Made by a program: the position numbers and the translations under genes. A stretch of 64,000 nt of DNA, from assembly GCF_000330705.1 (NCBI RefSeq), contig NZ_ANAM01000010.1, positions 62,001 through 126,000 of the forward strand. Reading direction: 5' to 3'. The DNA is from Salinicoccus carnicancri Crm (GTDB lineage Bacteria; Bacillota; Bacilli; Staphylococcales; Salinicoccaceae). Under the pieces are notes generated by a model. The model saw nothing but the letters and a program-made list of their open reading frames with translations. It ran no database searches and was not told where the DNA came from. Shown one piece after another: positions 1 through 64,000 of this stretch (position 1 is the first letter of the stretch; every line of letters starts with the position of its first letter).

Positions 1-200
1 GATCAGTGCCGATTGACGATGTCGTGAGAGCATATCATGAAGCAGGTTTTAAAGGGTATGTACGCCCTGACCACGGACGTCATCTGTGGGATGAAGACTG
101 CCGCCCCGGATATGGACTGTATGACCGTGCACTGGGCATCATGTACCTGTGGGGGCTGTGGGACGCATATGAATTGGAAAAACGGAAAGGAGTTGGATGA
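1..200 (+). CDS. uxuA: Mannonate dehydratase, C-terminal end (5' end outside window)
   Basis: The reading frame is open from the left edge and stops at 198-200, so only about 65 C-terminal residues are visible. The segment contains [11 protein letters not shown] followed by [20 protein letters not shown], which is the characteristic end of UxuA, the enzyme that dehydrates D-mannonate to 2-keto-3-deoxygluconate. The GTG at position 6 is internal and not a start. The gene overlaps the next one by 4 bases (ATGA), so the two are translationally coupled. The partner is a fructuronate-reductase-like SDR, which supports the call. The catalytic N-terminal part cannot be checked here. Confidence 0.85.
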
Positions 201-1048
201 TTTTGCTGCCTGAATTTGAAGGTCTTATGGGTAAGAATGCTGTAGTTACAGGAGGAAGCGGAGTTCTTTGCCAGGAAATGGCGAAAGAACTTGCACGCCA
301 GGGGATGAATGTAGCCATCTTGAACAGAAACCAGAAGAACGGCCAGGAAATTGCAGATGAAATTACAGATGGAGGGGGCAGGGCAATCGCAGTTGCATGC
401 GATGTTCTGGATGAAGAAAGTGTCCAAAAAGCATATGCAACAGTAAAAGAGCAGCTCGGGGAATGCGACCTCCTGATCAACGGTGCCGGAGGAAATCATC
501 CCGATGCCATAACAGACAAGGAAACTTTTGAAAATGGTGATGCTGAGAATGACACTTTAAAATCATTCTTTGATCTTGAACTTAAAGGTTTCGACCATGT
601 CTTCAGGTTGAATCTGACAGGGTCACTGATTCCGACACAGGTGTTTGGCAAAGAGATGACAAATCGTGGTGGAACAGTCATCAATATCTCTTCCATGTCT
701 GCCCCGTCACCTATGACAAAAGTCCCCGCTTATAGTGCCGCTAAAGCTGGGATAGATAACCTGACACAATGGCTCGCAGTCCATTTTGCAGAAGCAGGAA
801 TCCGGGTAAATGCAATCGCTCCAGGATTTTTCCTCACCAAGCAAAACAGGGACTTATTATTGAAGGAGGACGGTTCATTATCTGAGCGAGCTGAAAAAAT
901 AGTTTCCCATACCCCCCAGCGACGCTTCGGAGAACCTGAAGATTTGCTTGGCACTCTTCTGTGGTTGGCCGATGAAAATACTTCGAAGTTTGTCACAGGT
1001 ATTACAGTGCCTGTTGACGGTGGATTCATGGCGTACTCAGGAGTATAG
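197..1048 (+). CDS. uxuB: SDR-family D-mannonate oxidoreductase (fructuronate reductase)
   Basis: This 283-aa short-chain dehydrogenase probably interconverts D-fructuronate and D-mannonate with NAD(H), the step just before UxuA in hexuronate breakdown. The N-terminal nucleotide motif is [14 protein letters not shown] (TGxxxGxG type), NGAGG follows near residue 95, and the catalytic YSAAK lies near residue 178 with an upstream Ser in INISSMS. The SDR-type enzyme, found in Bacillus-like organisms, differs from the long-chain UxuB of E. coli. The start is set by the ATGA overlap with uxuA. A hairpin terminator follows, so this is the last gene of the operon. The substrate is inferred mainly from the uxuA neighbour. 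Confidence 0.8.
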
Positions 1049-1086
1049 AGGTGTAACCAAAACCCGGTAACCGTTTCATGAATTAA

Positions 1087-1120
1087 GGCCGCAGAATTAT
1101 TACTGCGGCCTGTTTTTTGT
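1087..1120 (+). terminator. Rho-independent terminator after uxuB
   Basis: GGCCGCAG (1087-1094) pairs with CTGCGGCC (1103-1110) across an 8-base loop and is followed by TGTTTTTTGTT. It closes the uxu operon and separates it from the convergent M24 gene. Confidence 0.85.
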
Positions 1121-1164
1121 TCCCCAGACAATTAAAACTGTAGCTTAACCGATCTGTACATTAC

Positions 1165-2331
1165 CTATCTCCCAACCACCAGTTTTGAATGCTCCTTGGT
1201 GAACGGGGTCAGAAATTCAAAACCGTTTTCCGTGATGAGTATGCTGTCGCCGACCTGCGCGCGATAGTTCTTGCCATCGGCGCCGCCGTCGACTGCGAAT
1301 GTCATCCCTCTCTCAAGTTTCGTCTTGTCCCCATATGCAAGCTGGGGCGCTTCGTTGACTGAGAAGCCGATCGACCGGCCTGCCCGAAATGGTATCGGGT
1401 AGCCCGCACTCTGGATGACCTCCGCATATGCATGATAGACATCTTCGGCCACGGCGCCTGGTTTCACTTCATTGAGAGCGGCTGCCTGGGCTTTCTCTGC
1501 GGTTTCAAGCAGTTTTTGGGCTTCTTTGTTTACCTCTCCGACAAAAAGGGTCCTGTCAAACCCCGGATAGAAACTTTTGAACCGGGCCGTGCCGCAGTGG
1601 CAGATGAAAAACGGTTCGCCATATTCCAGCCGCGTCATCCCGTTCCGATGATGGCACATTGTGGTCAGGCCGCCGGTTGCCATGATCTGCTGATTGCCTA
1701 TGACCGGAAAATTGAACGGCTCGTCATCCGGATAGCACTGCTCCATCAGGAAAGCCGCCTTTTTCGTTCCGGCCTCAATAGCCGCCAGGGCCACTTCATA
1801 TTCGAAGACTCCCGTTCCGGCCCGGTCCATCGCCCCTTCGAGCATCGCAACGGCCACTTCTCCAGCATGCCGGGCAACCCGGACTTCATCGGCATCTTTG
1901 ATCATGCGCATCCTGTCGATGGCCGGACTGATATCGGCAACTTTATCCCGTCCCGACCGACCGGTGATGAAATCCCATATCACCCGGGGCATCTTTGGAT
2001 AGTCGATGCCGATATTCCCGCCGGCATGCCTGCTGATAAAATCCCCGAGCGGTTTCCTCCACTCATCATCGAGACCGTCGGTCCACGGTATGACCCGGTC
2101 GACCGATGTCTGCCTGAGTGCCATCTCCTGCTCCATCAGCGGGGTGATCAGGGCGGACTCCCCGTCCCCTGTCATGAGGAACAGTTCCGGCCGGCCCCAT
2201 TCGATGCCGAGCGCCCCGTGGTATCCGGTCAGATAGTGGATATAGGCGGGATCGGTGAGGATGACAAGTGCGTCCTCCCTTTCGTCCATTGTGCCGAGGA
2301 GCTTCATCCGCCTTTTTCTGAAATCCATCAT
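1165..2331 (-). CDS. M24 family hydrolase, creatinase/Xaa-Pro-peptidase fold
   Basis: A 388-aa pita-bread-fold protein: an N-terminal creatinase_N domain (about residues 10-130) and a C-terminal M24 catalytic domain. Family landmarks are the segment ending FDRTLFVGEV and the C-terminal ITENGFEFLT. Several places where metallo-aminopeptidases carry Asp/His/Glu ligands look altered: the usual D-x-G strand reads CHCG, GHGIG reads GRSIG, and the last strands read VDGG and VGDS. It may therefore be a non-metal C-N hydrolase (creatinase- or ectoine-hydrolase-like) rather than a peptidase. The start at 2331 has AGAGGG six bases upstream; an in-frame ATG at 2361 has none. It lies downstream of a sodium symporter on the same strand, so it probably acts on an imported compound. 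Confidence 0.7.
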   Translation of the reverse strand: MMDFRKRRMKLLGTMDEREDALVILTDPAYIHYLTGYHGALGIEWGRPELFLMTGDGESALITPLMEQEMALRQTSVDRVIPWTDGLDDEWRKPLGDFISRHAGGNIGIDYPKMPRVIWDFITGRSGRDKVADISPAIDRMRMIKDADEVRVARHAGEVAVAMLEGAMDRAGTGVFEYEVALAAIEAGTKKAAFLMEQCYPDDEPFNFPVIGNQQIMATGGLTTMCHHRNGMTRLEYGEPFFICHCGTARFKSFYPGFDRTLFVGEVNKEAQKLLETAEKAQAAALNEVKPGAVAEDVYHAYAEVIQSAGYPIPFRAGRSIGFSVNEAPQLAYGDKTKLERGMTFAVDGGADGKNYRAQVGDSILITENGFEFLTPFTKEHSKLVVGR

Positions 2332-2372
2332 ACAGATCCCTCTTTCATACTTAAGTTTCAAACCCGTTCCAG

Positions 2373-2807
2373 TTATCTGATATCATCCTGTTCCAGGCCT
2401 TTTACCGAATCAACCAGCACCTTCCTGCCTTTGACGTCTGCATGGAAAAATGCTTTGTAGGCTTTCTGCCTCTGGATCACTTCGATGCGGGGCGCCCTGA
2501 ATGAATGGAACTTGTACATGATCCACCTGAGGGCGGTTTTTCTCGCATTCGTCAGTGCCTCTTCCTCCTCTATGAGACCCGGGACGAGTGAATCCTCCCG
2601 GATATCCACCTCTTCGGTTTCAGGAAACATGTTCGCTCTTGCCGCGGCACCTTTGACCAGGTCCGCTGCCACGACGGTATAGGCGACCCTCGGTTTCAGG
2701 AACAGCCTCGGCATGTATATCTTGAAGGTGACGATCAGATATGGGTAGCACACCACTTCCCTGTCACTCAGATCGAACCCCGTTTTGATCAGGGAGATTG
2801 TCTCCAT
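2373..2807 (-). CDS. Conserved-looking protein of unknown function in symporter operon
   Basis: About 144 aa and not recognised. It is soluble-looking, with a hydrophobic strand-rich first half (CYPYLIVTFKIYMPRLF), an acidic middle (PGLIEEEEALTNARKTAL) and a basic C-terminal half with many aromatic residues. It sits between the SSS symporter and the M24 hydrolase in one direction, 29 bases after the symporter stop. The start is uncertain: ATG at 2807 has no good ribosome site, while TTG at 2819 lies four bases after GGAAGAGG. Its position suggests a role linked to the transported substrate. No function can be assigned from sequence. Confidence 0.6.
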   Translation of the reverse strand: METISLIKTGFDLSDREVVCYPYLIVTFKIYMPRLFLKPRVAYTVVAADLVKGAAARANMFPETEEVDIREDSLVPGLIEEEEALTNARKTALRWIMYKFHSFRAPRIEVIQRQKAYKAFFHADVKGRKVLVDSVKGLEQDDIR

Positions 2808-2835
2808 ATCATTTTCCAAAATGCCTCTTCCTTTC

Positions 2836-4455
2836 CTACTTGCCCACATAAGTGCTTACTGTGCGAATTTTGCTGTTGAGCAGCTGCGTGACGATCTCCT
2901 TCTCTGTCTTCGTGCTTACATCACTCTTTTTCAGCGCCTTTACAGATGCAACATCCGACGGCAGAGGCACCGGTCTGCCAAGTTCCGATTTCTCTGTGTA
3001 TTCATCCCACATCCTGTCGAAGTCCCCGCCTTTCGGGGGATGTGTCACGAGGCTCACCAGGACAATGGTCAGCAGTGCCGCTATGAAGGCCGGTCCGCCT
3101 TCATATATATCAAGCGGCGGGAAGAAGTACCACAGTACAGTCACGACTGGTCCGACAATCATCCCTGAGATTGCGCCCCATTTCGTGACGCCCTTCCAGA
3201 AGAGGGAGAGGATGACCGGCGGACCGAAACATGTTGCAAGCCCCGCCCATGCAAACACGGCGAGCCAGAATACGGAATCCAGCGGATTCAGTGCGATGAT
3301 GATGCCGAACACTCCGATGACTGCAGTGGCAATTCTTGATATGAGTATTGTTTTGTCTTCATCGAGTTCATCTTTATGGAGCACCTTATTCCATAAGTCT
3401 TCCGCGATTGTCGATGAGGCGATAAGCAGCATCGAGTCGATGGAGGACATCATTGCGGATAATGCACCCGCAAGCACCAAACCCGCAAGCCACCATGGCA
3501 GAAGTTCGACCGTCATCGTCGGGAAGATATGCTCAGGATTCCCGAGATCCGGGAACAGGACCGCTCCGGACATGCCGATGAATGAAGCACCGTAATAGGC
3601 GATCATCATCCAGATGATGCCGATCAGGGCGATGCGCTTCACATCCCGCGTATTGCGCAGCGCCATGTAGCGGATGAGAATATGCGGTGAACCGTTGAAT
3701 CCGAACCCGATGAACAGGTAACTGATGATGCCGATGAGTCCGGCAAGCGTCAGCAGTGACTCGCCGAAGAACGGCTGCAGAAATTCAGTTCCCATGGACT
3801 GATCGAGGAGCGTACCCATGCGGTTGAATCCTCCAATCTCAATGATTGCCAGAATCGGCAGTATGAACAGCGCAAATGCTATGAGAAGCCCCTGGATGAA
3901 GTCGGTCAGTGCCACCGCAAAGAAACCACCCAGAATCGTGTAGATGATGGTGATGATGCCGCCGACAATGACACCCACGGAGAAACTGACACCAAGGACG
4001 ACTTCGAAGAGGACGCCAAATGCCACGAACTGGGCACAGACGTATACCGTCTGGAAAACTGTCATGACGACAATCGAAACCATACGCATCACATGTGAAT
4101 GATCCTGGAACCTTGCCGACAGGAGGTCCGGGATGGTGATTGATTTTAATATTTCGGACAGGCGCCTGATCCGTTTCGCAAAGAAGAACCAGTTGAATAT
4201 GGAGAATACGGCCGAAACAGCATTCCAGACGGAACTCATGCCGGTGGAATACCCTTCACCCGGCAGGCCGACAGTCATGAAACCACTGCTTTCAGACGCC
4301 TTTTCACTCATCGACAGGACCCACGGCCCCATTTTTCGCCCGCCGAGAAAATATTCTGAAGAACCTGCGCTGCTCGCCTTCGAGTACCAGAACCCGACAG
4401 CGAGCAGGAACAGCAGATACAAAATGACAATGACCAATATACCTGTGTGGCTCAT
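2836..4455 (-). CDS. Sodium:solute symporter (SSS), PutP-like
   Basis: A membrane protein of about 539 residues with some 13 hydrophobic segments, of the sodium/proline symporter branch. It shows the SSS signature region (GLPGEGYSTGMSSVWNAVSA near residue 65) and the conserved ALSAMMSSIDSMLLIASS segment in the later helices. The soluble C-terminal tail of about 70 residues is longer than in minimal PutP. The substrate is probably an amino acid or related zwitterion carried in with sodium. ATG 4455 is eight bases from GGAGGT; ATG 4461 overlaps the upstream stop (ATGA) but lies too close to that site. It forms an operon with a tiny upstream accessory protein and the unknown and M24 genes downstream. 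Confidence 0.85.
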   Translation of the reverse strand: MSHTGILVIVILYLLFLLAVGFWYSKASSAGSSEYFLGGRKMGPWVLSMSEKASESSGFMTVGLPGEGYSTGMSSVWNAVSAVFSIFNWFFFAKRIRRLSEILKSITIPDLLSARFQDHSHVMRMVSIVVMTVFQTVYVCAQFVAFGVLFEVVLGVSFSVGVIVGGIITIIYTILGGFFAVALTDFIQGLLIAFALFILPILAIIEIGGFNRMGTLLDQSMGTEFLQPFFGESLLTLAGLIGIISYLFIGFGFNGSPHILIRYMALRNTRDVKRIALIGIIWMMIAYYGASFIGMSGAVLFPDLGNPEHIFPTMTVELLPWWLAGLVLAGALSAMMSSIDSMLLIASSTIAEDLWNKVLHKDELDEDKTILISRIATAVIGVFGIIIALNPLDSVFWLAVFAWAGLATCFGPPVILSLFWKGVTKWGAISGMIVGPVVTVLWYFFPPLDIYEGGPAFIAALLTIVLVSLVTHPPKGGDFDRMWDEYTEKSELGRPVPLPSDVASVKALKKSDVSTKTEKEIVTQLLNSKIRTVSTYVGK

Positions 4456-4457
4456 TA

Positions 4458-4607
4458 TCATTCACCTCCTGGATCATTTTTTCTTATCAGTTCATTTTCC
4501 AGTTTTTCCATCTTCACTTCCCTGACATACCAGAGCACTACAGAAAGAATCATCAGCACCGGCGGTACAATCATGATCAGCCAGCCAGTCAGCGGAAATC
4601 CACCCAT
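4458..4607 (-). CDS. Small single-span symporter accessory protein
   Basis: A 49-aa protein with one strong transmembrane segment (residues about 8-28, including WLIMIVPPVLMILSVVLWYV) and a charged C-terminal tail. Tiny proteins of this shape are routinely encoded just before SSS family carriers and are annotated as symporter small accessory proteins. The start at 4607 is preceded by GGGAGGGGGG at good spacing; the longer in-frame start at 4640 has no ribosome site. Its stop overlaps the symporter start region, which implies coupled translation. Confidence 0.75.
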   Translation of the reverse strand: MGGFPLTGWLIMIVPPVLMILSVVLWYVREVKMEKLENELIRKNDPGGE

Positions 4608-4731
4608 GCATATCCCCCCTCCCAAAATCTTTGGAAACAAATATAGGGACCCTACGGCTCCCTTTTCAAGAATTTTCTCACTATTCTGTTATTACGAATC
4701 AGTATAACATCTCTTCAAAATTTTATAAACA

Positions 4732-4768
4732 CAAAAAGGCAGAATGTGAAATAGCATCACAATCTGCC
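4732..4768 (-). terminator. Terminator after the PatA-like aminotransferase
   Basis: Read on the minus strand, GGCAGA-T-TGTGA pairs with TCACA-T-TCTGCC (one T:T mismatch) and is followed by TTTTTGTG. It separates the aminotransferase from the symporter operon. Confidence 0.75.
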
Positions 4769-4782
4769 TGATTTGAAATATT

Positions 4783-5946
4783 TCATTTTGCCGCTTCTAA
4801 CATATGGAGGTATTTTTCCAGACGGTCCGCCGCTTCCTCGAGCTCATGCATGCTGCATGCGAAAGACAGTCTGATATGGCCTTCTCCAAATTCCGAGAAG
4901 GAACGGCCGGGGACGACGGCGAGCTGGACGGTTTCAAGCAGTTCCGTACAGAATTTGAATGAGTCGTGTTCGTACTTTTCCACCGACGGGAAGATGTAGA
5001 ATGCGCCCGTGGGCTTTTTGACCTCGAGGCCCATACCCGTCAGCCGGTCGTATATATAGTCACGTCTTCTGATATATTCTTTGTTCATCTCCCCCGGCAC
5101 ATGCAGCTGGTGCTTCAGCGCCTCGATGGCTGCATACTGGCTCGGGAGGCTGGCACATATCGTATTATAGAGGTGGACTGCAGTGACTTCCTCCATGATT
5201 TGCCGGTGGCCGGTGACATATCCGATCCGCCATCCGGTCATGCCGTGCGATTTGCTGAGCCCGTTGATGACGAGCACTTTCTCCTTGATCTCCGGATAGC
5301 CGGCCAGGCTGATATGGTCGCCTTCCAGCGTGTTCTCCCCGTATATCTCATCAGTGATGACGAATATGTCATACTTCCTGAAAACTTCCACCAGCCTGTC
5401 CATCTGCTCCTTCGTATACGTAACACCGGTCGGATTGGTCGGATAGTTGAGGAGGACAGCTTTCGTCTTCTCCGTGATGTTCCGCTCGATGAGCTCAGGC
5501 GTGGCAATCAGCCCGGTATCTGTCGTATCGACGAATTTCGTAATGCCCCCCGAGAGTTCGATGATGGGTTCATACCCAAGGTACGTCGGGGCCGGAACAA
5601 TCACCTCGTCCCCCGGATCGAGTATCGCCCGGAGGACTCCGTCGATGCCCTCACTGCCGCCGACGGTCACCAGCACTTCGCCATTCGGATCATAATGTGC
5701 ACCGTGCCGGTCTTTATAATAGTTGCTGATGGCCTCCCTGAGTACGTAGAGCCCCGTATTATGGGAATACTTCATCGACTGCGTATTGATGGCGTCGATG
5801 GCTGCCTCCCTGATCGGCTGCGATGTTTCAAAATCCGGCTGACCGAGCGTCAGATCCACGCAGCCCGGGAACTCCTCCACCCGGTTGGCAAACTGGCGGG
5901 TGCCCGGGACCTCGATATACTGCATTCTTCTATTCGCTTTCGGCAT
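4783..5946 (-). CDS. patA: Class I/II PLP-dependent aminotransferase, PatA-like
   Basis: A 387-aa fold-type I aminotransferase. The PLP lysine is in NGLSKSHGMTGWRIGY, the cofactor Asp in VITDEIYGE, and the substrate-carboxylate Arg in HIRLSFACSM. NYPTNPTGVT is the conserved Asn-Pro loop. The overall pattern resembles Bacillus PatA, an N-acetyl-LL-diaminopimelate aminotransferase, although such annotations often cover broad-specificity aromatic or Asp aminotransferases. The start at 5946 follows AGAGGG by five bases; the longer in-frame start at 5979 lacks one. It is transcribed alone, with a terminator behind it and a divergent YjiH-type gene in front. Confidence 0.75.
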   Translation of the reverse strand: MPKANRRMQYIEVPGTRQFANRVEEFPGCVDLTLGQPDFETSQPIREAAIDAINTQSMKYSHNTGLYVLREAISNYYKDRHGAHYDPNGEVLVTVGGSEGIDGVLRAILDPGDEVIVPAPTYLGYEPIIELSGGITKFVDTTDTGLIATPELIERNITEKTKAVLLNYPTNPTGVTYTKEQMDRLVEVFRKYDIFVITDEIYGENTLEGDHISLAGYPEIKEKVLVINGLSKSHGMTGWRIGYVTGHRQIMEEVTAVHLYNTICASLPSQYAAIEALKHQLHVPGEMNKEYIRRRDYIYDRLTGMGLEVKKPTGAFYIFPSVEKYEHDSFKFCTELLETVQLAVVPGRSFSEFGEGHIRLSFACSMHELEEAADRLEKYLHMLEAAK

Positions 5947-6062
5947 GCTATCCCTCTTTCCAAAGATATTCCTTCCCAATTATATCAGAATATTATGGAC
6001 TTTTCGCCCATACTCTTCTATCATTGAATTATTCATAATTAATACATAGAAGAGGGTTGTTT

Positions 6063-7406
6063 ATGCAATTTGATACAGTCACCAAGCTGAAGACCTGGAC
6101 CATTTCCTCCATTGCCCTATTGCTGTTCATCGTGCCCGTCAGCATCGACGGCCAGTGGACGATCATCCTGGGCATCATGGCAGAAGGCATACTTGCCAAC
6201 TTTGAAGGGGTGATACCCGCCATCACGACGACCACAATCGCTGCCTTTCTCATGATCACCATATACGGCACGTTTGTGAATAGAAGACTCTTCACCCATA
6301 CGCCGAAGCTGCAGGGGATCTTCGTCCTCGGCCCGCTATGGTTCATTCTCAGATCCACCGGTGCAGTCATTGCCGTCATGGTCGTTACTGGGTTCGGACC
6401 GGAGGCGATAACGAGTGAACTGACCGGCGGCACGATGATGTACTCCCTCGTGCCCATTCTTGCGACGTGGCTTCTGCTTGCTGCATTCCTGATGCCGCTC
6501 CTGATGAATTTCGGCCTGATGGAATTGGTCGGAACGTTCCTCGAACCCCTCATCCGTCCGTTATTCAGGGTGCCGGGACGCTCCTCCATCGATGCGCTCG
6601 CCTCCTGGATGGGCAGCAGCCCGGTCGGTGTCATGATTACGACGGAACAGTATGAGAAGGGCTTCTATACAAAACGGGAAGCACTCACGATCGCGACAAA
6701 CTTCTCAGTACTGTCCATACCGTTCAGTCTCGTGATCGCCACTTTCATCGGCATCGAACATTACTTCCTGCAGTTCTACCTGACGATGACGATTGCGTGT
6801 CTGTTCACATCACTGATACTGGTCCGCATCCCGCCGCTGTCTGTCAAGGAGGAGACATACTATGAAGTGACCGGCAGCCAGATTGACGAACGTACCGAAG
6901 GCGGCAGCATTCTTGAAACTGCCAAACTGCGCGCCTACCGGAGAACTGCCAAAAGCGACGGTCCGAAAGGGCTTCTGAAGGATGGCACGATAAACGTCAT
7001 CGATATATACGGCGGGCTGATTCCGGTCGTCATCGCCATCGGGACCATCGCACTGATCCTTGCGGAATATACACCTGTATTCACGTTCCTGAGTTACCCG
7101 GTGCAGATGTTCCTCGAGTTGATTCAGGTGCCCGAAGCCGCTGCTGCAGCACCGGCGTTCATCATTGGTATTACCGACATGTTCCTGCCCTCTGTCATCG
7201 GTTCCGGTATCGAGAGTGACTTCACAAAATTCCTGATCGCCGTCATGTCACTGACACAGATCATATACTTCTCCGAAGTCGGCGCCCTGCTGCTCAAATC
7301 GAAGATACCGGTCTCCGTATTCGAGCTCGTACTGATATTCGTACTGAGGACCGTCATATCCTTCCCTGTCATCTATCTGTTTGCGTGGATATTCGTAGGG
7401 ATGTAA
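6063..7406 (+). CDS. YjiH-type membrane protein with nucleoside-recognition Gate domains
   Basis: A 447-aa integral membrane protein with about 10-11 hydrophobic segments. Family features are the two Gate-like regions (SSIDALASWMGSSPVGVMIT near residue 180 and PAFIIGITDMFLPSVIGSGI near residue 370). Members of this family are predicted transporters of unknown substrate. ATG 6063 lies six bases after AGAGGG; the TTG at 6057 directly abuts that site and is unlikely. It is divergent from the aminotransferase and convergent with the M20 hydrolase. Its intergenic partner on the 3' side is a perfect 46-base palindrome. The function is inferred only at the level of the membrane carrier family. Confidence 0.75.
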   Translation: MQFDTVTKLKTWTISSIALLLFIVPVSIDGQWTIILGIMAEGILANFEGVIPAITTTTIAAFLMITIYGTFVNRRLFTHTPKLQGIFVLGPLWFILRSTGAVIAVMVVTGFGPEAITSELTGGTMMYSLVPILATWLLLAAFLMPLLMNFGLMELVGTFLEPLIRPLFRVPGRSSIDALASWMGSSPVGVMITTEQYEKGFYTKREALTIATNFSVLSIPFSLVIATFIGIEHYFLQFYLTMTIACLFTSLILVRIPPLSVKEETYYEVTGSQIDERTEGGSILETAKLRAYRRTAKSDGPKGLLKDGTINVIDIYGGLIPVVIAIGTIALILAEYTPVFTFLSYPVQMFLELIQVPEAAAAAPAFIIGITDMFLPSVIGSGIESDFTKFLIAVMSLTQIIYFSEVGALLLKSKIPVSVFELVLIFVLRTVISFPVIYLFAWIFVGM

Positions 7407-7451
7407 AATAAGCGCTCATTGATGTGCATGCACATCAATGAGCGCTTATTT
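7406..7451. terminator. Perfect 46-bp palindrome, bidirectional terminator
   Basis: The 23-base arms at 7406-7428 and 7429-7451 are exact reverse complements, with centre GTGCATGCAC. The palindrome starts on the last base of the YjiH-type stop codon and ends one base before the M20 stop codon. A-rich and T-rich ends give a U-tract in both directions, so it can terminate both convergent genes. Confidence 0.85.
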
Positions 7452-8723
7452 CTACTTATTGGCCAGCTTCACTGCAGAGGCGAACAGGGTCTCTACACCC
7501 TGCAGCAGGCTCTTTTCGTTGACGTCGAATCGTTCATTGTGGTGGCCGGCGGCAAGATCCGTGCCGATGACACAGTATGTCGCGCAGCCACCCTGTTTCT
7601 GTACGGCATCCATGAAGAACGTCGCGTCCTCCGACCCGGCAGCTTCATCACTCTGCACCAGGCTCGTGAGTCCGTTTTCCTTTGCACATTCATGCAGGAT
7701 TTCAGCGAGCTCCGTGGAACCCTTGGCGCTGATGCCCTCTCCGACGAGTTCTATCCCGTAGTCGACCTGGTGCATTCGCGCCGCCCCTTCGATGATCGAT
7801 TCAGCGTAAGTTTTCATATAATCATTGAGTACGGATGTTTCACCACGTGTCTCAATCATAAGCTTCGCTTCATCTGCGATGACATTGCGGCCGCTTCCGG
7901 CGTGCAGCTCCCCGACATTGATCCGGGTCATGCCGCCGGAGTGGCGCGGGATGGAACTCAGATTGATGACGGCATTGGCGGCGGCGAGCATCGCATTCTT
8001 ACCTTCCTCCGGCTTTCCGCCTGCATGGGAGGAGACGCCTTTGAAGCGGACATCCATCTTTGACGTCGCGAGAAATCCGTTGTTGGATGCAACAAAATGC
8101 CCCTGTTCGACACCGATGCCGATATGCGTCGCGATGAAACAGTCCACATCATTCACCGCGCCAGCCTCCACCATGGAGATGGCGCCTCTCGCCCCCTCCT
8201 CTGCCGGCTGGAAGATGAGTTTGATCTTCCCGTTCAGCTGGTCCCGGTTTTCAACAATTTTCACGGCGAGTCCGAGCCCGATGGAGGTATGCGCATCATG
8301 ACCGCAGGCATGCATTTCCGTGTTCAGCGAGCGGAAGCCCGACTGGACCGGGACATGGCTTTCATCCTCGGACTCATAGATTGGCAGGGCATCCATATCG
8401 ACGCGGTAGGCAACCGTCTGACCTGGCCTGCCCGTATCCCATGTGGCCACGATGCCGGTATATCCTTCGGATACCCGGTCCATATATTTCTCCACAGCAC
8501 CGTTCTCCCTGGCCCATTTCTCATGCGCTCTTGTTTCATCATCAGACGGTTTGCCCAGGCAGTGTCCGGGGGACATGACTTCCCTGCCGATTTCAAGATC
8601 GAATCCGAGCGTCTCCAGCTCATTCGCCACAATCGTCGATGTACGCATTTCAAGGAACCCGAGTTCCGGATACTTGTGGAAATCCCTTCTCCATTCAATC
8701 AGCCTGTTTTCAATATCGCTCAT
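7452..8723 (-). CDS. M20 family amidohydrolase, AbgA-like
   Basis: A 423-aa M20 metallopeptidase-fold amidohydrolase. The metal-binding landmarks are VDMDALPI, the MHACGHDAHT segment, and the catalytic pair in FQPAEEGARG; the dimerisation domain contains GVSSHAGGKPEEGKNA, and the last ligand is in GHHNERF. Length and the long N-terminal insert (CLGKPSDDETRAHEKW) fit AbgA, the catalytic subunit that cuts p-aminobenzoyl-glutamate. AAGGAG stands eight bases before the start. It is the second gene of an operon led by an AbgT transporter 21 bases upstream, which supports a role in cleaving an imported acyl-amino acid. No AbgB partner is present, so specificity is open. Confidence 0.8.
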   Translation of the reverse strand: MSDIENRLIEWRRDFHKYPELGFLEMRTSTIVANELETLGFDLEIGREVMSPGHCLGKPSDDETRAHEKWARENGAVEKYMDRVSEGYTGIVATWDTGRPGQTVAYRVDMDALPIYESEDESHVPVQSGFRSLNTEMHACGHDAHTSIGLGLAVKIVENRDQLNGKIKLIFQPAEEGARGAISMVEAGAVNDVDCFIATHIGIGVEQGHFVASNNGFLATSKMDVRFKGVSSHAGGKPEEGKNAMLAAANAVINLSSIPRHSGGMTRINVGELHAGSGRNVIADEAKLMIETRGETSVLNDYMKTYAESIIEGAARMHQVDYGIELVGEGISAKGSTELAEILHECAKENGLTSLVQSDEAAGSEDATFFMDAVQKQGGCATYCVIGTDLAAGHHNERFDVNEKSLLQGVETLFASAVKLANK

Positions 8724-8744
8724 GATTCATACTCCTTCATTACT

Positions 8745-10262
8745 TTATTTCTCAAGATACACTCCGACACCCGGACCAAGCGGCAACCCCGTGAAGAAGA
8801 AGATGAGCAGCATGATGATCCATACCACCAGGAATATCAGTGAGTAGGGGATCATCAGCGCCATGTAGCTGCCGATGCTCGCATTCTTGTCATACCGCTG
8901 CATGAATGCCAGTATGATGACCATGTACGGAAACAATGGCGTGATGATGTTGATGGACGAATCCGCAATACGGTACGCTGCCTGTGTAAATGCAGGATTG
9001 TAGCCGAGCTGCATGAACAGCGGGACGAATATTGGTGCCTCGATTGCCCACTTTGCAGAACCTGATGTAATCAGGAAGTTCATGAGACCAGTGAATATGA
9101 CATAGCCGATGATCAGTCCCACTCCCGTGAACTCGACACTTTCAAGGAATTCGGCGCCGTTCACTGCAAGCCATGTGCCCAGATTGGACCAGGTGAAGTA
9201 TGCAATGAACTGGGCGATGGCGAATACAAGCACAATATAACCCGCCATATCCTTTATGGATTCCGTCATATAGTACGTGACATCCTTACTCGCCCGGATC
9301 TTTCCGACTGTGATACCGAACGCCATGCCGATGACAATGAAGAAGATCAGGATGATCGGTACGATGCCATCAAGGAATGGCGAAGGCGAAATACCGCCTT
9401 CCTCATTCCTGAGCGGGCTGTTCGGGATCAAGATGACACCGAGCACCAGTGCCCAGTAGAGCAGTCCGGCAATCAGGGCTGCGAAAAACCCTTTCTTGGC
9501 ATTCGGCAGTTCTTCCGTATTCTCATCCTCCACAGCATCTCCGGTATATTTCCCAAGACGCGGTTCAACGATTCTGGTGGTAATCAGACCGCCGACGACA
9601 GTCAGCACAAACACGGATACAATATTGAAATACCAATTGTCCACTGGCGTCACAGTTATACTTTCATCCAGTATCGCAGCCGCTTCCGTCGAAATTCCTG
9701 CAAGCAGTGCATCCGTTCCGGCAACGAACAGATTCGCCGTGAAGCCGGCACCTGCTCCGGCGAAACCGGCGGCGAGTCCAGCAAGCGGGTGGCGTCCGAG
9801 CTTATAGAATACGAGTGCACCGAGGGGCGGAATGAGGACAACCGCAGCATCCGATGCGAGGTTACCCAGTATACCGACGAACACGACCGTATAGGTCACG
9901 AGGAACGGCGGTGATTTCAGGATTGTCTTGCGGATTGCGTAATCGAGCAGTCCGACCTTTTCCGCCAGTCCGATACCGAGCATCATAGCAAGCACAAGCC
10001 CGAGCGGCGCGAAGCCAGTGAAGTTCTCGAGCATCGAAGTGATGATGAACTGCAGCCCTTCACCAGACAGCAGGTTTCTGATCGGCAGTTCCTCGCCCGT
10101 CCCCGGGTGATTGACCGATGCATCAAAAAGGCTGAATATATAGGACACGAGAATCATCAGCACAGCCAGTCCGACGAAGAGTGCGAACGGATCCGGGAGC
10201 TTATTGCCCACCCGTTCGATGAAATCCAGGATCTTCTGGGTCATGGTTCTTTTCTCTGACAT
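8745..10262 (-). CDS. AbgT family transporter (p-aminobenzoyl-glutamate type)
   Basis: A 505-aa membrane protein with about 12 hydrophobic stretches, typical in length for the AbgT family (E. coli AbgT, MtrF). Conserved segments include LAAGFAGAGAGFTANLF near residue 155, FVAGTDALLAGI, and the late helix region LMNFLITSGSAKWAIEAPIF. AbgT proteins import p-aminobenzoyl-glutamate; some homologues export sulfonamides. GAGGG lies six bases before ATG 10262, and the in-frame ATG at 10274 is not supported. It starts an operon with the AbgA-like hydrolase, pointing to scavenging rather than efflux. Confidence 0.85.
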   Translation of the reverse strand: MSEKRTMTQKILDFIERVGNKLPDPFALFVGLAVLMILVSYIFSLFDASVNHPGTGEELPIRNLLSGEGLQFIITSMLENFTGFAPLGLVLAMMLGIGLAEKVGLLDYAIRKTILKSPPFLVTYTVVFVGILGNLASDAAVVLIPPLGALVFYKLGRHPLAGLAAGFAGAGAGFTANLFVAGTDALLAGISTEAAAILDESITVTPVDNWYFNIVSVFVLTVVGGLITTRIVEPRLGKYTGDAVEDENTEELPNAKKGFFAALIAGLLYWALVLGVILIPNSPLRNEEGGISPSPFLDGIVPIILIFFIVIGMAFGITVGKIRASKDVTYYMTESIKDMAGYIVLVFAIAQFIAYFTWSNLGTWLAVNGAEFLESVEFTGVGLIIGYVIFTGLMNFLITSGSAKWAIEAPIFVPLFMQLGYNPAFTQAAYRIADSSINIITPLFPYMVIILAFMQRYDKNASIGSYMALMIPYSLIFLVVWIIMLLIFFFTGLPLGPGVGVYLEK

Positions 10263-10417
10263 GATATCCCTCATTTATAGTAGGATTAAAACCGATTAAA
10301 CTCATATAATTTGATTAATAAGACCAGTCTACAGCATGCACAAACCGTTGTCCATATATTTTAAAAATTACAAAATCTTATATAACTGCTGCACGGCAGT
10401 TCCCCTTTCCGCAATTT

Positions 10418-10431
10418 TGTAAGCGCTTTTA
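10418..10431 (-). promoter_or_regulatory. Candidate CcpA (cre) site upstream of abgT
   Basis: TGTAAGCGCTTTTA matches the Gram-positive cre consensus TGWAANCGNTNWCA at 13 of 14 positions. It lies about 155 bases before the AbgT start. The rest of the 390-base gap 10263-10652 holds A+T-rich promoter-like sequence (weak TTGTGC, 17 bases, TATTAA on the minus strand) and the sqr terminator, and no convincing gene. Confidence 0.45.
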
Positions 10432-10526
10432 TGTAATTTTAACATATGCCTGGAAGGTATCAATAAATTTATGAACAGCGACGATGACGGTTCAGGAGTT
10501 ATGACACCAGTATCCATTTACATGGA

Positions 10527-10580
10527 AATTTAAAACTCCCTCCTGCGGGGCGGTCGATGACCGTCCGCACAGGAGGGAGT
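10527..10580 (-). terminator. Terminator of the cst operon (after sqr)
   Basis: ACTCCCTCCTG (10535-10545) pairs with CAGGAGGGAGT (10570-10580), and the interior is also self-complementary around GGTCGATGACC. On the minus strand it is followed by TTTTAAATTT. It lies about 70 bases after the sqr stop. Confidence 0.8.
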
Positions 10581-10652
10581 GATTTTCAAATGAAGCCAGA
10601 CACTGTATAGACCCGTATATCCAAAATTTTCAGGACTTGCCGTCGGGCATGC

Positions 10653-11840
10653 CTACATAAGCCCCTTCATCATTCCCCGCCAGTACATGGCAGGCAGTCC
10701 ATACTTTTTCACCATGTACATACTTTTCCTTTCTTTCGCCTGGTTGACAGGAAAAGTTTCCGATGGCACATTATCATACTTGAATTCTGCCATTATAAGG
10801 GAATTATAGCCCGTGACGAGGGGACATGAAGTATACCCGTCATACCTGCGGGCGGATCGGGCACCGCCTTTCAGCATTGATTTGATATGTGATGCCACTA
10901 CCGGTGCCTGTTTGCGTATCGCTGCACCCGTCTTCGAGGTCGGCGCACTGGAAACATCCCCGAGGCTGAAAATATTTCCGTATCCATTATGCTGAAGGGT
11001 ATGGGGGTCTACGTCCACCCATCCATCAGAATTGGCCAGAGGACTTCTCTTGATGAAATCAGGGGCACTCATATAAGGGACTGCATGAATCATATCATAA
11101 TCCAGCGTCTCTTCCTCCCCGCTGTCCAGGTCCCGGAAAACCGCCTGTTTGTTGGGGCCGTCGACTTTGATCAGGTCTTTCTTGTAATCGGCCCTGATTC
11201 CCTTTCTGCTGATGACCTCATCAAGCGCATCAGCATATTTCTTAACTGAAAACACAGAGCCGTTTGCTGATTTGAAATTGATTTCCGTCCGGTTGCGGAC
11301 TCCCTGATTCCGGAATGCCTCATCTGCAAGATACATGATCTTTTGTGGTGCACCCCCGCATTTAATCGCCGAATCGGGATGAGTGAATATCGCACGGCCC
11401 CCCTGGAAAGATCGTATTGTTTCCCATGTGTAATCCACATGTTCATACGAGTAGTTGCTGCATATGCCATATTTCCCCACATTTCCAGCCAGTCCTTCTA
11501 TTTCATCCCAGTCCAGCTGTAAACCGGGACATACGATCAGGTATTTATACATTATTTCAGTGCCTTCCGAAGTGGTCACCCGATTTTCCTCCGGTTTGAA
11601 TGATTCCGCCGATTCCTTGTACCATTTGACCCCTTTCGGGATCAATGAAGCCTCAGAGCGCCGGGACGCTTCCTTATCAACGACGCCGCCCCCTACAAGT
11701 GTCCATAGCGGTTGATAATAATGATTGTCAGCCGGGTCAATGATGGCCAGGTCGATATACTCGGATATGCGTTTCAGACGTGAAGCTACCGTTATTCCTG
11801 CAGTACCGCCGCCAACTACCAGAACTTCGTGAAATTCCAC
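10653..11840 (-). CDS. sqr: Sulfide:quinone oxidoreductase
   Basis: A 395-aa FAD-dependent oxidoreductase that should oxidise sulfide at the membrane, pass electrons to quinone and make low-molecular-weight persulfides. The FAD motif VVGGGTAGITVASRL is at the N-terminus, NHYYQPLWTLVGGG is the family segment near residue 40, and CGGAPQKIMYL and SCPLVTGYN carry the two conserved Cys of the active site. GDVSSAPTSKTGAAIRKQAP is the quinone-side FAD segment. The start is a GTG at 11840, five bases after AAAGGGTG; the only upstream ATG (11906) has no ribosome site. It is the last gene of the cst operon, 114 bases after tauE. Confidence 0.88.
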   Translation of the reverse strand: MEFHEVLVVGGGTAGITVASRLKRISEYIDLAIIDPADNHYYQPLWTLVGGGVVDKEASRRSEASLIPKGVKWYKESAESFKPEENRVTTSEGTEIMYKYLIVCPGLQLDWDEIEGLAGNVGKYGICSNYSYEHVDYTWETIRSFQGGRAIFTHPDSAIKCGGAPQKIMYLADEAFRNQGVRNRTEINFKSANGSVFSVKKYADALDEVISRKGIRADYKKDLIKVDGPNKQAVFRDLDSGEEETLDYDMIHAVPYMSAPDFIKRSPLANSDGWVDVDPHTLQHNGYGNIFSLGDVSSAPTSKTGAAIRKQAPVVASHIKSMLKGGARSARRYDGYTSCPLVTGYNSLIMAEFKYDNVPSETFPVNQAKERKSMYMVKKYGLPAMYWRGMMKGLM

Positions 11841-11954
11841 TGTAACACCCTTTCTGCCATTATCATTATAAAACTGTATCCGAAAATCGGTTCCGTAAAC
11901 ATCCAACGGACTGCCGGCAGAAAATACCTTCTCCCGATCTGGAACACTGCAGCA

Positions 11955-12734
11955 TTACAACAGGATTTCCACCCAGATTTTAACAGCTGTCGCCAGTATC
12001 AGCAGTGCCAGAATCCACTGGAGGACCCCGGTATTCATCCTCTGTCCAGCTTTTGCCCCGAGTGGTGCCGCAATGAGACTTGCTATGATCATGATGGCGG
12101 CAGGTCCGTAGAGCACCTGATCAGCCGCCACTTTGCCGACGGTCGTACCGATGGAGGAAATCAGTGTGACAGCCAGGCTGGTCGCAATCGTCACGCGCGT
12201 CGGTATTTTAAGGATCACCAGCATGATCGGAACCAGTATGAAGGCACCGGCAGCACCGACAATGCCGGCGGCACTGCCGGTCAAGAATGCAAGTGATGCC
12301 GCAAGCGTCCTGTTGAAATGAAGGACATCGCCCCGTGAAAAAGGGATTTCCTTTTTGGGGATGAACATCATGATGGCAGCGATTGCCGCAAGCACGGCAT
12401 ATACGACATCAATCTGGGTCTCTGTAAGGAATGTCGAGCCGTATCCCCCGAGGAGACTGCCTGCAAGTATCGCGCTTCCCATGTATGCGATCAGCCGCAT
12501 GTTCAGATAACCGCTGTTCCTATATGCCCAGACGCCACCTATCGTTGCAAAAAACACTTGTACCGCACTGATTCCAGATACTTCATGTGATGTAAACGCA
12601 GTGACACCAAGCAATGCGGGTATATACAGAAGCATCGGGTACTTGATGATCGATCCCCCTATGCCCACCATCCCCGAGATGAAAGATCCGACGAAACCGA
12701 TCAGAAATATGACGATGATCGTTACAATATCCAT
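11955..12734 (-). CDS. tauE: TauE/SafE family sulfur-anion exporter
   Basis: A 259-aa membrane protein with about eight hydrophobic segments. The paired repeats with [19 protein letters not shown] near the N-terminus and [18 protein letters not shown] in the second half are the TauE family signature. In staphylococcal cst loci this protein is thought to export sulfite or thiosulfate made during persulfide oxidation. Its ATG overlaps the cstB stop (TGATG), so translation is coupled. The nearby GTG at 12737 is an alternative start. Confidence 0.85.
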
Positions 12735-14095
12735 CACTGCATCGCTCGGATGAGACCTGCGTAGCCATCTTCGATATTTACGACATTATCGTATCCCCGG
12801 GCCTTGAGTGCGCTCATGGCTATGGCTGAACGGACACCGGACTGACAATGCACATAGATTGTATCGTCCGCATCGAACGGCACCTCTTTCTCGTCAAGCT
12901 GGCCGAAGTGCAGATGGTGCGCATTTTCAAGACTGCCATTGTTATATTCGGAAGCAGAACGGACATCGAGAATATTCCTATCCTTGAAATTGCTGATGAA
13001 CTCCGCCGCAGATACATTTTCATATGCATCGTCGTAATACTGTTCTGCCTCCCGTGCAGGGACTATCAGCTGAAGATTGTCATATCCGATGGAAGCGAGA
13101 TCCTCCTGCAGCACCCGGCTGTCTTCAGGGTTGCCGATAACAGTCATCGGCTGATCATAATCGATATACCATCCGGCAAACTGAAGGAATTTGTCATTGT
13201 ACGGAATGTTTATCGCACCTTTTTTGAACCCTTTCCTGAATTCCTCCCGGCTTCTGAGATCGAACAGCTGTCCCGGCAGTTCATCCGGGGTGCCCACTTC
13301 AACATCCTTCACCTTGAATCCGGGCAGTCCTTCCTTGTTGACTTTCTTCATCTGGGCAAAATAGCTTGGCGGCTCCGGCTGGTTGCTTGTCAGCTCTTTT
13401 ATGAAAGCTTCCCTGTCATCATAGTCGAACACCCAGTTGTTCCTCAGTTCATAGCCCAGCGTGGAGAGCGGCACTGCACCGAGTGACTTGCCGCAGGCAC
13501 TGCCGGCCCCATGACCCGGCCAGACTTGCATGAATTCCGGATACTTGTCCACTGTTTTCAATGAATCGAACATCGCTGCCGCGCCTTCCTCAGTCGTACC
13601 TTCCATCTGTGCCGCCTCTTCAAGAAGATCCGGCCGTCCGATGTCACCGACAAACAGGAAATCCCCTGTGAATATGCCCATCGGTTCATCGCTGCCGCCG
13701 CCTCTGTCTGTCAGAACAAATGAAATGCTTTCCGGTGTATGGCCCGGTGTATGGAGGACTTTCAATTCAACTTTGCCGACTCTGATGATGTCGCCATCTT
13801 TTAGATATACCGTGTTTTTGGGCATACCTTCATATTTCCAATTCTCGTCCCCCTCATCTGATACATATGCCGTCGCATTGAAACGTTCAGCAGCATCGCG
13901 CAAACCGGAAGCGAAATCCGCATGGATATGCGTCTCGGTCACCTGTGTGATGTTGAAACCTTCCTGAGCTGCCACTTCTCCATATTCATCAACGACACGT
14001 TTCGGATCGATGATGATCGCCTCTTTTGTTTGCTGACATGCCACCATGTAGGATGTCTGTGCAAGTTTCTTGTCAAAAAATTGTTTGAAGAACAT
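12734..14095 (-). CDS. cstB: CstB: persulfide dioxygenase fused to rhodanese domains
   Basis: A 453-aa multidomain enzyme. Residues about 1-230 are an ETHE1-like metallo-beta-lactamase-fold dioxygenase with the iron-binding [16 protein letters not shown] and [14 protein letters not shown] motifs. A degenerate rhodanese domain ([20 protein letters not shown]) follows, and a C-terminal rhodanese carries the active-site loop CQSGVRSA. It should oxidise low-molecular-weight persulfide to thiosulfate or sulfite. S. aureus CstB has the same architecture and a similar length. ATG 14095 lies eight bases after AAGGAG; the GTG at 14104 is less likely. It sits between cstA and tauE. Confidence 0.9.
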
Positions 14096-14129
14096 TATAT
14101 ACACTCCTTAGTATTCAATATACCGCTTA

Positions 14130-15224
14130 TTATATGAAAAGATTCAGGTTCCCATTTTCTGCATCACCGAGATAAGTGCCGACCCCTCCGAAATTGACAT
14201 TCGGCAGCAGTTCATCCGCCTCAACCGCCATGATATCCATGCTCATCGTGCAGGCCACCATTTTGACACCGAGGGAATCGGCCTTGTCGATCATTTCCGT
14301 CAATGCGTCGACTTTCTTCCTCTTCATGACATACTGGATCATCTTCGATCCGAGCCCGAACATATTCATTTTCGAAATTGGCAGTTTGGCGGCAGATTTG
14401 GGCATCATCATGCTGAATGCTTTGTCCAATCCCTTTTTATCCTTCTTCGGTGCTTCTGGGTCCTTGATGACATTGAGTCCCCAGAATGTGAAGAACATCG
14501 TTACATCCTTACCCATGCTTTTGGCGCCAGTGGCAATGATGAACGAAGCAAGCGCCTTGTCGAGATCACCGCTGAAGACGACCATCGTTGCACCGTTTTT
14601 CGTTTCCACCATCTGATGGCCTTCCCCGGATGGCGCTGGCTGCTGATCATTCTTCTCGAGTACAGCAACAACCCTGTCACCATCCTTTTCGTTTTTTAGC
14701 ACCGTGTTTCCGGTCTTTTTCGCCCAGGCTTCGACATCCGTGCAAAAACCGGGATCCGTCACCGTGATTTCCATCTGCTGTCCGGGTTCAAGCTGTCCCA
14801 TCGTTTCGCTCACCCTGAGCAGAGGCCCCGGGCACTGAAGACCACTCGCTTCAATCCTCACCCTTTCCGGATCAATGTTTCTATCCCCGGATGCATCCGG
14901 TGCGCCTGTAACAGTCTTCGAACTGTCATACGCACCGGTATATGAAGAAAAGCCTTCGTCCAGGTTCACTGCATCGTATCCATTCCGCTTCAGAATGTCC
15001 ACGGCTTTGGCACCGCGTTTTCCCTTTTGGCAATATGCATGGATCCGCCGGTCCTTTGGCAGTTCATCCAGCCTGTTTTCCAATTCATTCACCGAGATGT
15101 TCCGGGCACCTTCAATATGACCCATATCGTATTCAAAATCTTCCCTGACATCAAGCAGGTACTGATTTTTTTCAAGTATCCCGTCTGCATCATTGATATG
15201 ATAATCCGTTCCAGTTTTGTTCAT
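14130..15224 (-). CDS. cstA: CstA: rhodanese-TusA-DsrE multidomain sulfurtransferase
   Basis: A 364-aa protein with three sulfur-relay domains in order: rhodanese (residues about 1-95, active-site loop CQKGKRGA), TusA (about 105-180, ASGLQCPGPLLRVSE with the catalytic Cys) and a DsrE/DsrF-like domain (about 200-364, including MSKMNMFGLGSKM-type sequence and a Cys in MVACTMSMDIM). It moves persulfide sulfur between carriers. AAGGAGG lies eight bases before ATG 15224, and the longer in-frame start at 15320 would run through the promoter. It is the first gene after the operator-flanked promoter, followed by cstB 34 bases on. Confidence 0.9.
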   Translation of the reverse strand: MNKTGTDYHINDADGILEKNQYLLDVREDFEYDMGHIEGARNISVNELENRLDELPKDRRIHAYCQKGKRGAKAVDILKRNGYDAVNLDEGFSSYTGAYDSSKTVTGAPDASGDRNIDPERVRIEASGLQCPGPLLRVSETMGQLEPGQQMEITVTDPGFCTDVEAWAKKTGNTVLKNEKDGDRVVAVLEKNDQQPAPSGEGHQMVETKNGATMVVFSGDLDKALASFIIATGAKSMGKDVTMFFTFWGLNVIKDPEAPKKDKKGLDKAFSMMMPKSAAKLPISKMNMFGLGSKMIQYVMKRKKVDALTEMIDKADSLGVKMVACTMSMDIMAVEADELLPNVNFGGVGTYLGDAENGNLNLFI

Positions 15225-15247
15225 TGTATAGAACCTCCTTGTTTTAA

Positions 15248-15308
15248 ATACCCATAAGGGTATAATAGCAAACACTCCGCCTCCTGTCAAATACCCCTTA
15301 GGGTATTT
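15248..15308 (-). promoter_or_regulatory. cstA promoter flanked by two CstR-type operators
   Basis: On the minus strand, TTGACA (15290-15285), 17 bases and TATTAT (15267-15262) form a near-ideal sigma-A promoter. One inverted repeat, ATACCC-ATAA-GGGTAT at 15248-15263, overlaps the -10 end. A second, AATACCC-CTTA-GGGTATT within 15289-15308, overlaps the -35. Both match the CsoR/CstR operator pattern, so a persulfide-sensing CstR should block RNA polymerase from both sides. Confidence 0.85.
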
Positions 15309-15336
15309 GACAGGAGGCATAAAAACAGATGATTTA

Positions 15337-15618
15337 TCATCTGCTCTTGTTCAACAGTTCGACCGCTTCCTTGACCAGTGCATCCGTATCCTGATCCGGG
15401 TCATCCATCGCTTCTTTCACACATTCCACCAGGTTTTCACTCACGATCACGTTCATGGTACGGTTCAATGCATTTTTGGCCGCACTCAACTGAGTGACCA
15501 CATCTTTGCAGTGCCTGCCCTCCTCAATCATCTTCAACGCACCGTTGATCTGCCCCTGCAGACGGTTTATGCGGTTGACTACCGCCTTATCATAGACATA
15601 CTTCTCTTCAACAGTCAT
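15337..15618 (-). CDS. cstR: CstR: persulfide-sensing CsoR-family repressor
   Basis: A 93-aa all-helical repressor of the CsoR family (VVNRINRLQGQINGALKMI is the family helix). The two sensing Cys are at about positions 37 (GRHCKDV) and 66 (LVECVKE). The copper-ligand His four residues before the second Cys in CsoR is Asn here, as expected for the sulfur-sensing CstR branch rather than a copper sensor. The start at 15618 follows AGAGGG by five bases. It has its own promoter with an operator-like repeat, so it is probably autoregulated, and it leads the cst operon. Confidence 0.88.
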   Translation of the reverse strand: MTVEEKYVYDKAVVNRINRLQGQINGALKMIEEGRHCKDVVTQLSAAKNALNRTMNVIVSENLVECVKEAMDDPDQDTDALVKEAVELLNKSR

Positions 15619-15651
15619 CCTAACCCTCTTCTCTGTAATATTGATAACAAC

Positions 15652-15697
15652 ATTATAATAGATGGAACCTGCCCCGGTCAAATACCCCGCATGGTAT
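15652..15697 (-). promoter_or_regulatory. cstR promoter with operator-like repeat
   Basis: On the minus strand, TTGACC (15681-15676), 18 bases and TATAAT (15657-15652) precede cstR. ATACCC-CGCA-TGGTAT at 15682-15697 is an operator half-mismatched at one base, adjoining the -35. It probably gives autoregulation. Confidence 0.7.
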
Positions 15698-15763
15698 ATT
15701 GGGTGATACTTTGGAAAATGTCCGTTACAATGGTGACAGAGATATAAAAGCGAATGGGGTATT

Positions 15764-16372
15764 ATGATGAATCATTGGGATGAAAAATTCAGAACGGATG
15801 AATATATATACGGTGTTGAGCCAAACGAATGGGTCAGGACCGTCCTGGGTTCAGAACAGGGCAAAAGGATTGTTCTCCTCGCCGAAGGTGAAGGACGCAA
15901 TGCCGTCTATCTCGCCAGACTCGGCAATCAGGTCACAACTTATGATTTTTCAAAAGAGGGGATTGAGAAAATGGAACGGCTGGCTGCTTCAGAAGACGTG
16001 ACAGTCGATACCAACCTGCGGGATATAACGATAAAAGACGCAGTACCCCGTGAGACTTATGACATCAGCGTCAATATTTTCGGGCACGTTCCGGCGGAAG
16101 GCAAATTGCAGATGTTCACGAATTTGGTGGAATGTGTGAAACCCGGGGGACTGATCGTATTCGAACTGTATTCCAAGGAACAGCTGGAATATAAAACAGG
16201 CGGCCCGCCGGACATGAACATGCTTTATGACCTTGATGAAATCAGAGGATATCTGGAGCGATTCGATGTGGAAGTGATCCACCTTGAAAAAGAGGTCGTA
16301 CACAGGCACGAAGGCAGGATGCACAATGGTAAATCCTCCGTCATCCAGGGAAAGGTCAGAAAGCTGAAGTAA
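15764..16372 (+). CDS. Class I SAM-dependent methyltransferase (TehB-like)
   Basis: A 202-aa Rossmann-fold methyltransferase. The SAM-binding region is VLLAEGEGRNAVYLARLG (motif I, LAEGEGRN) and the acidic motif II is in TTYDFSKEGIEKM. VKPGGLIVFELYSKEQL is the post-motif near residue 130. Proteins with this short architecture are often labelled tellurite-resistance TehB-like or thiopurine-like methyltransferases, and the true acceptor is unknown. It is divergent from cstR and shares about 80 bases of upstream DNA, so co-regulation by CstR is possible. No strong ribosome site is seen beyond a weak GGGG, and ATG 15767 is an alternative start. Confidence 0.75.
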   Translation: MMNHWDEKFRTDEYIYGVEPNEWVRTVLGSEQGKRIVLLAEGEGRNAVYLARLGNQVTTYDFSKEGIEKMERLAASEDVTVDTNLRDITIKDAVPRETYDISVNIFGHVPAEGKLQMFTNLVECVKPGGLIVFELYSKEQLEYKTGGPPDMNMLYDLDEIRGYLERFDVEVIHLEKEVVHRHEGRMHNGKSSVIQGKVRKLK

Positions 16373-16399
16373 GCACTTTTAAAGCTGTCACTCCCTTAT

Positions 16400-16443
16400 A
16401 AAAAAACAAGAACAGCCAACGGTCTTAAACTCGTTGGCTGTTC
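16400..16443. terminator. Terminator between methyltransferase and copper operon
   Basis: GAACAGCCAACG (16410-16421) pairs perfectly with CGTTGGCTGTTC (16432-16443). The minus-strand side is followed by TTGTTTTTTT, a strong terminator for copZ transcripts. The plus side has only TAATATTT, so it is weaker for the methyltransferase. Confidence 0.85.
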
Positions 16444-16530
16444 TAATATTTCAGTGTTCAATTGAAGGGCGGCCTGGAGTTCACGCCGGCCGCACCAGAC
16501 TGGGCGGAGGCCTCCGCTCTATATCTCAAC

Positions 16531-16740
16531 TTACTTTACGACGTCGTAACCCTGTCCTTCGATGGCGTCGACCATCGCAGCATCATCAACTTTATCCTCC
16601 TGATAGTCAACGCTTACCTGATTATCCTCCAGGCTCACTTCTGAGCCATTGACACCTTCCAGCTTATTCAGCGCACCTTCCACCGAGCTCTTGCAATGTC
16701 CGCATGTCATACCTTCTACTTTGATTGTCTTATTAGCCAT
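16531..16740 (-). CDS. copZ: Copper chaperone CopZ
   Basis: A 69-aa single heavy-metal-associated domain with the Cu(I)-binding motif GMTCGHC near residue 12 and the typical ferredoxin-like beta-alpha-beta pattern ending IEGQGYDVV. It carries cytosolic Cu(I) to CopA. It lies 35 bases after copA on the same strand, at the end of the csoR-copA-copZ operon. AGGAGG precedes the start. Length and motif are standard. Confidence 0.95.
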   Translation of the reverse strand: MANKTIKVEGMTCGHCKSSVEGALNKLEGVNGSEVSLEDNQVSVDYQEDKVDDAAMVDAIEGQGYDVVK

Positions 16741-16775
16741 AACTATGATACCTCCTAATACAAGTTTATAAAATA

Positions 16776-19160
16776 TTATACCTTAACACGTTTGAGACGG
16801 AGCGAATTGGTTACTACGCTGACCGAACTGAATGCCATTGCAGCACCGGCCACCCATGGTGCCAGGAAACCGAGTGCAGCAATCGGGATGCCTGCTGTAT
16901 TGTAGGCGAATGCCCAGAACAGATTCTGCTTGATATTACGGATTGTCCTGTGGCTTAAATTGATTGCTCTTGGAATCAGCGTCAACTCTCCGCCGAGAAT
17001 CGTGATATCTGCCGCTTCGATGGCAACTTCGGTCCCAGTGCCGATGGCGATGCCGATGTCTGCTGTAGCGAGTGCCGGTGCATCATTGACGCCGTCGCCT
17101 ACCATCGCAACCACTTTCCCTTCATCCTGCACTTTCCTGACCTGGGCTGCTTTTTCTTCAGGGAGCACTTCAGCAATGACTGTATCTATATTGACCTGTC
17201 TGGCAATTGCCGAAGCGGTACTGCCATTGTCCCCTGTCAGCATGATGATTTCAAGGCCCTGGTCATGGAGGGATTTGATCGCTTCCTTTGCAGTTTCCTT
17301 CACGGTGTCCTGCACGGCTACAATACCTTTCACCCGCCCATCCACGGAGATGATCATGGCAGTTTTGCCATCATGCTCGAATTGGCTCATGCTGTCTTCC
17401 AGGTCTCCAGTGTCCATGTTGTTCTCTGCCATCAGTTTACGCGTGCCGACAAGAATACGCCTGCCGTCAATCACAGCTTCGATGCCGCGCCCGGGGATCG
17501 CATTGAAGTCGTCCACATCGGCGAGTTCTATATCGTGTTCCGTTGCATAGCTTACAATTGCTTCGGCAAGTGGGTGTTCTGACCCTTTCTCTGCAGAAGC
17601 GAGCAGTCGGAGTGTGTCGTCGTCACCTGTGAAGTCAGTGACTTCCGGCCGGCCCTTGGTGATCGTACCCGTCTTATCCATGATGATTGCATTGAGGGAA
17701 TGTGTTTTTTCCAGGTGTTCCCCGCCCTTGAATAAAATACCGTTCTCCGCACCTTTACCGGTCCCCACCATGATTGAGGTCGGTGTAGCCAGTCCAAGGG
17801 CGCATGGGCAGGCGATCACAAGTACTGAGATGGATGCGACCAGTGCAGCTTCCATATTTCCGGGGCTGACCAGGAAGTACCACACCAGGAAGGTGACAAC
17901 CGCTATACCGATGACAATCGGTACGAAGTAACCGGAAATCAGATCCGCCATTCTCTGGATGGGGGCCTTCTTGCCCTGTGCCTCTTCCACTACTTTGATG
18001 ATGGATTGGAGAGCCGTTTCTTTTCCTACTTTGGTTGCCAGAATTTCAACTGTACCGTTCTGGTTGGTCGTCGCACCAATGACATTATCATCCGCCGCCT
18101 TTTCGACCGGTATCGATTCGCCGGTAATCATGGATTCGTCCACGGAAGTACGCCCTTTGACAACCATTGCGTCCACAGGGAATTTTTCACCCGGTTTGAC
18201 GATGAGTCGATCTCCTTCAATTACATCTTCTGCCGGAATCATCTGTTCCACGCCATCCCGGATCACGCGTGCTTCTTTTGCCTGCAGGTTCAGCAGTTCT
18301 TTGATGGCACCCGTTGTTTTTGTTTTTGCCCGTGTTTCCAAATACTTGCCGAACAGGATGAGCGTGATGATGATCGCACTGGTTTCAAAGTAAAGATGGG
18401 GATGCATGGTGGCGCCGGCCATCCATTTATACGTTTCATATAAACTGAATATGAAAGCGGCGCTTGTCCCCATCGCAACGAGCACATCCATGTTCGCAGT
18501 GAAATTTTTCAGGTTCTTATATGCACCGACATAGAACTGCCAGCCCAAAATGAATTGTACAGGTGTTGCGAAAGCCAGCTGGAACCATGGATTCATGAAA
18601 ATCGCCGGCAGACCGATGCCGAACAGGTGATCAAGCATCGTGACAAGGAGCGGCAGGGATAACAGTGCGGAGATGACGACTTTCCACTTCATCCTTGTGA
18701 GCTCCTGCTCCTTTTTGGACCCTTTCTCCTCAGTGCCCTGTTTTTGCCCGGCACCATATCCCAGGTCGTTTATCCTGCCGATCAGAGCTTTCTCAGATAC
18801 AACATTTGAATTATATTCGATGATTGCATTTTCCGTCGTCAGGTTGACGGAGGCATTGGATACACCTTCTGTCTTATTCAGTACCTTCTCGATCCGGGTG
18901 GAGCATGCCGCACACGTCATGCCGGTGATATCAAATTCCACTTCATCCATTTCCACTCCATATCCAAGGTTCGATATTTTGTCCGTAATGTCATCGAGCT
19001 GAATATTTTCAGGGTTGTACGCCACTGATGCTTTTTCTGTCGCCAGATTGACTTTGGCATCCACATCATCCATTTTATTCAATACTTTTTCAATTCGGTT
19101 TGAACACGATGCACATGTCATGCCGGTGATATTCAAAGTTACATTCTTGTCATTGGACAA
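16776..19160 (-). CDS. copA: Copper-exporting P1B-type ATPase CopA
   Basis: A 794-aa membrane ATPase that exports Cu(I). Two N-terminal HMA domains carry GMTCASC (near residue 13) and GMTCAAC (near residue 81). Eight membrane helices follow, with the intramembrane copper site CPC in [15 protein letters not shown]. The phosphorylation motif is DKTGT, the P1B-specific His-Pro is in [10 protein letters not shown], and the hinge is [12 protein letters not shown]. The start has GAGGGGAAAC-type sequence upstream. It lies between csoR and copZ, the classic order. All catalytic residues are intact. Confidence 0.95.
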
Positions 19161-19191
19161 TTAGTTTCCCCTCCTTGTATGCTGCCATCTC

Positions 19192-19494
19192 CTATTTTGC
19201 AAACTGTTTCAAGACAGCCATCAGCTCCTCGATCGATTCGGAGCCTTCACCTTTTTCAATCGCATCTGTGACACAGTGCTTCATGTGCCTTTCGGTCACG
19301 TTGTAGCCAACGTTTTTCAAAGCAGATTGAATCGCGCTGATCTGCACAAGTATATCGACACAATAGCGGTCTTCATCGACCATCTTCTGTATGCCCCGGA
19401 CCTGTCCCTCGATCCGTTTCAAGCGATTCAGCATCCTGTCCTTTTCTTCATTGGTCCTCGGCTCCGTGGCAAATTCCTGTAAATGTTCTGACAT
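19192..19494 (-). CDS. csoR: Copper-sensing repressor CsoR
   Basis: A 100-aa CsoR-family repressor. The Cu(I) ligands are visible: Cys in DRYCVDIL and the His-x3-Cys pair in RHMKHC. This separates it from CstR in the same window, where the His is replaced. ATG 19494 lies six bases after GAGGG; ATG 19500 directly abuts it. It leads the copA-copZ operon and has an operator in its own promoter, so copper should derepress all three genes. Confidence 0.92.
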   Translation of the reverse strand: MSEHLQEFATEPRTNEEKDRMLNRLKRIEGQVRGIQKMVDEDRYCVDILVQISAIQSALKNVGYNVTERHMKHCVTDAIEKGEGSESIEELMAVLKQFAK

Positions 19495-19535
19495 ATCCAT
19501 CCCTCACCTTTTCTGATCCGTTTTATTATACAGCC

Positions 19536-19564
19536 ATTATACCCCCTATGGGTATAAATTTCAA
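19536..19564 (-). promoter_or_regulatory. csoR promoter with operator in the spacer
   Basis: On the minus strand, TTGAAA (19564-19559), 17 bases and TATAAT (19541-19536) form a consensus promoter. The inverted repeat ATACCC-CCTAT-GGGTAT (19539-19555) fills the spacer and touches the -10, matching CsoR operators. Confidence 0.85.
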
Positions 19565-19654
19565 GTGAATAGTCTCCCATAGATATCAATAAATAAATAA
19601 TGTATTGAATAAATTCCTGATATGTCCTACAATAAGGTATGTGTTCAGTACATA

Positions 19655-19727
19655 GGGGCCATAGCTCAGCTGGGAGAGCGTTGCGCTGGCAGCGCAAAGG
19701 TCAGGGGTTCGAGCCCCCTTGGCTCCA
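19655..19727 (+). tRNA. tRNA-Ala (anticodon GGC)
   Basis: The 73 bases fold as a cloverleaf: acceptor GGGGCCA/TGGCTCC, D arm AGCTCAGCTGGGAGAGC, anticodon loop CTGGCAG (anticodon GGC), and T arm with GGTTCGAGCC. CCA is not encoded. It is a lone tRNA with its own terminator. Confidence 0.95.
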
Positions 19728-19737
19728 TCATTTTATG

Positions 19738-19778
19738 ATAAGACCGCAGGATTTCTGATTCTGCGGTCTTATTTTTTT
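19738..19778 (+). terminator. Terminator after tRNA-Ala
   Basis: ATAAGACCGCAG (19738-19749) pairs with CTGCGGTCTTAT (19761-19772) and runs into seven T residues. Confidence 0.9.
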
Positions 19779-19856
19779 GCTATATTTTATTGTCTAAAAA
19801 ATTAGATATCCTTCTCTTTTTCGATTATAATCGGATTCATAAAGGGGGAATACATA

Positions 19857-21068
19857 ATGGATTCTTTGATTTCGCCGGATGAAAGCTGGCTTTTATGGGG
19901 GATTCTCGTAGGATGGGCGGCATTCTCCATATATCTTGAACAGAAATTCGAATGGGCGTCGAAACTATCCGGTGCCATCATCGCACTCGTCGGTGCGATG
20001 CTTCTTGCAAATTTCGGGGTGATCCCGATTGAATCACCGACCTATGACATTGTATGGGCATATGTTGTGCCGCTTGCCATACCACTGCTTCTCTTCCAGT
20101 CCAACATCATAAGGATATGGAAGGAGAGTGGACGGCTGCTCATGATCTTCCTGATCAGCTCGATTGGAACAGTGGCAGGGGCAATCATTGCATTCTTTCT
20201 GCTGAAAGAATACATTCCCGCAGTCGACCAGATCGGCGCCATGCTTACCGGCTCATACACAGGCGGCGGGGTCAACTTCGCCGCAATGGCAACCCGTTTC
20301 GATGTTGGCGGGGAAACAGTGTCATCGACCGTAGTGGCGGATAACCTGCTGATGGCACTGTACTTCCTTGTACTCATCACCATTCCGGCAGTCGGCTTTT
20401 TCAAGAAAAATTACAGGGCTCCGTACATCGATGAAATCGAAAGGAACGGTGCCGATAACGGTAACCAGGCCGCTTCATACTGGAAGCGCAAGGAGATTTC
20501 ACTCAGCGATATCGCCCTTGCTGTGGGCAGTTCATTCGTCATCGTGGCAGTATCATTCAAGCTCGCAGAATTTTTCACCAACGTCATACCCGATGATGCA
20601 AACATCTTCCTCACAGTTTTGAGAGGGATCATCGGGGATGACTACCTGATGCTCACGACAATAACCCTGCTGCTCGTGTCGTTCATACCCAGATACTTCA
20701 CCAGCATAAACGGTGCGCAGGAAATCGGCACATTCCTGATCTACATATTCTTTGTGGTCATCGGTGTGCCCGCATCCATTCCGCTGATCATTCAGAACGC
20801 ACCATTGATTCTGCTTTTTGCGGCTATCATCGTCTTCATCAACATGATTGTTTCCTTCTCTTTCGGGAAATTCTTCAAATTCAGTCTCGAAGAGATCATC
20901 CTGTCGAGCAACGCCAACATCGGCGGTCCGACAACCGCCGCAGCCATGGCGATTTCGCGCGGCTGGACAAAACTCGTCGGGCCGATTCTGATCATTGGTA
21001 CACTCGGCTATATCATTGGCAACTATATCGGCACCGGGCTTGGAGTCTGGTTTGCCGGGATGATGTAA
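19857..21068 (+). CDS. DUF819 family membrane protein (YjcL-like)
   Basis: A 403-aa membrane protein with about 11 hydrophobic segments. It belongs to the DUF819 family: GSYTGGGVNFAAMATRF near residue 130 and SSNANIGGPTTAAAMAISRG near residue 350 are the repeated Gly-rich signature loops. The family is predicted to transport small organic solutes, but no substrate is established. AAGGGGG lies eight bases before the ATG, and a TATAAT at 19826-19831 gives a likely promoter. It is monocistronic, ended by a strong hairpin. Confidence 0.8.
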   Translation: MDSLISPDESWLLWGILVGWAAFSIYLEQKFEWASKLSGAIIALVGAMLLANFGVIPIESPTYDIVWAYVVPLAIPLLLFQSNIIRIWKESGRLLMIFLISSIGTVAGAIIAFFLLKEYIPAVDQIGAMLTGSYTGGGVNFAAMATRFDVGGETVSSTVVADNLLMALYFLVLITIPAVGFFKKNYRAPYIDEIERNGADNGNQAASYWKRKEISLSDIALAVGSSFVIVAVSFKLAEFFTNVIPDDANIFLTVLRGIIGDDYLMLTTITLLLVSFIPRYFTSINGAQEIGTFLIYIFFVVIGVPASIPLIIQNAPLILLFAAIIVFINMIVSFSFGKFFKFSLEEIILSSNANIGGPTTAAAMAISRGWTKLVGPILIIGTLGYIIGNYIGTGLGVWFAGMM

Positions 21069-21153
21069 AGGCATGGGCTGGTGGTCATCCCCTTTGGATA
21101 TGCTAATAATTCGTCACACACCCTTATAATATTGATGCTATCATATGGAAACT

Positions 21154-21192
21154 AAAAGAGATGCCCCCGGTATTGCCGGGGGCATCTCTTTT
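21154..21192. terminator. Strong bidirectional terminator after DUF819 gene
   Basis: AAAAGAGATGCCCCCGG (21154-21170) and CCGGGGGCATCTCTTTT (21176-21192) pair without mismatch across a 5-base loop. A/T ends serve both strands. Confidence 0.9.
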
Positions 21193-21330
21193 ACCGCACA
21201 GGGCGAACTGGCTGAAATATTAAGTAAGTAACACCCATAAAAATAAGGGGAGGGATTATTTACACATTGTTATTGCAGGTGCCTAATCGCCCTCCTGTGC
21301 ATTTATGCTCGCGGGTGTTGCAGTGGCTCT

Positions 21331-22068
21331 CTATTGAAATCCCTGTGAAATCTCCGAAGCAGTAGTCAGTAAGGCAGGGATATATGACTGAATCATTTCC
21401 TCACTGAATCGAAATGAGGGTCCGGAAATGGATAACGCTCCAATCAGACGGCCCTGATAATCAAAGACCGGTGCTGACAATGCTGAAACCTCATCCGTTA
21501 CCTCCCCATAACTCAATGCAAAACCATGCTGTTTCACTGCTTTTATCTTTTCTTCTAATAAGTTACGTTCTTCCGGCATCAAGTTTTCTAATATTTCTTC
21601 ACACACTTTTTCCGGCTGATATGCCAGTAGCGCCCTTCCGGTAGCCCCTTTATGAATCGGGTGTTCTTTCCCAACTCCAACAGACCGCCGTATTTCTTTC
21701 TGGCTTTCATGTTCGATTAAACAAAGACGTTTATAACCTTTTTGAATATAAAATCCTACTGTTTCTTCAGTCAGATTTCTCAACTGCAGTACTTTGGCTT
21801 CAACCAGTGCTGAAAACGGCAACTGCGTCATTACTCGATTGGAATACTCCATGAATACTGTTCCTAGTGAGTAAAGTTTAGTCTGGCTGTCCTGGAACAC
21901 AAATCCTTCCATTTTCAATGTCGTCAATAAGCGATGGACAATAGTAGGCGATATATCCAAGTTTTTACTAATATAACTGATACTTTGCGGCCCTGTTGCC
22001 TCTTTTAAATGCTTCAATATTTTCATAGCCCGTAGCACCGTGGCAGAAACATCAGATTTTGCCTTCAT
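21331..22068 (-). CDS. IclR family transcriptional regulator
   Basis: A 245-aa regulator. The N-terminal winged helix (residues about 10-70, QSISYISKNLDISPTIVHRLLTTL) binds DNA and the C-terminal effector domain (about 80-245) carries IclR signature patches such as VGKEHPIHKGATGRALLA and SALSAPVFDYQGRLIGALSI. AGGAGG lies before the start. It is the last gene in the direction of the BCCT-led cluster, 111 bases beyond the aldehyde dehydrogenase, and probably senses that pathway's substrate. Its target may be the promoter at 28893-28921. Confidence 0.85.
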   Translation of the reverse strand: MKAKSDVSATVLRAMKILKHLKEATGPQSISYISKNLDISPTIVHRLLTTLKMEGFVFQDSQTKLYSLGTVFMEYSNRVMTQLPFSALVEAKVLQLRNLTEETVGFYIQKGYKRLCLIEHESQKEIRRSVGVGKEHPIHKGATGRALLAYQPEKVCEEILENLMPEERNLLEEKIKAVKQHGFALSYGEVTDEVSALSAPVFDYQGRLIGALSISGPSFRFSEEMIQSYIPALLTTASEISQGFQ

Positions 22069-22179
22069 ACATGCCTCCTATTTCATTAAGTAGGTGAACT
22101 CAGTATATCATGAATTATCTTCATTTAAACCAAGTGGTGCGGAAGACAGACCATGCCTTCCACACCATGCTGATTACTT

Positions 22180-23646
22180 CTACTTACTTTTAATATAACG
22201 TGTCTTGTATTGGCAATAGAAATCCATGCCCTCACTACCGAGTTCCTTATATGTCCCAGTGCTCGATTTCTTATAGCCACCAAAAGGTGCCTGGAAAAAT
22301 GTTCCGGTCGTTGTCATGTTCACCTTGACAATACCCGCCTCTATTTCACTAAGCGCTTTATTCATATACCCGATATTTCTTGTACAAATAGCCGAAGATA
22401 AGCCATATTCCACATCGTTGGCAACAGAAATCGCCTCATCGATATCTCTCACTTCAATAATACTATTCACAGGACCGAAAACCTCTTTTTGAGAAATTGT
22501 CATAGCTGGTTTTACGTTGCTAATTACAGTCGGTTCTATAAAATATCCATCCTCAAGTTCAGGATATTGAGGAATTCCTCCCCCTGTAAGCACTGTAGCA
22601 CCTTCGTCTTTTGCACTTTGGATAAGATCAAGTGTAGACTGTCGTTCTGCCTGACTGACTTGTGGCCCCATATCAATCCCTTCATGCATTCCATTCCCCA
22701 CTTTTAACTGTTCAGTCCTTTTGACCAACTTCTCTGTAAACTCTTTGACCACTTTTTCATGTACAATGATACGACCAGTCGCAGTACACGCTTGACCTGT
22801 TTGTCCGTACCCACCTGTAACGGCAATTTGTACTGCCTCATCTATATCTGCATCCTCCATTATGATAAGGGGATTCTTGCCCCCCATTTCCAATAGACAA
22901 CGCTTCATGCCTTTCGCAGCCTCAGCATAGATTTTTTCACCCACTGTATTGGATCCTGTGAATGTTACCGCTTTAACTGCAGGATGATGGATCATTTCTG
23001 AAACAAGCTTTCCTGGTGCAATCACGGAGTTGACCACTCCAGCCGGGACACCGGCACGTTGGATGATATCCATAAACTTCATAACAGTAAGTGGTGTCTC
23101 CGAAGAAGGTTTAAGTACGACTGCATTTCCACTTGCAAGAGCCGGCGCTGTCTTCCAAGCCGGAATCGAAAGCGGGAAGTTCCAAGGTGTTACGACCAAG
23201 ACAACCCCTAACGGTTCCGGTTTGGTTTGAATTTGAATATCTGGCATATCTGCCTCAAGAATACTGCCTTTTAAACGTCTGCATTCACCGGCATAGTATT
23301 TAACGATTCCAGCTGCATACCCAACTTCCTTGATGGCATCATTATAGGTCTTCCCTTCTTCCTGAACCATTGTTTTAGCGAGATCATCTTTCTCCTCTTC
23401 CATCAACGCCGAAATTTTGTATAAGTATTCACCACGTTGAGGCGCGGGGATGTCTTTCCATTGCTGGAATCCCTTTGATGCAGAATCTATCGCATCAGAC
23501 AGATCCTCGGAGGTGGATTGATAGAATGACGATACAACTTCTTTTGTATTCGCCGGGTTCACACCCTGTTTTAACTCTTTCCCGGAAGGTGTGGTCCATG
23601 TTCCATTGATGAAGTTTTTCAACTCTGCTCCTGTAATCACTGTCAT
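22180..23646 (-). CDS. NAD(P)-dependent aldehyde dehydrogenase
   Basis: A 488-aa ALDH superfamily enzyme. The cofactor segment is VTPWNFPLSIPAWKTAPAL, the general-base Glu is in LLEMGGKNP, and the catalytic Cys is in GQTGQACTATGR. The pattern resembles alpha-ketoglutaric-semialdehyde or succinate-semialdehyde dehydrogenases, which take short omega-carboxy aldehydes. GAGGAGG stands at good spacing. It follows the DUF3726-like gene by about 50 bases and is likely the terminal oxidation step of the BCCT-linked pathway. The substrate is inference. Confidence 0.88.
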   Translation of the reverse strand: MTVITGAELKNFINGTWTTPSGKELKQGVNPANTKEVVSSFYQSTSEDLSDAIDSASKGFQQWKDIPAPQRGEYLYKISALMEEEKDDLAKTMVQEEGKTYNDAIKEVGYAAGIVKYYAGECRRLKGSILEADMPDIQIQTKPEPLGVVLVVTPWNFPLSIPAWKTAPALASGNAVVLKPSSETPLTVMKFMDIIQRAGVPAGVVNSVIAPGKLVSEMIHHPAVKAVTFTGSNTVGEKIYAEAAKGMKRCLLEMGGKNPLIIMEDADIDEAVQIAVTGGYGQTGQACTATGRIIVHEKVVKEFTEKLVKRTEQLKVGNGMHEGIDMGPQVSQAERQSTLDLIQSAKDEGATVLTGGGIPQYPELEDGYFIEPTVISNVKPAMTISQKEVFGPVNSIIEVRDIDEAISVANDVEYGLSSAICTRNIGYMNKALSEIEAGIVKVNMTTTGTFFQAPFGGYKKSSTGTYKELGSEGMDFYCQYKTRYIKSK

Positions 23647-23697
23647 ATATAATTCCTCCTCATATTTTTCCTGGTTATTACTTTCTGCTTTTTAATC

Positions 23698-24501
23698 TTA
23701 CTCCGCTTTTTCTCCGGCACCCCGGACCCTGGACTCGTCTGTTGCCTCTACCAGTGTTTTCCGTCCGACTTCATCCAGAATATCCCATGTGGCACTGTCA
23801 ACTTCTGCCCCGTTGAAATAAGCCTGTTCATATATCGCCTTTAATTGGGCAGATTCCATGAGTTTGACATCCCCATTTTTCGATGCCCACCTCAACTTTC
23901 TGACACATCCTGTAATCAGTTCTGTTTCATCGGTGCAAACCATCCAAAATTCATCTGTCGATAAATCATTGGTCTCATGTCTTCCCAACTCCTCAGTAAG
24001 ATTTTTTTGCATGATGCTCTCGGCAATTTCTCCTTCGGCAAAAATCGGGAAGGATACCTCAGGGGTTGAGAGTATCCACATCGGAGTTCCATCCTGCATC
24101 CTATAATTAATGACACACCCTTTATCTCTCGAGGCGATGTAATGTCCTGCATAGGCTAAGAGGCGAGAACGGGTTGTGTTGCTCATATGCACCCGCACTG
24201 TGTTCTGTGTCTCTGACAGACCCAAAGCATAGTCGGCCATCAGCTTGCCCAGAATAATGGCGCTTTGTCCATTGCCGTTAAATCGATATAATCCCTCCTC
24301 CTTGGATACCAACATGATACTCCGCATGCCCGAGTCCGGCATATCTGAAATTTCCTTCTTTAAAACCTGCAACCCATGCAAACCAGCAAATTCACTCCAT
24401 GCCACCACTTCCGCTCCATCATCCGCACACCCATATGAAATCCCGTGTGCACGGAAAACCTTCTTGCAATGAAGAAACAGTTCTACAAAGGATACGTGCA
24501 T
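23698..24501 (-). CDS. DUF3726-like protein
   Basis: A 267-aa protein. Its start (VELFLHCKKVFRAHGISYGCADDGAEVVAWSE, residues 5-36, shown in parts: HGISYGCADD) and its end (RKTLVEATDESRVRGAGEKAE) match my memory of the DUF3726 family, which has no proven activity. The N-terminal helix pattern also recalls LDH2-type oxidoreductases, but no nucleotide site is seen. It overlaps the dipeptidase gene by 19 bases, so the two are coupled. GGAGG lies seven bases before the ATG. It probably acts in the same pathway as the flanking dipeptidase and aldehyde dehydrogenase. Confidence 0.55.
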   Translation of the reverse strand: MHVSFVELFLHCKKVFRAHGISYGCADDGAEVVAWSEFAGLHGLQVLKKEISDMPDSGMRSIMLVSKEEGLYRFNGNGQSAIILGKLMADYALGLSETQNTVRVHMSNTTRSRLLAYAGHYIASRDKGCVINYRMQDGTPMWILSTPEVSFPIFAEGEIAESIMQKNLTEELGRHETNDLSTDEFWMVCTDETELITGCVRKLRWASKNGDVKLMESAQLKAIYEQAYFNGAEVDSATWDILDEVGRKTLVEATDESRVRGAGEKAE

Positions 24502-25499
24502 TTCATCGCCTCCTTTTCGCTCTTAAAACTATCCGTAAAGAAGCGTAACCAGTTGCCCCCCATCACTTTTTCCACTTCCTCAGCCGTCATCCCTTTTTTC
24601 GCGAGCCCTTTCGATATATTCGGGAAATCTGCGGGTGTCTGAAACCATTCCGGCCACTCCGGCCATGACGGATTCTCTTTACTTCCAGCTCCATAATCCA
24701 TCTCATGTGTCCATCTCCCCATCCGCATCCAATGTAAGAAATCCACAGACATATTCAATGTCAAATCTGTTCCGAGTCCCACGCGATCAATGCCCATGAA
24801 ATCGACAGTCTGGACAATCATGTCACAAAATTCATCCAACGTCGTTTCTTTCCCGTTTACCAGGTGTGGGTATGCACATACACCAAGAACACCGTCATTT
24901 TCCTTCAGAGCACGCAAAACTTCTTTGGATTTATTGCGCTTGCTTGGATAAATCCAATCTGGGTTGGCATGAGTTATGGCTACAGGACGAGTCGATGCTG
25001 CAATCGCATCTAAAGTGGTCTGATTTCCGACATGGGATAAATCAACCACCATGCCCACACGATTCATTTCTCGAACAACTTTTTTCCCGTAACGTGACAG
25101 TCCCGAGTCATTTTCTTCATAGCAGCTGCTGCCCACCAGGTTTTGATTGTTGTAAGTGAGTTGCATCACTTTGACTCCCAATTGGTTAAACACAGATACA
25201 AGAGATAGTTCATCCTCAAGTGCTGAAGTATTTTGCGCACCAATTATGACACCGATCTTACCGGTTTCTTTAGCTCTCAGAATATCTTCACCCTGAAACA
25301 CTTGCATCACCAGATCATCATTTTCTTTCAAGAAGCGATGCCATGACCCTATTTTACTTAAGGTTTCGCGAGCATTTTCCCACAGGCCGCAACATGCATG
25401 GACACATGTCACCCCTCCTTTTTTCAGTAGATAAAGAAAGTCACGATCCCAATTGCTAAGTTCCAGTGCATCAATCACAATCATCCCTTGTCTTTCCAT
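24483..25499 (-). CDS. M19 membrane-dipeptidase family protein
   Basis: A 338-aa TIM-barrel hydrolase of the renal dipeptidase family. Family segments are GVIIGAQNTSALEDELSLV near residue 85, GMVVDLSHVGNQT near residue 150 (metal His), AITHANPDW, and MGIDRVGLGTDL. The usual N-terminal D-G-H metal motif reads VIDALELSNWD here, so part of the zinc site differs from true dipeptidases. The substrate may not be a dipeptide. Its ATG follows directly on the stop of the unknown upstream gene (TAGATG). M19 proteins are also found in betaine-degradation loci of Pseudomonas, which fits the BCCT neighbour. Confidence 0.75.
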   Translation of the reverse strand: MERQGMIVIDALELSNWDRDFLYLLKKGGVTCVHACCGLWENARETLSKIGSWHRFLKENDDLVMQVFQGEDILRAKETGKIGVIIGAQNTSALEDELSLVSVFNQLGVKVMQLTYNNQNLVGSSCYEENDSGLSRYGKKVVREMNRVGMVVDLSHVGNQTTLDAIAASTRPVAITHANPDWIYPSKRNKSKEVLRALKENDGVLGVCAYPHLVNGKETTLDEFCDMIVQTVDFMGIDRVGLGTDLTLNMSVDFLHWMRMGRWTHEMDYGAGSKENPSWPEWPEWFQTPADFPNISKGLAKKGMTAEEVEKVMGGNWLRFFTDSFKSEKEAMKCTYPL

Positions 25500-27209
25500 C
25501 TATTGATCCTCTCCTAACATTGGTAGTTCCGGGAAAACCCAATCATCCAGATATGGATGTCCGATCTCTTCTATAAGTGGTGCGCCTTGAAATAGTGTAA
25601 TCCGCACCCAGCGATTCGACTTCGGGTTAAAGCGTTCTGCACCAAAGAAGGATAGTTTACATCTCAACAAATTAAGTGGCGTAAAATCTTTATTTAAAAA
25701 ATTCGCTTGAATCTCACCATACTCATATCCCTCCAGAGACTGGATGCGTTGAATGATACCTTTATACCGTGGATACTTTAAAATAAATGCTGGAACCATT
25801 TCTTTTGGTGACCCGTATTTTGTTACTTTATAAAGTTCCTGGACTTGTTCCGCTATATTCATATCCAGCTCTTTGTCATCTCCGGGTTCTTCTCCGCGAA
25901 CCCCCATCCGCGGCTCTTCTTTTTCTTCTGATCGATACCAAAAATAATATTTTTCATCAGGATCATTAAAATCGTATTGGAATACCCACTCATACTGCTT
26001 TTCGATTAATTTCCGCAATTGCTCTACCGTCATACGCGGTTCTATCTGATACGTTTCCTCTACATTCATACATCGTTCAAGGTCTACAACATGATCGGCA
26101 TACAATTCAAGCAAGAGTGTGTGCAACAGCTCCTGCATCTCAATCGAGACTGAGTCTGCTGCGATTAATGACAAATCATGCCATATATCTGATGTTGACT
26201 GTCCCTTCAGACTGCCTGTCTCCACATACTCTGAAAGGATGTCCTTAAGATATGCGCTCTGTTCTGCCAATGTTTCCATGTTAAGAATAATTTCCCTGTC
26301 TATAAGCTTGGAATCACTAAAATAGTCACTGACCCGGTCTAACCAATCGATCAGAACCCTGAAATCATCCTGTGACGGTTTTATATCCTTCACTCTTGCG
26401 ATTGCTTGCTCTCGTACAGAAATCCATTGATGAATCAACCTTGGATGGGCAATTAGAAAGGGAGCCATTCCTAATCCTGTTGCATTGCCCGTCCCAATAT
26501 ACCGTTTTATATCGGGGTGCAATTTCACAGCCTGAGGGTTTCTTTGTTCTGCAATATGTTCTACCAGGTCAGTACCGAATTGACGTAACATGTATACTGC
26601 AAACATCTGAGCCTGAAACGGACCACTAAATGGATGATTATGCTTCATTTTGTCATAAGGTGCTAAACCAAATTTACCATTTCCATAAACTGCAGTTGTA
26701 CGCAGCAGATAGCCTACTTCATTTAATATTTCAGGGTCCGGTTGTTTTTGATTCGCGAGGCAGTCAATAACGTAGTCAAAAATACGGTTACTTTTGTTGG
26801 CCCGTGACCAAACAAGGTCAGATGTGTCACCGCGCCCAGCTTCTTGTTTTGGCAGCTCCCTTTTCATACGCTCCAGTTTTGTTTCAGAAATTCTACCTTC
26901 AGATAAGGCAAAAGTGACATCCCAATTCTTTGAAATCACGCGGTCGCTTCTTTCCTCATCTTTGATTTTTGTGGAGATAACTACAAAAGAGAATTCATGC
27001 TTTGATGTGTCAATGCTATATATTGCATGACCATAGCCATTTTCATCCAGATCAAGTACAGTGCGTCTGATCTTCCAATTTTCTCTCATCATATGCCTGA
27101 GTAAAATTCTTAGAAAACTTAGGCTCGTCAGTCTGAATGCACCAATCCTCTCTAGCTTCATTACCTCTGATGCCGGCCGTAGCTTATGCTTCTTATATTT
27201 AACTGTCAT
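25500..27209 (-). CDS. Unknown 569-aa protein of BCCT-linked cluster
   Basis: Not recognised. It is soluble, with no signal peptide or membrane helix. An N-terminal region rich in beta strands (residues 1-110, WKIRRTVLDLDENGYGHAIY) is followed by a helical middle with RSNRIFDYVID-like sequence, then a striking patch near residues 235-265 containing IGTGNATGLGMAPFLIAHPR that looks like a conserved site. The C-terminal half is helical, with an acidic insert (residues about 445-470). GGAGGT lies nine bases before ATG 27209; ATG 27215 is too close. The coupling to the dipeptidase (TAGATG) makes it a pathway member, perhaps a new enzyme. Confidence 0.75.
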   Translation of the reverse strand: MTVKYKKHKLRPASEVMKLERIGAFRLTSLSFLRILLRHMMRENWKIRRTVLDLDENGYGHAIYSIDTSKHEFSFVVISTKIKDEERSDRVISKNWDVTFALSEGRISETKLERMKRELPKQEAGRGDTSDLVWSRANKSNRIFDYVIDCLANQKQPDPEILNEVGYLLRTTAVYGNGKFGLAPYDKMKHNHPFSGPFQAQMFAVYMLRQFGTDLVEHIAEQRNPQAVKLHPDIKRYIGTGNATGLGMAPFLIAHPRLIHQWISVREQAIARVKDIKPSQDDFRVLIDWLDRVSDYFSDSKLIDREIILNMETLAEQSAYLKDILSEYVETGSLKGQSTSDIWHDLSLIAADSVSIEMQELLHTLLLELYADHVVDLERCMNVEETYQIEPRMTVEQLRKLIEKQYEWVFQYDFNDPDEKYYFWYRSEEKEEPRMGVRGEEPGDDKELDMNIAEQVQELYKVTKYGSPKEMVPAFILKYPRYKGIIQRIQSLEGYEYGEIQANFLNKDFTPLNLLRCKLSFFGAERFNPKSNRWVRITLFQGAPLIEEIGHPYLDDWVFPELPMLGEDQ

Positions 27210-27277
27210 CAGCATGACACCTCCATCATTCCCACTTATTATGCTCGGACTTGATAGGTACCAGGAACACTTTCATT

Positions 27278-28810
27278 TCACTGGTCGATACCTTGTTCCT
27301 TTGCAAGCTCCCTGCAAACTTTGGGTGCTGTCCAAAACGTAGTCAATAACAGCAGAGAAACAGGCGCAGCAGTCACCACAATAAACGACTGTAAGGAGCT
27401 CACACTATCTTCTCCTATCGTCAGTAGGATGATTGCAACTGCACCCATTACTCCAGCCCAGAACACTCTCATCAACTTAGAAGGATTACCCTCACCGGTA
27501 AGGGCCATTGAAATGGTAAACGACATTGAATCTGTTGTTGTGAGTACAAAAATAATTGTGGCAAGGAGAAACAGAACTCCTAAAACAAAACCAAATGGCA
27601 GTTGCTCGGTAATCGCAATCATGGCTGCCGGTGCCCCATTATTGTTTAAGGGGGCAGATATGGACCCCGCCTCCATAAGTTCCTGGAATATCCCCGTGCC
27701 TCCCACGACGGTGAACCAAAAAGTCGTCACGAGAGGTGCGATGATTGCGACTGCGAGTACGATTTCCCGTATTGTACGCCCCCGTGAAATACGACTTGTG
27801 AAGATTGCCATCATAGGCCCATACCCTAAAAACCAGGCAAAGAAGAATACTGTCCAGCTGTTAAGCCATTCATAATCCCCGCGATACGTACTCATGCCTA
27901 CAAAATTTTGTATATAAGAACCAAATGATTGGAAATAGGTATCAAATATGAACAGGCCGGGCCCCAGTACAAGCATAGCTCCTACGAGAATCAAAGCTAG
28001 AATGACATTGTAACTGCTCAAAATTTGAATGCCTTTATGGATCCCTGTGACTGCTGATATAGCAGCAATCACCACAATCAAGGCGATAATTACCAGTTGG
28101 ACAAATAAAGTGTCAGGCAGACCAAATAAGACATTCATGCCATATCCCGCCTGCAGTCCAAGAAAACCGATGGGACCAATTGTACCGGCTGCAACCGCTA
28201 TAACAGAAAAGGCATCCACCAAAGTGCCCAGGACGCTGTTTTCTATAATTCTATTTCCGAAAATCGGATATAGTAGTGCTCTGGGTTTAAGGGGTACACC
28301 CCGGTGGTAGTGCGCATACATCAGCACAAATGTTCCAAGTGTCCCCAGAATAGCCCAGGCAAGAAAGCCCCAATCTACAAAGCTCGTAGTTAATGCCGGC
28401 ATCACTGCATCTTTAGTACCGGAAGTAACACCTTCAAAGTGAGGCGGGACATTTATAAAGTGATTCAATGGTTCAGCCGCCGCCCAGAACACCCCACCGC
28501 CAGCAAGTAAAGTACACATAATGACCGAAATCCATTTAAAATTGCTCATCTCCGGTTTATCTGCATTCCCCAAGCGGATTCGCCCATATTTTGAAAACCT
28601 TAAAAACAAAGCAATGATAAATGTTCCCAGCATTAAAAACTGATAAATTGAACCAAAGTATTTCACAGAAAAGTTAAATAAAGCGCTTACAAATCCGACT
28701 AAAGATTTCTGATCTACAACCCCGAATACTATAAACCCGAGCAACAATCCGCCGCTTACTATCAGAACCGGCACATCAATCTTAGACGAAGTTCCATCAG
28801 GTTGATTCAA
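27278..28810 (-). CDS. BCCT family transporter (divergent)
   Basis: A 510-aa carrier with about 12 hydrophobic helices. The BCCT helix-8 signature is clear (FFFAWFLGYGPMMAIFTSRISRGRT). The helix-3 region that reads GMGIGLVFWGVAEP in betaine carriers reads AGGGVFWAAAEPLNHF here, so the sodium/substrate site is altered. It should import a quaternary-ammonium, sulfonium or similar zwitterion. The start is TTG 28810, five bases after GGAGGG. It heads the six-gene minus-strand cluster and is preceded by a TTGACA promoter. Confidence 0.85.
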   Translation of the reverse strand: MNQPDGTSSKIDVPVLIVSGGLLLGFIVFGVVDQKSLVGFVSALFNFSVKYFGSIYQFLMLGTFIIALFLRFSKYGRIRLGNADKPEMSNFKWISVIMCTLLAGGGVFWAAAEPLNHFINVPPHFEGVTSGTKDAVMPALTTSFVDWGFLAWAILGTLGTFVLMYAHYHRGVPLKPRALLYPIFGNRIIENSVLGTLVDAFSVIAVAAGTIGPIGFLGLQAGYGMNVLFGLPDTLFVQLVIIALIVVIAAISAVTGIHKGIQILSSYNVILALILVGAMLVLGPGLFIFDTYFQSFGSYIQNFVGMSTYRGDYEWLNSWTVFFFAWFLGYGPMMAIFTSRISRGRTIREIVLAVAIIAPLVTTFWFTVVGGTGIFQELMEAGSISAPLNNNGAPAAMIAITEQLPFGFVLGVLFLLATIIFVLTTTDSMSFTISMALTGEGNPSKLMRVFWAGVMGAVAIILLTIGEDSVSSLQSFIVVTAAPVSLLLLTTFWTAPKVCRELAKEQGIDQ

Positions 28811-29124
28811 ACTATCCCTCCTTTTGTTTAATTAACATAACCAGCCTCCACAATATTCCGTTTATAGGAACGATATACCGATAATTGGTTATACTTTAAA
28901 ATATAAGAGCATTATTGTCAATAATTTTCTTAATATTAATAACATATTTTGTAGAATACGCTTTTATATGCCTATCATAATTTTACAATCGGCGAAATGA
29001 CTCCAAACTATATCTCACATAAAATGCTCTGATATTAATGCTATGACCGAAAAAAGATATCCTCAATTGAAAACACATTCATCATCATCTTGCGGCTCCA
29101 AGGTATCATTTAATAAATGCTGTC
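28811..29124 (-). promoter_or_regulatory. Promoter region of the BCCT-led cluster (A+T-rich gap)
   Basis: On the minus strand TTGACA (28921-28916), 17 bases and TAAAGT (28898-28893) form a probable promoter. TTCC-GTTTATA-GGAA (28856-28870) downstream of it is an inverted repeat that could bind the IclR protein. The remaining A+T-rich sequence to 29124 shows no gene. Confidence 0.5.
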
Positions 29125-29167
29125 AAAAAATCAGGCGGCTGCCCCGAAAGGGGGCAGCCGCCTGATT
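29125..29167 (-). terminator. Terminator of the PTS-manA operon
   Basis: Seventeen-base perfect arms, 29129-29145 and 29151-29167, around loop GAAAG, followed on the minus strand by TTTTTTG. It begins four bases after the manA stop. Confidence 0.92.
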
Positions 29168-29171
29168 ACAT

Positions 29172-30122
29172 TTATGGATGAGAGACGATGAGTTCCATCT
29201 CTCCCTCCAGTTCAATATATTCCACGTCATTCGGCAGGATGAAATGGACGCCTTTTGACAGTTCATATTCCTCTCCTGCCACTTTGATGATGCCGTTGCC
29301 CTCTGTGACGTCTGCCTGCAGGAAATCTGCGCTGATGGAATGTCCCGCTTCACCGGCAACTTCCCATTTCTCCACTGTGAAATACTGCTCTTTGACCAGC
29401 TGACGGATGGTCAAGCCATTCTCCTCGGTGATTTCGAAGTCCAGTTTCGCATCTTCATGGGGGATGCTGGTCACGGCTTTCGCCCGGTCGAGATGCAGTT
29501 CACGGGAGTTGCCGTCTTTATCCCGCCTGTCGTAGTCATACACACGGTAAGTGATGTCCGAACTCTGCTGCACTTCAAGGATCGTGATGCCGCGCCCGAT
29601 GGCATGGATCGTACCGCTCGGAACATAGACGAAGTCGCCTTTTTGGACTTTGACATAGCGGAACAGCTGCTCCCACCTGCCATCATCCACCATTTTTTCA
29701 AATTCGCTCTTGTCTGCCGCATTATGTCCGAGTATCAGGTTCGCACCCTCTTGTGCTCCAAGTACGTACCAGCATTCGGTCTTACCGTAGGGCACACCTT
29801 CCTCTTCCTGCGCATACCGGTCATCCGGATGGACCTGTACTGACAGATCGTCGGCTGCATCCAAGATTTTGACAAGGAGCGGATACTCTCCGTCAGTCTT
29901 CCTATTGAACAGTCCTCCATGGTTTTCCCACAGCTGATCGAGCGTCTTTCCTGCAAACCGCCCCCCTGTCACTGTGGACGGTCCGTTCGGATGGGCGGAT
30001 ATCACCCACGCCTCACCTGTCGTCTCCGATGGTATTTCATATCCATATTCTTCGCGGAGTTTCGTTCCGCCCCATATCCTTTCCTGCAGTACCGGCTTCA
30101 AAAATATCGGTTCCTTTAACAT
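29172..30122 (-). CDS. manA: Mannose-6-phosphate isomerase, class I
   Basis: A 316-aa cupin-fold zinc enzyme converting mannose-6-phosphate to fructose-6-phosphate. The N-terminal RIWGGTKLREEYGYEIP, the zinc-binding VQVHPDD, GKTECWYVL and VPSGTIHAIG are the type I PMI landmarks. GGAGGG lies four bases before ATG 30122; the longer frame to 30200 would overlap the GNAT gene. It is the last gene of an operon with a BCA-type PTS permease, which matches the manP-manA pairing in Bacillus. Confidence 0.9.
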   Translation of the reverse strand: MLKEPIFLKPVLQERIWGGTKLREEYGYEIPSETTGEAWVISAHPNGPSTVTGGRFAGKTLDQLWENHGGLFNRKTDGEYPLLVKILDAADDLSVQVHPDDRYAQEEEGVPYGKTECWYVLGAQEGANLILGHNAADKSEFEKMVDDGRWEQLFRYVKVQKGDFVYVPSGTIHAIGRGITILEVQQSSDITYRVYDYDRRDKDGNSRELHLDRAKAVTSIPHEDAKLDFEITEENGLTIRQLVKEQYFTVEKWEVAGEAGHSISADFLQADVTEGNGIIKVAGEEYELSKGVHFILPNDVEYIELEGEMELIVSHP

Positions 30123-30133
30123 ATTGCCCTCCA

Positions 30134-30655
30134 TTAACTGTGATAGCCCGACTGGACCCAGACCCTTACTTCCCAGGAGTGGACGATGAGCGGTTTCCAA
30201 CCCATGCTGATGAAGAGCCGGACCATTACCGTATTGTTCACGTCCACTTTTAAGAATGCCTCTTCATGCCTTTCCTGCAGCATCGCCATCCCTTTTGACA
30301 ATAAGGGCAAACCGAGTCCGTTCCCCTGGGAATCCGGAATGATATTGAACCAGTGCAGCCGTCCGCGCAGCCTGTCTTTTACTGTACCGTGCCATGCAGT
30401 GACTGTACCGACCAGTTCAGAGTTTTCGTTTTCGATAAAGATCATATGCTCCCCAAGTTCAGTTGCTTTATCAAATTCTCTGCGGAATCTTTTCAAAGCA
30501 TCCCTGTGACTGTCAAATTCCCCTGATTCCAATAGGATGTTCGCCCAATCCTCTTCCATTCCTTTTCTGTAACGGACAAATGCATACCCTTCGGGCAGTT
30601 TGTAGACCTGAATGTCGGTCAGGTTATGCTGAAGGTAAATCAGTGTTTTTCTCAT
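30134..30655 (-). CDS. GNAT family N-acetyltransferase
   Basis: A 173-aa acetyltransferase-fold protein. The acetyl-CoA loop is in IPDSQGNGLGLPLLSKGM (Q/R-x-x-G-x-G/A type) near residue 115, with a strand ELVGTVTAWHG before it and VNNTVMVRLFISMGW after it. The acceptor is unknown. AAGGA lies eight bases before ATG 30655; ATG 30664 overlaps the ribosome site. It is sandwiched between the PTS gene and manA, 11 bases from each, so it is part of the operon, although its role in sugar use is unclear. Confidence 0.8.
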   Translation of the reverse strand: MRKTLIYLQHNLTDIQVYKLPEGYAFVRYRKGMEEDWANILLESGEFDSHRDALKRFRREFDKATELGEHMIFIENENSELVGTVTAWHGTVKDRLRGRLHWFNIIPDSQGNGLGLPLLSKGMAMLQERHEEAFLKVDVNNTVMVRLFISMGWKPLIVHSWEVRVWVQSGYHS

Positions 30656-30666
30656 GACAATCATCC

Positions 30667-32622
30667 TTATTTTACTTGTTCCAGCAGTTCATATACCCCT
30701 TCTTTCGAATCTGCTTCCAGCAACTCATTCCTGAAATCATTATCCATCAGTTTGCGTGATAGCATCTGCAGTATTTTCAGGTGGGCATCTCCGGCCGCCT
30801 CGGTCGGCACGGCAATCATGAAGATGAGTCTGGCGTCCGTACCGTCCATGCTGTTCCAGTCGACACCTTCTGTGCTCCTGCCGTAGACCACTGCCGGATG
30901 CTTCACTGCGTCCGACTTGCCGTGCGGTATGGCGATGTTCATCCCCATTCCTGTCGTACCTTCCGCCTCTCTTGCGAGAAGCGCTTCCTTATATGCTTCT
31001 TTCGATGAAAGGACACCCTTGTCATCCAGCTTCCCGATCATTTCATCAATGACCGCATCACGGCCGGTACCCGCAAGGTCCACCTCAATCAGATCTTTGT
31101 CCATGATGTCCGTCAGCTTCTCCACTTCGGCTTTCTCAGTCGACTTTTCTCTCTCGGTTGGTTCAGCAACTGGTGCTGCCTCCTCTGCTTCTTCATCCAT
31201 CGCCACTTCACCGACACCCGCTGCCTCAACACCCACTGTCTTCTTGAGCGCATTTACCATGAATGCCGTAACGACGATGCCGACCGCCGCCGCGACGAAG
31301 AACATCAGCACATTGTCCACTGCACCGAGTACCGCGACGATCGGACCGCCGTGGGCAACGTGATCACCGACGCCGCTTAGCATTGCGATGACCGCACCCG
31401 CCATTGAGCCGGTGACGATGCTCGGGATGACACGGAGCGGGTCCTGAGCGGCAAAGGGAATTGCACCTTCCGTGATGCCAAAGAGCCCCATCGTGAATGA
31501 TGCCTTACCCGCTTCAATCTCCGCCGGGTTGTATTTCCTCTTGTTGATGAATGTCGCAAGCCCCATGCCGATTGGCGGGATACAGATTGCGACCGCAATT
31601 GCTCCCATGATCGCATAGTTGCCTTCAGCAATCATGCCGACGCCGAAGAGGAAGGCGACCTTGTTGAAGGGGCCGCCCATATCGACCGCAATCATGCCGC
31701 CGAGTATGATTGCAAGCAGGATGGAGCTTGCACCCTGCATCCCTTCAAGCCAGCTGGTCAGCCCATCAAACAGCGCAGATACAGGCGCACCGATCACATA
31801 TATGAACAGCAGACCGACGATGATCGTGCCTATGATAGGCAGGAATATGATCGGCATCACGGGTTCCATCGCTTTGGGCACCTTGATTTTCTTTAGTGCC
31901 AGGACGATATACCCTGCCAGGAAACCGGCAATGATTCCGCCGATGAACCCTGCGTTCGCTTCCGTTCCGTAAAAGCTGCCGTTGGCTGCGATATAGCCGC
32001 CGACTATGCCGGGTGCAAGCCCGGGCCGGTCGGCGATACTGTAGGCGATATACCCCGCAAGTATCGGCACCATGAATGCAAAGGAGGCACTCCCGATCGC
32101 TTCAACCTGCTTCCAGAATGAACCATCCGGGATGACGATGCCGCCCTCTGTCTGTTCACCGCCAAGTGTCAGGGCAATCGCTATCAGAAGCCCGCCGACG
32201 ACGATGAACGGAATCATGTAGGAGACACCGTTCATAAGATGACGGTAGACCGGGTTCTCCTTCCTTTTCTTCTCGTCCTTCACTTCATCCGCCGTCTTCA
32301 TCCCGGCCTTATACACGGGGACTTCGTCGTTTTCAAACCGTCTGATCAGTTCTTGCGGTCTCCTGATGCCTTCCTGTACACCGACCGCAAGAAGTCTTTT
32401 GCCTGCAAAACGTTCTTTTGATACATCCTTGTCACTTGCGATGATGATGCCGTCCGCCGATTCGATATCGGCCGCCGTCAATTCATTTTCGGCACCGATC
32501 GAACCCTGTGTCTCCACTTTCATATCAATGCCAAGTTCATCCGCTGCCTTCTGAATATTCTCTGCTGCCATGTAAGTATGGGCGATGCCCACCGGACATG
32601 CTGTGACTGCCAACAGTTTCAT
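30667..32622 (-). CDS. manP: PTS EIIBCA permease, fructose/mannose family
   Basis: A 651-aa sugar phosphotransferase of the fructose-mannitol superfamily with domains in the order EIIB (residues 1-100, phospho-Cys in TACPVGIAHTYMA), EIIC (about 125-470, membrane) and EIIA (about 505-651, phospho-His in IAIPHGKS). A charged Ala/Glu-rich linker joins C and A. FruA and ManP both have this length and order. No fruB kinase is nearby and manA is in the operon, so mannose is the more likely sugar. ATG 32622 lies eight bases from GGGGAGG. Symbol is tentative. Confidence 0.8.
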   Translation of the reverse strand: MKLLAVTACPVGIAHTYMAAENIQKAADELGIDMKVETQGSIGAENELTAADIESADGIIIASDKDVSKERFAGKRLLAVGVQEGIRRPQELIRRFENDEVPVYKAGMKTADEVKDEKKRKENPVYRHLMNGVSYMIPFIVVGGLLIAIALTLGGEQTEGGIVIPDGSFWKQVEAIGSASFAFMVPILAGYIAYSIADRPGLAPGIVGGYIAANGSFYGTEANAGFIGGIIAGFLAGYIVLALKKIKVPKAMEPVMPIIFLPIIGTIIVGLLFIYVIGAPVSALFDGLTSWLEGMQGASSILLAIILGGMIAVDMGGPFNKVAFLFGVGMIAEGNYAIMGAIAVAICIPPIGMGLATFINKRKYNPAEIEAGKASFTMGLFGITEGAIPFAAQDPLRVIPSIVTGSMAGAVIAMLSGVGDHVAHGGPIVAVLGAVDNVLMFFVAAAVGIVVTAFMVNALKKTVGVEAAGVGEVAMDEEAEEAAPVAEPTEREKSTEKAEVEKLTDIMDKDLIEVDLAGTGRDAVIDEMIGKLDDKGVLSSKEAYKEALLAREAEGTTGMGMNIAIPHGKSDAVKHPAVVYGRSTEGVDWNSMDGTDARLIFMIAVPTEAAGDAHLKILQMLSRKLMDNDFRNELLEADSKEGVYELLEQVK

Positions 32623-32650
32623 ATGCTTTTCCTCCCCATGGATTGTCTTC

Positions 32651-33355
32651 TCATCTGTTCGGCCCATAGACTCTCTTATCTATACCCCCTTCTTTGCCCA
32701 TGAGACGTCTGTTCAATGTGTTTTTCCAATTATCAGCGAGCAGTTCACATGATGCCAGGCTCTCCGCCAGGCCCATATTGCCCTTCTGCTCATACATCAC
32801 TTCATTCGCCGCTCTGACTGTCCATTCCGGATAGGAGCGGCTGGCGAGTTCAAGCATATCCCCGGCTCTGATCCTGCCCTCTTCAAGCACACGGAAATAC
32901 CAGCCCGTCCTGCCCGTCTTCTGTATACGGAGCGCAAGGTCAAGTATCCCGTGGCGCCTGGCCGGCTTCCAGCACGGACGCCTTGGCTGGGAAACCTGGA
33001 TTAGCGCTTCCCCAACCCGGTAGGCATCTCCGATGCACACGGATGATTCATCCATATTTGTAACAGACAGGTTCTCACCGTTGCCCCCTGGCGCAATATC
33101 AATGCCGAGCTCATGCCTCCAGTGCGCGTAATGCTTCGACGCATACGCGAACACCGCCTTCTCAGGCCCGCCGTGGTTCTTCTTATCGGCCACATCATCA
33201 CCGGTCAGGCCGGTTTCCGACAGAAAGACCGGCGAATCCGTCTCTTCCTTGAAGATGCCGCTCTCCCACGGCCGCTCAAGCTTGTCTTGCGCCTGCGGGT
33301 CGCCAAGCTGCTTCACTCCTCCGGTGAATAACTTATCAATGTGAGGCCTCTCCAC
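32651..33355 (-). CDS. MOSC domain protein (YiiM-like)
   Basis: A 234-aa protein with a MOSC (molybdenum cofactor sulfurase C-terminal-like) domain. The family segments are GDDVADKKNHGGPEKAVFAY near residue 55, GENLSVTNM, and the conserved Cys in SQPRRPCWKPARR, which could carry a persulfide. YiiM-type proteins reduce N-hydroxylated compounds with molybdenum cofactor. GGAGGG abuts ATG 33361 but is six bases from GTG 33355, so I prefer GTG. It lies 28 bases before the PTS gene on the same strand and may share its transcript. Confidence 0.8.
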   Translation of the reverse strand: MERPHIDKLFTGGVKQLGDPQAQDKLERPWESGIFKEETDSPVFLSETGLTGDDVADKKNHGGPEKAVFAYASKHYAHWRHELGIDIAPGGNGENLSVTNMDESSVCIGDAYRVGEALIQVSQPRRPCWKPARRHGILDLALRIQKTGRTGWYFRVLEEGRIRAGDMLELASRSYPEWTVRAANEVMYEQKGNMGLAESLASCELLADNWKNTLNRRLMGKEGGIDKRVYGPNR

Positions 33356-33540
33356 TGCCATCCCTCCATAATACGAAATATTCTTTATTCTACCGTCTAT
33401 TTTAACACGTCCCGTATGCAGCTGCAGTCCGCCGGCCGACAAAACATCTTTGTTTCATTCCAAATGCCGTTATGAGATAATCAGGGGAAATAGAGGCCTC
33501 AGCCACCGATATTTTCTTTACCTGACAAGGAGGATGCATT

Positions 33541-33807
33541 ATGGGAAAAGTCACAAAACTGATTGGTGCAGCGTGTGTCGTAGCAGGTGTTGCGTACTTA
33601 TCAAAGGAAGATAACCGGGAGAAAGTGAAGCGCGGATTTGACAAGGCCGTGGGTGCGGCAGGCAGCTGGACGAATGATCCTTACACGCTCCACCTCGGCA
33701 AGCCGGATGAGGAACGGGATGCGAACATGGTGGACGAAGGCGCCATGACCAGTGTCCAGTACTACAACGAACTCCGATCCGAGGCATCGGCGGATGATGA
33801 GATATGA
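33541..33807 (+). CDS. Small membrane-anchored protein of unknown function
   Basis: An 88-aa protein. AAGGAGG stands seven bases before the ATG, which makes it a convincing gene. One hydrophobic segment (residues about 5-20, LIGAACVVAGVAYL) is followed by a charged, YtxH-like amphipathic stretch (EDNREKVKRGFDKAVG) and an acidic tail. It is divergent from the MOSC gene and ends in a terminator. Function unknown; similar small anchored proteins are often stress-related, but no sigma-B promoter is visible here. Confidence 0.7.
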   Translation: MGKVTKLIGAACVVAGVAYLSKEDNREKVKRGFDKAVGAAGSWTNDPYTLHLGKPDEERDANMVDEGAMTSVQYYNELRSEASADDEI

Positions 33808-33808
33808 A

Positions 33809-33850
33809 AATGACGGCAGAATCCATTTCGGGTTCTGCCGTCATTATTTT
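33809..33850. terminator. Bidirectional terminator
   Basis: AATGACGGCAGAA (33809-33821) pairs with TTCTGCCGTCATT (33833-33845). It is followed by ATTTTTAC on the plus strand and TTTTC on the minus strand, and serves both convergent genes. Confidence 0.85.
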
Positions 33851-34803
33851 TACATATCCACGGTCGGGTCGTTCGACTCCGTCACCGGCTCTTTGCCCCC
33901 GAATATCTTCCCCAGGGTACGGTTGATTGCTTTTTTAGGATATCTCTCCTTGTAATTCTGCGATTTCGCCCAGAGCAGCCACTCTTCATGTTCAGGATGG
34001 CTCTTGTCTCTGATCGCATCATGCACTTCCCTGAATCCGTCAACGCCGCCCGAGTCCTCAATCGGCCCCGGTCCTTTGTGGTGCAGCACCTCAGGTATTT
34101 CAGGATGGTCAAGCGTCATTTCCCCGAGCACTTCAACTTCATGCATCCAGTCATCCCCGTAATCATAGACGTAGGTGATGGTTCCTGCCCGGGTGAGGAG
34201 CGGGTCGATCCCGGTTTCACTTGCCAGCAGGTGTTCCGGGCCGCCCTCCATCCGAAACCCATCCTCCATTTCAAATTCATATACGAAAATTCTTTCGCCC
34301 CTGCTGAAGAACGATGACAGATGGCTGCCCTGCCAGCCCATCGCTTTCTGGATGACGAGATGCAGTTCATAGAAATTGAAATCCCTCGGCACCATGACCT
34401 CCCGCCACACTGGTGTATGCGCATCTTCCAGGGTGATCCTGAGCTTCAGGGCATTGTATGCAGACTCTGAAGATTGCTCCTCCTCATACCTTTTCTCGGC
34501 TTCATGGATATCAATGAGGCGCGAAAGCCTCCGGACCACCTCCACATGGATGAATCCGCTGTCCCCGCTTTTGAGTATGATGCGGTTCTTGATCAGGTGA
34601 AAACACTCCCCCGGTTTGATCGTAATCTCGTAGAATCCTGACAGGGGACGGACTTTAATCAGCTTTTTAATCAGCCTGCGTTCGTCGGGATTCATCTTCT
34701 CTGCAATCTTCGACATGAAATAGGCATCATTGATGTATGAAATGGACATATCTGCAAGCGCGTCATCTTTTAAAACCACATGGTAAAATCGTCTCAAATC
34801 CAT
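33850..34803 (-). CDS. Plasmid pRiA4b ORF-3 family protein, copy 1
   Basis: A 317-aa protein. Residues about 5-110 are an unknown helical region. From about residue 125 lies a pRiA4b ORF-3 domain with RITLEDAHTPVWREVMVPRD, FYELHLVIQKAMGWQGSHLS and YVYDYGDDWMHEVEV. The domain was named from plasmid and transposon passenger genes; its activity is unknown. GGAGG lies five bases before ATG 34803. It follows a related gene by 15 bases, and the two make a tandem paralogue pair. Confidence 0.8.
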   Translation of the reverse strand: MDLRRFYHVVLKDDALADMSISYINDAYFMSKIAEKMNPDERRLIKKLIKVRPLSGFYEITIKPGECFHLIKNRIILKSGDSGFIHVEVVRRLSRLIDIHEAEKRYEEEQSSESAYNALKLRITLEDAHTPVWREVMVPRDFNFYELHLVIQKAMGWQGSHLSSFFSRGERIFVYEFEMEDGFRMEGGPEHLLASETGIDPLLTRAGTITYVYDYGDDWMHEVEVLGEMTLDHPEIPEVLHHKGPGPIEDSGGVDGFREVHDAIRDKSHPEHEEWLLWAKSQNYKERYPKKAINRTLGKIFGGKEPVTESNDPTVDM

Positions 34804-34818
34804 ATTATCCTCCAAATA

Positions 34819-36243
34819 TCAGACGTTGAATTCAGTCACCGGGTGGGATTTGGCAAATTGCTTCTCCAGCCTGTTGTTGATCGCCGTCATCGGATAGCGT
34901 TCCCGGTAGTTCATCATGCGCACCTTCTCGAACGTCCGGACGTAATCCGGATGCCGCCTGTCTCCAAGAATCGCAAGTGTTCGCTCCAGCCCTTTCGGAC
35001 CGCCCACATTCTCTATCGGCACCGGTCCGCCGTAGTCACGGATGGCCGGCACCTGGTAGTCGATATTGATCCTGTCCGCCATGCTGATTTTCACGACATA
35101 CCCATCCACCGATTCATACTGATAGTAGACTTCCCCGGCCCGCTCGAGCAGTGCATCAGCCTGGGTGAAACTCGCCACAAGTCCGCCGGGCTCACCAGAG
35201 TCCGCCTTCGCTTCATTCATCAGCAGCAGGGATTCATATATGGTGAAACCATCGGCTGTGAATCTTGAAGGGCTGCTGCCCCTCCATCCCATGACTTCCC
35301 GTATGATCAGATGGAGTTCGTAGAAATTGAGGCCCGTCGGCACCTGTACTTCCCGCCACACGGGTTCATGTGTCTCCATGACCTCGAACATGAGTGCGTA
35401 GGCGTTGAAGTCGCCCCGCGCCGGTTTGTCAGCACCCTGCGGCCGCCTGTTTCTGTTCACAGCATCAAAATTCACGGTTTTCAGCGTCTCCAGGACCTTC
35501 TGATGCATCACAAAGTAATGTGCATGCACTTTGACGATCAGCCCCAGGCTCCTCGCTTCCTCCCACCTGGATTTTGCCTCATATACATTATAGTCCTTTT
35601 CCACATTGTCCCGTATGATCCTGAATTCCTCATCACCGATATGGAGCAGTATCTCTGCAAGGAACTCAGGAGATGTGACGAGGGAGGTGATATGCCGCAG
35701 ATAGTCATCTTTCTGGTTGCCCTCGGTCTCGCTGCCGAGCCGTCTGAGCATCGCCTGGAGCTCACGCCATGTCAGGTTGTTGTAGAGCCAGTATATCGGC
35801 CCTCTGTAAATCTCTTCAAGGCGTGAGATATCCCGTGGATTGAAATTTTCATCACGGTGGATGAACATATCAACATCCGGCAGCACACCGGTATCCTTCA
35901 GCGCCGCATCGATGGCCATGACGATGTCATGATGAATGACGCCGGTGCCACCCCCCTCCTCCAGTATGTACTGATAATCGATCAGCGCAGCATATTTCGA
36001 TACATCATAATCGATGTGGTGGAGATTATCTGCAGGCTCGATGTCAACAAGGTCACGCACAAGCACCGCCTCCCCCATCGATATATTCTCCGCCACTTCG
36101 GTCAGGATGTCCTGATCGGTGATGCTTGCCGTCTTGAATTCCGCCAGGGCGCCGAGTGAATCGAAGGATTCATCGCTCATCAACCCCGCCCGCACCAGCT
36201 CGTTCTCCTCGAGAAAATGATTAAAAAAACTTTTCAGATCCAT
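34819..36243 (-). CDS. Plasmid pRiA4b ORF-3 family protein, copy 2
   Basis: A 474-aa protein. The C-terminal third (residues about 325-474) has a pRiA4b ORF-3 domain with LMFEVMETHEPVWREVQVP, FYELHLIIREVMGWRGSSPS and a YQYESVDGYVVKISM strand. The N-terminal 320 residues are long, helical and acidic and have no family that I recognise. AAGGAGG lies before ATG 36243. It shares its last residues' pattern (YRERYPMTAINNRL) with the downstream copy (YKERYPKKAINRTL), so they arose by duplication, with copy 2 carrying an extra N-terminal region. Confidence 0.78.
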   Translation of the reverse strand: MDLKSFFNHFLEENELVRAGLMSDESFDSLGALAEFKTASITDQDILTEVAENISMGEAVLVRDLVDIEPADNLHHIDYDVSKYAALIDYQYILEEGGGTGVIHHDIVMAIDAALKDTGVLPDVDMFIHRDENFNPRDISRLEEIYRGPIYWLYNNLTWRELQAMLRRLGSETEGNQKDDYLRHITSLVTSPEFLAEILLHIGDEEFRIIRDNVEKDYNVYEAKSRWEEARSLGLIVKVHAHYFVMHQKVLETLKTVNFDAVNRNRRPQGADKPARGDFNAYALMFEVMETHEPVWREVQVPTGLNFYELHLIIREVMGWRGSSPSRFTADGFTIYESLLLMNEAKADSGEPGGLVASFTQADALLERAGEVYYQYESVDGYVVKISMADRINIDYQVPAIRDYGGPVPIENVGGPKGLERTLAILGDRRHPDYVRTFEKVRMMNYRERYPMTAINNRLEKQFAKSHPVTEFNV

Positions 36244-36265
36244 TTTCCCACCTCCTTTTCCTTGA

Positions 36266-37783
36266 TCATTCCCGGAGTTCCTGCATGCGTCCGTAAAACG
36301 CTGCGAGTGACCTGCCAATCTCTATATAGACGCTCATGACATCCTGGTACTTCATATAAGCCGTCTCATCCGGATGATAGGTCTCATCTTCACCGATGAA
36401 ACGGGAGGACTCATCAAGGTCATCTATTTCACCAAGTGCATATAACCCCAGTATACACGCACCGAACGCACTTGACTCATATGATTCCGGAACATGCAGC
36501 GCTTCGCCGAATACGTCCGCCATCAGCTGCTTCCACAATGCACTGCGGGCGAATCCACCGCTCGCCTTTATGGAGCGTACTTCCATCATCTGTTCCCGGA
36601 GCGCAAGGAAAACGCTGTACAGATTGTACACTACACCTTCCATGGCCGCACGGATCATGTGTTTCCGTTCGTGGGAAATCGTCAGGCCATAGAATGAACC
36701 CACCGCTTTCGCATCCCACAGCGGGGCACGTTCGCCGGCAAGGTACGGGTGGAATATCAGACCGTCACTCCCTGCAGGCACACTCTCCGCCGCCTCGGTC
36801 ATGATTTCATACGGATCACGGCTGCATGTGTCGGCCTCACTGATTTCCTGCTGGCACAGCTCATCCCGAATCCATCTTAAAATCACGCCGCCGTTGTTCA
36901 CCGGCCCGCCGATGACGAAAGCACCAGGCGTCAGATGATAGCAGAAGGTGCGCATCTTCACATCTGTACGCGGTCTGTCGATTACTGTCCGGATTGCGCC
37001 GCTCGTGCCGACCGTAATGGCCACATCCCCCTCATGTATCGCATTGACACCGAGGTTTGCAAGCACCCCGTCACTCGCCCCGATGACGAGTTTCGTGTCC
37101 TGGGAAATGCCAATATCACCGGCTGCATCTTCATCCATGCTGAAAATTTCCGTCGTATCCACAAGCTCAGGCAGCTGGTCCGCCGACAGCTCCAGCATGG
37201 AAAGCAATTCAGTGTCCCACTCCGATGCTTCAAGATTCATCAGCCCCATGCTGCTCGCGATTGAGCGGTCTACCGCATATTCGCCGGAGATTTCCGCGAA
37301 TACATATTCCTTTATCCCCATGATTCTTCCAATCTGCGCATAAAGCTCCGGTTCTTCATTTTTAAAATGGAACAGTTTGACGAGCGGGTTCATCGGGTGG
37401 ATCGGTGTCCCCGTCCGGTGATAGATTTCAAGGCCGTCCGCTTCATTCAGACGATCCGCATACTCAGCCGCCCGGCTGTCCGCCCATGTGATGCACTCGG
37501 TGAGCCGTTCACCTTTCCTGTCCAGAAGGATCATGCTGTGCATGGCGGATGAGAACGAAATGAATTCGATGCTGTCGCCGCATCCATTGCGGGATATCAG
37601 CAGGCGGAGTGCCTGTAGGGTGCGTTCGAGTATCTCCTCCGGATCCTGTTCCGCGGTTTTTGCATCAGGTGTATGGAGCGGATAATCCCCTGTCTCTTTA
37701 TCTATAAAGGTGCCGTCCATATCGAACAGCACAGCCTTGACGGCCGTGGTGCCGATATCGAGACCGATCATATGTCTTTTCAT
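36266..37783 (-). CDS. gntK: Gluconate kinase, FGGY family
   Basis: A 505-aa FGGY carbohydrate kinase that phosphorylates D-gluconate to 6-phosphogluconate. The ATP-site start GLDIGTTAVKAVLFD, the sugar-binding ITWADSRAAEYA, and the C-terminal SGGFARSALWKQLMADVFG are the family landmarks. The length fits Bacillus GntK. ATG 37783 lies about ten bases after AAAGG; ATG 37771 is an alternative. It has its own promoter nested against the gntP terminator, so it may be expressed separately from the dgo genes. Confidence 0.85.
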   Translation of the reverse strand: MKRHMIGLDIGTTAVKAVLFDMDGTFIDKETGDYPLHTPDAKTAEQDPEEILERTLQALRLLISRNGCGDSIEFISFSSAMHSMILLDRKGERLTECITWADSRAAEYADRLNEADGLEIYHRTGTPIHPMNPLVKLFHFKNEEPELYAQIGRIMGIKEYVFAEISGEYAVDRSIASSMGLMNLEASEWDTELLSMLELSADQLPELVDTTEIFSMDEDAAGDIGISQDTKLVIGASDGVLANLGVNAIHEGDVAITVGTSGAIRTVIDRPRTDVKMRTFCYHLTPGAFVIGGPVNNGGVILRWIRDELCQQEISEADTCSRDPYEIMTEAAESVPAGSDGLIFHPYLAGERAPLWDAKAVGSFYGLTISHERKHMIRAAMEGVVYNLYSVFLALREQMMEVRSIKASGGFARSALWKQLMADVFGEALHVPESYESSAFGACILGLYALGEIDDLDESSRFIGEDETYHPDETAYMKYQDVMSVYIEIGRSLAAFYGRMQELRE

Positions 37784-37817
37784 AGAACAACTGCCTTTCG
37801 CCGTCAATATTAGTTCC

Positions 37818-37846
37818 ATTATATGTGTTTTTGGCGCTGTATACAA
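37818..37846 (-). promoter_or_regulatory. Probable gntK promoter overlapping the gntP terminator tract
   Basis: On the minus strand TTGTAT (37846-37841), 17 bases and TATAAT (37823-37818). The -35 uses the last T residues of the terminator behind gntP. Confidence 0.5.
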
Positions 37847-37867
37847 AAACCCCGCCGGAAGGCGGGG
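37845..37867 (-). terminator. Terminator after gntP
   Basis: CCCCGCC-TTCC-GGCGGGG then TTTTTG on the minus strand (stem 37850-37867). It splits gntP from gntK. Confidence 0.85.
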
Positions 37868-37882
37868 AAATTTCGTTTTTTG

Positions 37883-39244
37883 TCAGATGACAAGGCTAAG
37901 TATGAATACGACGACAAAGCCCGTCAGTCCGATGATGGTCTCCATGACCGTCCAGGACTTCAGCGTCTCCCCGGTGGTCATGCCGAAGAAACGGTTGACA
38001 AGCCAGAATCCGGAGTCATTGACATGGGACAGCACTGTCGCGCCGCTCGCAATGGAAATGGCGATCAGGCCGAGTTCCGGCTGGGTGACCGGACTGATAT
38101 CGATGATCGGTGCCATGAGTCCGGCACCGGTCACCATTGCGACAGTTGCAGAGCCCTGTGCGACACGTACGAATGTCGTGATGACGAATGCCGCAACAAC
38201 AAGCGGCAGCCCGGCACCGACAACCAAGTTGCCCATGACATCACCGACACCGCTCTGAATCAGAACTTCCTTGAACACACCACCGGCACCGGTAATCAGG
38301 ATGATGATGCCCGCGGGTTCAAGCGCCTTCGTCGCGACTTCCTGCACTTCATCCCTGGTGTAGCCGCGCCTTGTGCCAAGCGTGATGAATGTGAGGACGA
38401 CCGTAATGATCAGTGCCACGAATGGATGGCCGACGAACTGGATCGTTTCGGCGAACAGGTTACCAGAGTCCTCGCCGACAATCGCACCTGTCACTGTGTT
38501 GACGAGAATGAGGACGAGTGGGATCAGGATCAGGGTGAACACCAGAGTGAAGCTCGGCAGATCCTTCTTCTCCCTCACGGATGAAACCTCTTCATCGAGT
38601 TTCTGATAATCCGGGACTTCAAGATGTATTTTATCGCCGATATATTTACCGAACACCGGCCCTGCAAAGATCATTGCCGGAATTCCGGCCAGTATGCCGA
38701 ACAGGATGACCCAGCCAAGGTCGACGCTGAGCATTGCGGCGACCGTCATCGGACCTGGCGTCGGCGGTACGAAACTGTGCGCTACGGCAAGACCGGCAAG
38801 CAGCGGAATACCATAGTACAGCAATGATTTCTTCGTTTTTCGTGCCAATGAGTAGATGATCGGAATCAATATGACCAGTGCGACGTCCAGGAAGACCGGA
38901 ATCGACACGAGGAATCCCGTAAAGCCGAGCGCCCACTGTGAGCGCTTCTCTCCGAACTTGTCGATGAGCGTCAGTGCGAGCCGTTCGGCACCACCCGACA
39001 CTTTCAGGACTTCACCGAACATGGCGCCGAGTCCGACGACGACAGCGATGAAACCCAGCGTCCCGCCCATCCCCGTTTCAATGACGTCGATGATGTCGAG
39101 TGGACTCATGCCGCTCGCAACACCGATGAAGAGTGATGCAATCAGCAATGAAACGAATGCGTGCAGCTTGATTTTCATGATCAGGAAAAGCAGCAGTGCA
39201 ATTCCGATGATGGTGGCTATGATCAGCCATGTTTCATGAGACAT
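37883..39244 (-). CDS. gntP: Gluconate/hexonate:H+ symporter, GntP family
   Basis: A 453-aa membrane protein with about 12-14 hydrophobic segments. Family motifs are HSFVPPTPGPMTVAAML near residue 160, ITGAGGVFKEVLIQSGVGD near residue 310 and LSHVNDSGFWLVNRFFG near residue 390. GntP carriers bring in gluconate and related sugar acids. GGGG lies eight bases before the ATG. It sits between the galactonate dehydratase and gluconate kinase genes, so both acids are candidate substrates. A second GntP-family gene is at 46838. Confidence 0.9.
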   Translation of the reverse strand: MSHETWLIIATIIGIALLLFLIMKIKLHAFVSLLIASLFIGVASGMSPLDIIDVIETGMGGTLGFIAVVVGLGAMFGEVLKVSGGAERLALTLIDKFGEKRSQWALGFTGFLVSIPVFLDVALVILIPIIYSLARKTKKSLLYYGIPLLAGLAVAHSFVPPTPGPMTVAAMLSVDLGWVILFGILAGIPAMIFAGPVFGKYIGDKIHLEVPDYQKLDEEVSSVREKKDLPSFTLVFTLILIPLVLILVNTVTGAIVGEDSGNLFAETIQFVGHPFVALIITVVLTFITLGTRRGYTRDEVQEVATKALEPAGIIILITGAGGVFKEVLIQSGVGDVMGNLVVGAGLPLVVAAFVITTFVRVAQGSATVAMVTGAGLMAPIIDISPVTQPELGLIAISIASGATVLSHVNDSGFWLVNRFFGMTTGETLKSWTVMETIIGLTGFVVVFILSLVI

Positions 39245-39264
39245 TTGTTATACCCCTTTCATTA

Positions 39265-40413
39265 TTACCATTCTGCGATACTGCCGTCTGCATGCCTCCA
39301 TACCGGGTTCTTCCAGTTGTGGCCAATATGGCTGCGTTCGCGCACATAGTCTTCGTTGATTTCTATGCCGAGGCCCGGCCCATCCGGAATCTTCACATGA
39401 CCATCCGTATACTCGAAGACTGACGCATCCTTGATGTAATCCAATATGTCATTCCCTTTGTTGTAATGGATGCCGAGGCTCTGTTCCTGAATGATGGCGT
39501 TATGGCAAGTCGCATCCACCTGCAGGCATGATGCCAGAGCAATCGGTCCGAGCGGACAGTGCGGTGCAGCAGCGACATCGAAGGCTTCCGCCATCGACAT
39601 GATCTTCTTGCATTCCGTGATGCCGCCGGCATGCGACAGATCCGGCTGGATGATGTCTGCATAGCCGTCCTGGAGCAGCGTCTTGAACTGCCATTTCGAG
39701 AACATGCGCTCGCCGGTCGCAATCGGAATTGCGGTATGCATTGCGATATCCCTCAGGTTCTCATTATTCTCAGGCAGGGCCGGCTCTTCTATGAACATCG
39801 GCCGGAACTGCTCGAGTTCACGCGCCAGCACTTTCGCCATGGGTTTGTGCACCCGGCCGTGGAAGTCGATGCCGATGCCGAAATCCGTACCGCAGCTACG
39901 CCGGATCGAATCGACACGCTCAAGCACCATATCGACTTTGCTGTAGCTGTCGATATACTGCAGCTCTTCGGTCGCATTCATCTTGACAGCCGTAATCCCC
40001 TGGTTCTTCAGCTCGAGTGATGCCTCACCGACATCCGCCGGGCGGTCGCCGCCGACCCATGAATAGACTTTGATGGAATCCCGCGCCCTGCCGCCGAGCA
40101 GTTCATGGACGGGCGCACCGTAGTACTTGCCCTTGATGTCCCAGAGGGCCTGGTCGATGCCGGAGATGGCGCTCATGAGTATCGGTCCGCCGCGGTAGAA
40201 TCCTGATCTGTAGAGCTCGTTCCAGATGCCTTCGATCTCAAGCGGATCCCTGCCTATGAGCGTCTCCATCATTTCGATGACCGCCGCCTTGACGGTGGCC
40301 GCCTTGCCTTCGATGACAGGTTCACCCCAGCCGACAAGTCCTGCGTCCGTCTCCACTTTCAGAAACAGCCATCTCGGCGGTACTGTGAACAGTTCATAAC
40401 TTTTAATCTTCAT
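39265..40413 (-). CDS. dgoD: D-galactonate dehydratase
   Basis: A 382-aa enolase-superfamily enzyme dehydrating D-galactonate to 2-keto-3-deoxygalactonate. It has the same length as E. coli DgoD and shows GWGEPVIEGKA, FYRGGPILMSAISGIDQALW, the metal/acid-base segment GIDFHGRVHKPMAK, FIEEPALPE, QPDLSHAGGITECKK, AAPHCPLGPIAL and the closing WKNPVWRHADGSIAEW. All key acidic ligands and His residues are present. Its ATG lies inside the last codons of the aldolase gene (11-base overlap), with GGGAGG 12 bases away. It belongs to a galactonate operon with aldolase and kinase. Confidence 0.95.
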   Translation of the reverse strand: MKIKSYELFTVPPRWLFLKVETDAGLVGWGEPVIEGKAATVKAAVIEMMETLIGRDPLEIEGIWNELYRSGFYRGGPILMSAISGIDQALWDIKGKYYGAPVHELLGGRARDSIKVYSWVGGDRPADVGEASLELKNQGITAVKMNATEELQYIDSYSKVDMVLERVDSIRRSCGTDFGIGIDFHGRVHKPMAKVLARELEQFRPMFIEEPALPENNENLRDIAMHTAIPIATGERMFSKWQFKTLLQDGYADIIQPDLSHAGGITECKKIMSMAEAFDVAAAPHCPLGPIALASCLQVDATCHNAIIQEQSLGIHYNKGNDILDYIKDASVFEYTDGHVKIPDGPGLGIEINEDYVRERSHIGHNWKNPVWRHADGSIAEW

Positions 40414-41038
40414 TATGGCTCAATGCCTCCCTGAACTTAATTGCACGCCCACGCACGTCTTCAAGCAGCGATCGGTCAACTTTCCCTTTCGGCACAAGTG
40501 CCGAGCTGATGCCAAGCGCAGCTGCCCCCGCATCAAGAAACTCATTGATGTTGCCGGGCGTCACACCGCCGGTCGGCAGCAGTACAAGCTCATTCATCGG
40601 CGCCAGTACATCCTTGATGTAGCCCGCACCGAGTCCGCCGGCCGGGAAAACTTTGATCATCCCCGCCCCTGCTTTGTGGGCGTTGTATATCTCCGTGGGT
40701 GTATAGCACCCGGGGATGTACAGAACATCCCTGTCGCATGAGAAATCCAGGACCTCTTTACTGTATACCGGCGACAGCAGGAATTCCGCCCCCGCGCTGA
40801 TGCAGTCGTCCGCATCCTCCGTATTCAGCACAGTGCCCGCGCCCAGCACGATACCGTCGCCGAATTCTTCTTTGATCGCCCTCACAGTCGCTTTTGCATT
40901 CGGGGAATTCAGGGCCACTTCTATTACAGTGAAGCCCGTGTCCACCAATGCACCGGCAATCTTCAGTGCATCCTCCGTATCATAACCACGCAGAATGCCG
41001 ATCATCCTGTGGTCCTTGATCCGCTCCAGAACAGTCAT
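40403..41038 (-). CDS. dgoA: 2-keto-3-deoxy-6-phospho(galacto/gluco)nate aldolase
   Basis: A 211-aa KDPG/KDPGal class I aldolase. The catalytic Glu is in FTVIEVALNSPNA, and the Schiff-base Lys is in GMIKVFPAGGLGAGYIK; LGAGTVLNTEDA and LLPTGGVTPGNI bind phosphate. It splits the phosphorylated keto-deoxy acid to pyruvate and glyceraldehyde-3-phosphate. Of three tandem ATG codons (41044, 41041, 41038) the last has the best distance from GGAGAG. It lies between the kinase and DgoD, so KDPGal is likely, though KDPG from gluconate or mannonate may also be used. Confidence 0.88.
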   Translation of the reverse strand: MTVLERIKDHRMIGILRGYDTEDALKIAGALVDTGFTVIEVALNSPNAKATVRAIKEEFGDGIVLGAGTVLNTEDADDCISAGAEFLLSPVYSKEVLDFSCDRDVLYIPGCYTPTEIYNAHKAGAGMIKVFPAGGLGAGYIKDVLAPMNELVLLPTGGVTPGNINEFLDAGAAALGISSALVPKGKVDRSLLEDVRGRAIKFREALSHNED

Positions 41039-41049
41039 CATCATCTCTC

Positions 41050-41997
41050 CTATCTATTGACTTTTTCATCATCAAAACTCTCCATGGCCGCCCGCAGTCC
41101 GTCCCCGGACGGGAAACCCTGGTAGTCTCCGACAAACTGTGTGATATATCCGCCGAGGAAGCAGGCTTTTTCAACCGAAGCCTCCGGGTCCTCCCCATTC
41201 AGTAACCCGGAAATGATGCCCGCTGCGAATGCATCCCCGGCCCCTACCGGATCGATCTCTTCGAACTGCTTCGGGTTTTTCACCGAGCCCCCGATACCGT
41301 CGAAGTCATACACCGCACCTTCTTTTCCCAGTTTCAGCACCACCTTGCTGCAGCCGAGTTCCCGGAAGGACTTGAGCGCCTCCTCCGGCCGCATCGCCCC
41401 CATCAGAATATCCACCTCATCCCTGCCGGCAATCAGGCAGTCGACATGGGGGAGAAACTCCAGTATTGTTTCCCGCGCTTCCTTTGCCGACCACATCTTG
41501 AGACGGATATTGGGGTCGAAGACGACTGTCACATCATCCCCGGCTATGCGTACCGCTTCAAAGAGCATCTCTTTCGCCGAGCTGCTCAGGGACAGTGTAA
41601 TGCCCGTCAGATAAAGGACTTTCGCCCGCCTTATGGCATCCATATCGATGTCCCGGATATCCATATTGCTCGCTGCCGAATCCTCCCGGTAGTATGTGAC
41701 ATCCACACTGCCGTCCGGCAATATCTGCTTGAAGAACACCCCGGTGCGCTTATCCTTATGAGTTACATGCGATGCATCCACATTTTCCGCCCGCACTTTG
41801 TGGAGGATCAGTTCACCCAATTCATCCTCACCGAGGGCAGATACCCAGGACGTCCCATGCCCGAGCCGGCTGAGACCGATCAGCGTATTCATTTCCGCCC
41901 CGGCAACATAGGGTTTGAAGCTGTCCGCGTGCCGGATATATCCTTTCGGCTCATTGACAAGAGCCACCATCGATTCTCCGATTCCGATCACTTCCAT
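41050..41997 (-). CDS. kdgK: 2-keto-3-deoxy-gluconate/galactonate kinase, PfkB family
   Basis: A 315-aa ribokinase-fold sugar kinase. The N-terminal IGIGESMVALVNEPKG, substrate loop VAGAEMNTLIGLSRLG, and the C-terminal signature DPVGAGDAFAAGII with catalytic Asp identify a PfkB kinase of the KDG group. It would phosphorylate 2-keto-3-deoxygalactonate made by DgoD, or 2-keto-3-deoxygluconate from UxuA. The ATG overlaps the IclR stop (TGATG), with GGAGGT eight bases upstream. The E. coli DgoK is a different family, so this is a functional replacement. Confidence 0.87.
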   Translation of the reverse strand: MEVIGIGESMVALVNEPKGYIRHADSFKPYVAGAEMNTLIGLSRLGHGTSWVSALGEDELGELILHKVRAENVDASHVTHKDKRTGVFFKQILPDGSVDVTYYREDSAASNMDIRDIDMDAIRRAKVLYLTGITLSLSSSAKEMLFEAVRIAGDDVTVVFDPNIRLKMWSAKEARETILEFLPHVDCLIAGRDEVDILMGAMRPEEALKSFRELGCSKVVLKLGKEGAVYDFDGIGGSVKNPKQFEEIDPVGAGDAFAAGIISGLLNGEDPEASVEKACFLGGYITQFVGDYQGFPSGDGLRAAMESFDDEKVNR

Positions 41998-42755
41998 CAC
42001 ATGACACCTCCCGCATACCCCTGGGTTTCGGAAATCCTTCCGGCCGCCCGGGTAACCTCTTCAATCACGGATTGCTCCTTATCAAGCATCCTCGGCTTCG
42101 AACCGGCACAGCTGATGGCAGCCACCATCCTGCCCTGATCGTTTAAGACCGGTGCCGCAACGCAGTAAACTCCGATATCATTCTCCTCATCATCTATGGA
42201 AAAGCCCTGGCCCCTGTATCCGGCAGTCACCGCAGCAAGCTCCTCCCGGTCGGTGATGGTATGGGATGTATAGGAATTGAGAGTGATGGAATCCAGCAGC
42301 TCCCGCCTCACACCCTCCTCCTCAAATGCCAGGAATGCCTTGCCGAGGCCCGTACAGTGGAGCGGCTTGCGCATGCCCGGCTGTGCCGTCGTCCGCGCCG
42401 ACTCATCACTGTCCACTTTCGCCAGATAGATGATTTCATCCATGGAGCGGATCGCAAGGAAGACCGTTTCCCCCGTCTTTTGCACCGTTTCACTCAGTAT
42501 CGAGATTGACGCGCTGTATATATCATTTCCCGTACGCGCCCTGTTGCCTGCAGTAATGAGCTTATGCCCAAGCTTGTACATATTCCCCTCCGTCCGGGAC
42601 AGGTAATCTTTGCGCGTCATCGTTCCCAGAAGCTGGGACATGCTGCTTTTCGGTATACCCAGCTCGCCGGATAATTCCATCAACGTCGCTCCCCTCTCCA
42701 TTGCAGTCAAATAATCAATTATTTCCAAAACTCTTTCTGCTGATTTCACAGACAT
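41997..42755 (-). CDS. IclR family regulator of the galactonate operon
   Basis: A 252-aa repressor or activator with N-terminal winged helix (residues about 5-65, MELSGELGIPKSSMSQLLGTM) and effector domain (about 80-250) including TTAQPGMRKPLHCTGLGKAF and AAPVLNDQGRMVAAIS. It is the first gene of the kdgK-dgoA-dgoD-gntP transcript and is translationally coupled to kdgK. The promoter just upstream contains GTTCA/TGAAC repeats that it probably binds. Effector is likely galactonate or a keto-deoxy intermediate (inference). Confidence 0.88.
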   Translation of the reverse strand: MSVKSAERVLEIIDYLTAMERGATLMELSGELGIPKSSMSQLLGTMTRKDYLSRTEGNMYKLGHKLITAGNRARTGNDIYSASISILSETVQKTGETVFLAIRSMDEIIYLAKVDSDESARTTAQPGMRKPLHCTGLGKAFLAFEEEGVRRELLDSITLNSYTSHTITDREELAAVTAGYRGQGFSIDDEENDIGVYCVAAPVLNDQGRMVAAISCAGSKPRMLDKEQSVIEEVTRAAGRISETQGYAGGVM

Positions 42756-42768
42756 TCGATCGCCTCCT

Positions 42769-42841
42769 GTTCACATATATGAACTAAATTCTTGTATGTG
42801 AACTTAACTACTAATATAATACTGCATCAAAAGCATGTCAA
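42769..42841 (-). promoter_or_regulatory. Promoter and operator of the IclR-dgo operon
   Basis: On the minus strand TTGACA (42841-42836), 17 bases and TATATT (42818-42813) form a strong promoter. Downstream, GTTCACATATATGAAC (42769-42784, one mismatch between arms) and a further GTGAAC element (42790-42801, TTGTATGTGAAC) lie between the start point and the ribosome site, as expected for a repressor roadblock. Confidence 0.75.
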
Positions 42842-42875
42842 CAGAAAATGTAAAGGCTTTCATAATAAGCCGCAA

Positions 42876-42911
42876 TAAAAAAGAGACGGATATCCATTCG
42901 ATATCCGTCTC
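42876..42911 (-). terminator. Terminator after the SSS transporter
   Basis: GAGACGGATAT (42883-42893) pairs with ATATCCGTCTC (42901-42911), then TTTTTTATT on the minus strand. Confidence 0.88.
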
Positions 42912-42926
42912 CGTCCTTGTGTACTC

Positions 42927-44447
42927 CTAATGGTCCTGCAGTGGCTGGATGGAGGATACTTCCACAGGTTCGCCCCCATCCGCTTCCAGGTCCTCTCCTG
43001 CCGCATCCCCAAATACCAGGCTTCCCCCGGTGTATATTGCGAGATTCAGTATCAACCCCCATATGCCGCTGAACATGCCGAGCGGCTTCAGGCCGGTAAA
43101 AGTGAAGAAGGCGGCGAGCAGGGTGCCTGCAAGCATTCCGGCAAAGACTGATTTTGCATGACTCCGCTGCCAGTATAAGCCCAGGATGATGGCCGGCGCG
43201 ACCTGAACCAGTATTTCGAGTTTAAGAACGAATACCTGGTATAATGTTGCCGGCGGATTCCACGCAATGACAAGCAGAAATGCAACCGCTGCGACTCCGA
43301 GAATTTTACCGACCATGATCTTGCGGGTGTCCGAGGCACCGGGATTGATGTATCTGCCGTACAGATCCTTTGAAATGATAGACGAAAAAGTAAGCAGCAC
43401 CGAATCGGCCGTCGAGACGATTGCCGCGATGATCCCCCCGAAGAGCAGCACCATAGCCACATAGAATATGATGTTCTCATTGGCTATGACACTCGCCATC
43501 ATACCGACGACCTGCTCGGATTCCGCAACAGACAAGTCAGGGAAGGCAGTATAGGCAAGTATCCCTATGATGAATACCACTCCTGCTGTAAGGAAAGGCA
43601 TCCATGCCATCTGCGTCAGCGATCTCTTCAGCGCCCGTTCATTTTTGGCAGAGAAGATCCTCTGTATGGCGTTCGGATAAACGGCTGCACCAAAACCGAC
43701 AAGGAGCAGGAAATTGCTCCACGTGACCAGCCCGACACCTTCCGGCACACCGAGGTTCTCAGGAGAATATGTCCTGATGTAATCCCCCGCTTCCGGCAGC
43801 CCGCCAAAATAGAGGATCGTACCGATCAGCAGCATGAACACGCCGACCAAAAGGGCAATCCCCTGCATCGTATCCGTATAGGCCACCGAACGCATGCCTC
43901 CGAGCCAGCCGTATATGATCATGATGGTAATGAAGAAGATCACACCAACCTGGTAGGGGACGGTGCCGCCTGTCAGGCCGGCCACCCCCTGACCTATTGC
44001 GATCAGCTGCTCCAGAAGGAAATTTCCCAGGGCATACAGCATGATTATGGCACCCAATATGGATACAGCCTTCGACTTGAAACGCAGTTGCAGCCAGTCC
44101 ACCGGTGTCACGATGTTATGCTTTCTACTTATCTTATACAACCTCGGTGCATAGAGCAGATACACGAGGACAATCATGATGAAGAAAGGAACCGTGACCA
44201 GGTTCGCATAACCGACACGATATGCCTCTGCTGAATATCCGATGACTGTATTACCACTGTATTGCGTCGCAAAGAATGTAAAAAACAGCACCAGGGTGCC
44301 GAGGCTTCTGCCTCCCAGATAATACTCGTCCAGGCTGCCATGTATTTTCTTATTCCGTAAAAACGTAGTGACACCAATCGCCAGCATCGCCATGCCGTAA
44401 AAAAGCATGATCAGGATGCCGGACATTCCTGAAAAAGCCAATTCCAT
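42927..44447 (-). CDS. Sodium:solute symporter (SSS family)
   Basis: A 506-aa membrane protein with about 13 hydrophobic helices. Helix 1 region YYLGGRSLGTLVLFFTFFAT and the sodium-site segment FGGIIAAIVSTADSVLLTFSS are SSS signatures; GWLGGMRSVAYTDTMQGIAL lies between. It differs clearly from the PutP-like carrier at 2836. Its ATG overlaps the stop of a DUF3311 gene (TGATG), the same arrangement as in pantothenate and other SSS two-gene units. A hexonate, hexuronate or monocarboxylate is plausible from the neighbouring galactonate operon. Confidence 0.87.
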   Translation of the reverse strand: MELAFSGMSGILIMLFYGMAMLAIGVTTFLRNKKIHGSLDEYYLGGRSLGTLVLFFTFFATQYSGNTVIGYSAEAYRVGYANLVTVPFFIMIVLVYLLYAPRLYKISRKHNIVTPVDWLQLRFKSKAVSILGAIIMLYALGNFLLEQLIAIGQGVAGLTGGTVPYQVGVIFFITIMIIYGWLGGMRSVAYTDTMQGIALLVGVFMLLIGTILYFGGLPEAGDYIRTYSPENLGVPEGVGLVTWSNFLLLVGFGAAVYPNAIQRIFSAKNERALKRSLTQMAWMPFLTAGVVFIIGILAYTAFPDLSVAESEQVVGMMASVIANENIIFYVAMVLLFGGIIAAIVSTADSVLLTFSSIISKDLYGRYINPGASDTRKIMVGKILGVAAVAFLLVIAWNPPATLYQVFVLKLEILVQVAPAIILGLYWQRSHAKSVFAGMLAGTLLAAFFTFTGLKPLGMFSGIWGLILNLAIYTGGSLVFGDAAGEDLEADGGEPVEVSSIQPLQDH

Positions 44448-44692
44448 CACTTATCCTCCTCCCTGTCTGCAATTTCATCCGATTCATCCCAATGATACCT
44501 GATGACATAAGTGATATGGAGGGACAGCAGCACCGTGACCCCCATGATCACAAGTGCCCACAGCGGCACACCATAAATGAGCACCGGTTCACCGCCGGCA
44601 GGGAAATACCAGGGATTCAGCAATATGAATATTATGCCGAAAACCACCCAGATTTTATAATTCCTGACCGGCTCCCGCTTCCCACGTTGCAT
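44447..44692 (-). CDS. DUF3311 small membrane protein
   Basis: An 81-aa protein with two hydrophobic helices (residues about 13-29 and 40-65) joined by NPWYFPAGGEPVLIYGVPLW, the core of the DUF3311 family. Such proteins are small partners of SSS symporters. GAGGAG lies upstream of the ATG and its stop overlaps the symporter start. It probably forms part of the same carrier. Confidence 0.82.
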   Translation of the reverse strand: MQRGKREPVRNYKIWVVFGIIFILLNPWYFPAGGEPVLIYGVPLWALVIMGVTVLLSLHITYVIRYHWDESDEIADREEDK

Positions 44693-44804
44693 ACAACCAC
44701 ACTCCTCTTTTTAAGACCTGGTTATAAAACCATGTTCTATAACATTTATCGATACAATATCACTTTTTAATCAAATATTCTACATTTTCTGAATTATTAA
44801 TAAA

Positions 44805-44818
44805 TGAAAGCGTTTCCT
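44805..44818 (-). promoter_or_regulatory. Candidate cre site upstream of the DUF3311/SSS pair
   Basis: TGAAAGCGTTTCCT matches the cre consensus at 12 of 14 positions, in the A+T-rich promoter gap 44693-44825. Nearby inverted repeats GGTTATAAAACC (44720-44731) and ATGTTCTATAACAT (44732-44745) could bind a specific regulator. Confidence 0.4.
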
Positions 44819-44825
44819 TGTTATA

Positions 44826-44861
44826 TAAAGGAAAACCGGACATGCTACAGCACGTCCGGTT
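44826..44861 (-). terminator. Terminator after the FAH-family gene
   Basis: AACCGGAC (44834-44841) pairs with GTCCGGTT (44854-44861), with a partly paired interior, followed on the minus strand by TTTTCCTTT. Confidence 0.7.
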
Positions 44862-44875
44862 GGCTTCCTTTTCAA

Positions 44876-45724
44876 TTATTCTGCTGTCATCTTCGTCGAG
44901 AGACGTCCCAGCCCGTCTATCTCCACCGTCACTTCATCACCCGCTTCAAGCCACGGATTATCTGCTTCATACCCCATTGCCACCCCTTCAGGCGTTCCTG
45001 TCAAAATGACATCACCCGGCTTGAGCGTCATGTATCTGGATGCGTAACTGATAATCTGCCGGCAGTTGAATATCATATCCCCCGTGTTGGACTCCTGCCG
45101 GCTCACCCCATTCACGCTGCAGCGTATACCCAGCCTGTCCGGATCTTCGATTTCATCTTTCGTCACGATGTATGGACCGAGCGGGCAGAACCCATCCAGT
45201 GATTTGCCGAGCAGCCACTGACCACTCCGCATCTGGAATGTCCGCTCAGACAGATCATTAGAGCAGGCATAGCCGAAAACATGGTCGAGCGCATCTTCTT
45301 CCGAAACGCCTTTTGCCTCTTTGCCGATGACGATGGCAAGCTCCGCTTCGTAGTCCACCTGTGTCGCTTCCCGGGGTATTGCGACCTTTTCCCCATGACC
45401 CGAAAGGGCATTTTTATACTTGCTGAACAATATCGGATATTCCGGCGCCGGCATATTCGATTCATCGGCATGCTTCTGATAGTTCAGTCCCACGCATATG
45501 ATCTTCTCCATGCAGTCGATTGCCGGTCCGTATTTCAGACTGTCCTTATCCAGATAGTAATCCGAATTTTCCTCAAGAGCAAAATCCAGAAATTCATTCA
45601 AGCCTTCATATCTTTCAATCGCTTCAATCATAGTAGGGTACGAACCGGAAATATCAAGCACCCCCTGATCCGTTGATACAGCCGGTCTCGTTTTTCCATC
45701 TTTATAAAAGGTCAACAGCTTCAT
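44876..45724 (-). CDS. Fumarylacetoacetate hydrolase family protein
   Basis: A 282-aa FAH-superfamily metal enzyme. The fold core starts at IICVGLNYQKHADE near residue 73; DYEAELAIVIGKEAK and YACSNDLSERTFQ carry the acidic metal ligands, and LKPGDVILTGTPEGVAMGYE is the family closing motif. Members hydrolyse acylpyruvates or decarboxylate oxaloacetate, or act as ulosonate dehydratases in sugar-acid routes, so specificity cannot be fixed. AAGGAGG lies seven bases before the ATG. It is monocistronic between a terminator and the XRE gene. Confidence 0.87.
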   Translation of the reverse strand: MKLLTFYKDGKTRPAVSTDQGVLDISGSYPTMIEAIERYEGLNEFLDFALEENSDYYLDKDSLKYGPAIDCMEKIICVGLNYQKHADESNMPAPEYPILFSKYKNALSGHGEKVAIPREATQVDYEAELAIVIGKEAKGVSEEDALDHVFGYACSNDLSERTFQMRSGQWLLGKSLDGFCPLGPYIVTKDEIEDPDRLGIRCSVNGVSRQESNTGDMIFNCRQIISYASRYMTLKPGDVILTGTPEGVAMGYEADNPWLEAGDEVTVEIDGLGRLSTKMTAE

Positions 45725-45844
45725 TCATTTTCCTCCTTACCATGTATATACAATTCCACTGAATTATATCATAATATTCTGAAATTATTGCATTTTACTC
45801 ATACATTTATGAATTTGACAATTAAATCATTCATTTTGACTATT

Positions 45845-45867
45845 ATAATTGTCATAGTGACAATTAT
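45845..45867. promoter_or_regulatory. Inverted repeat, probable operator of the XRE regulator
   Basis: ATAATTGTCA-TAG-TGACAATTAT, 10-base perfect arms around a 3-base spacer, lies 31 bases before the XRE gene. A TTGACT/TTGACA-rich promoter region lies just upstream (45815-45841). It probably mediates autoregulation. Confidence 0.6.
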
Positions 45868-45898
45868 ATGTTACTATTCATATTAATGGGGTGATGAT

Positions 45899-46102
45899 AT
45901 GAAAACAAGGATAAGGGAACTGCGTGCAAGGGACGGACTCAATCAGACCGAACTTGCCAGACTCGCCAAAATTTCCAGACAGACCGTCAGCCTGATCGAA
46001 CGGGAGGAATACATCCCTTCCCTCCTGATCGCAAAACGCATGGCGAAAATTTTCGACGAAACGATAGAGAGCATTTTCATATTTGATGAGGAGGAGATTT
46101 AG
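45899..46102 (+). CDS. Small XRE-family HTH regulator (YgzD-like)
   Basis: A 67-aa protein that is almost entirely one HTH_3 domain (NQTELARLAKISRQTVSLIE), with the C-terminal IESIFIFDEEEI typical of the YgzD/YozG group. GGGGTGATGAT lies before the ATG. It is followed immediately by the DUF3169 gene without a gap, a common pairing in Firmicutes. It probably binds the inverted repeat 45845-45867. The physiological signal is unknown. Confidence 0.88.
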   Translation: MKTRIRELRARDGLNQTELARLAKISRQTVSLIEREEYIPSLLIAKRMAKIFDETIESIFIFDEEEI

Positions 46103-46798
46103 ATGGAAAAGAAAAAGAAATCACTTCTGTCTTTCGCCCCATACTTTCTGGGCGGACTGATAGTCGGGATGGTCATATTGAATTTTGAGGCATTGAGCGG
46201 AATAGGCACCTTCGTAACCGAACTGAGCATCACCGGCCTCGCTGCCGCGGCAATCTTTACAGTGCTCGGCATATCAGGATTCTTCCAGCTGAAAAGCCAC
46301 GCATCAAAGCGGGATGGTGATATGGATGAAGATGAATCCGAACAGTATATGTACAGGAAATATGCCGACAATTCCCTCTGCATACAGACCGGGCTGGTTC
46401 TCAGCCTCCTGGTGACCGGCGTTGCCATCATCCAGCAGACAGATGCATGGATATTTACCGCTTCAGGCATAACGATGCTCGCCGCACTGCTGTTTTTATT
46501 CCTCCTGCCGACACTGTTGCACGTAATGTACCCGGAACGCGACCTGCCATCATCCAGCGATTCGGACTTCGCAGACAAACTGCTGCATGCCTCCGACGAA
46601 GGTGAACGTCACGTCATGCTCGAAGGGCTGTACAAAACATTCAATACGATCAACGGCACATTATTCCTCGGCCTGGTGATCCTGATGATGTATTCCATAT
46701 CCACAGGAGACAACCAGATATTCGGCATGATTGTCATCGCGGCAACGCTCATCACCGCAAATGTCAGATATGTGACGTCAATCAGGGATAGAGGATGA
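46103..46798 (+). CDS. DUF3169 family membrane protein
   Basis: A 231-aa membrane protein with six hydrophobic segments in three pairs (residues about 12-30, 38-60, 98-115, 120-145, 183-200, 206-222) and a charged linker with a poly-acidic stretch (GDMDEDESEQY). This and the preceding XRE gene match the usual DUF3169 arrangement. Its ribosome site GAGGAG is inside the end of the XRE gene. Function unknown; the partner HTH suggests a regulated membrane response. Confidence 0.8.
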   Translation: MEKKKKSLLSFAPYFLGGLIVGMVILNFEALSGIGTFVTELSITGLAAAAIFTVLGISGFFQLKSHASKRDGDMDEDESEQYMYRKYADNSLCIQTGLVLSLLVTGVAIIQQTDAWIFTASGITMLAALLFLFLLPTLLHVMYPERDLPSSSDSDFADKLLHASDEGERHVMLEGLYKTFNTINGTLFLGLVILMMYSISTGDNQIFGMIVIAATLITANVRYVTSIRDRG

Positions 46799-46802
46799 AA
46801 AT

Positions 46803-46832
46803 AAGAGGCATGGGTTAAACCCATGCCTCTTT
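46803..46832. terminator. Bidirectional terminator
   Basis: AAGAGGCATGGGTT and AACCCATGCCTCTT pair almost end to end with a minimal loop. It separates the convergent DUF3169 and GntP-family genes. Confidence 0.8.
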
Positions 46833-46837
46833 AAAGA

Positions 46838-48172
46838 CTATATCATCAGTGTTACAAAATGCATTATATATACAATGGTGAGTCCGGTCAGTCCGGCCAC
46901 GAACCCGCCGAGTGACCACGCTTGTAACGTCTGTGGCACAGTCAGGTTCCCAAATCTGTTGACTACCCAGAATCCTGAATCGTTTGGCAGTGACAGTCCG
47001 ATGGCTCCAGAACATATTGCGAGTGCGAGCAGCACCGGGGAGACGGCAAGGTCTGCAATCTGCGGTCCGAGTATGCTGGAAGTAGTCACCAATGCAACAG
47101 TTGCCGAACCAAGTGAAGCTCTGAGTATCTGCGTGAATATGAATGCCAGGAGCAGGATGTGGATATTGAAGCCTGTCATCATGTCGATGAGGTAGTCCCC
47201 CATGCCGCTTGCGTTGATGACCGCACCAAATGCACCGCCGGCACCGGTGATGAGAAGGATGCTTCCGGCGTCTGCCATGGACTGGTTGAATTGTGCAGCG
47301 TAGTCCCCTGCAATATAAGGTCTCAGCACAATCAGCGCAACGAGCACACTAATAAGGAGCGCAACGTTCTTATCCCCGACGAATGCAAAGAAGCTTGAAA
47401 GCGGATTGTCCGGAATGAGAAGGTCCGCCACGGTATTGCTGAGAATAAGAACAATCGGCAGAAGGAGCAGACCGAATGACAGCTTTTTCGTAATCTGTTT
47501 CTTCGTTCCTGTGTCCCGGGCCACTTCCTCCCCCAGTTCCTCCATCTCTTCTTCCACGTCTTTAATATTCATGCGTCTACCGATGAACATGCCGTAGCCA
47601 TATCCTCCTACGAGTGTTGCTGCCACTGCTGTGAAAGCACCGAAGATGAGGAATACCCCGAGATCCACACCAACATTATCCGCAACAACCAGCGGTCCAG
47701 GTGTCGGTATGACCATGCTGTGCGAAACGATCAGACCGACCGCAAGTGCAGTCACGAAGGAAATCTTGGCAATACCCGTCTTCGTCGCAAGGCTCTTTAT
47801 CACTTTGTTGAGAATGACGAATGCGGCATCGAAGAATACAGGGATGGATACAAGCGTCCCCGTCATAGCGAGCCCCGCCGGAGATTTCCTGACTCCCGTC
47901 ACACTCAGGATACCTTCGGCAATCTTCTCGACTGCACCGGATTTTGCCAGGAACTGTCCGAATACGATTCCGAGCCCGATCAGGATGCCGACGCCGGCCA
48001 ATGTACCGCCGAAGCCTTCTGCGATGATTGTCGATGCCTCCGCTATCGGTGTCCCGACAGCCAGGGCAAGACCGAAGGATATGATCAGCAGTGCGATGAA
48101 TGGTTCCACCTTGAATTTCAATATGAGTAAAAACAGTACAATGAGCGCTATCAGGAATAATATCAGTAACAT
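46838..48172 (-). CDS. GntP family permease of the tetronate operon
   Basis: A 444-aa membrane carrier with about 12 hydrophobic segments. GntP family motifs: SHSMVIPTPGPLVVADNVG near residue 150, ITGAGGAFGAVINASGMGDY near residue 300 and LSLPNDSGFWVVNRFGN near residue 380. It is clearly different from the GntP at 37883. It is the last gene of an operon with an OtnK-like kinase and an LtnD-like dehydrogenase, so a four-carbon sugar acid such as threonate or erythronate is the likely cargo. Confidence 0.88.
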   Translation of the reverse strand: MLLILFLIALIVLFLLILKFKVEPFIALLIISFGLALAVGTPIAEASTIIAEGFGGTLAGVGILIGLGIVFGQFLAKSGAVEKIAEGILSVTGVRKSPAGLAMTGTLVSIPVFFDAAFVILNKVIKSLATKTGIAKISFVTALAVGLIVSHSMVIPTPGPLVVADNVGVDLGVFLIFGAFTAVAATLVGGYGYGMFIGRRMNIKDVEEEMEELGEEVARDTGTKKQITKKLSFGLLLLPIVLILSNTVADLLIPDNPLSSFFAFVGDKNVALLISVLVALIVLRPYIAGDYAAQFNQSMADAGSILLITGAGGAFGAVINASGMGDYLIDMMTGFNIHILLLAFIFTQILRASLGSATVALVTTSSILGPQIADLAVSPVLLALAICSGAIGLSLPNDSGFWVVNRFGNLTVPQTLQAWSLGGFVAGLTGLTIVYIMHFVTLMI

Positions 48173-48177
48173 TGCTC

Positions 48178-49560
48178 CTACTCCCCTCTGTTCAACTTAC
48201 TGTAGACTGCATGCAATGTTTCCTGAGTCCCCACATTTCCCGGGAAAACGATGTATGGCATGTTCGGATATTTTGCTTCCTCTGAGGTCTTCCATACCGG
48301 GATCCCTTTTTCCGCCTGCCCCAGTACACGTGCCTTTTTGATTCCCAGACCGATGGTTGCCACATCACTCGAAGTGATTCCACCTTTCGCTATGATGAAC
48401 TTCGGCTTAATTTCCAGTGTGGAGACAATTTCTACAAGACTTTCCGAAATCCGTTTTGAAATCTTGAGGCTCTCTTCCCTGTCTTCTGTTTTGACCAGGT
48501 TGCGGGAAGTATAGACGACCGCATTCCTGCCTCCTCCGATGGCATCCTCGATCTGATGCTTCATATTATCAACATAGCGTGCGAGTCCCTCACTGTCCCT
48601 CACTTTCTCAACATCGAACTCGAACGTTTCAATCCCGTCGTGTTCCATGAGGTAGTTCAGCTGCTGTGTCGTTTTTTCGACATGGGAGCCGACAACAACG
48701 ATTCCGCCCCGTCCGTCCTCTTTTTGCACCATCTGATCCGCCTGCAGGATTTCACCCGGTGTCGCACAGATCGATTTGACGAACGAAGCGGCTGTACGGA
48801 AGATGAATTTCCTGTCTTCCCTGTTCAGATAATCCATCAGTACCGACGTGAAGAAGGCGAGATCATTATCATGCACCGAGTCGACAACCACTTTGTCGAA
48901 TCCTGACAATGAATCAAAAAATTCCAGGAGCTGTGCATCATCGCACCCTCTCAGCATGTCCAGATCGATGTGTTTCACATCGCTGCTGTCCACTTCACCA
49001 CCGCTCTTCTCTGCGATGTAGTCCGCCATCGTTGTGGATTTGAAGCCGAATGTAGAATCATTGGCGAATTCACTTTCACTGACAGGGATGAACGCATCCC
49101 CCTCAACCAGGTAATGGATGCCTTCATGCGTATAGCGTCCGCCTTCGAAAAATGAAGGGATATAGAATACCGCATCGAATCCCCCTTCACTTTCCTCATC
49201 CAGCACTTTCGGCTCGAGATAGGAATGCCCTCTCAGAGTCGAATCCCCGCGGCTGATGATCATGTACTGCTGATCCAGATCCTTCGATACTTTGTCGATG
49301 ACCGCAGTGATCTCCCTGTGTACACGGACTGTCTCCTCCTCGGAGAACGCCCTTGAATTCGTCATGATATAGAACATGTTATTATCGGACCGGAATCCGT
49401 CCCTGACATATTCCTCTTCCCAGGAAGTGTATACGTTCAGATCTTTCACAGTCTGAGTCCCTGTCGGGTCGTCATCGAGGACGATGACTTTATAGTTGAA
49501 ATTCTCAAAATCACGTATATTTCCACAATCCATTACATTTTCAAGCAGTTCCTTATTCAT
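48178..49560 (-). CDS. Four-carbon acid sugar kinase (OtnK/DtnK-like)
   Basis: A 460-aa kinase of the former DUF1537 family. KVIVLDDDPTGTQTVKDLNVY is the N-terminal substrate domain signature, with YIMTNSRAFSEEE and IISRGDSTLRGHSYLEP after it. The C-terminal nucleotide domain has FIIAKGGITSSDVATIGLG and VFPGNVGTQETL. Members phosphorylate 3-oxo-tetronate, tetronates or related acids. ATG 49560 lies six bases after AGGTG; ATG 49566 abuts it. It follows the dehydrogenase by nine bases. The DUF1537 protein normally hands its product to an aldolase, which is absent here. Confidence 0.87.
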   Translation of the reverse strand: MNKELLENVMDCGNIRDFENFNYKVIVLDDDPTGTQTVKDLNVYTSWEEEYVRDGFRSDNNMFYIMTNSRAFSEEETVRVHREITAVIDKVSKDLDQQYMIISRGDSTLRGHSYLEPKVLDEESEGGFDAVFYIPSFFEGGRYTHEGIHYLVEGDAFIPVSESEFANDSTFGFKSTTMADYIAEKSGGEVDSSDVKHIDLDMLRGCDDAQLLEFFDSLSGFDKVVVDSVHDNDLAFFTSVLMDYLNREDRKFIFRTAASFVKSICATPGEILQADQMVQKEDGRGGIVVVGSHVEKTTQQLNYLMEHDGIETFEFDVEKVRDSEGLARYVDNMKHQIEDAIGGGRNAVVYTSRNLVKTEDREESLKISKRISESLVEIVSTLEIKPKFIIAKGGITSSDVATIGLGIKKARVLGQAEKGIPVWKTSEEAKYPNMPYIVFPGNVGTQETLHAVYSKLNRGE

Positions 49561-49569
49561 ATCCATCAC

Positions 49570-50445
49570 CTACATATTATTGATTCGTTCAATATATTTG
49601 ATAACTCCGGAGTGGTCGTTCATGCCGTTGCCGTTGATCACTTCGGATTTGTACATCTCTTTCACCATGTTGGACAGCGGCAGCGAGAGCTGTTCTGCAT
49701 CACTTGTGGAAGTGACATTGTACAGATCCTTATAGTTGATGTTGATCGTGCCGCCCGGATTGTAATCCTCAGCAATCATTTTGGGGAACTTCGCCTCCAT
49801 CACGTTCGAACCCGCCAGGCCGTTCCTGATCGCCTCGAACATCGCTTCAAGATCAATGTCGAATTTCTTCGCCATGACAACCGCTTCTGAAAGCGCAGCG
49901 ATGTTAACGTTTACAATAATCTGATTGGACAGTTTGACTGTACTGCCTGCACCAATGTCCCCCACCCTGATGACCGATTTGGACATCGAGGCAACGATTT
50001 CTTCAACACGCGCAAAATGTTCCTCCCTGCAGCCGGCCATGACCGAAAGCTCGCCTGTAATCGCCAGAGGTTCCCCGCCACTTACCGGTGCATCTGCAAA
50101 AATAACTTTCTTTGCCTCAAGCTTTGCACCGATTTCAATGGAATCAGTAGGCGTCAGTGAACTCATATCCACCACAACCTGACCTTCTTTCAAATGCGGA
50201 TACAGGCCATTTTCGGCATCCAGAAGGACCGACTTCACGATTGCACCATTCGGCAGCATCGTAATGAACGCTTCTGCATTCTCCGCCATCTCCTGCAGAC
50301 TCGCCACAGCAGTCGCCCCATGCGATACCGCCATTTCAACCGCTTCTGCATTAAGGTCGTTCACATATACTGTATGGTTGTCTTTCAACAGATTCTTGAC
50401 CATTGGAGCACCCATGATGCCCAAGCCGATAAAACCAATTTTCAT
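49570..50445 (-). CDS. NAD(P)-dependent beta-hydroxyacid dehydrogenase (LtnD/GarR-like)
   Basis: A 291-aa enzyme of the 3-hydroxyisobutyrate dehydrogenase family. The Rossmann motif is GFIGLGIMGAPMVKNLLKD, DAPVSGGEPLA is the substrate loop, and the catalytic Lys is in GAGSTVKLSNQIIVNVN. With the adjacent OtnK-like kinase and GntP permease, the likely reaction is C2 oxidation of L-threonate or D-erythronate; tartronate-semialdehyde reductase is the alternative. GGGAGAG lies six bases before the ATG. It is the first gene of the operon, opposite the GntR regulator. Confidence 0.87.
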   Translation of the reverse strand: MKIGFIGLGIMGAPMVKNLLKDNHTVYVNDLNAEAVEMAVSHGATAVASLQEMAENAEAFITMLPNGAIVKSVLLDAENGLYPHLKEGQVVVDMSSLTPTDSIEIGAKLEAKKVIFADAPVSGGEPLAITGELSVMAGCREEHFARVEEIVASMSKSVIRVGDIGAGSTVKLSNQIIVNVNIAALSEAVVMAKKFDIDLEAMFEAIRNGLAGSNVMEAKFPKMIAEDYNPGGTININYKDLYNVTSTSDAEQLSLPLSNMVKEMYKSEVINGNGMNDHSGVIKYIERINNM

Positions 50446-50459
50446 ACTATTCTCTCCCT

Positions 50460-50514
50460 TGGAAACGTTTACTCAAAAATATTGTATACTATTTTAATTA
50501 AAATGTATACATTT
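50460..50514. promoter_or_regulatory. Shared control region: cre-like site and two GntR-type operators
   Basis: TGGAAACGTTTACT (50460-50473) matches the cre consensus at 12 of 14 positions. ATTGTATACTAT (50481-50492) and AATGTATACATT (50502-50513) are two GTATAC-centred repeats matching the T-GTATAC-A pattern of FCD-type GntR regulators. They lie between the dehydrogenase and the divergent GntR gene, so they can control both. Confidence 0.7.
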
Positions 50515-50557
50515 ATTAACCAGAATCATTCTTGTATAATGAATTTGAGGTGAGGTC

Positions 50558-51151
50558 ATGGAGAAAAATCTAACTTTATATGAAAAAGTAAGGGAAGATA
50601 TATTGAGCGGAAAATTCGGTGAGAATGAAAAGATGACGGAGATCAAACTCGCAAAAAAATACGAGGTGAGCAGGACACCGATCAGAGAAGTATTGAAACA
50701 GCTGGAGTTCGAGTACCTCGTCAAGGACGGGTACATATACAAGCCCTCTCCCGAAGATTACAGGAATCTCTTCGAGATGCGGACACTCATTGAAACACAC
50801 GCAATCGAAAAAGCAATACTGCTGTTCGGCCCATCCGATATCAATGACCTCAAAAATTCCATTGAAAAAGCATACGCAGGGCCCGAAGATGAAACACTGG
50901 CCGCCAATAAATATTTCCACGATAAATTGATCAGTTCCATCAGGAACCCCTTCCTGAGTGAGACCTATGAACGGATGAATTCCATCATCTACCTGTTTAG
51001 CAGGACAGTCGTAGAAAGGCAGCGGCCGAACCTGATTGAGGAGCATGCACAGATTGTCGGAGCAATAGAAGAGCGGGATGTGGAAAAAGGGAAGCGACTG
51101 ATCGGGGAGCACCTGGATAAGGATCTGGAGTTCTCGCTTTACTATATGTGA
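50558..51151 (+). CDS. GntR family regulator, FCD type
   Basis: A 197-aa regulator. The winged helix (residues about 5-65) contains YEVSRTPIREVLKQLE, and the C-terminal all-helical FCD domain (about 72-195) has MRTLIETHAIEKA, the metal/effector His in YFHDKLISSIRNP, and EEHAQIVGAIEERDVEKG. GAGGTGAGG stands before the ATG. It is divergent from the tetronate operon and should bind the paired GTATAC sites, released by a sugar acid. Confidence 0.9.
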   Translation: MEKNLTLYEKVREDILSGKFGENEKMTEIKLAKKYEVSRTPIREVLKQLEFEYLVKDGYIYKPSPEDYRNLFEMRTLIETHAIEKAILLFGPSDINDLKNSIEKAYAGPEDETLAANKYFHDKLISSIRNPFLSETYERMNSIIYLFSRTVVERQRPNLIEEHAQIVGAIEERDVEKGKRLIGEHLDKDLEFSLYYM

Positions 51152-51180
51152 ATTGATTATCAGTTTTTTTATACCGAGGC

Positions 51181-51215
51181 GGATGCTTTTTTCTGAGGCA
51201 TCCATTTTCTTTTTC
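51181..51215 (+). terminator. Terminator after the GntR gene
   Basis: GGATGC (51181-51186) pairs with GCATCC (51198-51203), then ATTTTCTTTTTC. Confidence 0.65.
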
Positions 51216-51277
51216 AGCTGTAATGTATTACAATGTGTTACAAGATAGGCGCACTCAAACAGAAAGGATTGATGTTG

Positions 51278-51502
51278 ATGAGTACAATCACGGTGCGGAT
51301 GAACAAGGACGAGCAGGAAGTGTTTGAGACGTATGCGAAACTCCGGGGTGTACCTCTGTCCACCATTATGAAGCAGACGCTTGAAGAAAAAATAGAAGAT
51401 GAATTCGACGTTTAGGTGCTTAAATCCTACGAAGCCGACGTCCAAAATGACGACGTGACCCTTTACGATCATGATGACGTGAAGCGGATGCTCGGTCTAT
51501 AG
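51278..51502 (+). pseudogene. RelB-like antitoxin interrupted by in-frame TAG
   Basis: The frame begins MSTITVRMNKDEQEVFET, a ribbon-helix-helix antitoxin start, and stops at TAG 51413-51415 after 45 codons. The same frame reads on as VLKSYEADVQNDDVTLYDHD, then DVKRMLGL and TAG at 51500-51502, which is the toxin-binding tail seen in intact members. The toxin ATG follows one base later. A single base change to AAG, CAG or GAG would restore a 74-codon gene. AAAGGA lies upstream; ATG 51272 is an alternative start. The truncated product keeps its DNA-binding part but loses the toxin-binding tail. Confidence 0.75.
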
Positions 51503-51503
51503 C

Positions 51504-51773
51504 ATGGCGTATCAGGTTGTATATGAAAAGCGGGCCGTAAAAAGCCTGAAAAAGATTGATAAGGGCCAACAGCGTATGATTGTCGCATGGATTGAAAAGA
51601 ACCTGAAGGGGACAATGCATCCGAGGCAGCACGGGCAGCCACTGAAAGGTGAACTGAAGGACTATTGGCGCTATCGCGTCGGACGTTACCGCATCCTGGC
51701 TGATATCGATGGGGATGAAATCAAAATCATTGTAGTAGATATCGTCCACCGTAAAGACATTTATAAATTATAG
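51504..51773 (+). CDS. RelE/ParE family toxin
   Basis: An 89-aa type II toxin, probably an mRNA interferase. The fold is clear: YQVVYEKRAVKSLKKID at the start, LKGELKDYWRYRVGRYRILADI in the core with the basic/aromatic residues of the active site (R and Y pairs), and VVDIVHRKDIYKL at the end. It follows the broken antitoxin by one base, the usual coupled arrangement. The toxin frame is intact, so it may be silenced by polarity, weakly active, or neutralised in trans. Confidence 0.85.
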   Translation: MAYQVVYEKRAVKSLKKIDKGQQRMIVAWIEKNLKGTMHPRQHGQPLKGELKDYWRYRVGRYRILADIDGDEIKIIVVDIVHRKDIYKL

Positions 51774-52376
51774 CGGGTAAATAAGCGCAATCAGTCCGAC
51801 ATGAGCGATTCAACCTGAACAAAAAAAACGAGCATATGCCCGTCTGATTCCTCATTATTTATTTCCAACCGTCGTTCTCATCGAGTGTAATGTCATCGAG
51901 ATCGACATCTGTGACTTCTTCGACACTATACGTTTTGACACCAGTATCTTTCAGGCGTTCTTTGACGATCTGCGCGTCAATAGTGTCTTCCAGCGCTTCG
52001 ATTTCTTTATCCATAAACTCACAGTCTCTTCATTCTCCATCTCTATCTGTTCAAGCAGTATCTTGGCATTCTCTCTGGTCAATCTTTCAAATCTTTACTT
52101 GAAGGAAACTTTTTATTTAAATATCTATTAAAGTAGTATTGACCTATGAATAAAATTTTTGTTTGTCAAAATAAGCCAGACAGTTCTCTATCACCCACGT
52201 AAATCAAAAAGACTTCCTGGGTAGATAATTCCCCTCTGGATGCGGCTGATGATACAAATTCCTGATCAATTTGATTGAAATCCATATAGTCTCGGTAAAA
52301 TACAAATATTAAATATGGGATTATTAATACAAGGAAGGGAATAGACGAAATTTTATAAACGGATAGAAAGTGTTCC
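51774..52376. other. Gene-poor gap with degraded sequence
   Basis: Besides the remnant at 51859-52094 there is a possible 39-codon minus-strand frame (52166-52285, MDFNQIDQEFVSSAASRGEL...) with a hydrophobic open stretch before it but no start or ribosome site that supports the longer form. The rest is A+T-rich with no clear gene. The whole gap looks like decayed accessory DNA at the edge of the oxygenase island. Confidence 0.4.
51859..52094 (-). pseudogene. Frameshifted remnant, possibly a second antitoxin
   Basis: Two minus-strand frames join into one plausible short protein. The first (from 52094, with an upstream in-frame stop and no start) reads LTRENAKILLEQIEMENEE; the second, 51859-52014, reads MDKEIEALEDTIDAQIVKER, continues KTYSVEEVTDVDLDD and stops. 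The shift is by one base near 52014. The acidic, helical content recalls antitoxin C-termini, but I do not recognise the family. It lies beside the damaged relBE unit. Confidence 0.4.
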
Positions 52377-53033
52377 TTAACTCAAATGATATGAGATTAT
52401 ATCTTTAATATGGTCCATTGTTTTTTTGGTCGCTTCTTCAGCACTCAAATGACGACGATTGTTCAATATAGTAACTAACATGCCCTGCCATATCAATACT
52501 GTCTTTTCATTAATCTTAGTTGCTTCGCTTTCTGAAAACGCCCCTTCTTCTACAGACTTATCCAAGGCATTCCGGCTTCTTGTTGAGTAATTATACTCTG
52601 TTATAAAAGTATGTATGTCTTCCGTTACTTCACCGAACAGATTAGACTGGTATACACCGTAATAATATTTTAATAACTCTTCAGGATTCTCTCCTAAGTC
52701 TTTCAGAAAAATAGCATAATATATTTCAGGTTCTTCAAAAGAATGCTGGCAGAAACTTTCCCAGCTTAATAAATATTGATCGACTGAAGTTTCCCCTTTC
52801 TCCATATATTCCGGGAGTTCTTCAATGAATTTATTTAAATATTTTAATGCCGCAAAAAAAATCAGATGAGAAACTTCTTGGAAATAATTATATATCGTAG
52901 CACTGTTGTAACCGGCTTTATCAGCAATTTCACGTATAGTAACATTTTCAATGCCTTTCTGCTCAATAATTTCAGTCGTTGCCTCAACAAAATATTGCCA
53001 CATCCGCTGCATCTGTATCTCTTTGTTTCCCAT
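52377..53033 (-). CDS. TetR family regulator
   Basis: A 218-aa regulator with an N-terminal TetR HTH (residues about 10-60, VTIREIADKAGYNSATIYNYF) and a helical ligand domain with an aromatic-rich middle (YYAIFLKDLGENPEELLKYYYGVY). It lies downstream, in the same direction as the aldehyde dehydrogenase and oxygenase genes but separated by a 460-base gap. It is the only regulator in the island and the best candidate for its control. Effector unknown. Confidence 0.85.
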   Translation of the reverse strand: MGNKEIQMQRMWQYFVEATTEIIEQKGIENVTIREIADKAGYNSATIYNYFQEVSHLIFFAALKYLNKFIEELPEYMEKGETSVDQYLLSWESFCQHSFEEPEIYYAIFLKDLGENPEELLKYYYGVYQSNLFGEVTEDIHTFITEYNYSTRSRNALDKSVEEGAFSESEATKINEKTVLIWQGMLVTILNNRRHLSAEEATKKTMDHIKDIISYHLS

Positions 53034-53493
53034 TCAAAACCACTCTCTTACTAAATAATATATTTCTGATTCTATTACTATAAAATCAAACCTATTTATA
53101 CTATATAGGTTTTTAAATAACGAATCAAACTAGGGTATTTAAACACTATGGACTATTTTATAACTCCAAAATAGCTCCAAAGCAAAAAGGAAGCATCCGA
53201 GTCTAATGTATGGCTCTTGACCACTATTCATAAAACCGGAGAAATGCTTCCACTAATAACATGTTGAGAATAAGTATATTTTTATCTCTGCATGACGAAT
53301 TGCAATAATCAGTGTAACACCTGAAATAAGGGGATTAAATCAACTATGATAGTCTCGTGCAGCATATAGATTGCCATATATGATATCGACACGGAGCAGC
53401 TGTAATGTGCGGCCTACATCTTGCCTCATTCAAATGAACCCTTGGAAACGTTCCGATCTGCCGTCAGGAGACACTTGAGTTTACATCATATTT
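53034..53493. other. Non-coding gap, with one long-loop inverted repeat
   Basis: No gene is visible. GGAAGCAT (53189-53196) and ATGCTTCC (53244-53251) are inverted around about 47 bases and are followed on the minus strand by TTTTTGC, so the pair may end the aldehyde dehydrogenase transcript or be the trace of a lost element. The A+T-rich part 53034-53160 should contain the TetR promoter. Confidence 0.35.
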
Positions 53494-54924
53494 TTACCAA
53501 GCATAATAGCCTTTTAATGCTTTAACCTCTAAAAATTCTTCGATTCCATAATCTCCCCATTCACGCCCAATGCCTGAATGTTTATAACCGCCGAATGGAA
53601 GATCTGGTGTGCCCGCATTTTCATTGATTACAATGCTTCCGGCTTCAAGTGCATTCGCAACCTTCTGTACATTCTCCCTGTTTTCTCCCATTACATAACC
53701 GCAGAGACCAAAATTCGTATCATTAGCTATATCGATAGCTTCATCAAGTGTACTATACGTGATGATTGACATCACTGGCCCGAAAATCTCCTCTTTGGCA
53801 ATTGTCATATCGTTATCTACATCACTAAATATCGTCGGTTTAACATAGTACCCTCTCTCTAGTCCCTCTGGCTTGCCTAGCCCACCAGTAATCAATGTAG
53901 CACCTTCATCGATACCTTTTTTAATGTACCCTTGCACAGCGTTGAATTGCTGCCTGCTGACTAAAGGTCCGATATCCATATTTTTTTCATTTGGATTACC
54001 AACTCTAACTGATTCCATATTTTGTTTAGCCTTCTCAATGAATTCATCTTTAATGGATTCTGGTATTAATGTTCTAGTTGCCGCATCACAAACTTGCCCT
54101 GAGTTGTCATAGACAAATTTTGTCGCTGATTTAGCTGCTTTGTCAACGTCAACATCATCCAGAATAATATAAGGCGACTTTCCTCCAAGTTCTAGCGAAA
54201 CTCTTTTGAAGTCTTGGCTTGAATTTCGCATAATTTTTGAACCTGCACTTTCTGAACCTGTAAATGACATCATACGAACATCTGGATGAGAAGACAATGC
54301 ATCTCCAATGACACTACCCCGGCCATTGACTAAATTGAACACCCCTTTTGGAACCCCGGAAGCTTGGATTACTTCCGCAAGTATAATAGCGGCAAATGGT
54401 GTTTCTACCGAGGGCTTTAGAATGACTGGGGAACCTGCGGCAAAAGCAGCAGCTAATTTCACAGAGGTTTGATTCGTTGGAAAGTTCCATGGTGTGACCA
54501 AACCTGTTACACCTATGCCTTCTTTGACAATTAATGAATCACCTCTTTTCTCTTTAAATGCAAAATCATCAAGCGCATCTCGCGCCTCTGAAAAGTGAAT
54601 CAGACCTTTCATGTAATGTGTCGTTTCTGATAATTCGCGTGGAGAACCTAGTTCTTCTGTAATGGCTTCAATAATATCTGTTTTACGCTTTTTATATTCT
54701 TCTACAATACGATTAAGCATATCTTGTCGCTCTTTAGTGGGTGTTTGTCTAAAATCAATATATGCCTTCTTAGCAGCTTCAACAGCTTTATTCACGTCTT
54801 CTTGAGTGCCTTTAGCAATTGTTCCCATAACTGATTCAGTAGCTGGATTAATGACTTCAATAGTTTCTTGACTCGTGCTATTGACCCATTCACCATCGAT
54901 GAACTGTTGGTTACTCGTTCTCAT
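53494..54924 (-). CDS. NAD-dependent aldehyde dehydrogenase, AldA-like
   Basis: A 476-aa [23 protein letters not shown] binds cofactor, the base Glu is in [11 protein letters not shown], the catalytic Cys is in [11 protein letters not shown], and [19 protein letters not shown] closes the protein. From memory it is very close in pattern to the staphylococcal AldA protein, so it may be native to the family. Next to a Rieske oxygenase it could oxidise an aldehyde released by C-N cleavage, for example malic semialdehyde from carnitine. GAAAGCCTCC-type pairing gives a GGAGG ribosome site before the ATG. Confidence 0.88.
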
Positions 54925-55072
54925 TTATGAAAGCCTCCTTCGGATATTTTAATTTACAGACTCCAATCCATTGTTTCAAACTCATAAAACCCCTACTGGA
55001 CTCCTGCAATGCCTTCCAACAAAATTAATGATCTGTGGCTGGTTCAACACCCAACCTATCAATTGATCATTA

Positions 55073-56302
55073 TTATGCATCGGCTACACATTTCTTTAAT
55101 TTTACATTGGAATCAGATAGTAAATTCAAATCAACAGGTTTTTGTTGTTTAATTAACCGGCGTACCGAGATAGCATTTCTTGGTTGATTGACAAGCAAAG
55201 CTGCTTCAATTACATTATTCTCATCAAGGTAAAAATATGAAAATTCCCCCTCATCCTTGTCTCCCCTTATTAAAGTACGATTCCAATTCTTTGAATTCCC
55301 AAAGTACTGTAAGCGTTTTTCATACTGATCAGACCAAAAATAAGGAACTGCTTCATAAGGAGTTGAATTTTCTTCAAGTATATTTGTTGCTACATTTTGT
55401 CCATGATTCATCGCATGATCCCAATGTTCTATACTGATGTGTTTCCCTAAAAAAGGCCACATTGAACAATCTCCGGCGGCGTATATGTTCGGCAAGGAAG
55501 TTTCACCAAATTCATTAACTATATAACCTCTTTCAATATCGAGCTCCTCATTCAGGATCTGAGTATTCGGCATCACTCCTACACCTATGATTACTGCTTG
55601 ACACGGAATACTCTTCCCCTGCCCTGTTACAATCTCTTCGACCTCGCCATCACCTTTGAATTCAGTCACTGAATCCCCCATAATAGTGCGAATGCCTTCT
55701 GATTGGTGTAGTTTGAGAAAGTACTCTCCCATTTCATCGCCAAGGATGTGAGCTAAAGGTAAAGGTGACCATTCTATTATGGTTACTTCTTTCCCCAACT
55801 TTTTAAAAGTTGATGCAAGTTCTGCACCAATAAAACCAGCACCAACCACCGCAACCTGTTCAATATTCTTTAATTTTTCCTTGATTGCGTTTGCATCGGC
55901 TAAAGTTTTCAAATAATAAATTCCATTGAGTTCAGAGCCTTTCACTGGTAATTTTCTCAACCCTGATCCGGTAGCCAATAAAAGTTTATCCCATTCCAAT
56001 GTTTTTCCATTAGATAAAACTGCGGATTGTTTTTTTGAATCAACAGATACAACTTCTTCGCCAAGCCATAGTTCAATGCCCAATTCTTGTAAGTACTCTT
56101 CAGTTTTTAGTGCAATTTCGTCCTCTGAGACTTCTCCCAGCATAAACTCTTTAGAAAGGGGCGGCCGATCATAAGGGAGGCTTGAATCTCTATCTGCTAA
56201 TACAATTCTCCCCCCATAACCCTTCGCACGAAGAGTTTCTGCTGCATGTATACCTGCTATACCTGAACCGACAATCAAAGTGGTAGCGTTAACATTAGTC
56301 AT
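55073..56302 (-). CDS. Ferredoxin-NAD(P)+ reductase of the Rieske system
   Basis: A 409-aa FAD enzyme of the BphA4/rubredoxin-reductase type. FAD binds at LIVGSGIAGIHAAETLRAKG, NAD at AVVGAGFIGAELASTFKKLG, and AAGDCSMWPF is the second FAD motif. It should pass electrons from NADH to the Rieske ferredoxin next door. ATG 56302 follows GGAG by six bases; the in-frame ATG at 56323 is less likely. It lies 68 bases after the ferredoxin gene and 148 bases before the aldehyde dehydrogenase gene. Confidence 0.88.
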   Translation of the reverse strand: MTNVNATTLIVGSGIAGIHAAETLRAKGYGGRIVLADRDSSLPYDRPPLSKEFMLGEVSEDEIALKTEEYLQELGIELWLGEEVVSVDSKKQSAVLSNGKTLEWDKLLLATGSGLRKLPVKGSELNGIYYLKTLADANAIKEKLKNIEQVAVVGAGFIGAELASTFKKLGKEVTIIEWSPLPLAHILGDEMGEYFLKLHQSEGIRTIMGDSVTEFKGDGEVEEIVTGQGKSIPCQAVIIGVGVMPNTQILNEELDIERGYIVNEFGETSLPNIYAAGDCSMWPFLGKHISIEHWDHAMNHGQNVATNILEENSTPYEAVPYFWSDQYEKRLQYFGNSKNWNRTLIRGDKDEGEFSYFYLDENNVIEAALLVNQPRNAISVRRLIKQQKPVDLNLLSDSNVKLKKCVADA

Positions 56303-56370
56303 CTTAATCTCCACTCCTAACATTTAATTATAAATTTATAGTTGAGAACTCTACTAGAAATCATGGTATT

Positions 56371-56706
56371 TTAAACTTTCACCCATATTGAGCCATCCTG
56401 TTCAAAAACTTCATACACAGATAAAGGCGTATCGGCCGGCCCTTCCAACACAGAGCCATCTCGAATATCGAAGGCAGCAAAATGAAGTGGACAATACAGA
56501 CAATGATCTTCTAATTCTCCATCGACCAATTCTGCATAAGCATGCGAACAAATTCCATCAACAGCATGTACATTACCATTGGTTCTTGCTATTAATAACG
56601 TTTCTTTTCCAACCAGGACCTCTATCATATCTTCATCCTCAAGTGAGGCACTTGCTGCTACAAATGTATATTCTTCCGTCTCTGATTGTATATTTTTGCT
56701 ATTCAT
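56371..56706 (-). CDS. Rieske [2Fe-2S] ferredoxin
   Basis: A 111-aa soluble Rieske protein with the cluster motifs CSHAYAEL (C-x-H) near residue 48 and CPLHFAAFD (C-x2-H) about 15 residues later. It is of the NirD/BphF type and should shuttle electrons from the reductase to the oxygenase. ATG 56706 has GGAGGAGGG at good distance; the GTG at 56712 is inside that region. It is between the oxygenase and reductase genes, as in classic three-component dioxygenases. Confidence 0.9.
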   Translation of the reverse strand: MNSKNIQSETEEYTFVAASASLEDEDMIEVLVGKETLLIARTNGNVHAVDGICSHAYAELVDGELEDHCLYCPLHFAAFDIRDGSVLEGPADTPLSVYEVFEQDGSIWVKV

Positions 56707-56802
56707 ATTCACCCTCCTCCACTCGCAATAGACAGAATGGTTTTATAATATAAAGATAGAATATGGTGATGCTTCCTTTATACATCACCATATTCCCCAT
56801 TA

Positions 56803-57960
56803 TTAGTTATTCTTCAATTCATCTTGAACATACTTCTTAAAATCCGCTACTCTCCAGTCAATCGGAGTCAATGTTCCTCCACTTTGGTAGGACCTTGACT
56901 CATTGCCCTCCTGAGCAAGTTCACATGCTGCCCAATCTTCTTTACATGTTGCATCCCAAAAATCGATAGCATCCTGAATATAGGCATCATCTTTTTCAAG
57001 AACATCCGGATCAAAGAGATAGTAACCTTTGACTACTGATTCATCCGGTTTAACCGGGAAAATAGAAGCAATAAATACATAATCAGAAGCCATACAAATA
57101 TAGGCATGTGGAAAAATGTGAAGATATGCAATCTTTCTCGTGTCTTCTTCAGATAGACTTGGAAATACTGGACGATAAGCATTACCATCAATGTTTACAC
57201 GCTCAAACCCAGGACGTAATCCCATAGATCCTACATGTTTAATTACTTTTGTATCTGGCACTTCTTCATCCACCCACTGCCTAGGTTGCATAGGCGGCGT
57301 AGCTTTACTTAGCTCCGGATGAATCGTACCGCAGTGGTAGCATTCTTCTGCATTATCCATCAATAACTTCCAATTGGCTTTTACATGGTAAGTGCCTGTT
57401 TTTCCGACTTTGAGCCTTTGCATTTCATATTGTTCATAAATTGACCAGGACTCGGGGAGATTAAAGCTTTCGGCAAGAGATGGAGAATCTGGATCAGCGT
57501 TTATCCAAATAAATCCATCCCATGATTCAGCCTTAATACTGACTAAAGAATGGTTTTCCGGATTAAATCCTTCTTCATCATCGGAAATGTTTGGTGCTTT
57601 TGCCAATTCACCTGTATCTGAATTGTACATCCAGCTATGATACGGGCAGATAATATTCCCTTTACTGAAATGACCGGCAGCCTCAGTGCACAAGCGAGAT
57701 CCCCTGTGACGGCATACATTATAGAATGCATTTACTTCTCCGCTTAACGCGCGGGTAATGATAAAACTTTCATGAGCAACTTGCACTGTCTTATAGTCGC
57801 CTCTATTAGGGATTTCTTCATCTCTTCCAGCAAGCAGCCATGTTTTAAACCAAATCTTTTCCAGCTCTTCACGGAAATGCCCTGGATCATAATAATCACT
57901 TCCTGGTGCAGTAGGTTCAAATTTCGCATGACTAGGGAAACCGCCTTCAATAGATTTCAT
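56803..57960 (-). CDS. Rieske oxygenase alpha subunit (GbcA/CntA-like)
   Basis: A 385-aa ring-hydroxylating-type oxygenase. The Rieske motifs are CRHRGSRLC (C-x-H) and CPYHSW (C-x2-H) near residues 85-110. The mononuclear iron site is in LLMDNAEECYHCGTIHPEL (His-x4-His) near residue 200, and the distal Asp ligand is probably in one of the late Asp residues. This YHC...HP pattern is that of oxygenases acting on quaternary amines (glycine betaine demethylase, carnitine oxygenase) rather than aromatics. GAGGAGG lies eight bases before ATG 57960; the 58032 start lacks one. With two electron-transfer genes and a BCCT carrier close by, an N-methylated substrate is the best guess. Confidence 0.85.
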   Translation of the reverse strand: MKSIEGGFPSHAKFEPTAPGSDYYDPGHFREELEKIWFKTWLLAGRDEEIPNRGDYKTVQVAHESFIITRALSGEVNAFYNVCRHRGSRLCTEAAGHFSKGNIICPYHSWMYNSDTGELAKAPNISDDEEGFNPENHSLVSIKAESWDGFIWINADPDSPSLAESFNLPESWSIYEQYEMQRLKVGKTGTYHVKANWKLLMDNAEECYHCGTIHPELSKATPPMQPRQWVDEEVPDTKVIKHVGSMGLRPGFERVNIDGNAYRPVFPSLSEEDTRKIAYLHIFPHAYICMASDYVFIASIFPVKPDESVVKGYYLFDPDVLEKDDAYIQDAIDFWDATCKEDWAACELAQEGNESRSYQSGGTLTPIDWRVADFKKYVQDELKNN

Positions 57961-58302
57961 AATAGTAGCCTCCTCATATATTAAAAGTATCCAATAATTA
58001 TTTTGCTTGGACAAAAGCCTACGAATCTTCAAATGTTCTTTTTTCGCCCTACACTAAAGGTATAAAGTCCCCTGAGAGAATGAATGTCTGGGATGGCCCA
58101 GGTACAATACCATTAAAAATAGGTTGCAATCCTCCTTATTCTTTTTAGGTATGCCATTTGTCTCTTCTGTAAAAAAGTCCGGGTACCAAAATCATTCATT
58201 TTAGTTTTATCCTCAGAAAGATGCATTTAAAAATTGCTCCGCTGATTCGTCATTATTAATTGATCCGATCAGTAATCAAATAATAGTCCTTTGTAACAAT
58301 CA
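57961..58302. other. Intergenic region before the Rieske oxygenase
   Basis: A 342-base A+T-rich gap with no gene. A weak minus-strand promoter, TTGTCC, 17 bases, GATACT, lies close to the oxygenase start (about 57975-58015). TTGATCCGATCAGTAATCAA near 58258 contains overlapping inverted repeats just after the OCD stop codon's downstream side and may be an operator or weak terminator. Confidence 0.3.
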
Positions 58303-59343
58303 CTAGAACATTGCTGGTTCAGACCACAGTTTCACTTCTGTCCCCAGCCCCTTCTCTTTCGCATTTTGATAAATCTTATAGCTGTTTGCTGTATCGGTGG
58401 CACAGATACCAAGTGTGACAAAGAAAATACTGTCATCATCGTTTTCGCGGCATGGCACATCTCCTTTGATGACTTCACCTAATTCAATGATATCGGTTTC
58501 TTTAAGATCACCGGATTTAGTCAATTCAGATAAAGGATATTTGTCATCTTTTAATCGCAATTTATAGTCCATACAGTATTTATTAAAACCTTCTAAAATC
58601 GCTTCATCTTTATGGTCCCACATTGAGACACCGGAATGGAATGAACCTTTTTTTATCCAGTCTTTAGGAATATACTCATTGCCCAAGTTGACATTCGTTG
58701 CAGTGTATACAATATCTGAGTCTGCCACTGCCTCTTTCACGGTGTCACAAATTTCAAATTCATAACCAAGATGAGCCCACTTTTCAGCAAATTGCTCTGC
58801 CCTTTCTGGGTTCATATCATATAAGCGTACCGTTTTAATATTGTGCATCACTTTACTTGTTGCCTCAATGTGAGCATTTTGGATTACTCCACAACCAACT
58901 AACCCTAATACTTCTGACTCTGGACGTGCACAGTATTTTGCGCCTAAAGCACTTGACGCACCTGTCCTTAAAGCGCTTACAATTGTGTCATCCATGACTG
59001 CAAATGGGTAACCCGTCTCCTCATTGTATAAAATGATCATGCCGTTTGAACGCGGGGTTTGTCTCTCCACTGGATTTAAAGGATTACTCGGTATCCCTTT
59101 GACTGCTGCGACCCGCATTTCTTCGGATTGGATCAAGGCAGCGTGTACCCCGATACGTTTGCCAGAATAATTCCCCTCTTCCCACAGCAAGTGCAACAAT
59201 TCTGGTTCCACCACTTTATCCTCGGCTAACCATAAGTTGACCTTTTCCACATATTCCAGAATCATGCCCATATCCTTGGCTCCCGACTCAATGCATTCTT
59301 CCTGTGATAACCACGTTACTTTTACCTCTTTATCTGTACTCAA
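58303..59343 (-). CDS. Ornithine cyclodeaminase/mu-crystallin family protein
   Basis: A 346-aa NAD(P)-binding protein. The Rossmann motif is LGLVGCGVIQNAHIEAT near residue 150, and ALRTGASSALGAKYCAR and MRVAAVKGIPSNP are OCD family segments. VYTATNVNLGNEYIPKDWIK follows the cofactor domain. The protein is longer than ornithine cyclodeaminase, and members of this family also reduce imines or ketimines, so it could reduce an imine formed after N-dealkylation. It starts at 59343 with AAGGGGAA-type sequence upstream and has a consensus promoter about 150 bases before it. Confidence 0.82.
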   Translation of the reverse strand: MSTDKEVKVTWLSQEECIESGAKDMGMILEYVEKVNLWLAEDKVVEPELLHLLWEEGNYSGKRIGVHAALIQSEEMRVAAVKGIPSNPLNPVERQTPRSNGMIILYNEETGYPFAVMDDTIVSALRTGASSALGAKYCARPESEVLGLVGCGVIQNAHIEATSKVMHNIKTVRLYDMNPERAEQFAEKWAHLGYEFEICDTVKEAVADSDIVYTATNVNLGNEYIPKDWIKKGSFHSGVSMWDHKDEAILEGFNKYCMDYKLRLKDDKYPLSELTKSGDLKETDIIELGEVIKGDVPCRENDDDSIFFVTLGICATDTANSYKIYQNAKEKGLGTEVKLWSEPAMF

Positions 59344-59491
59344 TTTAAATTCCCCTTCCTTCTTCAGTTTTTATAATCTCTCTTCATTGCATCAAAAGGT
59401 ATCTCTTTATTAAAACTAATTAACCCTTCCATCCTGCACTTATAGGAATTCCCTCCCATTTCATACTGATTTCGCTGATGCTATATTTAAT

Positions 59492-59530
59492 TGTGATCAC
59501 ATTATAACCATGATTATTTATGTTATGCAA
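59492..59530 (-). promoter_or_regulatory. OCD-gene promoter with TGTGATCACA palindrome
   Basis: On the minus strand TTGCAT (59530-59525), 18 bases and TATAAT (59506-59501). The perfect palindrome TGTGATCACA (59492-59501) covers the start-point side of the -10. It is the likely control point of the minus-strand oxygenase genes. Confidence 0.65.
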
Positions 59531-60064
59531 TACTTTTTTTAAATTTTCTGTCATTAATTAATTCACATTACATAAACGGAGTTTGATCATTTCCAAGTTT
59601 CTTAATTTTCCAGCCTTAATCTTCAATGTGAGACACCTTTCATAGTAGATGAGGATGACCGCAGACTTTGCCAATCCGATTATTATACAAAGAGATTTAC
59701 AACAGGGTCATTTCACACTGACTCTGATAATATATTGTAAATTTATACCGATAACCGAAGACTTTCTTCTATTTGCAGTTGTTGATTTTTGGGATTTGAC
59801 ATAAAATTAATTGCCTGAAAACTGTGGTATTATTTATGCGACAATAGCCCTATTAAATATATCGCCTTGTTAAATTCATTGTTTCTGGAAAATTAAAAAT
59901 ATTAACAATATTATTTACTAAAAATCACGATTATAATATAATCTTATTTGTAAACCGCTTTCATAAGTTAAAAAGATAAGTCATTAGTGCCTTACTATCA
60001 ATCAGGAAATTTTAAACAGTAGTAATTATTGAGTCAATTCAAGGGGTTAAAAGGGGGAGATTTT
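59531..60064 (+). promoter_or_regulatory. A+T-rich divergent control region before the BCCT gene
   Basis: TTTACT (59914-59919), 17 bases and TATAAT (59937-59942) form a probable plus-strand promoter about 120 bases before the BCCT start. Around 59794 a TTGACA occurs without a well-spaced -10. No gene is seen in 59344-60064; the length suggests regulation of both directions. Confidence 0.45.
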
Positions 60065-61627
60065 TTGAATCAGGAGCGCAATATTCTTTACATTTCTTTA
60101 ACTTTAAGCATATCTTTCGTAATAGTAGGTGTCCTGTTCAATGATTGGTTAGAAGATCAGGCCGGGGTATTTCTGGATATCGCTGTAACAAATTTTAATT
60201 GGTTTTATCTTCTCGTAGGTACTTTTTTTGTAGGGTTTTGTCTCTTTTTAATGTTTTCGAAATTTGGGGATATAAGGTTGGGAAATGATTCAGAAAAACC
60301 AGTGTACAGCACTTTGTCATGGATTACTATGCTCTTCAGTGCTGGAATGGGAGTGGGCTTGGTATTTTGGGGAGTAGCTGAGCCAGTTTCGCATTATACA
60401 AACCCTATATCTGGTGAAGGATACACATCCCAATCTGCAAATGATGCAATGACATCTTCCTTTTTTCATTGGGGAGTGCATCCGTGGGCATTGTTCGGTA
60501 TTGTTGCTTTAGGCTTAGCGTATTTCCACTTTAGAAAAAAGCTCCCTTTCGCCATTAGTTCACTGTTTCATCCGTTATTAGGCGAAAGAATTTATGGTCC
60601 TTTTGGAAAAACGATAGATATTTTATCCGTCTTTATTACAGCGGTTGGTGTAGCGAGTACATTTGGGCTAAGCACTATACAAATTACAAATGGTATGAAT
60701 GCTCAATGGGGGATTCCCAATACTATTACACTGCAGCTTGGAGTCATATCGTTTGCCACTCTTCTATTTCTTGTTTCCTCTTGGACAGGCTTAGATAAAG
60801 GAATTAAATTTTTGTCTAACTTAAATATGATCATTATGGGTGTACTACTCATTTTCTTATTAAGCGTTGGACCACTGAAACAAATACTGGAAGTATTAAT
60901 TTCAAATATGGGCAACTACGTCGGAAACATAGTTCCTATGACCCTGCGTATGGAAGCATTTGATGATGGCGCGAATAAATGGATAGGTAACTGGACCATA
61001 TTCTATTGGGCATGGTGGACTACTTGGGCACCATTTGTTGGATCTTTTATCGCAAGGATTTCAAGAGGCAGGACACTACGTCAATTTGTCATAGGCGTTT
61101 TGATCGTTCCTTCTGTTATTTCGTTCATTTGGTTTTCCGTAATGGGAGGAAGTTCAATCCATTTGATACATGATTTAGGTCACACTGCTTTAGCAGAAAG
61201 TGTGAACGCCAATGTGGATGGGGCTATGTTTGCTTTCTTAGAGTACTACCCATTAAATTCTGTATTGGCTGTAATAACATTAATGTTGATATTTATTTTC
61301 TTCATCACTTCAGCTGATTCAGCTACCTTTGTACTAGGTATGTTAAGCAGTAATGGCAACCCAAATCCTTCACGTTTGGTCAAAATGGTGTGGGGATTGC
61401 TCACAGCAGGTGCTGCAGTTGTTTTCATCATGGCCGGCGGTCTTGAAGCAGTCAGGAGCATCTCTATTGTTATTGCTATTCCATTTACAATCATCTCAGT
61501 ATTTATATGTTGGGCTTTATTCAAAGAGTTGAAAAAAGACATTATGACTCAACATAATGTTGTTTTATCAGAGCAGTACAATGATACAAGCAACATCGAT
61601 ACAAGTAACATCAATAATCGTGTGTAA
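60065..61627 (+). CDS. BCCT family transporter (betaine/carnitine/choline type)
   Basis: A 520-aa carrier with about 12 membrane helices. It has the full sodium-betaine motif SAGMGVGLVFWGVAEPVSHY near residue 100 and WTIFYWAWWTTWAPFVGSFI near residue 320, typical of glycine-betaine or related substrates. The start is TTG 60065, four to five bases after GGGGGAG; the upstream TTG frame to 60029 adds an unlikely basic leader. It is divergent from the OCD-Rieske genes and probably feeds them. The C-terminal tail is short (STNID-repeat rich), so osmotic control via a long tail is not expected. Confidence 0.88.
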   Translation: MNQERNILYISLTLSISFVIVGVLFNDWLEDQAGVFLDIAVTNFNWFYLLVGTFFVGFCLFLMFSKFGDIRLGNDSEKPVYSTLSWITMLFSAGMGVGLVFWGVAEPVSHYTNPISGEGYTSQSANDAMTSSFFHWGVHPWALFGIVALGLAYFHFRKKLPFAISSLFHPLLGERIYGPFGKTIDILSVFITAVGVASTFGLSTIQITNGMNAQWGIPNTITLQLGVISFATLLFLVSSWTGLDKGIKFLSNLNMIIMGVLLIFLLSVGPLKQILEVLISNMGNYVGNIVPMTLRMEAFDDGANKWIGNWTIFYWAWWTTWAPFVGSFIARISRGRTLRQFVIGVLIVPSVISFIWFSVMGGSSIHLIHDLGHTALAESVNANVDGAMFAFLEYYPLNSVLAVITLMLIFIFFITSADSATFVLGMLSSNGNPNPSRLVKMVWGLLTAGAAVVFIMAGGLEAVRSISIVIAIPFTIISVFICWALFKELKKDIMTQHNVVLSEQYNDTSNIDTSNINNRV

Positions 61628-61730
61628 GGGATATATTAAGGAGCATTCATTTTAGCGTTCATCTTTGCACTTTCCGTGCCTTTGACTTGCTTATTGAAAA
61701 GGTCGATCAGATGGGTGGAATAGGGACTCC

Positions 61731-61756
61731 ATCTGATTGCCCTAGGGCAATCAGAT
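61731..61756. repeat. Perfect 26-bp palindrome
   Basis: ATCTGATTGCCCT and AGGGCAATCAGAT are exact reverse complements with no loop, between the BCCT gene and the GIY-YIG gene. No U-tract follows, so it does not look like an ordinary terminator. It might be an operator or a recombination trace. Confidence 0.6.
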
Positions 61757-61879
61757 AATGTGGCAAGGCCTGGAATTCTTGCTTTACTATATGTAAGAGT
61801 TACCGTTCTGTGTCTGGGAGCCACTCTCTTATAGCCAAATAAGTTATAATGGACTCAAATGATTCAAGGAGATTTTTTT

Positions 61880-63535
61880 ATGAAAGAGATAGATGTAGAG
61901 ATTTCCTCATTTCAATTCAACAAAAATTCAATTTCAGGTTTGAGCAGTGCGGCTTTCAATAATTATCCTGTTGTTTACATACTCCACAATGATCAGAAGA
62001 AAGCCAGTGCCTATATTGGTGAAACTGTCCAAATCAGAAACAGGTTGTACAGCCACAGCAAGGATCCTGTCAAAAATAAATTGGACAAGGCGGTCGTAAT
62101 TTCACACAATCACTTCAACCAGTCCGCCACATACAATATTGAAACCAATCTGATCAACTTCTTTATCGCAGATCAAAAGTATCAGATATTGAACAAAAGC
62201 CAGATCACTTCTTCTGTCACCCATAATTACTATGAGAAGCCGAAGTACGACCACGATATATTCAAAGAATTATGGGAGAGGCTGAGAAAAGACGAACTGG
62301 TTGACGGGACCCTGGAGTATCTTCAGAACAAAGATATATTCAAAATATCGCCTTACAAAGAGTTGTCCGAATCACAGATAGAGCTGAAGGAAAATATCCT
62401 CGAGTTCTGCAAAAATAATATAGACAATGATAAACCGTCGGTATATTTCATTAAAGGTGAAGCCGGCACTGGAAAGAGTGTCGTACTAAGTTCAACGTTT
62501 AACGCAATTCAGGATCTGGCCAATGATAAAGAGAGCGGAAAACTGTATAAAACAACGAATCATCTGCTCGTGAACCACCAGGAAATGATCAAAACTTATG
62601 AAACGATTTCCGAAAGTCTTCCTAACCTGAAAAAGAAGAATTTCCTAAAACCTACGACTTTCATCAACAGAGTGAGGGACGGTAAAATCAATTCAGACAT
62701 TACTTTCGTTGATGAGGCCCACCTGCTTCTATCAAGAGAGGATTCCTATAACAACTATATAGGTAATAATCACTTAAACGATATTATCCATTCGAGCAAA
62801 GTCACTATCATTGTGTTTGATGAAAAACAATTTTTAAAACTGAAAAGTTACTGGACAGAAGATTTATTCAAGCAGGTCACAAAAGGGGCAGAAGTCAAGA
62901 CGTTTGAGCTGACAGATCAGTTCCGCATGCAGGCGGATGATTCAGTATTGGATTGGATTGACAACTTCGTCAGTAAGAAAATAACTCCCATCCCTGCGAA
63001 TACCGATGATTACGAACTCAAAATATTCGATGACGCCGGTGAAATGTTTGAAGAGATCGAGCGCAAGGACGAGACGCATACACTTTCGAGAATCGTTGCC
63101 ACTTTTGATTATGAACATAAAAAGGACGGTGCAGATTACTACGTTGAAGAAATCGGATTCAAGGGACTCTGGAATTCAACCAATGATAAAAGGACATGGG
63201 CCGAACGTCCTGAAACCATAAAAGAAGTCGGTTCCATTTATACAATACAGGGGTTTGATTTGAACTATGTGGGTGTCATACTCGGCCCTTCTGTCTCATA
63301 TGATGAAAGGAAACAGGAACTGAAAATATTGCCCCAAAATTATCAGGACACTGAGGCATTCAGGGATTCGAAGAAAAAGACAGTCGAGTATAACGTCGAG
63401 GAGTCGAAAGAGCAGATCATTTTAAATTCTGTGAATGTATTAATGAAACGCGGTGTTAAGGGGCTTTACATTTATGCCAGTGACGAGAAGCTGCGCAAAG
63501 CCTTAAACGAAGCAAAAGTGGGGAAATCACAATGA
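61880..63535 (+). CDS. GIY-YIG nuclease domain fused to DUF2075 (helicase-like) protein
   Basis: A 551-aa two-domain protein. Residues about 30-120 are a GIY-YIG nuclease domain (YPVVYILHNDQKKASAYIGE, with the Arg in VQIRNRLYSH). From about residue 160 comes a DUF2075/Schlafen-like P-loop ATPase: Walker A KGEAGTGKSVVLS, Walker B TFVDEAHLLL, the LTDQFRMQ motif, and the C-terminal SIYTIQGFDLNYVGVILG and RGVKGLYIYAS. The enzyme probably cuts or remodels nucleic acid. AAGGAG lies eight bases before ATG 61880. It overlaps a MazG-like gene by 4 bases. A defence role is inference; no other restriction gene is beside it. Confidence 0.85.
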   Translation: MKEIDVEISSFQFNKNSISGLSSAAFNNYPVVYILHNDQKKASAYIGETVQIRNRLYSHSKDPVKNKLDKAVVISHNHFNQSATYNIETNLINFFIADQKYQILNKSQITSSVTHNYYEKPKYDHDIFKELWERLRKDELVDGTLEYLQNKDIFKISPYKELSESQIELKENILEFCKNNIDNDKPSVYFIKGEAGTGKSVVLSSTFNAIQDLANDKESGKLYKTTNHLLVNHQEMIKTYETISESLPNLKKKNFLKPTTFINRVRDGKINSDITFVDEAHLLLSREDSYNNYIGNNHLNDIIHSSKVTIIVFDEKQFLKLKSYWTEDLFKQVTKGAEVKTFELTDQFRMQADDSVLDWIDNFVSKKITPIPANTDDYELKIFDDAGEMFEEIERKDETHTLSRIVATFDYEHKKDGADYYVEEIGFKGLWNSTNDKRTWAERPETIKEVGSIYTIQGFDLNYVGVILGPSVSYDERKQELKILPQNYQDTEAFRDSKKKTVEYNVEESKEQIILNSVNVLMKRGVKGLYIYASDEKLRKALNEAKVGKSQ

Positions 63536-63843
63536 AGGATTTAATAGAAGAAATCAATCAATTCCGGGATGAACGCAACTGGAGACAATTCCATAATTCA
63601 AAAGACCTTGCCCTCTCACTCTCATTGGAAGCCTCGGAACTTCTTGAGAATTTTCAATGGGTATCCTCTGAGAAAGCTGTAGCAGAAAACAGGGAGAATA
63701 TTAAAGACGAGCTTGCTGATGTTTTTATATACGGCTTAATGATGGCAGATGACCTGGATATAGATATGAGAGAAGCCATTTCAGACAAACTTAAGAAAAA
63801 CGCCGTGAAATACCCTGTCAAAGATGATGATCCGTCACATTGA
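63532..63843 (+). CDS. MazG-like nucleotide pyrophosphohydrolase
   Basis: A 103-aa all-helical NTP pyrophosphohydrolase. The metal motif is the Glu set of LSLEASELLENFQW (E-x2-E) with ELADVFIYGLMMAD (E-x2-D) downstream, near residues 32 and 60. It would hydrolyse (d)NTPs or modified nucleotides to monophosphates. The ATGA overlap with the GIY-YIG/DUF2075 gene shows coupled translation, so the two act together. Stress or phage-defence roles are known for MazG proteins, but the substrate here is not known. Confidence 0.88.
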   Translation: MKDLIEEINQFRDERNWRQFHNSKDLALSLSLEASELLENFQWVSSEKAVAENRENIKDELADVFIYGLMMADDLDIDMREAISDKLKKNAVKYPVKDDDPSH

Positions 63844-63867
63844 TAAATCAAATACGCAGGATATGCA

Positions 63868-63912
63868 AAAAGCCGTATGTACAGCTCCTTAGGAATTGCA
63901 CATACGGCTTTT
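63868..63912. terminator. Bidirectional terminator
   Basis: AAAAGCCGTATGT (63868-63880) pairs with ACATACGGCTTTT (63900-63912) across a 19-base loop. It ends the MazG-like gene and the convergent permease gene. Confidence 0.85.
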
Positions 63913-63929
63913 CTTGATTAGATATGATT

Positions 63930-64000
63930 CTATCCAGCATTCTCCGCGTCTGCGCTTCTCCCCCTGCTCTCATGCCTCCCGTACACGAAGTAGAATATCA
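63930..64000 (-). CDS. Permease C-terminus, probably amino-acid transporter (partial)
   Basis: A minus-strand frame enters from the right edge and stops at 63932-63930. Its last 22 residues begin IFYFVYGRHESRGR and are followed by a hydrophilic tail. The FYFVYGxxHS pattern is what one sees at the end of the last helix of APC-type amino-acid permeases. Only this short piece is in the window, so the family call is tentative. The convergent terminator before it supports a real gene end. Confidence 0.4.
   Translation of the reverse strand, partial: IFYFVYGRHESRGRSADAENAG

Follow-up and report, generated by a model that had tools for sequence, protein, structure and literature searches.

A Salinicoccus operon built around a protein of unmatched fold is probably a Bacillota version of the homarine catabolic pathway

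Homarine (N-methylpicolinate) is a widespread marine osmolyte, and the genes for its breakdown are probably those called homABCDER, a name absent from the papers listed by a literature search. Carriers of the BCCT family that import trimethylammonium betaines have the substrate box W-W-x-x-W-S-P, as in BetP, and active dipeptidases of family M19 have a two-metal site made of an HxD motif, a bridging Glu, two His and an Asp. Passages of PMC13390433 state that N-methylglutamate dehydrogenase (Mgd) participates in homarine catabolism and place tmaR (a regulator gene of the AraC type) next to mgdABCD, and one of them cites a 2026 paper on the homarine pathway (Ferrer-Gonzalez et al., Nat Microbiol 11:1531). 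On that basis, a link to Mgd may be something that the homarine pathway of environmental bacteria has in common with some relatives of the locus described here. An earlier sequence-only reading had proposed a candidate undescribed pathway for this locus; 'undescribed' is probably outdated, since the features found here fit the conserved homarine pathway cited there.

The locus lies in a stretch of 64,000 nucleotides from Salinicoccus carnicancri Crm (hereafter the window). At positions 21331–28921 we confirmed all six intact, closely packed open reading frames of the set BCCT / p571 / M19 / DUF3726 / ALDH / IclR, with Pfam matches for five of them (Table 1). All are on the minus strand and the tight coupling seen by the sequence-only reading is real: the p571 stop and the M19 start read TAGATG, and the M19 and DUF3726 genes overlap by 19 bases. 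The carrier gene, which had been described as divergent, is co-directional with the rest and leads the operon; the neighbour on the opposite strand is a gene for a DUF819 protein (19857–21068, plus strand). The length of 569 amino acids first given for p571 holds from the second ATG, and 571 is the length from the first. We put at about 0.65 the probability that this operon is the Bacillota version of the homarine catabolic pathway.

Table 1. Features of the six-gene operon and its candidate DNA signals (window coordinates)
Feature	Position	Strand	Remarks
Promoter-like site TTGACA-17-TAAAGT	28893..28921	-	before BCCT gene; consensus scan, 10/12 matches
Operator-like inverted repeat TTCC-N7-GGAA	28856..28870	-	just after promoter; candidate IclR site
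BCCT carrier	27278..28810	-	PF02028 500 bits; TTG start after AAGGAGG
p571	25500..27215	-	571 aa; probable catalytic partner of DUF3726, fold without a PDB match
M19-like amidohydrolase, reduced metal site	24483..25499	-	PF01244 257 bits
DUF3726 protein, probable partner of p571 with a degenerate Ldh_2 fold	23698..24501	-	PF12525 28.4 bits (cut-off 22.1)
Aldehyde dehydrogenase (ALDH), ketoglutarate-semialdehyde type	22180..23646	-	PF00171 (Aldedh) 550 bits
Terminator-like hairpin between ALDH and IclR	22135..22167	-	14-pair stem
IclR-family regulator	21331..22068	-	PF01614 (IclR_C) 98 bits, PF09339 43 bits

The promoter-like site is counted as weak because such sites are no commoner than in shuffled sequence (18 found overall, 19.2 in shuffles), and terminator-like hairpins are likewise not enriched in the region (5 against 5.9 expected). 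The inverted repeat has a single exact match within the window. The same element precedes the BCCT gene of genome G001 and a variant precedes p571 in Domibacillus (L018); none was found upstream of p571 in L017, L103, L104, L106 or L107. An IclR gene follows the ALDH gene in all nine Bacillota-type clusters, the window's included, and its product may control the operon from this candidate site.

Plasmid records with a relative of p571 number 168 and genome stretches at least 583; many of the hosts are marine and halophilic. Since p571 recurs beside the same genes across proteobacteria (37–48% identity), an archaeon (37%) and other Bacillota-type loci (52–81%), the cluster is more than a chance arrangement. 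Indeed, the neighbourhood search proposed by the sequence-only reading found the genes co-conserved: an M19 gene is found no more than 9 kb from p571 in 67 of the 70 well-flanked loci, and all 97 of 97 p571 loci have a DUF3726-family ORF. Well-flanked loci are those in which p571 has 7 kb of sequence to either side; the 33 rows that fell short of this were dropped before counting from a total of 103, among which L001 is a short duplicate of the window and L002 one of L108. A tblastn search of plasmids with the window's DUF3726 protein gave no matches; a profile search recovered family members where tblastn had not. The p571–DUF3726–M19 core is strongly co-conserved.

Neither p571 nor DUF3726 matches a characterised enzyme with an assigned pathway, as had been supposed, and neither has a match in PADLOC. 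Searches of Pfam and NCBIfam with p571 gave no hit even at E values up to 1, and PDB sequences yielded nothing meaningful (best E 0.17, to T-cell receptors). The predicted model of p571 is confident (pLDDT 89.8, pTM 0.91) and has no significant fold match in the PDB (best E 0.36). The model of DUF3726 (pLDDT 92.6), the other structure whose prediction had been suggested, has the fold of the Ldh_2 family, which includes type-2 malate/lactate dehydrogenases and delta1-piperideine-2-carboxylate reductase (1wtj): all 27 PDB chains at E ≤ 0.001 are Ldh_2-type dehydrogenases, two of them titled only 'dehydrogenase', with TM-scores of 0.5–0.7 of the query. There is N-terminal sequence similarity to this family as well, but DUF3726 is shorter and none of its few conserved columns holds a catalytic His or other catalytic residue; the S-H-G histidine of the family corresponds to no conserved column across 53 DUF3726 rows, in a part where the alignment is uncertain.

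Because the two proteins are fused in one Mesorhizobium record (L014), p571 and DUF3726 probably form one enzyme. They could instead be a sensor or assembly pair, with ALDH and M19 as the only catalysts, an idea that the lack of any conserved His or Asp in DUF3726 and of a recognised flavin, metal or other cofactor motif in p571 would favour. Opening of a pyridinium ring is not expected of an ALDH and an M19 protein, however, and the 73 invariant columns of p571 in 63 aligned rows are typical of an active site; these points, together with the constant company of M19, make a non-enzymatic pair very improbable.

The M19-like protein lacks the D-G-H motif, as the sequence-only reading had noted, and this oddity is common to its relatives rather than specific to the window. 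In the family alignment the H position is L in 81 of 83 sequences, the D position is Y, L or C in 82, and the bridging Glu is replaced by Q in 82, whereas H156, H177 and D245 are kept in all 83; the two-metal site of active dipeptidases is thus incomplete. The nearest solved relative, matched over almost the whole length of the protein, is the M19-like amidohydrolase 2i5g, in which the H of the motif is likewise replaced by L and which is probably the protein of the P. aeruginosa dgc (dimethylglycine) operon. Passages of PMC12817926, PMC12093977, PMC9723723, PMC9038784 and PMC8079746 name no gene of the p571 cluster, although the dipeptidase of the dgc operon is mentioned in two of these papers; DUF3726 was not named in the literature searched. 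The fold family of M19 would suit a cluster whose substrates are N-acyl amino acids or dipeptides and in which M19 is the true first enzyme. We give this idea very little weight: the HxD ligands and the bridging Glu are missing, the carrier belongs to a betaine family, and the most constant partners in the cluster are p571 and DUF3726.

The carrier is of the same family as the betaine carriers BetP, CaiT and DddT. Its substrate box, W-F-L-G-Y-G-P, differs from the trimethylammonium box, which is found in four of eight distant BCCT proteins compared; the form W-F-x-G-Y-x-P is shared by 63 of 71 aligned proteins, the window's included. In relatives, the cluster carrier is either a BCCT protein or an ABC system of the glycine-betaine type, and with the co-conserved genes this lends good support to the suggestion that the cluster breaks down a betaine-like zwitterion. 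The ALDH had been assigned to the keto-acid-semialdehyde type; its best NCBIfam model is indeed NF052305 (2,5-dioxovalerate / ketoglutarate semialdehyde dehydrogenase), at a score of 569 bits that falls under the curated cut-off of 750. The ALDH of Ruegeria-type clusters is also closest to the C5 keto-acid-semialdehyde model, below cut-off. The window's ALDH had no PDB match under a very strict limit. It shares 58–85% identity with its counterparts in the other eight Bacillota-type clusters and only 35–38% with those in the nine proteobacterial clusters compared.

These carrier and ALDH types fit several betaines, and the compound that the same enzymes degrade might be a different cyclic zwitterion with an N-methyl group, such as trigonelline, proline betaine, hydroxyproline betaine or something related. 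The route would then finish with 2-oxoglutarate semialdehyde and the dehydrogenase that acts on it. Sinorhizobium (pSymA), Aminobacter, Neorhizobium and Bosea have a second form, 30–33% identical, in which the carrier is an ABC system and M19 is not directly followed by an ALDH gene (in Sinorhizobium a succinate-semialdehyde-type ALDH lies at a distance of about 7 kb); the enzyme pair may therefore have more than one substrate. Genes for a Rieske-type oxygenase and a mandelate-racemase-family protein near the Pseudomonas MPC6 cluster point the same way, but neither a Rieske demethylase nor a racemase is among the six window genes. The known trigonelline routes (tgn genes) use flavin monooxygenases, and none is seen here. 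We consider such a substrate unlikely.

Homarine is the most likely substrate, judging by the genes nearby, a single citing passage and the name given to the hom genes. The core order LysR–ALDH–M19–p571–DUF3726–Ldh, that of roseobacter-type relatives, would fit the name homABCDER. The window departs from the homarine system in its regulator, IclR rather than LysR, in the position of M19, which separates p571 from DUF3726, in its less similar ALDH and in an operon that contains neither Ldh nor Mgd genes. A four-subunit operon resembling sarcosine oxidase, with a helix-turn-helix or GlxA-type regulator, adjoins the cluster in Ruegeria TM1040, Phaeobacter and Roseateles. This operon may encode Mgd, but its genes carry the annotation of sarcosine oxidase, the beta subunit from Roseateles passes the TIGR01373 soxB cut-off, and neither mgs nor gmaS is annotated in the stretches inspected around these clusters. 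Genes purU and folD (formyl and C1 units) also adjoin the Roseateles cluster.

Among 66 clusters (the 70 without four second-form loci, and counting the YjgF-type RidA of Bacillota) 40 have RidA, 14 have Ldh, 12 have neither and none has both. A demethylase-type alpha gene, in a count that mixes four-subunit and single-chain FAD/GcvT proteins and includes some weak matches, occurs in 10 of the 66: eight with Ldh, none with RidA and two with neither. By plain count the RidA/Ldh exclusion has a Fisher p of 1.2e-7; once relatedness is considered there are four independent pairs on starred branches, in a quick p571 tree with long branches, and the exclusion is not significant. A RidA-like gene is present in six of the nine Bacillota-type clusters, and the window operon has neither RidA nor Ldh. 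The only Ldh_2 gene found in the host (G000:C10:55536-56522) shares 28% identity with the Ldh of the clusters, and we do not take it for the missing reductase, since by eye the genes around it resemble sugar-acid and TRAP-carrier genes. For an alpha subunit of the sarcosine-oxidase-like kind the host genome has only partial matches, one GcvT-like and one to a 2Fe-2S part.

From the observed gene set, order, co-conservation, predicted folds and motifs we infer the following chemistry. The BCCT carrier would import homarine, and the p571–DUF3726 enzyme would use O2 and a reductant to cleave the C5–C6 bond of the N-methylpyridinium ring. The product would be an N-formyl-N-methyl C5 semialdehyde acid. 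In either order, ALDH would oxidise the aldehyde and the M19-like protein would take off the formyl group as formate, leaving the N-methyl imine or enamine of 2-oxoglutarate. In other bacteria an Ldh-family reductase may convert this to N-methylglutamate, demethylated by Mgd, or RidA may hydrolyse it to 2-oxoglutarate and methylamine. As the window operon has neither gene, its pathway most likely ends by hydrolysis. Tentatively, we picture p571–DUF3726 as a pyridinium ring-opening enzyme of new fold, in which a catalytic subunit unlike solved structures is joined by a catalytically dead partner that has a dehydrogenase fold and uses its conserved C-terminal S-R-G-A-G tail to dock into p571, the pathway branching at the imine (reduced and demethylated, or hydrolysed) and Bacillota using the hydrolytic end; this is possible, and we hold it with less than even confidence.

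Taken together, several lines count for homarine. The sarcosine-oxidase-like operon and regulator beside the proteobacterial clusters may be the counterpart of tmaR–mgdABCD, by analogy with the passages of PMC13390433. The marine and halophilic hosts, the ALDH type, the p571–DUF3726 fusion and the altered BCCT motif also speak for homarine, as do the separation of RidA from Ldh, the company that the demethylase keeps with Ldh, the RidA-like genes of Bacillota and the purU and folD of Roseateles. Against homarine count the unproven Mgd identity, the merely partial alpha-subunit matches in the host, the missing cofactor motif of p571, the few independent RidA/Ldh events and the distance of the window's ALDH from the proteobacterial ones.

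If the homarine reading is true, homarine breakdown would be placed in Bacillota and perhaps, through the archaeal relative, in halophilic archaea. A protein family without a known fold would be named as a likely ring-opening enzyme and DUF3726 would gain a fold and a role, and gene content would predict whether the nitrogen is kept as glutamate or released as methylamine.

The six ORFs are present as the sequence-only reading described them, but every one is encoded on the minus strand, where they run BCCT, p571 (a 571-aa protein), M19, DUF3726, ALDH and IclR. The BCCT gene, previously taken to be divergent, heads the operon, and the oppositely read gene encodes a DUF819 protein. The reported TAGATG junction of p571 and M19 and the 19-base overlap of M19 and DUF3726 are both seen in the sequence. 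G001, a genome with a related cluster, also carries the window's TTCC-N7-GGAA repeat ahead of its BCCT gene, and Domibacillus has an altered copy ahead of p571; the stretch before p571 showed no such repeat in five other loci of the Bacillota type, which comprises the window and eight related clusters. GC content is 43% in the cluster versus 48% in the window, a hint, though not proof, that the cluster was acquired.

Positions of the features discussed (window coordinates unless a locus is named)
Feature	Position	Strand	Remark
Promoter-like site	28921-28893	-	precedes the BCCT gene, operon head
TTCC-N7-GGAA repeat	28856-28870		
p571	25500-27215	-	
Sulfide-detoxification-like genes	10653-15320	-	pyridine-nucleotide oxidoreductase, TauE exporter, metallo-beta-lactamase-rhodanese and rhodanese-TusA-DsrE proteins; presumably a Cst-type operon as in Staphylococcus kin
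PRiA4_ORF3-domain proteins	33850-36318	-	two, adjacent
Second-form M19, Neorhizobium galegae	L012:11383-12347		matches in two frames; no gene annotated there

The cluster is a real, widely conserved pathway cluster. A gene-neighbourhood search across genomes, as the sequence-only reading had proposed, found p571 and DUF3726 to be co-conserved: in the 70 of 103 p571 loci with 7 kb on either side, M19 lies within 9 kb of p571 in 67, ALDH in 59 and BCCT in 52. A DUF3726-family ORF, distinct from the Ldh-family reductase (Ldh) of some relatives, stands alongside p571 in 97/97 loci by an iterated profile whose last rounds admit true Ldh proteins too, and in Mesorhizobium the two are fused into a single 814-aa protein. 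Several roseobacter and rhizobium plasmids carry the order LysR, ALDH, M19, (BCCT), p571, DUF3726, Ldh; the Ldh stretch appears split in two in Phaeobacter, and no Ldh was seen in the Sulfitobacter cluster. In the archaeon Natrinema p571 is accompanied by ALDH, a DUF3726-like ORF and a BCCT carrier, with no M19 recognised within 9 kb. Loci L048 (incomplete on one side), L055 and L081 hold p571 and a DUF3726-family ORF with no M19 or ALDH recognised nearby.

Distribution is patchy among relatives. Counting the genome itself, p571 occurs in two of 60 relatives searched (both within the genus's 12 genomes), 6/398 genomes of the class and 1/398 of the phylum. By tblastn, 168 of 72,556 plasmid records match, 167 with coverage of at least 80%; these take in a more distant second form of the p571-DUF3726 pair. 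A genome scan gave at least 583 confirmed relatives among at least 591 pattern matches, and the best 80, which were retained, include Halomonas, Marinobacter, Pseudomonas, Vibrio, Psychrobacter, SAR92 and SAR116 as well as one Ruegeria, one Chloroflexota bin and two Bacillota. The window and the eight other Bacillota-type rows form one group in the p571 tree (SH-aLRT 97; quick method), and this clustering with named Bacillota records points to a Bacillota host for the window. The second form (30-33% identity to p571; Sinorhizobium meliloti pSymA, Aminobacter, Neorhizobium and Bosea) is arranged as IclR, p571-like, DUF3726-like, M19 and ABC carrier; judging from its two-frame M19 match, the Neorhizobium galegae cluster is perhaps decayed.

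Structure prediction, also proposed earlier, gave confident models of both proteins. For DUF3726 (pLDDT 92.6, pTM 0.88) all 27 PDB chains matched at E ≤0.001 are Ldh_2-type enzymes, delta1-piperideine-2-carboxylate reductase among them, in agreement with the sequence match to YiaK (E 3.9e-5); hhalign against cluster Ldh proteins gives a probability of 92.6. Its near-invariant columns contain no His and no Asp, and a C-terminal S-R-x-G-A-G stretch, among the most conserved parts and modelled at low confidence (60-64), is read as a putative docking tail. The p571 model (pLDDT 89.8, pTM 0.91) has no PDB fold match (best E 0.36; probability ≤0.25 in the best 50 of 134 matches), nor does its sequence match the PDB meaningfully. 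Its 73 invariant columns are rich in Arg, Trp and Tyr, as would suit a substrate that is both aromatic and charged.

The window's M19 does lack the D-G-H motif, as noted earlier, but so do its relatives. At what we take to be the canonical positions, in 83 sequences that count the window's twice (L001, its short duplicate, and WIN), the H of HxD is replaced by L in 81, its D by Y, L or C in 82, and the bridging Glu by Q in 82; H156, H177 and D245 are kept in 83/83. The W-F-x-G-Y-x-P motif occurs in 63 of 71 aligned BCCT carriers, all of which share 43% identity or more with that of the window; the other eight, including those of the Natrinema and Alisedimentitalea clusters, lack it and are at most 30% identical.

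The cluster is most likely the Bacillota form of a homarine (N-methylpicolinate) route, of which we infer both substrate and chemistry. PMC13390433 states that N-methylglutamate dehydrogenase (Mgd) participates in homarine catabolism, for which it cites a 2026 homarine paper, and that tmaR (AraC type) adjoins mgdABCD. The genes ahead of the cluster in Ruegeria TM1040 and Phaeobacter are a four-subunit sarcosine-oxidase-like operon and a gene for a helix-turn-helix regulator; Roseateles shows the same arrangement with a GlxA-type regulator. Mgd and TmaR are candidate counterparts of these genes. The ring and carboxyl group of homarine together hold six carbons, against five in N-methylglutamate, so one carbon must leave. 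It could do so via an N-formyl intermediate and an amidohydrolase: by atom count, homarine + O2 + 2 H would yield C7H9NO4, an N-formyl-N-methyl enamino semialdehyde acid. The ALDH is of a C5-semialdehyde type, in line with this scheme.

Among the 66 loci that remain once the four of the second form are set aside, RidA or a YjgF-type relative is present in 40 and an Ldh-family reductase in 14; no locus has both, and 12 have neither. Ten loci carry a demethylase-type alpha gene, eight of them together with Ldh and none with RidA. This split is the pattern expected from an imine intermediate with two fates and is suggestive (4 independent pairs on starred branches, not significant). A YjgF-type gene adjoins IclR in six of the nine Bacillota-type clusters and is absent from those of the window and G001; one relative (26% identical) lies elsewhere in the window's genome, and none was found at the same threshold elsewhere in G001.

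New in this work are the Bacillota variant of the route and a structural account of p571, DUF3726 and M19.
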